The notes beneath the pieces were generated by a model. The model was not told the origin of the DNA, did not search any database, and saw only the letters and a list, made by a program, of their open reading frames with translations. A stretch of DNA of 34,106 nt from Frankia sp. AgB32 (lineage in GTDB: Bacteria > Actinomycetota > Actinomycetes > Frankiales > Frankiaceae), in contig NZ_JALKFX010000018.1 in assembly GCF_023243045.1 (NCBI RefSeq), positions 39,474 through 73,579 on the forward strand, given 5' to 3'. Shown here piece after piece: positions 1 through 34,106 of the stretch. The position numbers and the translations under genes were made by a program. The stretch's first letter is position 1; each line of letters opens with the position of its first letter.

Positions 1-66
1 GCGGCGCGCGCCCCCCGCGGGCGGGGCGGCCCGCCCCGCCCCCGCCCCCCGGGCGCCCGGGCCCCC
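1..66. other. GC-only low-complexity block at window edge
   Basis: These bases consist only of G and C, in irregular homopolymer runs. They encode nothing recognisable, and the GH6 reading frame becomes meaningful only after them. The same kind of block occurs at 31959-32037, where it breaks a gene, and a C-run lies near the other window end. I read it as a low-quality contig edge rather than biological sequence. Confidence 0.6.
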
Positions 67-68
67 CC

Positions 69-767
69 GACCGGGTCCGCGTGGTCCGTGCCGCCAGCGC
101 GCTACCGGTGCTCGTCGCCTACGCCATCCCGCAGCGCGACTGCGGCGGCCAGTCCGCCGGTGGAATCGCCGACGAGGCCGGCTACCGGGCCTGGATCTCC
201 GCGTTCGCCGCCGGGATCGGCACCGGCCCCGCCGCCGTCATCCTCGAACCGGACGCCCTCGCCCAGGTCGACTGCCTGTCGCCGGCCGCGGCCGGCGCCC
301 GCTACGCCATGCTGGGATTCGCCGTCGACCAGCTCGCCGCCGTCGGCGCCGACGTGTACATCGACGCCGGGAACGCGACCTGGCACTCGGCTGCCGACAC
401 GGCCACCCGTCTGCGGCAGGCCGGCGTGGATCGCGCCCGTGGGTTCGCCCTCAACGTCTCCAACTTCGACGAGACCGCCGACGAGACCGCCTACGGCGAT
501 GCCGTCGTCGCCGCCCTCGGCGGCGGCGCCCACTTCGTCGTCGACACCTCCCGCAACGGCCGCGGGCCCGCCCCGGACAACGCCTGGTGCAACCCGCCCG
601 ACCGTGGCCTGGGGGTCGCGCCCACCGGTCAGACCGGTGACCCGCGCGCAGACGCCTACCTGTGGATCAAGGTGCCCGGAGAGTCGGACGGAGCCTGCAA
701 CGGCGGGCCGGCGGCCGGTCAGTGGTGGCTGGACTATGCCCGGGGCCTCGCGAGCAGGGCGGCGTGA
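69..767 (+). CDS. Glycoside hydrolase family 6 cellulase, 5'-truncated
   Basis: This is the C-terminal catalytic part of a GH6 endoglucanase or cellobiohydrolase, an inverting enzyme that cuts beta-1,4-glucosidic bonds in cellulose, normally outside the cell. Both family signatures are visible: VAYAIPQRDCGGQSAGG near the start, and AVILEPDALA, whose Asp is the family's proton donor. A later VDTSRNG block carries another conserved active-site Asp, and WIKVPGESDG is the conserved GH6 loop near the C-terminus. About 232 residues remain, so the signal peptide, any carbohydrate-binding module and the first part of the barrel are missing. The frame is open through the GC-only edge block but meaningful only from about position 69. 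The truncation is therefore probably a contig-edge effect, not a true pseudogene. Whether it acts as endo- or exo-enzyme cannot be decided without the missing loops. Confidence 0.9.
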   Translation, partial: DRVRVVRAASALPVLVAYAIPQRDCGGQSAGGIADEAGYRAWISAFAAGIGTGPAAVILEPDALAQVDCLSPAAAGARYAMLGFAVDQLAAVGADVYIDAGNATWHSAADTATRLRQAGVDRARGFALNVSNFDETADETAYGDAVVAALGGGAHFVVDTSRNGRGPAPDNAWCNPPDRGLGVAPTGQTGDPRADAYLWIKVPGESDGACNGGPAAGQWWLDYARGLASRAA

Positions 768-1012
768 GCGACGCTCCGCCCTGACCCGGGCCGCTCGGGA
801 ACCTTTCCGTCATGGTCTTCGGCTGCGGGTTGCAGCGGCCTTCCTGGCCATTTGCCAAAGCGCGGTTTCCGCTGCCGGCGAGAATGGCTGCCACAGGGCC
901 GGACGCCGACCGTAACGCCCATTCCATCTGAATACAGATGATCGTCCAGATGGTTATCCACAGGTCTTTCCTGATGCTGGATCGGTGCCGGGGCGTGGTG
1001 GATTCTCGGAGC

Positions 1013-2146
1013 ATGACCACTTCGCTCTCGGCCTCGACCCCGCCGACCCGACCCGCCGCCCGTGCGTATCCAGGCCTCGACTCCGCCGTCGCGTTGGCCC
1101 GGCGGCAGGGCGGGATGATCACCTTCCGACAGGCGATCGCCGCCGGCCTGACCCGCGGTCAACTTCGCCAGCTCGTGCAGTCCGACCAGTGGGGCCACCC
1201 GGTCCGGGGTGCCTTCGTCGTGCCCGGGGCGGGCCGGGCCGAACGCGTCCCGCCCGTGGCCGGAGCGCCCGCGACAGCCCGCGGTGCCGCCGGCTGCATT
1301 TACCCGGCTGGCAGCGCCCTGAGCGGCGGAGACCCGGGCGGCGAGGTCGTCGCGATTCTGCCCGCCCGTGGCGCGCCGCCGTCGGCGCTGGCGGCCCGCG
1401 CACGCGCGGCGCTCGTCGGCCGGCCGCGAGCAGTTGTCTGCGGCGCCACCGCGGCGGGCCTGCTCGGCTTTCCCGCGGTCGAATCCGACAATCGGCCGGA
1501 ACCGGTGCACCTGATGCTGCCGGCGCGCCTCACCCGGGCACAGCCGCGCGGCATCCGGCTGCATTTCACCGACCTACCCGCCGGCGAGCGGATGACGCTG
1601 GCCGGAATCCCGGTCACCGCGCCCGCGCGCACGCTGGCCGACCTGGTCCTCGCCGCCTCGACCCGCGACGCGGCCGTCGCGGTGATGGACGGCGCGCTGC
1701 GCAGCGGCGTCGTGGCGGACCTGCGGGCGGCGCGCCGGGCAGCGGCCGGCCGGCGGGGCTTCCGCACCGTCGACGCATGGTGGTCGCTGGCCGACGGGCG
1801 GGCCGAGTCGGCCCTGGAGTCGCGGCTTCGGCTCCTGCTCGCCGACGCCGGACTCGCCCCGAGCCACCTGCAGTGGCCGGTGACGGACGCCGCCGGCCAG
1901 GTGGTCGCCCGGCTCGACCTCGCCTGGCCCTCCCACCGCCTCGTCGTCGAGGCCGACACCTGCGCTGCGGTCGGTTCGGCCGGGGCCCTGCACCGGGAAC
2001 GCCAGCGCGGCAACCTTCTCGCCGCGCACGGATGGACCGTTCTGCGCTTCGGCGTGCTCGACCTCGCCTGGCATCCGGACCAGATCGTGGCCGCCGTCGA
2101 GCGGGTCCTCGCCGGCCGGGAGGAGGTGTCCCCGCGGGCCTCGTGA
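1013..2146 (+). CDS. AbiEi-type wHTH protein with C-terminal DUF559 nuclease-like domain
   Basis: The protein has about 377 residues. Residues 25-70 form the winged-helix segment common in actinobacterial AbiEi-family (type IV antitoxin) proteins: GGMITFRQAIAAGLTRGQL followed by a V-x-x-G-A-F-V-V-P strand. The C-terminal ~110 residues match DUF559, a Vsr-like endonuclease fold. They contain RLDLAWPSHRLVVEAD, the acidic strand pair, and RERQRGNLLAAHGWTVLRFG, the basic helix and final strand. The usual V-D-G triplet after the second acidic strand is changed to A-D-T here, so catalysis is uncertain. The ATG at 1013 is preferred over 938 because the earlier 25 codons are not gene-like. No AbiEii nucleotidyltransferase toxin lies beside it, so it is an orphan. 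Such solitary genes are frequent in actinobacteria, and their function is not established. Confidence 0.75.
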   Translation: MTTSLSASTPPTRPAARAYPGLDSAVALARRQGGMITFRQAIAAGLTRGQLRQLVQSDQWGHPVRGAFVVPGAGRAERVPPVAGAPATARGAAGCIYPAGSALSGGDPGGEVVAILPARGAPPSALAARARAALVGRPRAVVCGATAAGLLGFPAVESDNRPEPVHLMLPARLTRAQPRGIRLHFTDLPAGERMTLAGIPVTAPARTLADLVLAASTRDAAVAVMDGALRSGVVADLRAARRAAAGRRGFRTVDAWWSLADGRAESALESRLRLLLADAGLAPSHLQWPVTDAAGQVVARLDLAWPSHRLVVEADTCAAVGSAGALHRERQRGNLLAAHGWTVLRFGVLDLAWHPDQIVAAVERVLAGREEVSPRAS

Positions 2147-2225
2147 TCAGCGCCACCAACAGGCCAAACTCACGCAACGTCATGTGACGGGAAGTACATT
2201 CCCAGCCCGTCGGACGTCCCACGCC

Positions 2226-2231
2226 TACGAT
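2226..2231 (+). promoter_or_regulatory. Candidate -10 element for leaderless mutA mRNA
   Basis: TACGAT fits the actinobacterial -10 pattern and lies seven bases before the mutA ATG at 2239, so transcription would begin at or next to the A of the start codon. There is no Shine-Dalgarno sequence before this ATG, which agrees with leaderless translation. I see no good -35 hexamer at the usual distance. Confidence 0.4.
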
Positions 2232-2238
2232 CCGGTGC

Positions 2239-4148
2239 ATGACCGTTCCATCGGCCGGAATGTCGCTGGCTGCCGACTTTCCGGAGGCCACGCGCGCCGA
2301 GTGGCAGAAGCTCGTCCTCGGTGTGCTGCGCAAGTCCGGCGCGGCGACCGAGACGGCCACGCCCGAGGCCGCAGAGGGCCTGTTGACCACGCGCACCTAC
2401 GACGGTCCGCGGATCCGGCCGTTGTACACCGCGGACGACGCACCCGCGACCGCGGTCGGCCTGCCAGGACTGGCACCGTTCGTCCGCGGTGGCCGGCCGC
2501 AGGGCGCCGGCGCCACCGGCTGGGACGTCCGGGCCCTGCATGCCGGCCCGGACGCGAAGGCCGCCGGCGAGGCCGTTCTCACCGATCTGGAGAACGGCGT
2601 GACCAGCCTCTGGCTGCGGCTCGGGCCCGGTGGGCTGCCGGTCGAAGCCCTCGGGACGGTCCTCGCCGACGTATACCTCGACCTCGCGCCGATCGTCCTG
2701 GACGCGGGCGCCGAGACGGTGCCGGCCGCCGAGGAGCTGTTCCGGCTCGCCGCCGCCCGCGGGCTGCCCGGCTCGCAGCTCGCCGGCAGCCTGGGCGCCG
2801 ACCCGATCGGCCGGGCCGCGCGGACAGGCGTGGCCGCGGGTGACGTGCCGGGGCTCGACGACGCGGCGGCCCTTGCCGCCCGGTGCGTGCGGGAGTTCCC
2901 CGGCGTGCGCGCCGTCGTCGTGGACGCGCAGCCGTACCACCGTGCCGGCGGCAGCGACGCGCAGGAACTCGGCGCGTCGCTGGCCACCGGGGTCGCCTAC
3001 CTGCGGACGCTCACCGACGCCGGCCTCGGCCTGACCGAGGCCCTCGGCCAGCTGGAGTTCCGCTACGCGGTCACGGCGGACCAGTTCTCCTCGATCGCGA
3101 AGCTGCGTGCCGCGCGCCGGCTGTGGGCCCGGGTCGCCGAGGTCTGCGGGGCCGAACCGGCCGCCCGCGGCCAGCGCCAGCACGCGGTCACCTCGACGGC
3201 GATGATGACCCGGCGTGATCCCTGGGTGAACATGCTGCGGACCACGTTGGCCTGTTTCGGCGCGGGTGTCGGCGGCGCGGACGCGGTCACCGTGCTGCCG
3301 TTCGACACCCGCCTGGGCCAGCCCGACGACTTCTCCCGCCGCATCGCCCGCAACACCCAGACCCTGCTGCAGGAGGAGTCGAGCCTGATCCGGGTCATCG
3401 ACCCGGCCGGCGGGTCCTGGTTCGTGGAATCGCTCACCGTCGAGCTCGCCGAGGCGGCCTGGTCGGTGTTCACCGAGATCGAGGCGGCCGGCGGGATCGT
3501 CGAGGCGCTGCGCGCCGGCATGGTCGCCGAGCGGATCGCCGTCACCGCCGCGGCCCGCGCCGAGGCGATCGCCCACCGCGGCGACCCGCTCACCGGCGTC
3601 AGCGAGTTCCCCAACGTCGGCGAGAAGCTCCCGCAACGGGCCCCGCTACCGGTCGAGCCGGTCGAGGCCCCCGCGGGCGCCGGCCCCGGCCTCCCGGTGA
3701 TCCACTACGACGCCGACTTCGAGGCGCTGCGCGCCCGCGCGGACGCCCACACCGCGGCCGGCGCGCGTCCCGTGGTATTCCTGGTCACCCTCGGCAGCGC
3801 CGCCGCGTCGACGGCGCGCGCCACCTTCGCCGCCAACCTGTTCCAGGCCGGCGGCTTCGAGACCCCGACGTCCGGCGTCGGCACCGACCCGGCGGCGATC
3901 ACCGCGGCCTTCACCGCCTCCGGCGCCACCGTCGCCTGCCTGTGCTCCGGCGACAAGGTGTACGCCGAGCACGCCGCGGGCGTCGCCCGGGCGCTGCGGG
4001 CGGCGGGTGCCCGCCAGGTGTGGCTCGCGGGCCAGCCAGGCTCGCGTGCCCAGTCCGACGCGGACGCGGGCATCGACGGGTACGTGTTCACCGGATGCAA
4101 CGCCGTCGCCGTGCTCCAGGCGACGCTGGCCGAGGCGGGAGTGGCCTG

Positions 4149-4149
<1 letters not shown>
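2239..4149 (+). CDS. mutA: Methylmalonyl-CoA mutase small (beta) subunit
   Basis: This is the non-catalytic partner of the adenosylcobalamin-dependent mutase, which interconverts (R)-methylmalonyl-CoA and succinyl-CoA. The 636 residues match the family length. It shows the mutase TIM-barrel blocks, for example [24 protein letters not shown] and [31 protein letters not shown] (shown here as family landmarks, the latter around nt 3330-3425), followed by a C-terminal flavodoxin-like domain. That last domain lacks the D-x-H-x-x-G cobalamin signature, as expected for the small subunit. The gene overlaps mutB by one base (TGATG), so the subunits are probably translated together. It is the first gene of the mutA-mutB-meaB operon. 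The pathway connects propionyl-CoA, odd-chain fatty acid and branched amino acid metabolism with the TCA cycle, and can supply methylmalonyl-CoA for polyketides. Confidence 0.93.
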
Positions 4150-6398
<2,249 letters not shown>

Positions 6399-6434
6399 CG
6401 GCCGGCGCCGCGCAGCCATGACATCGCTCGCATC

Positions 6435-7454
6435 GTGACCCGGCGGCCGATCGACATCGGCGAGTACGCGGACGGCGTGCTCGCCTCGTCGCGCACCTGG
6501 ATCGGGCGGGCCATCACGCTGGTCGAGTCCACCCGGGCCGACCACCGTGAGCTGGCGCAGCAGCTGCTGGTGAGCCTGCTGCCGCACGCCGGCAAGGCGC
6601 GGCGGATCGGCATCACCGGCGTGCCCGGCGTCGGCAAGTCGACGTTCATCGACGCGCTCGGCACCATGCTCACCGGCCGCGGCCACCAGGTGGCGGTGCT
6701 CGCCGTCGACCCGTCGTCGACGCGCACCGGCGGCAGCATTCTCGGTGACAAGACGCGGATGGCGGCGCTGTCGATCGACCCGGCGGCGTTCATCCGCCCG
6801 TCGCCGACCGCCGGCACCCTCGGCGGCGTGGCCAAGGCCACCCGGGAGGCGATGGTCGTCATGGAGGCGGCCGGCTACGACGTCGTCGTCGTCGAGACGG
6901 TCGGCGTCGGCCAGTCGGAGACCACGGTCGCGGACATGGTCGACACCTTCCTGTTCCTCACCCTGGCCCGCACCGGCGACCAGCTGCAGGGCATCAAGAA
7001 GGGCGTGCTGGAGCTCGCCGACGTCATCGCGGTGAACAAGGCCGACGGCCCGCACGAGCTCGACGCGCGCCGCGCCGCCCGCGAGCTCGCCGGGGCGCTG
7101 CGGATGCTGCAGGGCGCCTCCGGGCCGCGCGACTGGAACACCCCCGTGCTGACCTGCAGCGCCGAGCAGCGCACCGGCATCGACACCGTCTGGGCGCAGA
7201 TCGTCAAACATCAGGACACCCTCGACGCCACCGGCGCGCTGGCCGCCCGTCGTCGCCGTCAGCAGGTCGACTGGACCTGGGCGATGGTCCAGGACCGCCT
7301 GACCACCGCGCTGCGCTCCCACCCACGCGTCCGGGAGATCACCCCTGACCTCGAGGGCCGCGTCCGCGACGGCACCCTCACCCCGGCGCTGGCCGCCGAC
7401 GCCATCCTCGGCGCCTTCAACGAACCGACGCTCGTTTCCCGCCCCACCGACTGA
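6435..7454 (+). CDS. meaB: MeaB/ArgK-type GTPase, mutase chaperone
   Basis: This is a G3E P-loop GTPase that gates cofactor loading and protects methylmalonyl-CoA mutase from inactivation. The 339 residues are normal for the family. Walker A is GVPGVGKST at residues 62-70 with K68. The following AVDPSSTRTGGSILGDKTRM block is the MeaB-specific switch region, and VVVETVGVGQSE is the G3 region. The base-specificity motif is NKAD, about residue 200. The C-terminal dimerisation arm is present. The start is a GTG with no convincing ribosome-binding site; translation probably depends on the mutB ribosomes ending 36 bp upstream. Position after mutAB agrees with the role. The old name ArgK (arginine/ornithine transport kinase) is a historical misassignment. 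Confidence 0.93.
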   Translation: MTRRPIDIGEYADGVLASSRTWIGRAITLVESTRADHRELAQQLLVSLLPHAGKARRIGITGVPGVGKSTFIDALGTMLTGRGHQVAVLAVDPSSTRTGGSILGDKTRMAALSIDPAAFIRPSPTAGTLGGVAKATREAMVVMEAAGYDVVVVETVGVGQSETTVADMVDTFLFLTLARTGDQLQGIKKGVLELADVIAVNKADGPHELDARRAARELAGALRMLQGASGPRDWNTPVLTCSAEQRTGIDTVWAQIVKHQDTLDATGALAARRRRQQVDWTWAMVQDRLTTALRSHPRVREITPDLEGRVRDGTLTPALAADAILGAFNEPTLVSRPTD

Positions 7455-7461
7455 GCCGCAC

Positions 7462-7494
7462 CGGCATCGACGTGGCTCGCCGGCAGGGATGCCG
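7462..7494 (+). terminator. Weak inverted repeat after meaB
   Basis: The arms CGGCATC and GATGCCG pair perfectly over 7 bp around a 19-nt loop just downstream of the meaB stop. There is no T-run and the loop is long, so it is only a candidate terminator. It does lie at the border between the high-GC mutase operon and the lower-GC operon that follows. Confidence 0.3.
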
Positions 7495-7627
7495 ACAGTC
7501 GTGACAGACCACGTCGATCACCGTGGGCCTGACAGCACAGTTGTCCAGGCGATGGTCGGTGCCAGGAAGCCGCGGTCGGCACGTGGCCGGCCGAGCCGCT
7601 TCCATGCCGACGGCCGAGATGGAGACG

Positions 7628-8779
7628 ATGTCAGTGGAATCGGTGACCGCGATCGTCGAGCATGATGGCAACACGCCGCTGGATGTGGAGGAGGAACAGG
7701 ACAGCGACCTCCAGGACATTGACCGACCTTGGAATCCCGAAAGCATCCGGGTCAGTACGAAGTCCTTCTCGCTGCGCAACATGCTTGACTCGATCGACGA
7801 GGAGTCACTCGATCTCGCACCGGACTTCCAGCGCCTGCGGGTGTGGAAACCAGTGCAGAAGGCCCAGCTCATCGAGTCGGTACTGCTACAGATCCCGTTG
7901 CCGGCCTTCTACTTCGCTGAGGATATCGATGGAACCCTGCGGGTCATCGACGGCGTCCAGCGGCTGTCCACCATCCATGACTTCGTCCGCGGCGGCCCGA
8001 AGGGATCCGGTGGCTTTCCGCTGGTAGGGGTCGAATATCTTACGGATGTGGTTGGAAAGCGTTTCGGGGACCTTCCCGCGCTCTGGCGGCGGCGGCTGAA
8101 CAACACGCAGATAGTCGTCAACGTCATCGATCCTTCCACGCCGCGCCCGGTGATGTACGACATCTTCCGTCGAATCAACACCGGTGGGACACCCCTGAAT
8201 GCGCAGGAAATTCGGCATTGTATGAGTGATCGGCGCAGCCGTGACTTTCTTCGGGGTCTGACGGAGGTTCCGGAGTTCGCGATTGCTACCGGCGGCGCGC
8301 TGGAGCGTCAGCGACGCATGATCGACCATGAGGTCGCGCTGCGGTTCTGCGCCTTCTGGCTGATGGGGGAGCAGGACTACGTGCCGCCGATGGACAGGTT
8401 CCTGCAGCGGGCGACCGAGATGCTGGACGATCCCCGGCAGGTGCCGGATGCGCTGCTCCGAGAGATTGAAAAGAAGTTCATCATCGGTCTGCGCACCAGT
8501 ATCGAGACCTTCGGGGATCGTGCTTTCCGGAAATGGCCGCTCGGCGATGACCGTCGTAACCCTTTCAATCGTGCCCTCTTCGAGAGCTGGAGTGTCGAGC
8601 TGGCGCGCTCCGGTCCCGTCGAGGCCAGGGACGCCATCGCAAAGATTCAGCGGGGGGCGCGGCTGGCGATGCGGGACCAGCCGGAATACATTGCCGCCGT
8701 CACTGCCTCGACGGGAGACGGCATGCGTGTCCGTAACCGCTTCCTGATGACTCGAAGCATCATCGAGAGTGCACGTTGA
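7628..8779 (+). CDS. DUF262 (GmrS-like) protein, first gene of a putative defence operon
   Basis: The protein has about 383 residues. The N-terminal half is a DUF262 domain, the ParB/sulfiredoxin-like nucleotide-hydrolysing fold also found in GmrS of the GmrSD modified-DNA restriction enzyme. Landmarks are LDLAPDFQRLRVWKP, LIESVLLQIPLPAFYF and the signature D-G-V-Q-R at residues 108-112 (usually D-G-Q-Q-R). FRRINTGGTPLNAQEIRHC is the typical second block. No DUF1524 HNH domain follows, so this is not a complete GmrSD. The ATG at 7628 has a GGAG box five bases upstream; in-frame ATGs at 7604 and 7619 are alternatives. The stop overlaps the TTG start of the ATPase gene. Base composition falls clearly below that of the mutase operon, which suggests separate acquisition. 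A nuclease or NTPase role in phage defence is inference. Confidence 0.8.
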   Translation: MSVESVTAIVEHDGNTPLDVEEEQDSDLQDIDRPWNPESIRVSTKSFSLRNMLDSIDEESLDLAPDFQRLRVWKPVQKAQLIESVLLQIPLPAFYFAEDIDGTLRVIDGVQRLSTIHDFVRGGPKGSGGFPLVGVEYLTDVVGKRFGDLPALWRRRLNNTQIVVNVIDPSTPRPVMYDIFRRINTGGTPLNAQEIRHCMSDRRSRDFLRGLTEVPEFAIATGGALERQRRMIDHEVALRFCAFWLMGEQDYVPPMDRFLQRATEMLDDPRQVPDALLREIEKKFIIGLRTSIETFGDRAFRKWPLGDDRRNPFNRALFESWSVELARSGPVEARDAIAKIQRGARLAMRDQPEYIAAVTASTGDGMRVRNRFLMTRSIIESAR

Positions 8780-9858
8780 TCACGAATGTGCAGATCATAA
8801 ACTTCAAGATTTTTCGCGATCTGGATTTGGATCTCCTGCCCCTTACTGTGCTGACTGGTCTGAATAGCTCAGGCAAGAGTACGGTCATTCAGGCGCTTCT
8901 TCTGGCGGATCTTGCTGAGGATCGCGATGGAGAGCTTGTCCCTCTCAACGGGGAACACGGTCTGGCCCTGGGGGAGGCGTCGGATGTGCTCTACGCGGAG
9001 GCCGCTGACAGCGCCATCACGACGGTCCGGGTGATCGACGGGCAGATCTGCAGGACCGACTTCGCCGTTCCTGACGACCGCGCTGGCTACCTCCGTTGCG
9101 AGCGGTCTGACCGCCATGGCCCGCGCGTGCCGATCGACACGTACCTGTCGGCGGAACGGCTGGGACCGCGAGACCTGCTGGAGGTGTCGACTCTGGATGA
9201 CGGCCGCCTGCGGGTCGGCCACCGGGGGCAGTACACCGCCCATCTGCTTGCCCGCAGGGAGCGCGAGCAGGTACCTGTCGAGCGTCGCCATCCAGAGACC
9301 GTGGAACATGATCATTCGATCACGCTGGGTGGTCAGACGGGACTCTGGCTTTCGGAGATCGTTCGGCCCGTTCTCGTGAGCGCCACCTGGCTACAGGGCA
9401 CCAACGCGGCGATGATCCGCTTTCGGGACCCCGACGCACTGACGCCGTGGCTGCGGCCGGCGAATGTCGGGTTCGGGCTCTCCTATGCACTGCCGATCTG
9501 CGTGGCTGGCCTCGCCGCGCGGCCGGCATCGCTGTTCATCGTCGAGAACCCCGAGGCGCATCTCCATCCCGCTGGGCAGTCGGCGATGGGGCGATTCCTC
9601 GCACGGCTCGCGGCGTCTGGTGTGCAGACAATTGTCGAGACTCATAGCGATCATGTAATCGACGGCATACGTCTTGGTGTGGCCGAGGAGCGCACGCTGC
9701 CAGCGAGCCACGCGGTCCTCCACTACTTTGGGAATGGAGAGCGTACCGCGGTCGGGATACTTGAATCCGGAGCGCTGACCGATTGGCCGGCTGGATTCTT
9801 CGATCAGGGCGAGCGAGATCTGGCCAGCCTCGCCAGGATCCGCAGGCGGTCGCAGTGA
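8776..9858 (+). CDS. AAA ATPase with DUF3696 C-terminus (OLD/SMC-like)
   Basis: This 360-residue ABC-class/OLD-like ATPase starts with the strand ITNVQIINFKIFRDLDLDLL and has Walker A GLNSSGKST with K34. Walker B is in SLFIVENPEAHLHPAGQSAMG near residue 255, and the H-loop-like region is IVETHSDHVIDGIR. The C-terminal WPAGFFDQGERDLA block is characteristic of DUF3696. The TTG at 8776 overlaps the upstream stop (TTGA); a GTG four codons later is an alternative start. The downstream gene begins in the same way (GTGA), so all three products are probably made in fixed ratio. OLD-type ATPases in such operons usually sense or drive a nuclease partner. Here the partner would be the DUF262 protein or the third protein; that assignment is inference. 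Confidence 0.85.
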   Translation: MITNVQIINFKIFRDLDLDLLPLTVLTGLNSSGKSTVIQALLLADLAEDRDGELVPLNGEHGLALGEASDVLYAEAADSAITTVRVIDGQICRTDFAVPDDRAGYLRCERSDRHGPRVPIDTYLSAERLGPRDLLEVSTLDDGRLRVGHRGQYTAHLLARREREQVPVERRHPETVEHDHSITLGGQTGLWLSEIVRPVLVSATWLQGTNAAMIRFRDPDALTPWLRPANVGFGLSYALPICVAGLAARPASLFIVENPEAHLHPAGQSAMGRFLARLAASGVQTIVETHSDHVIDGIRLGVAEERTLPASHAVLHYFGNGERTAVGILESGALTDWPAGFFDQGERDLASLARIRRRSQ

Positions 9859-10658
9859 GATTCATCGTCGACGAAGAGGCACTTTCCTGCGCGGGGCTCA
9901 CTGGCTGGGGTGACGTCGAAGGCGAGATCATCGCCTTTGTCGAGCTTCTGGCGGATATCAGAGGCTCGGGAGAAACGGTAGGGATCCTCCGCGGGTGGGG
10001 CGCGGTCGCTTTCGTCTTCGGGGCGGATGTCGGGAGTGCCCTGGCGATCTCGCCGCGTATCGACCGAGACGTCCGCGTTCTGCTCATGCGATTACTCGAC
10101 AAATGCGTCGACTGGGATGCCGATCCGGCGATCGCCGTCGACGGTGACGTGCATGTTGACGATACAGCCTCGTACAGCCTCGGCTTGGCGCGGGCTGTAC
10201 AGCTGGCCGCCGATGGTGGGAATGCGGGGGTTCTCTCCCTTCCCTGGCGAGAGCTGGCCGGGCTCCGTCGAGTGACTGCCCAGCACCTCCAGGCTGAGAT
10301 CATGATCCTTGACCGCGCCGCGGACGTGCCACTCTTCTACCGCGCGCTCATCGGGTGGGAGGCGACGGACGAACGGCACTTCTTCTCCCTTGCCGAGAAG
10401 GCATTCCCCGGCCTGTGTTTCGCGCCGAAGCTGTCGTTTCGCAAATTTGCTGGCGGCTACGACGTACGGGACACGGTGGTGCTGCATCTCGGCGCATTGA
10501 ATGATTATTTTCTAAAGCATTTTGTAGCCGAACGGGGTTCCTCCGCGGAGATTTCGGCCCGGCTTGGGATCGACGTCAGCATCGAAGGCAAGACCCGCGG
10601 ATCGGCCGCGCTCATGCGGAAGCGTGACGTGGAGTACGAAGGCTTTCTCTTCCGATGA
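9855..10658 (+). CDS. Unknown third protein of the DUF262-DUF3696 operon
   Basis: I do not recognise a family for this 267-residue protein. The GTG at 9855 overlaps the ATPase stop (GTGA), and the sequence before it in the same frame is not gene-like. It begins with the beta-strand-like RFIVDEEAL. The middle has an acidic, hydrophobic segment (VDWDADPAIAVDGDVHVDD). The C-terminal third is richer in aromatic and basic residues, with WEATDERHFFSLAEKAFPG and LSFRKFAGGYDVRDTV. There is no membrane segment or signal peptide. Composition matches the two genes before it rather than the chromosome around them. Strict coupling to a DUF262 protein and an ATPase makes it the likely specificity, toxin or effector subunit of one system, but I cannot say which. 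Confidence 0.7.
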   Translation: MRFIVDEEALSCAGLTGWGDVEGEIIAFVELLADIRGSGETVGILRGWGAVAFVFGADVGSALAISPRIDRDVRVLLMRLLDKCVDWDADPAIAVDGDVHVDDTASYSLGLARAVQLAADGGNAGVLSLPWRELAGLRRVTAQHLQAEIMILDRAADVPLFYRALIGWEATDERHFFSLAEKAFPGLCFAPKLSFRKFAGGYDVRDTVVLHLGALNDYFLKHFVAERGSSAEISARLGIDVSIEGKTRGSAALMRKRDVEYEGFLFR

Positions 10659-10745
10659 GAATGGCACACGAAACTGGCTCGACACCGAAATAGAATTCAC
10701 TTCTTTCCGGGTGATGGGCGTACTGGCGGAAGGATCCTGATTGGT

Positions 10746-10781
10746 CTTTTCGTCGAGCATCTTCCGACCTGAGGCGAAAAG
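10746..10781. terminator. Possible stem-loop between convergent genes
   Basis: CTTTTCG and CGAAAAG form a perfect 7-bp stem with a 22-nt loop. It lies between the end of the plus-strand three-gene operon (10658) and the end of the minus-strand methyltransferase gene (10831). Because of the large loop I give it little weight. Confidence 0.25.
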
Positions 10782-10830
10782 CGGAGGTGTTGTACTGAGG
10801 CTTGGGTCAAGTAGTCAGAGCGGCGGTCGC

Positions 10831-11712
10831 TCAGGCGGGGCGGTGGCCGATGCCGACGCGGATCACGGTGGACTCGGACTCGTCGGCGCGCCACTGGGTG
10901 GCCAGGACGATGCCGGGGTCGAGGAGATCCCAGCCGTCGAAGAAGCGGCTGATCTGCTCGGTCGTCCGCGCGTGGATGCTGCCGGTGGAGGCCTCCCGCA
11001 GCAGGGCGTAGGCGGCCGCGAGGTCCTCCGCCGGGACGTCGCCGGCGGGGGCGTCGGTCGCCGGGACCGGGTGGGTCAGGACGAAGTAGCTGCCCGGCGG
11101 CATCGCGTCGGACAGCGTGCGCACGATCGTGTACGGGTCGTCCTCCTCGGCGATGCAGTGCAGGACCGCGATGAGCATCAGCGCGATCGGCTGGGTGAAG
11201 TCGAGGGTCTGCGCGGCCCGGGCCAGGATCTCCTCGGGCTGTCGGACGTCGCCGTGCACGTAGTCGGTGCGTCCCTCGGGGGTGCTGGTGAGCAACGCGC
11301 GGGCGTGCGCGAGGACGATCGGGTCGTTGTCGGCGTAGACGATGCGGGCGTCCGGGGCCGCGCGCTGGGCGACCTCGTGGGTGTTGTCGACGGCGGGCAG
11401 ACCGGTGCCGATGTCGAGGAACTGGCGGACGCCGTGCTCGGCGGCGAGCAGGTGCACCGCGCGGCGAAGGAAGGACCGGTTGGCGCGCACGCTTTCGGTG
11501 ACCGCCGGCATGGCGGCCATGACCGCTTCCGCCACCTTCCGGTCGGGCGCGTAGTTGGTCTTGCCGCCGAGCCAGTAGTCGTAGACCCGGGCGATATGGG
11601 GGATGTCGGTGCGCAGGTCGACCGAGCCGCCCTCGGGCCGGTCCACAGAGGGGACGGCGGCGGCGGACCGGAAGTTCCACGATCCGTTCCCGGCGCCGCT
11701 GTTCTCGGCCAC
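10831..11712 (-). CDS. S-adenosyl methyltransferase, DUF574/Methyltransf_19 family
   Basis: This protein of about 293 residues belongs to the actinobacterial S-adenosyl methyltransferase family PF04672. Family landmarks are DIPHIARVYDYWLGGKTNY near the N-terminus, the SAM-binding loop FLDIGTGLPAVDNTHEVAQ and the acidic strand IVYADNDPIV. Further landmarks are MLIAVLHCI and the late FFDGWDLLDPG segment. The GTG start at 11712 is supported by AAGGA a few bases upstream; longer frames reading back to 11910 look non-coding. Substrates of this family are generally unknown, although many members sit near regulators or secondary-metabolite genes. It is transcribed alone and divergently from the Hsp70-like fusion gene across a 455 bp gap, so no partner can be inferred. 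Confidence 0.87.
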   Translation of the reverse strand: MAENSGAGNGSWNFRSAAAVPSVDRPEGGSVDLRTDIPHIARVYDYWLGGKTNYAPDRKVAEAVMAAMPAVTESVRANRSFLRRAVHLLAAEHGVRQFLDIGTGLPAVDNTHEVAQRAAPDARIVYADNDPIVLAHARALLTSTPEGRTDYVHGDVRQPEEILARAAQTLDFTQPIALMLIAVLHCIAEEDDPYTIVRTLSDAMPPGSYFVLTHPVPATDAPAGDVPAEDLAAAYALLREASTGSIHARTTEQISRFFDGWDLLDPGIVLATQWRADESESTVIRVGIGHRPA

Positions 11713-12167
11713 TGTCCTTCGACCCCCTCGGTCCTGCCTGGAAACGACATGTCGGATCTGACGCGAGCTCAGGCAGATCGTAGTGGACCGCTGACAAACG
11801 TCCCCGCGGCCGTCCGCCGGTTCGCCGTTTCCATCGGTGGGTCCACCGCCGCGACCGGTGAACCGCCGAGCACCCGACAGTGCGCCGCGGCGCACTCGGC
11901 GGTGTCGCACGTTGCGGTCCTCGCCCGGTTGACGTCGGGCCGTCCGTGGACTCCGCGCGCCGAAACGGCTTCGTTACTCTCCGAATCGGATTTCCGGGTG
12001 GCCCGGTTCAGATCGATCATCTGTTTTTCTGTCCGCCACCGGACATACGTAATGCCTGGTCAGGTGTCCTACGATATTCCCACCATCCGGGTAAGAGAGA
12101 CGCCGGTGGTCGGGTGCGCTTCCCGTGGGGGGGACGCCTCCCGTGATGGCGTGGGTCGGGAGACGCG
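11713..12167. other. Divergent intergenic region without a recognisable gene
   Basis: This 455 bp stretch separates the divergent methyltransferase and Hsp70-like genes and must hold both promoters. It is less GC-rich than its neighbours around 11960-12080. Short ORFs occur on both strands but none has a recognisable family or good coding character. I could not identify a convincing -35/-10 pair. Confidence 0.5.
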
Positions 12168-14762
12168 GTGGGTTATCAGCTAGGCATCGACATCGGGACC
12201 GCGCACACCATCGTCGGAATCGCCGACGGGGGCTGGCCCCGGGTACTTGAACTGGGCGGGCAGCGTCGGCTGCCCTCGGTCGTCTACGCGCCGGAGGGCG
12301 CCAGCCCGCTGTTCGCCCGTGCCGCGCAGCGCCGGGCCTGGACCGACCCGGACCGCGCCGCCACCGACCTGCTGCGCCGCCTCGGCGACGAGGGCCAGGT
12401 GCTGCTCGGCGGCGCCGCCTACAGTCGGGAGAGCCTGCTCGGCCGGTTCGTCGCCCATCTGGTGACGACGGCGTCGGAGCAGCTCGGCGGGCCGCCTGAC
12501 CAGGTCGTCGTGACGTATCCGAGCTTCTGGCCGGCGTCTCGGCGCGAGGCGTTCGTCGACGCCGTCGCCCAGCTCTCCGGCCTGGAGATGCCGGTGACGG
12601 CGGTGGCGGCGGCCGACGCGATGGGCACTCTGCTCGCCCGCGCCTCGGTGACCCAGACCGTCGACCTCGTCGGCTGGTACGGCCTCGGCGCCGGCTTCGC
12701 CGACACCGCGGTGCTGTCCTTCTCCCCGTTCGGATTCCAGGTCGTGGGCTCGCCCGCCGGCCTGCGCCACGGCGCCGGGCTGGATGTCGACGCCCTGCTG
12801 GTCGACCGCGCGCTCGCCCGGGCCGGCCTCGCGTCTGCCGGGCTGGACCGCGCTGACGCGGCGACCCGGGTCGCGCTCGACCGCCTGCGCCGTGACGCCG
12901 CCCAGGCCAAGGAGATCCTCGCCGAGGAGGACGAGGTCGAGCTGTCCGTCGCGCTGCCCGGCGTCGACACCTCGGTCACGCTGACCCGGGCCGAGCTGGA
13001 GACGCTGGTCGGGCCGACGATCGAGGACACCGTCGAGGCGTTGCGCCGGGCGCTGCGGTCGGTGCCGGCGTCGCCGGCGGACCTGTCCCGCGTGCTGCTC
13101 TCCGGTGGCGTCACCTACCTGCCGCTGGTCGCCCGGCGGCTGCGCGAGGCATTCCCGGAGATCCACCGGATCGAGCACCGTTCGGACGCGGACCTGGCGA
13201 TGGGTGCGGCCCTGCTCGCCGCGGACCTCGCCGACCGCGCGACCCGCCACGGCACGGGAGTGTTCGGCGCGGCGCCGGCCGAGGAACCGCACGACGTCAC
13301 CGCGGTCATCCGCCCGCCCGACGCGGCGAGCCTCGGCTCGTTGCCGCCGTTCATGTCCGGCGGCACCCCGCCGCCCGCCGCCGCCGCGGCGGCCGCGGCC
13401 GCGGGCGACGGCTCGTACGACGCGACGGTGCTCAACCCTGCGGTCGGCGGCGGTACCATGCCCACGGTCGGTCTGGGGTACGGGCCCGGGGTGCAGCCGG
13501 TGGGCGAGGCCGGCTGGCTCGCCGCCGACCATTCCCCGGCGGGCCCGGCGGCAGCCGCGGCAGCCGCGGCGGCAGTGGGCAGCGCCGCGCCGGTCGGCCT
13601 CAGTGGCACCGGGGCGCTGACCGCGCTCGGCGCGGCCCAGCCGCCGGCGGGCGGGCCACCGCCGGCGGGCGGCGGCCACCGGGAGAACGAGCCGGACCGC
13701 GGCGGGATCTTCGCGTCGCGGCGCGCGATGATCGCGGCCGCGATCATCGCCGTCCTGTTCGTCGCGACGGGAACGACCGCCGGCGTGCTTCTCACCGGCC
13801 GTGACTCCGGCTCCGACACCGCCTCGGTGTCCCCGGCGGCGACGGCGTCGGCGTTCCCGACCACGGACCCGATCCCGCCGACGACCGCGCCGCCCGAGCC
13901 GTCGGCGGCGCCGAACCTCGTCCGCGTCGCCGGATCCTCCGAGGTCGCGCCGATCGCCGAGACCGCCTACAACGAGTTCCGCCAGACCCAGCGCAACGTC
14001 ACCGTGAACGTCGAGTCGACGAGCACCGAGGACGGCTTCGACGCGCTGTGCAGCGGCAAGGCGGACCTCGCCGACGCCTCCTTCGAACCGAATCCCGGTT
14101 CGCTCAAGGATCCGTCCTGCCAGAAGAAGCTCGTCGGTTTCGAGGTCGCCCACCACACCCTGCCGATCGTGGTGAATCCACAGAACACCTGGCTGCGCTG
14201 CCTGAACCTCAAGCAGGTCCGGCAGATCTGGGGGGCCGACTCCACCGTCACCCGGTGGAACCAGATCGACAGGTCCTATCCGGACGAGCCGATCAACTTC
14301 GTCGGCCCGGCTCGCACCACGGTGCAGGCGCAGGTTTTCAACGCGACCATCAGCGACGCCAGTGACCGGTCCCGCTCTTATCAGCAGACGGACCTCAGCG
14401 GGGTCGCCAACAACGTGGCCGGTGACCGGTTGTCCATCGGCTTCCTGGACTACCCCACCTACGAGACGTTCGGCCAGCGGCTGCGCGGAGTCGAGATCAA
14501 CAACGGTGAGGGCTGCGTGGCGCCGACGGCGGTGGCCGTCGGAACCGGTCTCTACCTGCCGCTGTGCAAGCCGCTGTACGTCTACGCGCGCACCGACGCG
14601 CTGCGTCAGCCGGCGACCGTCGCCTTCCTGCGTTACTTCCTGGAGAACGGCCGCAAGATCGCTTTCGACGCGCACTACGTCCCGCGTACCGATGACACGG
14701 TGGGGGACAACGTCGCCCGCCTGCAGAAACTGACGACGGGAGTCGGACCGGTCCCCGCCTGA
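12168..14762 (+). CDS. Hsp70-like domain, transmembrane segment and PstS-like phosphate-binding domain in one protein
   Basis: This 864-residue protein has an unusual layout. Residues 1-365 resemble an Hsp70/DnaK ATPase: GIDIGTAHTIVGIA is the phosphate-1 loop, VVVTYPSFWPASRREAF the crossing region and VLLSGGVTYLPLVARRLREAF the adenosine loop. The phosphate-2 loop is degenerate (VGWYGLGAGFADTAVL in place of D-L-G-G-G-T). An Ala/Pro/Gly-rich linker with poly-Ala runs follows, then one membrane helix (IAAAIIAVLFVATGTTAGVLL, residues about 520-540) and a Pro/Thr-rich stalk. Residues ~583-864 resemble a PstS-type substrate-binding domain, with VAGSSEVAPIAE, FDALCSGKADLADASF, LPIVVNPQNTWLRCLNLKQ and FVGPARTTVQAQVFN. 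The predicted topology puts the ATPase inside and the binding domain outside. It starts with GTG at 12168 and ends in a strong inverted repeat. Transmembrane signalling of an extracellular ligand is inference. Confidence 0.85.
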   Translation: MGYQLGIDIGTAHTIVGIADGGWPRVLELGGQRRLPSVVYAPEGASPLFARAAQRRAWTDPDRAATDLLRRLGDEGQVLLGGAAYSRESLLGRFVAHLVTTASEQLGGPPDQVVVTYPSFWPASRREAFVDAVAQLSGLEMPVTAVAAADAMGTLLARASVTQTVDLVGWYGLGAGFADTAVLSFSPFGFQVVGSPAGLRHGAGLDVDALLVDRALARAGLASAGLDRADAATRVALDRLRRDAAQAKEILAEEDEVELSVALPGVDTSVTLTRAELETLVGPTIEDTVEALRRALRSVPASPADLSRVLLSGGVTYLPLVARRLREAFPEIHRIEHRSDADLAMGAALLAADLADRATRHGTGVFGAAPAEEPHDVTAVIRPPDAASLGSLPPFMSGGTPPPAAAAAAAAAGDGSYDATVLNPAVGGGTMPTVGLGYGPGVQPVGEAGWLAADHSPAGPAAAAAAAAAVGSAAPVGLSGTGALTALGAAQPPAGGPPPAGGGHRENEPDRGGIFASRRAMIAAAIIAVLFVATGTTAGVLLTGRDSGSDTASVSPAATASAFPTTDPIPPTTAPPEPSAAPNLVRVAGSSEVAPIAETAYNEFRQTQRNVTVNVESTSTEDGFDALCSGKADLADASFEPNPGSLKDPSCQKKLVGFEVAHHTLPIVVNPQNTWLRCLNLKQVRQIWGADSTVTRWNQIDRSYPDEPINFVGPARTTVQAQVFNATISDASDRSRSYQQTDLSGVANNVAGDRLSIGFLDYPTYETFGQRLRGVEINNGEGCVAPTAVAVGTGLYLPLCKPLYVYARTDALRQPATVAFLRYFLENGRKIAFDAHYVPRTDDTVGDNVARLQKLTTGVGPVPA

Positions 14763-14779
14763 GCGGGCGGGGACCGGTC
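14746..14779. terminator. Bidirectional terminator hairpin between convergent genes
   Basis: Two perfect 14-nt arms (GACCGGTCCCCGCC and GGCGGGGACCGGTC) flank a 6-nt loop. The hairpin overlaps the stop codon of the Hsp70-like fusion gene and touches the stop codon of the minus-strand WxL remnant. The lack of a T-run is normal for high-GC actinobacteria. It can serve both strands. Confidence 0.75.
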
Positions 14780-15149
14780 AGGCGACCGAGAACGTGAGGC
14801 TGCACCGGTAGGTTCCGACGACGATGTTCGTGGGCACGGCGATGGTGAGCGTCGGGTTCCAGGTCACCGAGCTGGCCGCGCCGCGGTTCGCGGAGCCGGA
14901 GAAGGTCTGGCGGGTGGCGCCGAGCGTCACCGACGTGGTGGACGACTGGCCGGGGTTGGCGACCGTCATCTGGCCCGTCACCGCCGTCGCCGGGCCGGAC
15001 CGGTACTGCACCGAGCTGGCCCCGATCCGCTGGTAGGACAGGCCCGTGCCGGTCGTGCAGGCCGACGCCGAGACGGAGGCGATCCAGCTGCCACCCGTGC
15101 TGTCGGCCGTCACCGTCACCGCGCCGAGCCTGGCGGAGATCGAGCTGCT
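14778..15149 (-). pseudogene. C-terminal remnant of a WxL-like surface protein
   Basis: About 123 residues from SSSISARLGAVTVTADS to the stop match the C-terminal half of actinobacterial WxL-like secreted proteins: GGSWIASVSAS, a central T-G-Q-M-T-V strand, ASSVTWNPTLTIAVP and the ending GTYRCSLTFSVA. Such proteins are exported and usually paired with a DUF916 protein. Here the 5' part is missing. Upstream of 15149 the frame runs antisense into the DUF916 gene and shows no signal peptide or N-terminal domain. The 3' end is intact and shares a terminator hairpin with the opposing gene. The remnant therefore looks like a gene cut by a deletion, an inversion or a misassembly. A functional protein is unlikely unless an unseen fusion supplies a start and signal. 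Confidence 0.65.
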
Positions 15150-15156
15150 GCCCGCC

Positions 15157-16254
15157 TTGACGTCTGGGACGACTCTCGGTGCTCTCGTCACCGTGGCCGG
15201 CCTGCTCCTGGTGACCAGCGGGCCCGCGACGCCGGCCGCGGCCCTCGCCGGGGAGCGGGCCGGCACCGCACCGCCCGCGCGCCACGAACTCGCGGCGATC
15301 GACGGGAAGAAGAACCGCTTCGGCATCCGCCTGACGGAGGTCAGCGAGTCGCTGCGCGACGACCCGCGGGCCCGGCAGTACATCATCGACCACCTCAACC
15401 CCGGCACGGTGCTGCGCCGGCAGGTCGAGGTCTACAACGAGGCCAGCACCCCGCTGTCCGTCTCGCTCTACCCGGCGGCCGCCACGATCAACGACGGTGG
15501 GTTCCACTTCGCCGACGGTCACGGCCGTAACGAGCTGACCACGTGGACCTCCGTCGACCCGCCGACCGTCGAGCTCGCCCCGCACGCCCGCCGCAACGCC
15601 GAAGTAGCCGTCAACGTCCCGAAGGACGCCTCGCCGGGTGAGCACTACGGCGTGGTGTGGGCCGAGGCGGCGGGCGCGCCGACGAGCGGCGGCGTGCGGA
15701 TGGTCAACCGGGTCGGCGTGCGCATGTACCTCGACATCGGCCCCGGCGGGCCGCCAGCGGCCGGGTTCAGCATCGCGGCCCTCACCGCGAGCCGGCTCGA
15801 GGACGGCCGGACCGCGCTGCTGACCGACGTGCGCAACACCGGCGGCCGGGCCCTGGACATGTCCGGCGACGTGCACCTGGACAAGGGCCCCGGCGGCCTG
15901 CGCGCGGGGCCGTTCCGGGCGGCGCTCGGCACGACGATCGCGCCCGGCGGGACCAGCCCCGTCTCGATCCCGCTCGACGGCACCCTCCCGCTCGGACCGT
16001 GGAGCGCGACGGTGACGCTGCGCAGCGGACTCGTCGAGCACAGCGTCACCACGACGGTGGAGTTCCCCCGCAGACCCGGCTCGCACCGCTACCTGATCAC
16101 CGGTTATTCGACCGGCTGGTACGCGCTGGCCGCCGGGATCGGCGCGATCGGTGTGCTCACCGTCATCCTGATCGTCGGCGCGCGGCACCGGCGCCGTCGC
16201 CGCGCTGGCGCCACCATCCCCGGCCCGGGCGCGGACCCCACGCCGTCGACCTGA
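15157..16254 (+). CDS. DUF916 (WxL-partner) membrane-anchored protein with damaged 5' end
   Basis: From the TTG at 15157 the product is about 365 residues. A hydrophobic export segment (TLGALVTVAGLLLVTSG) is followed by an A-x-A-type cleavage region. The DUF916 domain then begins with RFGIRLTEV, DDPRARQYIIDHLNPGT and VEVYNEASTPLSVSLYPAAA. GEHYGVVWAEAAG and NRVGVRMYLDIG are further landmarks. A C-terminal membrane helix (about nt 16120-16190) is followed by an Arg-rich cytosolic tail. DUF916 proteins are thought to act with WxL proteins at the cell surface. The signal peptide lacks its usual positively charged N-terminus, there is no ribosome-binding site at a normal distance, and the frame upstream overlaps a minus-strand WxL remnant. 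The original start is probably lost. Expression from the TTG is possible but uncertain. Confidence 0.7.
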   Translation: MTSGTTLGALVTVAGLLLVTSGPATPAAALAGERAGTAPPARHELAAIDGKKNRFGIRLTEVSESLRDDPRARQYIIDHLNPGTVLRRQVEVYNEASTPLSVSLYPAAATINDGGFHFADGHGRNELTTWTSVDPPTVELAPHARRNAEVAVNVPKDASPGEHYGVVWAEAAGAPTSGGVRMVNRVGVRMYLDIGPGGPPAAGFSIAALTASRLEDGRTALLTDVRNTGGRALDMSGDVHLDKGPGGLRAGPFRAALGTTIAPGGTSPVSIPLDGTLPLGPWSATVTLRSGLVEHSVTTTVEFPRRPGSHRYLITGYSTGWYALAAGIGAIGVLTVILIVGARHRRRRRAGATIPGPGADPTPST

Positions 16255-16267
16255 CGGCGACTCAGCC

Positions 16268-16300
16268 GCCGCAGGCGTCCCCGACCGGGACGCCCGCGGC
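16268..16300. terminator. Bidirectional terminator between DUF916 and ketosynthase genes
   Basis: A 13-nt stem (GCCGCAGGCGTCC against GGACGCCCGCGGC, one A-C mismatch) has a 7-nt loop. It sits in the 59 bp gap between two convergent stop codons and marks the left end of the biosynthetic cluster. Confidence 0.7.
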
Positions 16301-16313
16301 GAACTGGTCCTGG

Positions 16314-17579
16314 TCAGGCGGAAGCCCAACGGCGAAGGATCACCACCGCGTTGTGACCGCCGAAGCCGAAGGAATTGCTCATCGCGACGTGGATGTCGTG
16401 TTTCTGCGCATGGCAGGCGACGAAGTTCATCTCGGTATCCAGGGGACGGTCGCAGTTGATGGTGGGCGGGGCGATGCCGTCCCGGATCGCCAGGCAGCAG
16501 ACGATCGCCTCGACGGCGCCGCTGGCGCCGATCATGTGTCCGGTCATCGACTTGGTCGAGCTGACCGGGATGCTGGTCGCGTGTGTACCGAGCACCTCGC
16601 GAACCGCGTGGACCTCGCGCTCATCCCCGACCGGTGTGCTCGTGCCGTGCGCGTTGACGTAGTCGAGCGCACGGGGCTCGATCGACGCGTCGTCCAGTGC
16701 CGCGCGCATCGCGGCCTTGGCGCCCGCGCCCTCGGGATGCGGTGACGTCCAGTGGTGGGCGTCGGAGGTGGCGGCGTAGCCGATCAGCTCGGCGAGGATC
16801 GGTACGCCGCGGGCCAGCGCGTGCTCGGCCTCCTCAAGCACCATGATCCCCGCTCCGGCGCTCATCACGAAGCCGTCACGGTCGGCGTCGAACGGCCGGG
16901 AGGCGAGTTCTGGTTCGTCGTTGCGGACCGACAGCGCTCGGGCGTTGCCACTGCCGGCGATCTCACAGCGGGTCACGCAATTGTCCGCTCCGCCGGCGAT
17001 GACGACGTCGGCGAAGCCGAACTGGATCCAGCGGGCGGCCTCGCCGAGCGAATCGGTGCCCGTAGCGCAGGCGGAGCTCTGCGCCCGGCTGGGCCCCCTC
17101 GCGCCGAAACGCATGCTGATCTCGCCCGCCGCGTTGTCAATGGCCCCGGCGACCTGGGCGAACGGACTGATCGCCCGCGGCCCCTTGGCACGCAGTGTGT
17201 CGGCGACGGTGTGGTTGTAGCTGACCGCGCCGTAGCCACTGCCCACGAGGACGCCGACGCGGTCGGCGAGGCCCTCGTCGATCTCCAGCTTGGCGCTCTC
17301 CACCGCCTGGGTGGCGGCGCCCAGCGCGTACAGCGCGTACAGGTCCAGCCGGCGGCTCACCTTCCGCGGAACGTACACGTCCGGGTCGAAGCCGCGAACT
17401 TCGCCGCCGATGCGGGTGTTCAGGTCGGAGACATCGAAACTCCTGATGGCGCCGATGCCGCTGCGGCCGGCCACCATCGCGGCCCAGGTGTCCTCCACTC
17501 CGAGCCCCAGCGGCGTCACCGCCCCCCAGCCCGTGACCACCACGCGCCGCCGCAGCCGCCTCATCGGCTCATGCACCAT
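16314..17579 (-). CDS. Beta-ketoacyl-ACP synthase II-type ketosynthase
   Basis: This 421-residue enzyme has the FabF length and fold. It would catalyse decarboxylative Claisen condensation of an acyl unit with malonyl-ACP. The full catalytic triad is visible: C171 in SSACATGTDSLGEA, H311 in VNAHGTSTPVGD and H348 in GHMIGASGAVE. The C-terminal glycine-rich NSFGFGGHNAVV loop is intact. The ATG at 17579 has GGAG six bases upstream and lies inside the 3' end of the ThDP-enzyme gene (11 bp overlap). It is the last gene of the minus-strand operon, after a FabD-like acyltransferase and the ThDP enzyme. No chain-length-factor partner or acyl carrier protein lies nearby. It may therefore use the ACP of primary fatty acid synthesis or a carrier encoded elsewhere. 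The context argues for a cluster-dedicated KS and not the housekeeping FabF. Confidence 0.88.
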   Translation of the reverse strand: MVHEPMRRLRRRVVVTGWGAVTPLGLGVEDTWAAMVAGRSGIGAIRSFDVSDLNTRIGGEVRGFDPDVYVPRKVSRRLDLYALYALGAATQAVESAKLEIDEGLADRVGVLVGSGYGAVSYNHTVADTLRAKGPRAISPFAQVAGAIDNAAGEISMRFGARGPSRAQSSACATGTDSLGEAARWIQFGFADVVIAGGADNCVTRCEIAGSGNARALSVRNDEPELASRPFDADRDGFVMSAGAGIMVLEEAEHALARGVPILAELIGYAATSDAHHWTSPHPEGAGAKAAMRAALDDASIEPRALDYVNAHGTSTPVGDEREVHAVREVLGTHATSIPVSSTKSMTGHMIGASGAVEAIVCCLAIRDGIAPPTINCDRPLDTEMNFVACHAQKHDIHVAMSNSFGFGGHNAVVILRRWASA

Positions 17580-19257
17580 GTCCACTCCCGGGGAAGTCGC
17601 CGTCGACGTCGGACAGTCCCGGCGGGGCGTCGGCGAGGTCCACCGGCACGAACAGCACCGCCGGCCGTCCCTCGGCGCAGGCCTCGAGCGCCCGGCGTAG
17701 CGCCTCCTCGGCCTGCTCCGGACGTTCGAGGACCGCGTGGGACACGCGCGGGCCGCTGGGGCGAAGAAGCGGCAGCCCGCCGTCGGCGAACACGAACCGA
17801 TCGCCGGCGAGGCCCCGTTGGTCGAGCTGGGACTGCAGCCAGCCGTACCCGCCGTTGCACAGCACCACGTACAGGACACCGATGTGCTCGCTGGCGAGCG
17901 TCTCCAGATCCGCACCGGCGAGGGTGAACGCGCCGTCGCCGACGAAGGCGACGACCTGCCGGCGCGGCGCGGCGAGCGCCACGCCCGCGGCCGCGGCCAC
18001 CCCGAACCCGAGGCTGGTCTGCTCGGACGGGACGACGGAGCCCGCCGGAGCCCGGCACGGCAGGTGCGGAAAGACATAGGACCACATGTCCTGCAGGCCG
18101 TTCTCCTGGACGACTATCCGGTCCGGTGGGAGCAGTCCGTCCATCGTCGCGAGCAGGTGGGCGATCGCCGACGTGCCGGCCAGCACCTCCTTCGCCGCCG
18201 CGTCGATCGCCGTGCGCGTCTCGGCGAGGCGCCGCTGCCAGCCGGCGTCGGGTACGTGGTCGGCCAGCGCGGCGCACCACGCGGCAGCGGCCTGCCCCGC
18301 GTCGGCGAGCACCCGGGGGCCGTCGAACTCGGCGGAGAACTCCTCGGGGGCCAGGTTGACCTGCACCACGCGCGGCGAGGACCACCCGAACGTCGCGGTC
18401 TCCTCCAGGCGGCTGCCCAGGGCCACCACCAGATCCGCCTGCTCCCACAGCGGGGCGGCGGCGGCCGGCAGGTAGAGGCCTGACAGGCCGAGGAAGCGTG
18501 AGTTCGCCTCATCGAGGGTGCCGCGCCCGGAAGCGGTACTGAACATCGCCGCGCCAAGGCGCTCCGCGAGCAGCTCCAGGATCCCCTCGGCATTGCGGTG
18601 GCGGCTGCCGCCACCGGCCAGCAGGACGGGGCGGCGCGAGCCGCGCAGCGCGGCCAACGCGTCGCTGTTCGCGGGCGGCCGGTAGGACGCCGTCGACTCG
18701 ACCGTGATCCTCGGGAGTCGCCCGGCCGGGATGGGTGTGTTGGTCAGCTGGTCCGGCAGTTCGAGGTAGACCGGGCCGGGTACGCCGCCGACCGCCACGG
18801 CCCAGGCCCGGTCCAGCGCGGGCCGGACGCGGTCCGGATGGTCGACCCGGTGCGCCCACTTCACCAGTGGCGCCATGAGGGGCAGCTGCTCCAGTTCCTG
18901 AAAGGCCGCTGACCCCCGGCGTTCGACGGCGGTGCCCGCGGCGAGCACGAGCAGCGGCGCCGCCGAGCGGGCCGCCTCCAGCACACCGGTCAGCACGTTC
19001 GTCGAAGCCGGGCCCTTGCCGACGACGCAGACACCCGGTCGGCCGGACTGGATCGCATAGCCGGTCGCCATGAAGGCCGCGTTGCGCTGATCCCGGCAAA
19101 GCACCATGCGCGGGGAACGGCCCGCCGGGTCGCCGTCCCGCAGGGCCGCGAGCAGCGTCAGGTCGTCGGCTGGCAGCCCGAAGACGGTGTCGGCGCCGGC
19201 CGCGGTGAGGAAGGCGACGACGGCGTGCCAACAGCCGGGATGAGCGGGGGAGCTCAC
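17569..19257 (-). CDS. ThDP-dependent enzyme, acetolactate-synthase-like
   Basis: This 562-residue protein has the three-domain plan of acetolactate synthase and benzoylformate decarboxylase: PYR domain about 8-170, central domain about 195-330, PP domain about 375-545. The ThDP/Mg motif is G440-D441-G442 with N468, in FVGDGAFTLAGADLETLA and VVLCNGGYGWL. The usual activating Glu of the PYR domain (in R-H-E-Q-x-A-A) appears replaced by D56 in CRDQRNAAFMATGYA, which may change reactivity. The family makes acyloin C-C bonds or decarboxylates 2-oxo acids. The GTG start overlaps the acyltransferase stop (GTGA), and the 3' end overlaps the ketosynthase start, so the three are probably co-translated. 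There is no ilvN or ilvC beside it, so branched amino acid synthesis is unlikely. Making an acyloin, ketone or starter unit is inference. Confidence 0.85.
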   Translation of the reverse strand: MSSPAHPGCWHAVVAFLTAAGADTVFGLPADDLTLLAALRDGDPAGRSPRMVLCRDQRNAAFMATGYAIQSGRPGVCVVGKGPASTNVLTGVLEAARSAAPLLVLAAGTAVERRGSAAFQELEQLPLMAPLVKWAHRVDHPDRVRPALDRAWAVAVGGVPGPVYLELPDQLTNTPIPAGRLPRITVESTASYRPPANSDALAALRGSRRPVLLAGGGSRHRNAEGILELLAERLGAAMFSTASGRGTLDEANSRFLGLSGLYLPAAAAPLWEQADLVVALGSRLEETATFGWSSPRVVQVNLAPEEFSAEFDGPRVLADAGQAAAAWCAALADHVPDAGWQRRLAETRTAIDAAAKEVLAGTSAIAHLLATMDGLLPPDRIVVQENGLQDMWSYVFPHLPCRAPAGSVVPSEQTSLGFGVAAAAGVALAAPRRQVVAFVGDGAFTLAGADLETLASEHIGVLYVVLCNGGYGWLQSQLDQRGLAGDRFVFADGGLPLLRPSGPRVSHAVLERPEQAEEALRRALEACAEGRPAVLFVPVDLADAPPGLSDVDGDFPGSGHGA

Positions 19258-20228
19258 CGCACCGTCACCGCCGCAGGCGTCGGCGCCGCCGCGGGTCGCG
19301 CGGCGGGAAGGCGGAAGCCCTTTGTCGGGAAGTCGGCGACCGTTCTGGGGGTGATCATTCCGGTGGGTACGCTCGCGCCGGTGAGCCGGGCGAACATGTT
19401 GCGGGGGCCGACGACGAAGGCCCGGTCCGCTCCGCTCGCCTGGATTCCCGCGGCGACTGTGGACCAGTGGACCGGCGTGGTCCAGCCGTCAAGGAGGTCT
19501 TTCATGATCGCGACTCGGTCGGTCAGCAGGCGCCCGGTGACGTCGGAGATCATGGGAAGCCGCACGTCACGCCAGGTGAGCCGGCTGTACACCTCGGCCT
19601 CGAGCCGCTGCCGCAGGTCGGCCACCATCGGACAGTGCTCCGCCCGGTTCATCAGGTAGAAGGCACGTCCGCCCGCCCGCGTGACCAGCTCCCGGAGGCG
19701 CTCCAGGCCCGACATCGTGCCGGACACGCCGTACACCCGGTTGTCGAGGTAGATCGAGCCCTCGACACGGTGGCCCTCCGCCCGGCACTCCTCGAGCAGA
19801 GCGTCGACGTCGTCGGCCGCCAGCCGATAGAAGAAGAAGCAGCCGAGCGATTCCGTGAGCCCGCCGAAATAGTCCAGCTCCACCCGGGTGCTCTCGCGGA
19901 CCAGCCGCAGCCCGTCCGCGTAGTCGAGCGCCCCGGCGTAGACAGCGCCGACGATGGCCCCGAAACTCTGGCCACCGAACACCACCGGATCGAGGTCGAG
20001 ACAGTCACCGGCCCAGTCCGCGAGGGCGAGGTTCAGCGCCATGAAACCAGCTTCGTAGACCTCCCAGTCGTAGACGTCCGCCCGCTCGTACGCCGCGATC
20101 AGCGAATATCCGAGAATGTCGTCCGCGATCGCGGTCCGCTTGCGGGCGTACGGATTCCCGGTGAAGAAATCGGCGATCGAGGGGAAAGTGGTGGGAACCA
20201 GACCGGGAAAGTAGATCGCATCGGCCAC
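19254..20228 (-). CDS. FabD-like acyl/malonyl transferase
   Basis: This protein of about 324 residues resembles malonyl-CoA:ACP transacylases. The nucleophile elbow is FGGQSFGA with S88, a GQSFG variant of the common GHSxG. The substrate-carboxylate Arg is probably R111 in LVREST. The catalytic His is probably H198 in MNRAEHCPMV, where FabD enzymes usually read F-H-S. LPMISDVTG and WTTPVHWSTV are also FabD-like. The start is a GTG at 20228 with GGAGG five bases upstream. It is the first gene of the coupled AT-ThDP-KS block. The unusual elbow and His loop suggest a specialised acyl donor rather than housekeeping malonyl transfer. This discrete AT resembles those in polyketide or tunicamycin-like pathways, but its substrate cannot be read from sequence. 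Confidence 0.82.
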   Translation of the reverse strand: MADAIYFPGLVPTTFPSIADFFTGNPYARKRTAIADDILGYSLIAAYERADVYDWEVYEAGFMALNLALADWAGDCLDLDPVVFGGQSFGAIVGAVYAGALDYADGLRLVRESTRVELDYFGGLTESLGCFFFYRLAADDVDALLEECRAEGHRVEGSIYLDNRVYGVSGTMSGLERLRELVTRAGGRAFYLMNRAEHCPMVADLRQRLEAEVYSRLTWRDVRLPMISDVTGRLLTDRVAIMKDLLDGWTTPVHWSTVAAGIQASGADRAFVVGPRNMFARLTGASVPTGMITPRTVADFPTKGFRLPAARPAAAPTPAAVTVR

Positions 20229-20261
20229 CTGCGCCTCCAGACCGCGGCCGTGACCCAGCGG

Positions 20262-21050
20262 TCACGGCCGGTCGAGTGATTGATGACTGGCTCGTGCGCG
20301 ATTGCCCGGGGCGAGTGCCTCCGCCGGGCGACCGTCGGGACTGTTTCGTTGAATTTCGACGAGCAGGGACGCGGCGAACGGCAACGAGCGCGCGAGTCCG
20401 CCGTACCCCAGACCGAACAGAATCACCCGCGGGTCGTCTTCGGGTGCGAGTGCACCGGCACTGTCGCCGGTGGCGTGGACCGCGAGGTGACCGGACAGCA
20501 GTCCCGGCCGCACCCATTCCGCGCTCTCCAGGGCTGAGAGCGGATAAACGCTCGTCCCCAGCGCACGTTTGATCGGACTTGCTGCGCTGTTCCAGCGGAA
20601 ACGCAGCACGTCGGCATCGAGATGAGCCTCGCCGTCGTAGCATTTCAACCGTAGTGGGAGCGGGTCGGCGGCCAGCAGGAAAAGTGGGCTCGGCGCGGGG
20701 TGCAGAGGCTTCGTACCCGCACGCAGCCGCAGGTCACGGGCATAAAAATTGGCCAGGTCCGCCTGGTCGTTGTCGAGTTCCAACCGGTGCGGATCGTGAT
20801 CGTCCGGCAGTTGGCCAGCGGCCGCTGTCAGGTATGGGTCGGCGCCGGCGCGAAGGATGAGCCACAGCACCCAGGCACCGTCCCCCCGACCAACGCCCGC
20901 GTCCGCGATCGCCTCATTCGGGACGACCCGCCGACCGATCCGGCGCAGCAGTCGAGGAACATCGAGACTGGTTGCGTACTCAATGACAACGTGGTCGGCG
21001 TGAAACGTCCAGGTTGCGTTGCTCCCGACCAGCTTGAATCCCAGATCCAT
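20262..21050 (-). CDS. DUF4429-type protein of unknown function
   Basis: This 262-residue protein looks like the actinobacterial DUF4429 family: an N-terminal strand pattern GSNATWTFHADHVVIEYATS, then a helix and PLRLKCYDGEAHLDADVLRFRWN (nt about 20580-20650). FLPFA-like YGGLARSLPFAASLLVEIQ closes the domain. The C-terminal ~30 residues are low complexity. There is no signal peptide or membrane helix. The ATG at 21050 is preceded by a weak GGGGG stretch. It sits 12 bp after the DUF5708-like gene and 33 bp before the acyltransferase, inside the biosynthetic operon. No DUF4429 function is established. Its folds are PH-like by general resemblance, so a role in binding or regulation is only a guess. 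Confidence 0.65.
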   Translation of the reverse strand: MDLGFKLVGSNATWTFHADHVVIEYATSLDVPRLLRRIGRRVVPNEAIADAGVGRGDGAWVLWLILRAGADPYLTAAAGQLPDDHDPHRLELDNDQADLANFYARDLRLRAGTKPLHPAPSPLFLLAADPLPLRLKCYDGEAHLDADVLRFRWNSAASPIKRALGTSVYPLSALESAEWVRPGLLSGHLAVHATGDSAGALAPEDDPRVILFGLGYGGLARSLPFAASLLVEIQRNSPDGRPAEALAPGNRARASHQSLDRP

Positions 21051-21062
21051 GGCACCCCCGGG

Positions 21063-21266
21063 CTAGCGCCCTTGGCTCTTCTTGGGCGGGAAAACCATTA
21101 CCGTCGTGGTGATCACCAGTTCGATGACGCCGAGCACCACCAGCACGACGCCCACCTTGGTCAGAGTGAACACCGGGGTATGCACCGCGTCCGTGGTGAA
21201 GTAGAGGATCAGGCCCACGACCAGCATGAACGCGCCGGTGATCAGAGACTTGACATTCGCCGACAC
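21063..21266 (-). CDS. Small two-helix membrane protein (DUF5708-like)
   Basis: This 67-residue protein consists mainly of two hydrophobic helices, SLITGAFMLVVGLILYF and VGVVLVVLGVIELVITTTVMVF, linked by a short polar loop with TPVFTLTK. It ends in a basic PPKKSQGR tail. It resembles the DUF5708 group of small actinobacterial membrane proteins. The start is GTG at 21266 with AAGGAGG four bases upstream, which clearly favours it over longer frames. It overlaps the end of the MFS gene by 25 bp. A role as an accessory or immunity component next to the exporter is possible, but nothing in the sequence proves it. Confidence 0.7.
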   Translation of the reverse strand: MSANVKSLITGAFMLVVGLILYFTTDAVHTPVFTLTKVGVVLVVLGVIELVITTTVMVFPPKKSQGR

Positions 21267-22582
21267 GGGGCCTCCTTGGTAACCTCCGCTCCGGACTGAT
21301 CGGAACCCGCGGACGATCGGGACGTGTCGCCCGGAGACGACAGCGAGACCGAGCGCAGGCCGTACAGTGGCCGGATGAAAAACAGTCCGAAAGCGACTCC
21401 AAGATAGCAGCACCCGAGTACGAGGAAGGTCCGGCGACTACCGTTCGCCGAGATCATCCAGGTGAGCAGTGCGACCGCGAGTGGGCTCGGTGCGGACACA
21501 ACCGTGGTGGCGAGGCTCGCGACCCCGCCGAACACGCGCTCGGGTACCCGTTCCTGAAGTACCAGCATGTACAACAGATCGACGGGACTGATCACGAGGC
21601 CGGCGACGAACATTGCCGCCAGCGCGATCGGAACGCTGGTCACCACCGCAAGCGTCAGCACCACCATCGCGAATGACAGATAGGCACCCAGATAGACGCC
21701 CCGCCGGGGCATCCGATGGCCCATGACCCCGTAGGCGATCGTGCCGGCCAGCGACCCCGCCCCGAAGAAACTCACCAGGCCGCCGTACCAGGCCGCTGAT
21801 CCGAGTTCCTCCTCCGCATACATGGTGAGTCCGATCGAGGCGAGTCCGGTGTCCAGCGCCGCGAACACCATGGTGCTGATGACGAGCACCCGCAGCAGCC
21901 GGTCGTACCAGAAGAAACGCAGCGCGACCCGCAGGTGCTCGTAGTACGACTGTCCGTTGGTCGCCCGGGACTCGGCGGTGGCCGTTGGCGCGGCCAGGAG
22001 CAGCCCGAGGATGACGGCGGTCAGGCCGCCGGCGACCGCCTCCAGAAGGACGGTGACGGGGCTGCCGAGAAATCCGACGACGACCCCCGCGAGAATCGGC
22101 CCGAGCAGGCTCGCCAGCGCGTTCATTCCTCGCAGCGTCGCATTCGCGCGCTCGAGGGTCCGCCCGGACTCGCCGGCCACCGCGGGCAGCAGGCCGAAGG
22201 TGGCCACCCGGCCCGGCTCGTCCGCCCCGGCACGCACGAACGCGAGGAACAGCAGCAGCCAGGCGGGCAGGGCATCGGTCAGGTACAGAACGAGCGTGGA
22301 TGCATTGGCCCCGGCACCGATCAACGCCGAACCCAGCCAGGACCGGTGCAGGCCCCAGCGGTCCAGCAACGGCCCCATCAACACTCCGGTGAGGACCGAC
22401 GCGACGATGGAAACCGTGACGACCGCTCCCGTGAAGGCGATGTCCCCGACGGCGTCGAGCACGAACAGCGGATAGGCGACCCCGCCGACACTGTTGCCGA
22501 CGAGGCTGATGCCGAAAGCCGTTCGCAGGACCCCGTACTGGTGTTCCCGGACAGCGCCGAAATCCCGGTGCCTGCCGGGCAT
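21242..22582 (-). CDS. MFS transporter (MFS_3/EntS-like), likely product exporter
   Basis: This 446-residue integral membrane protein has about twelve hydrophobic helices. The conserved loop 2-3 motif A is visible as GPLLDRWGLHR, with a degenerate second copy after the central loop (YGVMGHRMPRRG). The polar region around residues 200-225 is the usual central cytosolic loop. It resembles EntS-like exporters. The ATG at 22582 has GGAGG seven bases upstream. It lies directly downstream of the two lanthipeptide precursor genes. Class III lanthipeptide clusters more often carry ABC transporters, so an MFS exporter here would suit a small, lipidated or hydrophobic product. That reasoning is inference. 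The last ~30 residues are hydrophilic and variable. Confidence 0.87.
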   Translation of the reverse strand: MPGRHRDFGAVREHQYGVLRTAFGISLVGNSVGGVAYPLFVLDAVGDIAFTGAVVTVSIVASVLTGVLMGPLLDRWGLHRSWLGSALIGAGANASTLVLYLTDALPAWLLLFLAFVRAGADEPGRVATFGLLPAVAGESGRTLERANATLRGMNALASLLGPILAGVVVGFLGSPVTVLLEAVAGGLTAVILGLLLAAPTATAESRATNGQSYYEHLRVALRFFWYDRLLRVLVISTMVFAALDTGLASIGLTMYAEEELGSAAWYGGLVSFFGAGSLAGTIAYGVMGHRMPRRGVYLGAYLSFAMVVLTLAVVTSVPIALAAMFVAGLVISPVDLLYMLVLQERVPERVFGGVASLATTVVSAPSPLAVALLTWMISANGSRRTFLVLGCCYLGVAFGLFFIRPLYGLRSVSLSSPGDTSRSSAGSDQSGAEVTKEAPCRRMSSL

Positions 22583-22613
22583 GGCTGGACCTCCGCGGAA
22601 GGCGGGACGGACA

Positions 22614-22640
22614 CGGGCGCGAAAGCGGCGCCCGCGCCCG
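22614..22640 (-). promoter_or_regulatory. GC-rich stem-loop between precursor 1 and the MFS gene
   Basis: CGGGCGCG and CGCGCCCG form a perfect 8-bp stem with an 11-nt loop in the 75 bp between the precursor 1 stop and the transporter start. It may reduce read-through or protect the 3' end of the short precursor mRNA. No T-run follows. Confidence 0.4.
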
Positions 22641-22657
22641 CCCCAGCTCCGGCTTTC

Positions 22658-22741
22658 TCAGCAGTTGTTGCTTACGGTGCTGGATGGCAGCAGGGACTCG
22701 GCGGCGTCGGTCACCAGGTCCTGCAGGTCGAAAACGCTCAT
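22658..22741 (-). CDS. Class III lanthipeptide precursor 1 (27 aa)
   Basis: This tiny gene encodes a 27-residue precursor. The leader begins MSVFDLQDLVTDAAESL and contains the aliphatic/aromatic-D-L-Q motif recognised by class III synthetases (compare LFDLQ in the SapB precursor). The tail is LPSSTVSNNC. It contains S-T-V-S-N-N-C, a minimal S-x-x-S-x-x-C pattern that can become a labionin or, if the Cys is decarboxylated, an avionin. Cys is the final residue, and there is no Lys or Arg anywhere. A purine-rich GAGGGGG lies about ten bases before the ATG. It stands 69 bp downstream of precursor 2, whose last seven residues differ only by Ile for Val. It is too short for routine gene callers, but its similarity to precursor 2 and position beside LanKC make it convincing. 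Confidence 0.9.
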   Translation of the reverse strand: MSVFDLQDLVTDAAESLLPSSTVSNNC

Positions 22742-22775
22742 CGCATTATCACCCCCTCTTCTCGACACCGGGAGG

Positions 22776-22801
22776 CCGATCAGCGCGGCTGCGCTGATCG
22801 G
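22776..22801 (-). promoter_or_regulatory. Hairpin A between the two precursor genes
   Basis: CCGATCAGCGC and GCGCTGATCGG are perfect 11-nt arms around a 4-nt loop. It lies 9 nt downstream of the precursor 2 stop and 34 nt upstream of the precursor 1 start. Each arm shares the core GATCAGC/GCTGATC with hairpin B, so alternative pairings are possible. Confidence 0.75.
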
Positions 22802-22807
22802 ATGGTG

Positions 22808-22830
22808 CGATCAGCAGTTGTTGCTGATCG
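22808..22830 (-). promoter_or_regulatory. Hairpin B across the core codons and stop of precursor 2
   Basis: CGATCAGCA and TGCTGATCG are perfect 9-nt arms with a 5-nt loop. In the mRNA it covers the Ile-Ser-Asn-Asn-Cys codons and the stop of precursor 2. A translating ribosome would melt it. Its 3' arm can instead pair with the 5' arm of hairpin A. Confidence 0.65.
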
Positions 22831-22894
22831 TGCTGCCGAGTAGGGCGGTCTCCGCCGCCTCGGTCGTGAGGCCCTGGAGGTCGAGGACGGTCAT
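22811..22894 (-). CDS. Class III lanthipeptide precursor 2 (27 aa)
   Basis: This second 27-residue precursor has the leader MTVLDLQGLTTEAAETA, with the canonical V-L-D-L-Q class III recognition motif, and the tail LLGSTISNNC. The ring motif S-T-I-S-N-N-C is S-x-x-S-x-x-C with Cys at the C-terminus. Its ATG overlaps the LanKC stop codon (ATGA) with AAGG eight bases upstream. Precursor and synthetase are therefore translationally coupled, which is unusual because precursors are normally made in excess. Precursor 1 aligns end to end without gaps (same length, same leader motif, nearly same core), so the pair arose by duplication. There is no Lys or Arg, so any acyl group must go on the N-terminus freed by leader removal or on a hydroxyl. 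No leader protease gene is seen in the window. Confidence 0.92.
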   Translation of the reverse strand: MTVLDLQGLTTEAAETALLGSTISNNC

Positions 22895-25632
22895 GTTCGC
22901 ACCTTTCGGTCGCTGCTCTGATTCCCGACCACACATCCGGAGGAGTCTGTTGTATCGGATCCTGGTGTGGCCTCGACGGCCGAGGCCTGGCTGGCCGGCG
23001 CGTCTCCGACTGGAGACAGGAAGGGTAGAAACGGCACCGCGGGGTCCAGGACGGACGCTGCCGCCACCAATACACCCGCATTGCCCGTTGCAAAATCCAT
23101 GGACAAGCGGCTACATCCGTCACCGGGAAAGGAGACATGTCCATGGAAGGCGAGCGCGTGCCATCCGAGATTATTCAGCTGGTCTCGCACTCGCGCTGTC
23201 CCCACTATATCGGGAATGGTGTGGGAAAGTCGAGAGAAAGTCGCGACCAGTCCAGCGCGTCCATGAAAGAGGTTCGCGTCCGCGGTGAACGCGCTGCGGC
23301 ACGACCGGCTCAGCGGCGCCAGCGCGGCCAGAACGCGTTCGTCGGTCGTGTGGGCGCGGAGTTCGGCCGCGACGAGTGCGATGCCCGCGCTACCGACGTC
23401 CAGATACGGCAGCGCCCGGAACCCGCCGTTCACCTGGAGAGAGCCGTCCGGCATCGGCACGCACAGGTCGAGGTCGCGGTGCAACGCCCGCACGGCGGCG
23501 TCGAGCCACCGCCGTTCGCCCGTGGCCTCGGACAGGCGCAACAGGAACAGCGCGGGTCCCGACCAGCCGCGCAGCAGGCCTGCGCACGTTCCCGCGTTCC
23601 GGGCCCGGCCAAGATCTCCGGCCGGCCGGTCGACTCCGTGCGGTGCGCCGTCGTCGACCGCGGCCGTGAGCCGCTCGCCGAGGCGCCGCGCCACGCTCGC
23701 GTAACCGGCATAGTCACCGTGGTCCCCGCTTCGGGTGGACAGGTGCAAGAGGTTCAGGCCTATCCCGGCCATCCCTGCGGCCAAGGTGACGTTCGTGGTC
23801 TCCTCGACCAGTTCGGCGCACCGGTCCACCAGCGCCGCCGCCGCGGCGGGCTGACCGAGCAGATCGAGGACGTGAGCGACGCCGTGCGCGCCGTCGAGGA
23901 ACCCCGGGCGGGTCGCGGGCTGGTCTGCCCGCGCCAGCAGCCACCGCTCGTGCGCGGCGTCGAGGTCGAATCCGGCGACCCGCATCGCCCACAGGACGCC
24001 GGCGGCGCCGTGGGCGAACGTCGCGCCGCCGGTACGAAACACCTCGAGGTCCGCGGGGAAGAGAAGGTGCGCGCGCCCCGGGGTCGCGGCCCGCCTGATC
24101 GCCGCCGCCATGGAGCCCAGCGCCGCCGGCCAGTGCAGTCCGCCGCCGCGGGTGACCGGCGGCGTCCGGTCGTGTGGGTCGTCCTGTCCGGCGCCGGGTT
24201 CGGCGACGGGGGGGACCGCGCGCTCGGGGGACCGGCCCGCGACCGCCTGGATGGTCGCCACGAAGCCGGTTGGCAGCTCGAAGTTCCGCTCGGCCGCCGT
24301 GGCGAGATCGTCAAGCTTGTCCGGCGTGAGGCTCAGCAGTGACGTCAGCGGTAGGAACAGCCACAGCCGCAGCACCGCCAGAGCGTGCAGGTCGATGTCG
24401 CGGCCGCGTTTGCCGCTGGCGGTGAAGCCGGCGTGCCCCATCGTCTGCCGGCGGTCCTCGGCGATGTCGAAGGCCGACTCGAAGTCGACGAAGCTGACCA
24501 TGTCGTCCTCGTTGACCAGAATGTTGGCCGGATGCAGGTCGGCGAACACGATGCCGCGGTCGTGCAGGCGGCCGACGAGCGCGCCGACCCGGTCCGCGAG
24601 CGCCAGCGCGCGGGTGGTGTAGGCCTGCCGCTCGGCGACGCTCGGGGCCTCCCGCACCAGGGGGAACTCCCGCGCCTGCCACTGCTGCAGGGAGCCCCCG
24701 GACATCCGCTCCAGGACCAGGTAGCGATGCCCGGCGACGGTTAGCTCAGCCAGCACGCGGGGGACACCGGTGACGCCTGCCAGCCGTCGCAGCGCCCACG
24801 CCTCCGCTGCCATCCTGTCGACGGCGTCCCGGCCGTCGCTGCCCAGCCCGGCGTGCGGGCGCGCCTCCTTCAGCACGACGGCGCGGCCGTCCTCCTCCCG
24901 GACGGCCGCGTAGACCCCACCTCCGTTGGAGAAGTGCATCGCCTCGGTGACGCGGTAGCCCACCAGCGAACCCGCGCGACGACGGGCGTCGATGCTGTTG
25001 GCGAGGACATCGGGAACCTCCGCCCAGCTCGGCGGGGAGAAGATCGGACGCCGCTCGTCCGGCACAAGCGTGCCGTCCGGACGCTCGACCGCGAGCACCC
25101 GCTCGCCGTCTGGCGTCCAGACGTACCGCGCGGTGAAGCCGCCGTAGCGGACATGGAGCGGCCCGTCTCGATAGCGAACGTCGCTGAGGATGTACGGGCC
25201 GTCGGCGCCACCGAGTTCGGCGTCCAGCTGCTCCAGGCTGCGGCGCAACTCCGCGGGGTCCCGCGGGTAGATCGCGACCACCTTGCCGCTGGACGCGCGG
25301 GGCGCGTACTTGAGGTTGTACGCCAACACGAGACCGGGAGTCGCGAGGAACTTGAACGCCACGCCTCGCGTGAAGCAGTGCCGGGCGGCGACCTCCACGG
25401 CGATATGAGCGTTGTCCGGGGTGGCTGAAACGTGGATCTTCCAGCCCTGGGTGGGCGGCGGCGAGGTGACCGGCGGCGTGCACACGATCCAGCCGTCGTG
25501 GTGTGCGCGTGTCCAACCGTGAGGGAGAGCCTCCCGGCCGGGTCGGAACGTCGGTTCGCGTGGCCGCCAGTAGCGGGGATCCTCGAAGAAGATCGGATCC
25601 GCGAGGCTGTACAGCTCGGCTGACGGCCTCAT
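22891..25632 (-). CDS. Class III lanthipeptide synthetase (LanKC)
   Basis: This 913-residue trifunctional enzyme phosphorylates Ser/Thr, eliminates phosphate to give dehydroamino acids and cyclises with Cys. Residues 1-200 form the lyase-type domain, including a Y-N-L-K-Y-A-P-R-x-S-S-G-K segment. Residues ~225-480 are a Ser/Thr-kinase-like domain: Gly-rich loop NGGGVYAA, K255 in VVLKEARPH, catalytic loop FADLHPANILVN with D365 and N370, and metal-binding D383 in VDFESAF. Residues ~500-880 are LanC-like (GAAGVLWAMRVAG, GFLDGAHGVAHVLDLLG, ASGMAG-like helices). The Cys-Cys-His zinc set of true LanC is not apparent, as expected for class III. The ATG at 25632 has AAGGGAG seven bases upstream. The gene follows the GNAT gene by 19 bp and overlaps precursor 2. 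All visible catalytic residues are intact. Confidence 0.95.
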   Translation of the reverse strand: MRPSAELYSLADPIFFEDPRYWRPREPTFRPGREALPHGWTRAHHDGWIVCTPPVTSPPPTQGWKIHVSATPDNAHIAVEVAARHCFTRGVAFKFLATPGLVLAYNLKYAPRASSGKVVAIYPRDPAELRRSLEQLDAELGGADGPYILSDVRYRDGPLHVRYGGFTARYVWTPDGERVLAVERPDGTLVPDERRPIFSPPSWAEVPDVLANSIDARRRAGSLVGYRVTEAMHFSNGGGVYAAVREEDGRAVVLKEARPHAGLGSDGRDAVDRMAAEAWALRRLAGVTGVPRVLAELTVAGHRYLVLERMSGGSLQQWQAREFPLVREAPSVAERQAYTTRALALADRVGALVGRLHDRGIVFADLHPANILVNEDDMVSFVDFESAFDIAEDRRQTMGHAGFTASGKRGRDIDLHALAVLRLWLFLPLTSLLSLTPDKLDDLATAAERNFELPTGFVATIQAVAGRSPERAVPPVAEPGAGQDDPHDRTPPVTRGGGLHWPAALGSMAAAIRRAATPGRAHLLFPADLEVFRTGGATFAHGAAGVLWAMRVAGFDLDAAHERWLLARADQPATRPGFLDGAHGVAHVLDLLGQPAAAAALVDRCAELVEETTNVTLAAGMAGIGLNLLHLSTRSGDHGDYAGYASVARRLGERLTAAVDDGAPHGVDRPAGDLGRARNAGTCAGLLRGWSGPALFLLRLSEATGERRWLDAAVRALHRDLDLCVPMPDGSLQVNGGFRALPYLDVGSAGIALVAAELRAHTTDERVLAALAPLSRSCRSAFTADANLFHGRAGLVATFSRLSHTIPDIVGTARVRDQLNNLGWHALAFHGHVSFPGDGCSRLSMDFATGNAGVLVAAASVLDPAVPFLPFLSPVGDAPASQASAVEATPGSDTTDSSGCVVGNQSSDRKVRT

Positions 25633-25651
25633 CGCCGGCTCCCTTCCGCGG

Positions 25652-26317
25652 TCAGTACGGCCGCTCCCGCGACGCCCGGCCGACGAAGTCCCGCAGGGAT
25701 GTCGGTGGATCCTCAGCGAGGTACCTGGCGAAGGCCGCCTGGGCATGCTGCTTGTCTCCGGCTGGCACCAGGTCAGCGACGGGGCTCCGTTTCGCGAAAG
25801 CTCTCGCTGCCTCGACAAATTCGTCGCGAAGGATAGACCAGATGGTTCGATCGTGATATTGGCCGTCGATGAAGTAGTAATCCCTGAGTACTCCCTCCAG
25901 CACGAAGCCACCCTTGGTGAGGATGCTCATCGTGTGCCGGTTGAAGGAGGCCGTGGCGAACTCCACGCGATGCGCGTTCAGCTGATGAAAGAGGTGGTCG
26001 ACCAGGATCGCGAGCGCGTCCGCCCCGCAGCCGCTGTTCCATTTCTCGGGGTCGCCTATGGCGCCGCCGACGGCATACGAACCAGCGCTTCCGACCTTGC
26101 GGTGATTCACCATCCCGACCGGCTCGCCGCTGGTCGCCACTACCATGAAGTAGCGGACGGCGCCGCTGTCGTCCGCCTCTTTGATCGCCGCCGCGGTGAC
26201 CCGCTCGTGCGTGTCACCGGTCAGCGCGCTCGCCGGCGCGAATGGCCTGAGCCAGTCCTCCATCACGTGGTAGTCCTCGGCGGAGGGTGACCGCAGCGAG
26301 CACAGGTTTCTCGACAA
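25652..26317 (-). CDS. GNAT acyltransferase (RimJ/RimL type)
   Basis: This protein of about 221 residues transfers an acyl group from a CoA or carrier donor to an amine. The N-terminal strand is SLRSPSAEDYHVMEDWLRP. YFMVVATSGEPVGMVNHRKVG is the central sheet (nt about 26090-26160). The acceptor/CoA region includes WNSGCGADALAILVDHLF, a variant of the Q/R-x-x-G-x-G/A loop, then LNAHRVEFATASFNRHTMSILTKGGFVLEGVLRDYYFIDG, which is typical for RimJ/RimL proteins. A C-terminal extension of ~50 residues follows. The TTG at 26317 has GGAG at a good distance; a TTG at 26383 gives a longer form. It opens the minus-strand cluster operon just before LanKC. GNATs acylate RiPPs in selidamides, so N-acylation of the lanthipeptide is a reasonable inference, but self-resistance is also possible. 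Confidence 0.75.
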   Translation of the reverse strand: MSRNLCSLRSPSAEDYHVMEDWLRPFAPASALTGDTHERVTAAAIKEADDSGAVRYFMVVATSGEPVGMVNHRKVGSAGSYAVGGAIGDPEKWNSGCGADALAILVDHLFHQLNAHRVEFATASFNRHTMSILTKGGFVLEGVLRDYYFIDGQYHDRTIWSILRDEFVEAARAFAKRSPVADLVPAGDKQHAQAAFARYLAEDPPTSLRDFVGRASRERPY

Positions 26318-26867
26318 TTCTGTCAACTCCCGGCGTGACCTGCACGGTTTGGCTCCAGGTCCGCGATAAAGTTTCTTGCGCAATCAACTGTCGCGGCCGA
26401 ACCTCTCGGGACCAACACGCCTGCGCGTCGGATCGGGCGCCTGTGCACCCCTGATCTCGCGAGAAGATGTTCGAGAGCAGCCTAGCATCCGGGATAGGTG
26501 TGTCAACTACATGGCCGTGGGGCCCGGTGTGTGGGGGCGACGCCCACCCCGCACGTATTTCTTGCACCGCTTACCTGCACCGTGAGAATGAACGGCCTGT
26601 TCGTGAGGTCGCCGTCCTGTCTGGTTGACGTCACCGAGCCCGTCTTCCGGTGGACTGGCCTTCCGCATTGTGTACGCTCGCCCCGTCAGGGCTGTCGCGG
26701 CCACCGGCTGTTCTCGCGTGCAATTCGACGCCCGCCGTGGCTGGGCGATCGTTCTGCCTTATGCATATCCACACGGCTCCATTCGCCCGCGGCGCTCCGC
26801 CGGAACGGTCCGGCACCAGTTTTCGCGATCGCCGTCGCGGGTCAGAAGCGACGGCTGGAGGACGCCA
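26318..26867. other. Divergent control region of the biosynthetic cluster
   Basis: This ~550 bp region separates the two divergent cluster operons and holds no supportable gene. It is less GC-rich than the flanks. A good minus-strand promoter lies at 26479-26506. For the plus strand I found only the GGAGG before 26868; no clear -35/-10 pair was found. Several short ORFs cross it in all frames but none looks coding. No regulator gene lies in it. Confidence 0.6.
26479..26506 (-). promoter_or_regulatory. Sigma-70 (HrdB)-type promoter for the GNAT-LanKC operon
   Basis: On the minus strand TTGACA and TAGGCT are separated by 16 bases, close to the actinobacterial housekeeping consensus (TTGACA, TAGRRT). 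Transcription would start near 26472, leaving a leader of about 155 nt before the TTG at 26317. This is the best promoter-like sequence in the cluster. Confidence 0.6.
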
Positions 26868-27809
26868 ATGACCAGATGGACGACCCTGCTGATGGACGAC
26901 GCGCGGCTACGCGCGCTCCCCGGTCCGCCGGCCGGGGGACCGGCGGAGGACACTGCCGGCCCCGGCCCGACCCCCCTTGAGCTCTACCGACGATGGGAGC
27001 GTCAGCAGTGGTCCGCCGAGGCACTCGATCTCAGCGGCGACCGCCAGGCGTTCGCGGACGAACGCCATCCGGCCGTGATGCGGGACATGCTGCGCAGCGC
27101 GGTCACGACCTTCATCATCGGCGAGTACACCGGCCTCGACATGCTCGGCCCGATCCTCACCGGGTCCCCCGCCGAGGAATACACGCTGTTCCTCGGCACC
27201 CAGACGGCCGACGAGACCCGGCACACCCGCGCGATGTTCCGGATGGGAACCGAGGTCCTCGGGCTGTCGGCGGACCCGAGGACGATGCTTGCGCAGGCCT
27301 GGCGGCTGGCCACCCTCGCCCACCACGAACTCGCCCTCCTTGAGGGTGAGGCCGCGCGGGACGTGCGCGCGCAGCCCATGGACTACGGCCGGTGGCTACG
27401 CGCCGTCGTCCTGTTTCATCTGATCACCGAAGGAGTGCTGGCCCTCGTCGGTCAGCGGGTCCTCGTCCACGCGCTGCGTGAGATCAGGGCATTCGAGGGC
27501 ATCAGGACCGCCTTCGTCGCGATGGGCCGCGACGAGTCCCGCCACGTCGGCTTCGGACTGCACGCGCTGCGCCGCGGCATCCAGGAGGGCCACGCCGAGG
27601 TGATCTACGGCGCCCTTGAGGAGGCCGCGCCGCTCGCGCTGCGGCTCGACACCGAGTTCGACGGCATCGCTGTCGACTTCCGGCAGATGAGCGTGGAGGT
27701 TCTGCGCCGTCATCTCGGCCGGATCGGCGCCTCCCCGGTCTTCGTCTCGCACCTGCTCGACCACTACACCCCCCGTATCACCCCCCGCACTGACCGAGAG
27801 CAGGAGTGA
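26868..27809 (+). CDS. R2-like diiron oxidase (ribonucleotide-reductase beta-like fold)
   Basis: This 313-residue ferritin-like protein has a complete set of six diiron ligands: E86 (IIGEYTGLD), E116 and H119 (ADETRHTRAMF), E188 (LITEGVLAL), E223 and H226 (RDESRHVGFG). The opening LYRRWERQQWSAEALDLSGDR resembles the N-terminus of class I R2 proteins. It has no catalytic R1 partner here and is shorter than most R2 subunits, so it is more like R2-like ligand-binding oxidases or diiron oxygenases used in biosynthesis. The ATG at 26868 has GGAGG six bases upstream. The stop overlaps or nearly touches the ligase-ALDH start. The likely role is two-electron oxidation, hydroxylation or desaturation of an acyl chain or amine, but the substrate is not known. 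Confidence 0.85.
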   Translation: MTRWTTLLMDDARLRALPGPPAGGPAEDTAGPGPTPLELYRRWERQQWSAEALDLSGDRQAFADERHPAVMRDMLRSAVTTFIIGEYTGLDMLGPILTGSPAEEYTLFLGTQTADETRHTRAMFRMGTEVLGLSADPRTMLAQAWRLATLAHHELALLEGEAARDVRAQPMDYGRWLRAVVLFHLITEGVLALVGQRVLVHALREIRAFEGIRTAFVAMGRDESRHVGFGLHALRRGIQEGHAEVIYGALEEAAPLALRLDTEFDGIAVDFRQMSVEVLRRHLGRIGASPVFVSHLLDHYTPRITPRTDREQE

Positions 27810-27811
27810 TC

Positions 27812-30592
27812 GTGAATCAGGACGCCATCCGGATCGTCTTCCAGCACGGAGCCCTGTCCGCGACCGACGTCTCCCGGACCTGCGCGGGTATCACCGACCG
27901 GCTGCTCGCGATGGGACTGCGCGCCGGGGACCGGGTCGGACTGGTCGCCGCGAACTCGGTGGACCATGTGCTGGCCACGCTCAGCCTCATGCACCTGGAC
28001 GTGTCCCTCATCCTGCTCGACGATCAGCAGGCGCCGGCGGAACGGGCGGCGGTACTGCGCCGTGCCCGCGCCCGCTGGCTCCTCCACGACACCGCGGGGG
28101 AGCACGAAAGTGCGGGGGACGCGGCGGGGGAGACGACGAACGGGACGACCCTCGACAACGACGCGGCGGCGCCACGCCGGATCGCGCTCGGGACGCTCGT
28201 CGCCGGTGCGGCGCCCTCGCCGGCGTGCCCCGCCTTCGAGCTGGATCTCGAGCCCTGGTGGACCCGTGACGACGCCCTCATCCTGTCCTCCTCGGGTACC
28301 ACCGGCATCCCGACGATGGTGGTGCGGTCCGGACCGGGTCTGCTCGGCAACATCGAGCGCACCCTGCGTCGGATGGGGTACACCAGCGGCGACGTACTGC
28401 TGCCACTGCTGCCGATGTCCCACCAGTACGGACTGTCGCTCCTCATGGCATGGTGGCTGTCCGGGTGCTGCCTGGTGGTCGTTCCCCATTCCCGTATCGA
28501 CCGCGCGATCGAGGCCGTCACCACGCTGAACGTGACCGTGGTCGACGGCGCCCCGTCGACCTACCACAGCCTGCTGCGCATGATGAAGGGCCGGTCGGTG
28601 GACCGCGCGGCGCTGGCGTCGGTCCGGATGTGGTGCGTGGGCGGAGCTCCGCTCGGCCGCGGCCTGGCGGAGCAGTTCGCCGCGTTCGCCGGCGCCCCGC
28701 TGCTGGACGGCTACGGCAGCACCGAGGCGGGCAACATCGCGCTGGCCTCGCGGGCGCGGCCCCGGCTGTGCGGCGAACCGTTGGACGGCGTCGAGGTCGA
28801 GGTCGTCCGCGAGGACGGCAGGGCGGCCGCCGACGGCGAGATCGGCGAGATCGTGGTCCGCACGCCCGACCTGATGGTCGCCACGATCGATGCGCAGGGA
28901 CGGCTGCGGCGCGTCGACAGCACCGTCCACCGGACCGCGGACATCGGATACCGGACGGCGGCCGGCGACCTCGCGGTCCTCGGTCGCAAAGGCGCGGTGC
29001 ACCGGCACGGCCACACGCTCTACCCGGACGCCTTGGCGCACAAGGCGGAGGCGGCCGGTGCGCCGGTGAAGGTCATCGACGTGCCCGACGAGCGACGAGG
29101 TTGCCGCCTCGTCTTCGTCGTGGCCGACTCCGGCGGGGACGCCCGGCATTGGCGCCAGGCCATCCGACCGCATCTGGCCACCCATGAGCAGCCCAACCAG
29201 GTTCTGGTGGTGCCGTCGCTGCCGCTGAACCGCAACGGGAAGGTGGACACGGCGGCGCTGCGCTCGCTGGTGGCGGCGGAACTCCGTCGCGGCGACGAGG
29301 CGCTCACCGCGCCCCATGCGGTGGAGCGGGCCGCGGTGGAGCCGGCCGGGCCGGCGCAGGCATCCGACGTCTCCTACATCCCACTGCCGGAGCGGGTGTC
29401 GTCGCTGCTCGCCGTCGCACGCTATCTCGAGGAGCACCGTGACGACGTCCTGACGATCCTCACCGAGGTGTCGAACCACCGAACCGCCGTCAGCGAGATC
29501 GACGCGGCCATCGCGACGTTGCGCGGCGCCGCGCTGGAGGTCTCCACCTACCGGCCCTCGCTCGTCGAACGCGCCTCGGTGTTCCTGCCGTCCAACATTC
29601 CGCTGTACGCCTACGCGCTGTTCCTGCTGATCCCGAGCCTCTACAGCGAGCGGGTGACCTTCCGGCCGTCGGGCCAGATCCGGTCCACCCTGGGGCGCCT
29701 GCACGAGCTGTTGGCCAAGGTGCACGAGCTGCCGATCACGGTGTCGAACACCACCCAGCGCGAGTTTGTCTGTGGTTCGGTCGCCGAGTCCGACCTGGTC
29801 GTGTTCACCGGTACCTACGCGAACGCGGAGAAAATCCGTTCGCGACTCGGCAGGGAGCAGCTGTTCATCTTCTTCGGGCAGGGCATCAATCCGTTCATCA
29901 CCGGTCCGGGCGCCGACGTGGATCTCGCCGCCCGCGACGCCGTGGAGATCCGGCTGCTCAACTCCGGGCAGGACTGCTTCGGCCCAGACGTGATCTTCGT
30001 GCACGAATCCATCGGCGACGAGTTCATGACCCTGCTGACCAGGCGGCTCGACGAGCTGAGGGTCGGTCCCTACGACGATCCGACTGCTGACTACGGCGCG
30101 ATGTACTACAGCCAGGCCTTCGGCTTCGCGTTGGAGTACCTCCTGGACAATGCCGAGCACATCGTGCACGGCGGGCAGGTCGACGTGCCTGGGCGCTGGC
30201 TGCAGCCCACGGTGCTCAGCCGCGCCCTCACCGACGTCAAACCGGCCTGTGAGGAGCTGTTCGCCCCGGTCTTCAATGTGCTGCGCTACTCGACGGAGCA
30301 GGAGCTGCATCGCTTCCTCACCTCACCGTTCTTCGAGGAGCGGGCAATGGGTGCGATGGTCTACGGGGACATGCCGGCCACCGTCAAGCTGCTGGAGCGC
30401 CGCCATGAGGTCTGCGTCAACGCCACCCTGCTGCAGACCGAGAACGGGAACGCGCCGATGGGCGGGCGCGGAATGGTCGCCAACTACGTCGCGTTCGGCG
30501 GGCGGCGGATCGCCGAACCGCTGCTCGTCTCGAAGGCGATCGCGGACCATCTGAAGCCGGTGGCCACCCGGAGTCGGCGGGAGACGGCATGA
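27812..30592 (+). CDS. Fused acyl-adenylating enzyme and aldehyde dehydrogenase/acyl reductase
   Basis: This 926-residue protein joins two enzymes. Residues 1-490 form an ANL adenylation domain: SSSGTTG near 160, DGYGSTEAGNIAL as the A5 region, ADIGYRTAAGDLAVLGRKG (A7/A8 hinge) and adenylating K477 in LNRNGKVDTAAL. Residues ~520-920 form an aldehyde-dehydrogenase-fold domain with catalytic C722 in LLNSGQDCFGPDV, EELFAPVFNVLRY and a C-terminal NGNAPMGGRGMVANYV. No carrier domain lies between them. The ALDH part could reduce an activated acid to an aldehyde, or oxidise an aldehyde to the acid that is then activated. The GTG at 27812 has AGGAG five bases upstream; GTG 27806 (overlapping the previous stop) is an alternative. 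The P450 follows with an ATGA overlap, so one transcript is expected. Confidence 0.88.
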   Translation: MNQDAIRIVFQHGALSATDVSRTCAGITDRLLAMGLRAGDRVGLVAANSVDHVLATLSLMHLDVSLILLDDQQAPAERAAVLRRARARWLLHDTAGEHESAGDAAGETTNGTTLDNDAAAPRRIALGTLVAGAAPSPACPAFELDLEPWWTRDDALILSSSGTTGIPTMVVRSGPGLLGNIERTLRRMGYTSGDVLLPLLPMSHQYGLSLLMAWWLSGCCLVVVPHSRIDRAIEAVTTLNVTVVDGAPSTYHSLLRMMKGRSVDRAALASVRMWCVGGAPLGRGLAEQFAAFAGAPLLDGYGSTEAGNIALASRARPRLCGEPLDGVEVEVVREDGRAAADGEIGEIVVRTPDLMVATIDAQGRLRRVDSTVHRTADIGYRTAAGDLAVLGRKGAVHRHGHTLYPDALAHKAEAAGAPVKVIDVPDERRGCRLVFVVADSGGDARHWRQAIRPHLATHEQPNQVLVVPSLPLNRNGKVDTAALRSLVAAELRRGDEALTAPHAVERAAVEPAGPAQASDVSYIPLPERVSSLLAVARYLEEHRDDVLTILTEVSNHRTAVSEIDAAIATLRGAALEVSTYRPSLVERASVFLPSNIPLYAYALFLLIPSLYSERVTFRPSGQIRSTLGRLHELLAKVHELPITVSNTTQREFVCGSVAESDLVVFTGTYANAEKIRSRLGREQLFIFFGQGINPFITGPGADVDLAARDAVEIRLLNSGQDCFGPDVIFVHESIGDEFMTLLTRRLDELRVGPYDDPTADYGAMYYSQAFGFALEYLLDNAEHIVHGGQVDVPGRWLQPTVLSRALTDVKPACEELFAPVFNVLRYSTEQELHRFLTSPFFEERAMGAMVYGDMPATVKLLERRHEVCVNATLLQTENGNAPMGGRGMVANYVAFGGRRIAEPLLVSKAIADHLKPVATRSRRETA

Positions 30593-31917
30593 CCCTCGAC
30601 ACCGCGCTGCCGAGACCGGTCGGTTCTAGGCTGCCAACGATCGTCCAGACCGCGCTGTACTGGATGTTCCCGCGGCGCACCCTGCGTCGCTGGCAGGCCC
30701 GCTACGGCGATGTGATCGCGGCGAGCGTCCTTCCCATGGGGGACATCGTGTTCCTCTGCGACGTCGGGGACATCAAGGAACTGATGCGCGCCGACCCGGC
30801 ACTGTTCCCCGCCGGGGTGGCGAACGCGAAGCTGGGTGGCCCGTTCAGCGAGCACTCCATGCTGATCTCCGACGGGCCCCGGCACACCTCCTCTAGGGCG
30901 CTGCTGATGCCTGCGTTCCACGGTCGGGCGGTGCGGGAGCGGGTCGAGGAGATCACCGGGATCGTCGAGGCGCACCTGCGCACCTGGCCCGTCGACCGGC
31001 CGTTTCCGCTGCACGGGCGTTGCGAGCAGATCGCGCTTGACGTGATCCTGCGGATTGTGATGGGTGTCGACGAACGCGGGCTGGATGATGTCCGGGCGGC
31101 GATGCTGCGGCTCACCCAGGTCGAGTCGTTGCTGGAGCTGTTCCTGTCCGCCGGGCTGCTGGGCCGGCTGCTCCCGTTCGCTCGGCGCCGTCAGCGTGTG
31201 CTCGCGGAGTCCCATGATCGGCTGCTTGCCTACATCCAGGCGAGTCGGAACTCCCCGGGCCTGGCGGCGCGTGCTGATGCCGCGGCCCTGCTGATGCGCG
31301 CCACGGACGAGGACGGCGAGCCGCTGTCCGACCGTGCGGTCGAGGACCAGCTGATCACGTTGCTGATAGCCGGCTACGAGACCACCGCGACCGCCCTGGC
31401 CTGGACGTTCGAGCGTCTTGTCCGAACCCCGGAGGTGCTCGCGCGCGCCACCCGGGCCGCCGCGGAGGACGACGACGAGTACCTCGACGCCGTGGTCAAG
31501 GAGAGCCTGCGGGCCCGGACCGTGATCCCCGACCTCAGCCGGATGGCGACCGCCGATACGGATTTCGCTGGTCACCGGATCCGCGCCGGGGTTGTTCTCG
31601 CGCCCTGCCTCGACATCGTCCACGAGTCACCGGAGGTGTTCGACGAGCCGATGCGATTCCGGCCGGAGCGCTTTCTGTCCGACCGTGGCGCCACCGCCAA
31701 CTGGCTGCCGTTCGGGGGCGGAATCCGTCGCTGCCTGGGTGCCGCCTTCGCCCAGACAGAGATGCGCACGATCATCAAACAGTTGCTTCGGTGCTACGAG
31801 TTCATCCCCACCTCCGCGCCGGACGAGCGGATGTCACGGCGCCATATCACCACCGCGCCCGGCCGGGGCGCCGTCGTGACGGTCCGCGCACGTACCGCTC
31901 TGCCCACCCGCGGGTGA
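30589..31917 (+). CDS. Cytochrome P450
   Basis: This 442-residue soluble bacterial P450 has all core motifs. The I-helix oxygen-binding groove is AGYETTATAL; the K-helix ExxR is E305 and R308 in VKESLRAR. The PERF-like region is FRPERFL. The heme-thiolate loop is FGGGIRRCLGAAFA with C382. It resembles the bacterial CYP110/CYP138-like branch by general pattern, a group that includes fatty-acid and alkane hydroxylases; I cannot assign a family number. The ATG overlaps the ligase-ALDH stop (ATGA), and its own stop overlaps the GTG of the FAD/NAD(P) gene (GTGA). No ferredoxin gene is seen. It probably oxidises the acyl part or the finished peptide, with electrons from a partner encoded elsewhere or possibly linked to the following oxidoreductase. 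Confidence 0.93.
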   Translation: MTLDTALPRPVGSRLPTIVQTALYWMFPRRTLRRWQARYGDVIAASVLPMGDIVFLCDVGDIKELMRADPALFPAGVANAKLGGPFSEHSMLISDGPRHTSSRALLMPAFHGRAVRERVEEITGIVEAHLRTWPVDRPFPLHGRCEQIALDVILRIVMGVDERGLDDVRAAMLRLTQVESLLELFLSAGLLGRLLPFARRRQRVLAESHDRLLAYIQASRNSPGLAARADAAALLMRATDEDGEPLSDRAVEDQLITLLIAGYETTATALAWTFERLVRTPEVLARATRAAAEDDDEYLDAVVKESLRARTVIPDLSRMATADTDFAGHRIRAGVVLAPCLDIVHESPEVFDEPMRFRPERFLSDRGATANWLPFGGGIRRCLGAAFAQTEMRTIIKQLLRCYEFIPTSAPDERMSRRHITTAPGRGAVVTVRARTALPTRG

Positions 31918-33780
31918 CCCGACCTGCGCGGGTCTGCGTCGTCGGCGCGGGGCCCCGCCGGCCCCGGGGGGGGCCACCGGGCGGGGCGCGGGGCCCCCCC
32001 CCGCGCGGGGGGGGGGGGGGGCGGCGGGGCCCCCCCCGGAACCGGGGTCGTCCAACGGCTCTGCGCGCTGGCCCGCCCCGGCGAGCTGGAGGTACACGTC
32101 ATCGATCCGTTTCCGCCGGGCGCGGGGCGGATCTGGCGACGGGCGCAACCCGATCTACTGTGGATGAACTCGCCGGTGTCCGCCGTGTCGGATTTTGGTG
32201 GCGCGGACGGACTGCCGTCGCTGTGGGAGTGGTTGCGTGCCGTGCCACCGGCGGCAGCGACGGGCGTTGGACCCGCGGCGCGGGCACAACGAGTGCACGA
32301 GCGCTGGTTCGCCACCCGGCCCCTCGCAGGCGCCTACTACGAGTGGGTGTTCGCGCGGGCGGTGGCGGCCGGCATCGACGTCCGGGTCCACGCCGACCGG
32401 GCCGTGGACGTTCGCGACAGCGGTGCCGGCCAGGCCGTGTGGCTGGAGTCCGCGCCGGAACCGCTTGTCGTCGACGCGGTCGTGCTTGCCCAGGGACACA
32501 TCGAGATCCGGCCGGGGGCAGGCGAGCGTGAGCTCGCCGCCCATGCCGACCGTCACGGTCTGCTCTACCGGCCGCCTGGGCTGGCCCGCGCCGTCGAGCT
32601 CGACGAGCTTGGCCCGGGGGAGACCGTGCTGCTGCGCGGCCTCGGGCTGACGTTCGTCGACCAGGTCAGCCTGCTCAGTCAGGGCCGTGGCGGCGCCTTT
32701 CGCCGAGACCGCGGTACGGGACGCCTCGCCTACCGGGCGTCCGGTCGGGAACCGGTGATCTACGCCGGGTCCCGGCGCGGCGTCCCGTACCACACCAAAC
32801 CGACATCGACGCTGGTCGCCGGCCCACCGCCGTTGCCGAGTCTCTACACCCGGGAGGCCGTCGCCGCACTCGGCACGGGCCTCGACTTCCGCACGCGGGT
32901 CTGGCCGCTGGTGGTGAAGGAGATACTGGGCGGCTACTTCCACGAACTGCTGCTCGGTCATCCCGACCGCGCGGGGATGAGCTGGCCGGAGTTCTCCGCT
33001 CGGCTGGCCGCCGCGGCGGCGCAGGAGGTGCCGCGACTGGTGGCAGCTGCCGCGCCGGACCCGGCGGACCGCTATGACCTCGATGTTGTCGCGACGCCGA
33101 TGGCCGGCCGGGAGTTCGACGACGCCGATCACCTTCAACGATGGACGCGGTCCTACCTCCGCGCGGGCCTGCGTCGCCGCGGCGACCCTCGGTACAGCGC
33201 CGAGCTCGGCGCGCTCGCGGCGCTCGGCTCGGCGGTGCTGACCACCCTCGAGGTGGCGCCGCGGCTCACGCCCCGATCCCGCCGGCGCGACGTCGAGGGC
33301 TGGTTCCTGCCCCTGGGCGGTTTCCTGTCGAGCGGGCCGCCGCGCCGAAGGATGGAGGAGCTTGTCGCGTTGTCGGAGGCCGGAGTTCTGCGGTTTCTGG
33401 GCCCGTCCCCGCGGATCTCGGCGGCGGGCACCGCGTTCACGGCGACGAGCGGGGTCGTGCCCGCCCACGTCGTGCGGGCTACCGGCCTGATCGAGTCCCG
33501 CCTGGCCGAACAGGCCCTGGCCACGACCGCGGACCCGCTGCTCACCGCACTGCGGGGACGCGGTGAATGCGCCGCGGACCCGGCGACCGGGCTGCTCGCT
33601 GTCCGCGAGGCCGACCGTCGGATACTGCTCCGCTCGGGCGCGGCGCACCCGCGCCGGTTCGCGACCGGCCCCGCGGTCGCCGCGGTCTGCTCTCCGGAGC
33701 GCGATCGTGTCCCGGAGTTCGGCTTCTTCGCCGTGAACGACGCGGTGGCGAGGGCGGTCCTCAGCGTCGTAGCCGGCTGA
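31914..33780 (+). CDS. FAD/NAD(P)-binding oxidoreductase (PF13454-like), frame broken by a GC block
   Basis: The reading frame begins at GTG 31914 with TRPARVCVVGAGPR, the start of a dinucleotide-binding fold. It is then interrupted by a G/C block. Immediately after the block the frame resumes as GTGVVQRLCALARPGELEVHVIDP. If 31959-32037 (79 nt) is removed, the motif reads V-V-G-A-G-P-R-G-T-G-V-V-Q-R and the frame continues without a break to 33780, giving about 595 residues. Later landmarks are LLWMNSPVSAV, PLVVDAVVLAQGHIEI, a second Gly-rich strand and a C-terminal PEFGFFAVNDAVARAVL. This is the FAD_NAD_binding_9 type of protein. The GTGA overlap couples it to the P450. It could supply electrons, hydroxylate nitrogen or oxidise the product; none is proven. 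As given, the sequence cannot make the full protein, but I think that is an artefact. Confidence 0.8.
31959..32037. other. 79-nt G/C-only insertion inside a Rossmann motif, probable artefact
   Basis: The block is made almost wholly of G and C (a single A), with runs of up to about 15 G. It sits exactly between the codons for GAGPR and GTGVV. Its length is one more than a multiple of three, so removing it restores the frame. It resembles the edge blocks of this window. Confidence 0.75.
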
Positions 33781-33967
33781 GCGCCGCGCGACCAAGCGTC
33801 CAGAACGTGTCGAACACGAACACGGCCGTCCAGATTCGGTCGGCGTTGAGCAGCCAGTCGCCGCTGGAGTTCCAGTACCACCCGGCGTCGTGCGGACCGT
33901 CGAACACCGCCTCGGCGGGCCAGCTGTGCCCGTTGACCGCCAGGGCGAACTGCACGACCACGTACAC
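33761..33967 (-). CDS. Small hydrophobic protein, probably 5'-incomplete
   Basis: From the GTG at 33967 it gives 68 residues, YVVVQFALAVNGHSWPAEA then GWYWNSSGDWLLNADRIWTAVFVFDTF and a basic tail GRAALSRLRR (two fragments of one sequence). Aromatic content is high and one or two membrane-associated helices are likely. The frame stays gene-like upstream to about 34066 (for example RPESLLTANRGWWAHA) but has no start codon before a stop close to the poly-C window edge. The true N-terminus is therefore probably lost in the low-quality edge. Its 3' end overlaps the FAD/NAD(P) gene by 20 bp on the opposite strand. I recognise no named family, and whether it belongs to the cluster is unknown. Confidence 0.55.
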   Translation of the reverse strand: MYVVVQFALAVNGHSWPAEAVFDGPHDAGWYWNSSGDWLLNADRIWTAVFVFDTFWTLGRAALSRLRR

Positions 33968-34085
33968 CGCCGCGTGCGCCCACCAGCCGCGGTTCGCGGT
34001 CAGCAGGGACTCCGGCCGGGGTGCGTCCGCCTGCGCCCGGCCGCCGGTGCCCGGGCCGGGGGCGCGGGCGGAAAATCAAGACCCA

Positions 34086-34099
34086 CCCCCCCCCCCCCC
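34086..34099. other. Poly-C run at the right window edge
   Basis: Fourteen consecutive C bases lie seven bases from the end, just where the small minus-strand gene loses its frame. It is likely the same type of low-quality edge as the one at position 1. Confidence 0.5.
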
Positions 34100-34106
34100 G
34101 GCACCA

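Follow-up and report, generated by a model that had tools for sequence, protein, structure and literature searches.

The two 27-codon genes A1 and A2 that follow a gene for a class III lanthipeptide synthetase (LanKC) in the DNA analysed here (the window, a stretch of 34,106 nucleotides from Frankia sp. AgB32) are, with some confidence, predicted to encode an N-acylated octapeptide with a single ring, likely a labionin, and with its C-terminal carboxylate kept. The product is probably a variant of the lipolanthines, that is a lipidated minimal class III peptide, and not a member of a new class.

Two precursor genes next to a class III synthetase

A first-pass annotation had proposed two 27-residue class III precursors adjoining LanKC, and both are present on the minus strand between 22658 and 22894 (Table 1). 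The start codon of A2 overlaps the stop codon of LanKC (ATGA), A1 begins 69 bases after A2, and purine-rich, Shine-Dalgarno-like stretches lie 5' of both genes, as judged by eye. The strong hairpin 3' of A1 is possibly a partial terminator or an mRNA stabiliser ahead of the MFS gene. The same annotation had called the precursors unlisted, which is true of A1, as it passes no NCBIfam or Pfam model and scores 19.1 with lanthi_III_a (NCBIfam), just under the cut-off of 22, but not of A2, which passes this model with 25.7. Short ORFs are frequent in GC-rich DNA and 16 of at least 20 residues overlap this 1.1-kb stretch, but that A1 and A2 are such chance ORFs is practically inconceivable and was ruled out by conservation across 13 loci: 35 copies adjoin LanKC in 13/13 loci of the clade described below, with conserved protein sequence and with ribosome-binding stretches in place. 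Judged by this conservation, A1 and A2 are real genes.

Table 1. Features of the precursor locus and its neighbourhood (positions in the window)
Feature	Position	Strand	Description
Precursor A1, MSVFDLQDLVTDAAESLLPSSTVSNNC	22658..22741	(-)	27 aa; ATG at 22741, stop ends 22658; C-terminus S-S-T-V-S-N-N-C
Precursor A2, MTVLDLQGLTTEAAETALLGSTISNNC	22811..22894	(-)	27 aa; ATG at 22894, stop ends 22811; C-terminus G-S-T-I-S-N-N-C
Spacer A2-A1	22742..22810	(-)	10-bp hairpin, z -2.2, 6/200 shuffles fold equally well; includes the ribosome-binding stretch of A1
Hairpin 3' of A1	22590..22657	(-)	strong; -46.9 kcal/mol, z -3.4, 0/200 shuffles
LanKC	22891..25632	(-)	RamC-type lyase, kinase and LanC-like domains (Pfam RamC_N, Pkinase, LANC_like); start codon inferred
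GNAT acyltransferase	25652..26317	(-)	precedes LanKC; start inferred
MFS exporter	21242..22582	(-)	in 13/13 loci
DUF5708 protein	21063..21266	(-)	67 aa, hydrophobic, two membrane stretches by eye
DUF4429 protein	20262..21050	(-)	domain match
FabD-fold acyltransferase (VinK-like)	19254..20228	(-)	best solved relatives 5czc/5czd
Thiamine-pyrophosphate (TPP) enzyme	17569..19257	(-)	acetolactate-synthase/2-oxoacid-decarboxylase family
FabF-type beta-ketoacyl synthase	16314..17552	(-)	start inferred
Di-iron protein	26814..27809	(+)	related to R2-like ligand-binding oxidase; start inferred
AMP-ligase fused to aldehyde-dehydrogenase (ALDH) domain	27806..30592	(+)	in 13/13 loci
Cytochrome P450	30589..31917	(+)	
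FAD/NAD(P)-binding protein	32041..33780	(+)	PF13454; contig ends 326 bases further on

Precursors conserved in one LanKC clade

With 908 bits on NF038151 (NCBIfam, cut-off 575) the synthetase belongs to class III. Residues K66, K256, E278, D366, N371 and D384, which we take to be its kinase and lyase positions, are invariant in 11/11 aligned sequences (ten clade members and L105, a locus described below), and the positions in the LanC-like domain that presumably correspond to the zinc-ligand cysteines are not Cys in the alignment of the window's LanKC, as in class III. A scan of contigs yielded six loci with a 50-62% identical LanKC, in Amycolatopsis jejuensis, Prauserella salsuginis, Prauserella alba, Saccharopolyspora endophytica, S. 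flava and S. ipomoeae, and among 390 genomes of the A. jejuensis family the six were found again together with six others (860-1165 bits), ahead of a next match at 714 bits. In the family of the window genome itself, with 35 genomes, three encode a LanKC (1e-40), of which the window's alone belongs to this group. In a tree of 79 LanKC sequences, built by a quick method with SH-aLRT values only and no bootstrap, one more locus having been dropped as too short, the 13 loci form one clade (SH-aLRT 97); its sister is L105 (99), and within it the window pairs with A. jejuensis (99). Since the window genome is of another family than its LanKC neighbours, the tree suggests that the cluster was transferred from a Pseudonocardiaceae-like source. 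No clade member was seen on plasmids, either among the best 25 of 36 LanKC matches (at most 43% identical) or among the best 15 listed of 52 GNAT matches, all of which are below 60%.

The clade loci (the window and 12 genomes of the Amycolatopsis family) hold 35 precursors with 22 distinct sequences, of which 31 have 27 residues, three have 26 and one has 29, the four of deviating length being those of L170. Ser21, Ser24 and Cys27, forming S-x-x-S-x-x-C, are present in 35/35, and Leu6, Gln7, Ala13 and Glu15 are equally unvaried, the fourth L170 paralogue (ending CFNA) having been trimmed for this count of its three residues after Cys; it is the exception to the rule that the precursor ends at Cys (34/35). 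A leader motif [ILVF]-x-L-Q and a core with Ser/Thr and Cys are likewise found in all 35. When all pairs from different genomes are added up for the 31 copies of 27 codons, synonymous difference is larger than non-synonymous difference (pS 0.39, pN 0.22), although single pairs may reverse this, as do A1 and the second of the copies in A. jejuensis (pS 0.23, pN 0.27).

The lack of such conservation next to homologous LanKC genes had been named in the first-pass annotation as grounds for giving up its proposal; the precursors are in fact conserved in 13/13 loci of one LanKC clade, and the sequences also support its description of class III precursors with a core of at most ten residues and a single ring motif in the last seven. 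The tail SNNC, to which it drew attention, turned out to be a local spelling found in 10/35 precursors; the last eight residues occur in 17 different strings, and what is conserved is S-x-x-S-x-x-C. The tree contains 66 further LanKC loci. In 43 of them a D-L-Q-type pattern, which overlooks some precursors, those of L113 among them, picks out a precursor-like ORF within 1.5 kb, and L105 alone has a precursor of at most 30 residues that ends in Cys. L105 aside, the precursor-like ORFs of these loci have 30 to 56 residues, and 55/62 carry at least two ring motifs.

Gene content of the clusters

On the minus strand the genes are transcribed in the order GNAT, LanKC, A2, A1, MFS, DUF5708, DUF4429, FabD-fold acyltransferase, TPP enzyme and ketosynthase, and the genes for the di-iron protein, the AMP-ligase/ALDH fusion, the P450 and the FAD/NAD(P)-binding protein run divergently on the plus strand. 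By tblastn with hits above 60 bits, run on the window and on stretches of 20 to 22.6 kb from the other loci (so that absence near a locus end is no proof), a GNAT gene ahead of LanKC, LanKC itself, MFS, ketosynthase and AMP-ligase/ALDH are found in 13/13 loci, the VinK-like acyltransferase and the di-iron protein in 12, the FAD protein in 11, DUF4429 and the TPP enzyme in nine each, DUF5708 in eight, an enoyl reductase in seven and the P450 in six; the order and orientation of the genes vary between genera. A small ORF similar to DUF5708 additionally occurs in L055-L057, and DUF4429 genes also lie close to LanKCs that do not belong to the clade (L106, L107, L108). In the di-iron protein, E104, E134xxH137, E206 and E241xxH244 are invariant in 7/7 sequences. 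Four of the 13 loci (L166-L169) have an AMP-ligase domain shortened in frame, and the TPP and DUF4429 genes were not found in them; L170 lacks the acyltransferase and di-iron genes and has the ligase and ALDH halves in different frames. From the shortened ligase domains and the separated halves, the ALDH part of the fusion may be the essential one. In the FAD gene of the window (32000-32170) homology starts upstream of the ATG at 32041, and a Gly-rich motif and the first dozen residues apparently lie in another frame, as seen by eye; this frame break would seem to be a sequencing error or a lesion.

The genus-mate G005 (L037, 8577-9661) has, in order and within ~1.1 kb, pieces that match the end of the ketosynthase (86%), DUF4429/MFS (74%) and the end of LanKC (78%), and the precursor stretch is gone. 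By their sequence, these pieces are a decayed copy of the cluster, which ties the genes to one ancestral cluster.

Proposed pathway and the fate of the C-terminal cysteine

From the genes, their conservation and synteny and the spacing of the motif, we infer the following route to the product. LanKC would bind the [LF]-D-L-Q leader and would phosphorylate and eliminate Ser21 and Ser24, perhaps also Thr22; Cys27 would then add to the residues so dehydrated, the likeliest ring being a labionin that takes in the final seven residues. Cleavage near residue 19/20, by a protease for which no gene was seen in the cluster, would remove the leader and leave x-S-T-x-S-x-x-C. To the N-terminus exposed in this way GNAT would couple an acyl chain, which may be made or modified by the ketosynthase, the VinK-like acyltransferase, the AMP-ligase/ALDH, the di-iron oxidase and the TPP enzyme together with housekeeping fatty-acid enzymes. 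The finished product would be exported by the MFS protein. Unlike in lipolanthines, the C-terminal Cys is predicted to retain its carboxylate, because no Cys decarboxylase is linked to the cluster.

Avi(Me)Cys requires a decarboxylase of the LanD type, MicKC and MicD being the enzymes described for microvionin (PMC10373908). Proteins of the flavin Cys-decarboxylase family (PF02441) are matched 40 times in the genomes of the 12 relatives (15 times in six of them and 25 times in six more, 2 to 7 per genome), never inside the cluster locus; the match nearest to LanKC, a 304-aa frame with 40.5 bits in G746, lies ~18 kb away, and the rest are on other contigs or more than 500 kb distant. The window genome has five matches, none on the window's contig, which stops at the right end of the window, so that a decarboxylase beyond it is possible. 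When 10 of the 45 matches were run against NCBIfam, all stayed under the cut-off for CypD-type RiPP decarboxylases: A. jejuensis and P. salsuginis have one CoaBC-like protein and one partial protein without a name each, and those of the window genome are UbiX-like, CoaBC-like or weak. The control for PF02441, with 14 genomes and no characterised lipolanthine cluster as positive control, shows only that the model detects flavoproteins. A linked decarboxylase was also rejected on the wider set of PF02441 searches, covering the window's own genome, the 12 relatives, four others and G260, and a short protein motif run over 25 stretches (window included, L166-L171 excluded) gave none in the cluster loci. 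With no decarboxylase linked, it is simpler to predict a labionin whose carboxylate is retained. The related motif S-x2-S-x3-C is described as giving either lanthionine or labionin, depending on the class III peptide (PMC7268733).

It is unlikely, in our view, that the product is a true lipolanthine, i.e. an acylated octapeptide whose Cys is decarboxylated to avionin by an unlinked flavoprotein or by another oxidoreductase of the cluster. The spacing of the core and the C-terminal Cys, kept in all precursors but one, fit avionin exactly, and unlinked PF02441 proteins are encoded in the window genome and in each of the 12 relatives; against this stand the cluster loci of all relatives, which have no PF02441 match, the NCBIfam results on ten of the 45 matches, and the fourth paralogue of L170 with its three residues past Cys.

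Evidence for acylation

The first-pass annotation had overlooked that genes for GNAT, a FabF-type ketosynthase, a VinK-like acyltransferase and an AMP-ligase/ALDH travel with the precursors, and because of this company the product of A1 and A2 is probably acylated. GNATs are described as lipidating lanthipeptides, including microvionin with its N-terminal lipid, and as having an acyl-CoA loop with the consensus Q/R-x-x-G-x-G/A (PMC13060382), from which the loop of the present GNAT departs with Trp in the first place (8/8 sequences). Its nearest solved relatives are acetyltransferases of small substrates, e.g. of the spermidine and RimJ/RimL types; its AlphaFold model is weak (mean pLDDT 63), and no reading rests on it. 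Neither Lys nor Arg occurs within the last eight residues of the 35 precursors, and the selidamide pattern, in which a GNAT acylates a Lys or Orn side chain, thus does not apply.

A profile search with the acyltransferase gave 180 bits for 5czc/5czd, the first of which we take to be VinK, and 65 for the next sequence family. VinK passes a dipeptidyl starter from one carrier protein to another (PMC11284099). No acyl carrier protein turned up when the window was scanned by motif, and the chain must therefore use a carrier from elsewhere. The window cluster also has no enoyl reductase, although other loci do; the best copy in the window genome, probably a housekeeping enzyme, is encoded on a different contig at ~5 kb from an ORF that by eye looks like a ferrochelatase. 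Lipolanthines with guanidino fatty acids use an Arg-derived starter supplied by a TPP decarboxylase of the 5-guanidino-2-oxopentanoate type; the TPP enzyme of the window scores 187 bits on the 5-guanidino-2-oxopentanoate decarboxylase model and 222 on another, both far under the cut-offs. Its PDB matches include BbmA/CsmA, on which a literature search returned nothing relevant.

The deviating GNAT loop, the lack of a carrier and an enoyl reductase in the window, and the sister locus L105, which has no chain genes on its 26-kb contig, leave some room for a plain, non-acylated minimal class III lanthipeptide, with GNAT acetylating or protecting the peptide and the fatty-chain genes making a separate small molecule. 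The solved relatives of GNAT, acting on small substrates, would be in line with this, as would L105 with 27-residue precursors, a GNAT and a FAD protein and with no ketosynthase, acyltransferase or ligase on its contig. Such a product is nevertheless quite improbable, considering that ketosynthase and ligase/ALDH have been kept with the precursors in every clade locus despite the changes of order and orientation between genera. That the peptide is a carrier or a signal, e.g. a scaffold for the assembly of a small molecule, is hardly credible: its very short core, the several near-identical copies per locus and the many neighbouring oxidoreductases could be accommodated, but the kinase and lyase positions of LanKC are conserved and the ring motif is invariant throughout the family. 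The acylated, single-ring octapeptide is the preferred reading.

Related loci

L105 (562-6449, G076) encodes three 27-residue precursors, two ending SSVSVDC and one SGISSDC, with a LanKC, a GNAT and a FAD protein; no fatty-chain genes were found on its 26-kb contig, and the precursors lie less than 1 kb from the contig end. L113 (2810-17968, G260, a one-contig genome of 3.6 Mb) has a PKS, a GNAT 34.7% identical over 202 residues to that of the window, a LanKC with 36% identity, two precursors and NRPS genes. The precursors, of 31 and 32 residues, carry S-x-x-S-x-x-C followed by Gly or Gly-Gly (GSSVSYNCG and NSSASWNCGG). Both L113 and the window combine a GNAT next to LanKC with acyl-assembly genes, which in L113 are a modular PKS and NRPS, and the only PF02441 match in G260 is a 410-aa frame ~1.5 Mb from the locus. 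From its gene content, L113 looks like a second locus that makes an acylated class III peptide and has no decarboxylase linked to it; taken with the window clade, the combination of GNAT, LanKC and acyl assembly without a linked decarboxylase would occur twice. When L113-L125 and the plasmid loci L126 and L127 were considered as lipolanthine references, L113 alone had a window-like GNAT by its LanKC. The class III loci with DUF4429 genes, L106-L108, were set aside as another kind; in L106 there are, besides, ORFs that by eye resemble glycosyltransferases, and one precursor-like ORF contains the stretch NSGLSLVGCS.

Comparison with known class III peptides

The ring-motif end had been regarded in the earlier annotation as uncharacterised, but its spacing is already known from the lipolanthine nocaviogua, which is crosslinked at positions 2, 5 and 8 of eight residues (PMC10435860). 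Nocaviogua A is given there as MGFA-Ala1-Avi2-Val3-Ser4-Avi5-Asx6-Gly7-Avi8, with a C-C bond between 2 and 5, a thioether between 5 and 8 and the chain on Ala1 (PMC10435860). If its Avi residues are read as Ser, Ser and Cys, the resulting A-S-V-S-S-N/D-G-C aligns without gaps with G-S-T-V-S-N-N-C, so that the two share the eight-residue spacing x-S-x-x-S-x-x-C, the chain of nocaviogua being on the N-terminus as described. With the lipolanthines in general (microvionin, nocavionin, goadvionins and nocaviogua, as taken from published descriptions) the family has in common a class III ring made by LanKC, a short peptide with S-x-x-S-x-x-C ending in Cys, acyl transfer by a GNAT, and genes in the cluster for an acyltransferase and for what would be acyl-chain enzymes. 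It differs from them in that no MicD-type flavin Cys decarboxylase is found in the cluster, at 12/12 relatives' loci or on the window's own contig up to its end, so that no avionin is predicted, and in that the chain would be made by a few non-modular enzymes (ketosynthase, VinK-like acyltransferase, ligase/ALDH and di-iron oxidase).

Peptides of the SapB/AmfS/RamS type resemble the family in their D-L-Q leader, their LanKC and the position of the precursor directly after LanKC, but the window family has 27 residues, one ring motif and an MFS exporter, whereas SapB uses an ABC exporter. In labyrinthopeptin and NAI-112 an S-x-x-S-x(n)-C motif is converted to labionin; the motif is of the same type, and their cores are larger and have no acyl chain. 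The lipoavitides are N-lipidated class III lanthipeptides, and the title of a paper cited with them names non-modular fatty acid synthases (PMC13060382); as N-terminally acylated ribosomal peptides they are likened to the present family by description only.

The conserved loci of the clade probably make lipopeptides and are spread over Amycolatopsis, Prauserella, Saccharopolyspora, six more genomes of their family and a single genome from a different family. A large lanthipeptide survey is described as having dropped ORFs of fewer than 30 residues (Walker et al., PMC7268733). Peptides of the A1/A2 type are missed by length-filtered searches, yet they are visible in part to annotation, as several of the relatives' copies pass NCBIfam or Pfam models, including SapB_AmfS or RamS. 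Whether all this amounts to a lineage of lipid-bearing octapeptides, in which labionin replaces avionin, the lipolanthine architecture is kept without the Cys decarboxylase, the chain is made by distinct non-modular enzymes and the precursors are too short for published mining, seems to us evenly balanced. If the labionin prediction is true, class III peptides would offer a case of lipidation uncoupled from Cys decarboxylation, and this LanKC, with a 27-residue substrate and one ring, would be a natural minimal system for labionin formation by a metal-free cyclase. The mechanism of labionin formation has been called unclear (PMC10604976).

Other features of the window

Two further regions of the window stand apart from the cluster. 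At 7523-9858 a gene with a GmrSD_N domain is followed by an AAA/DUF3696 ATPase gene, possibly as a defence pair, and at 12168-14762 an Hsp70-like domain is fused to a periplasmic-binding-protein-like domain.
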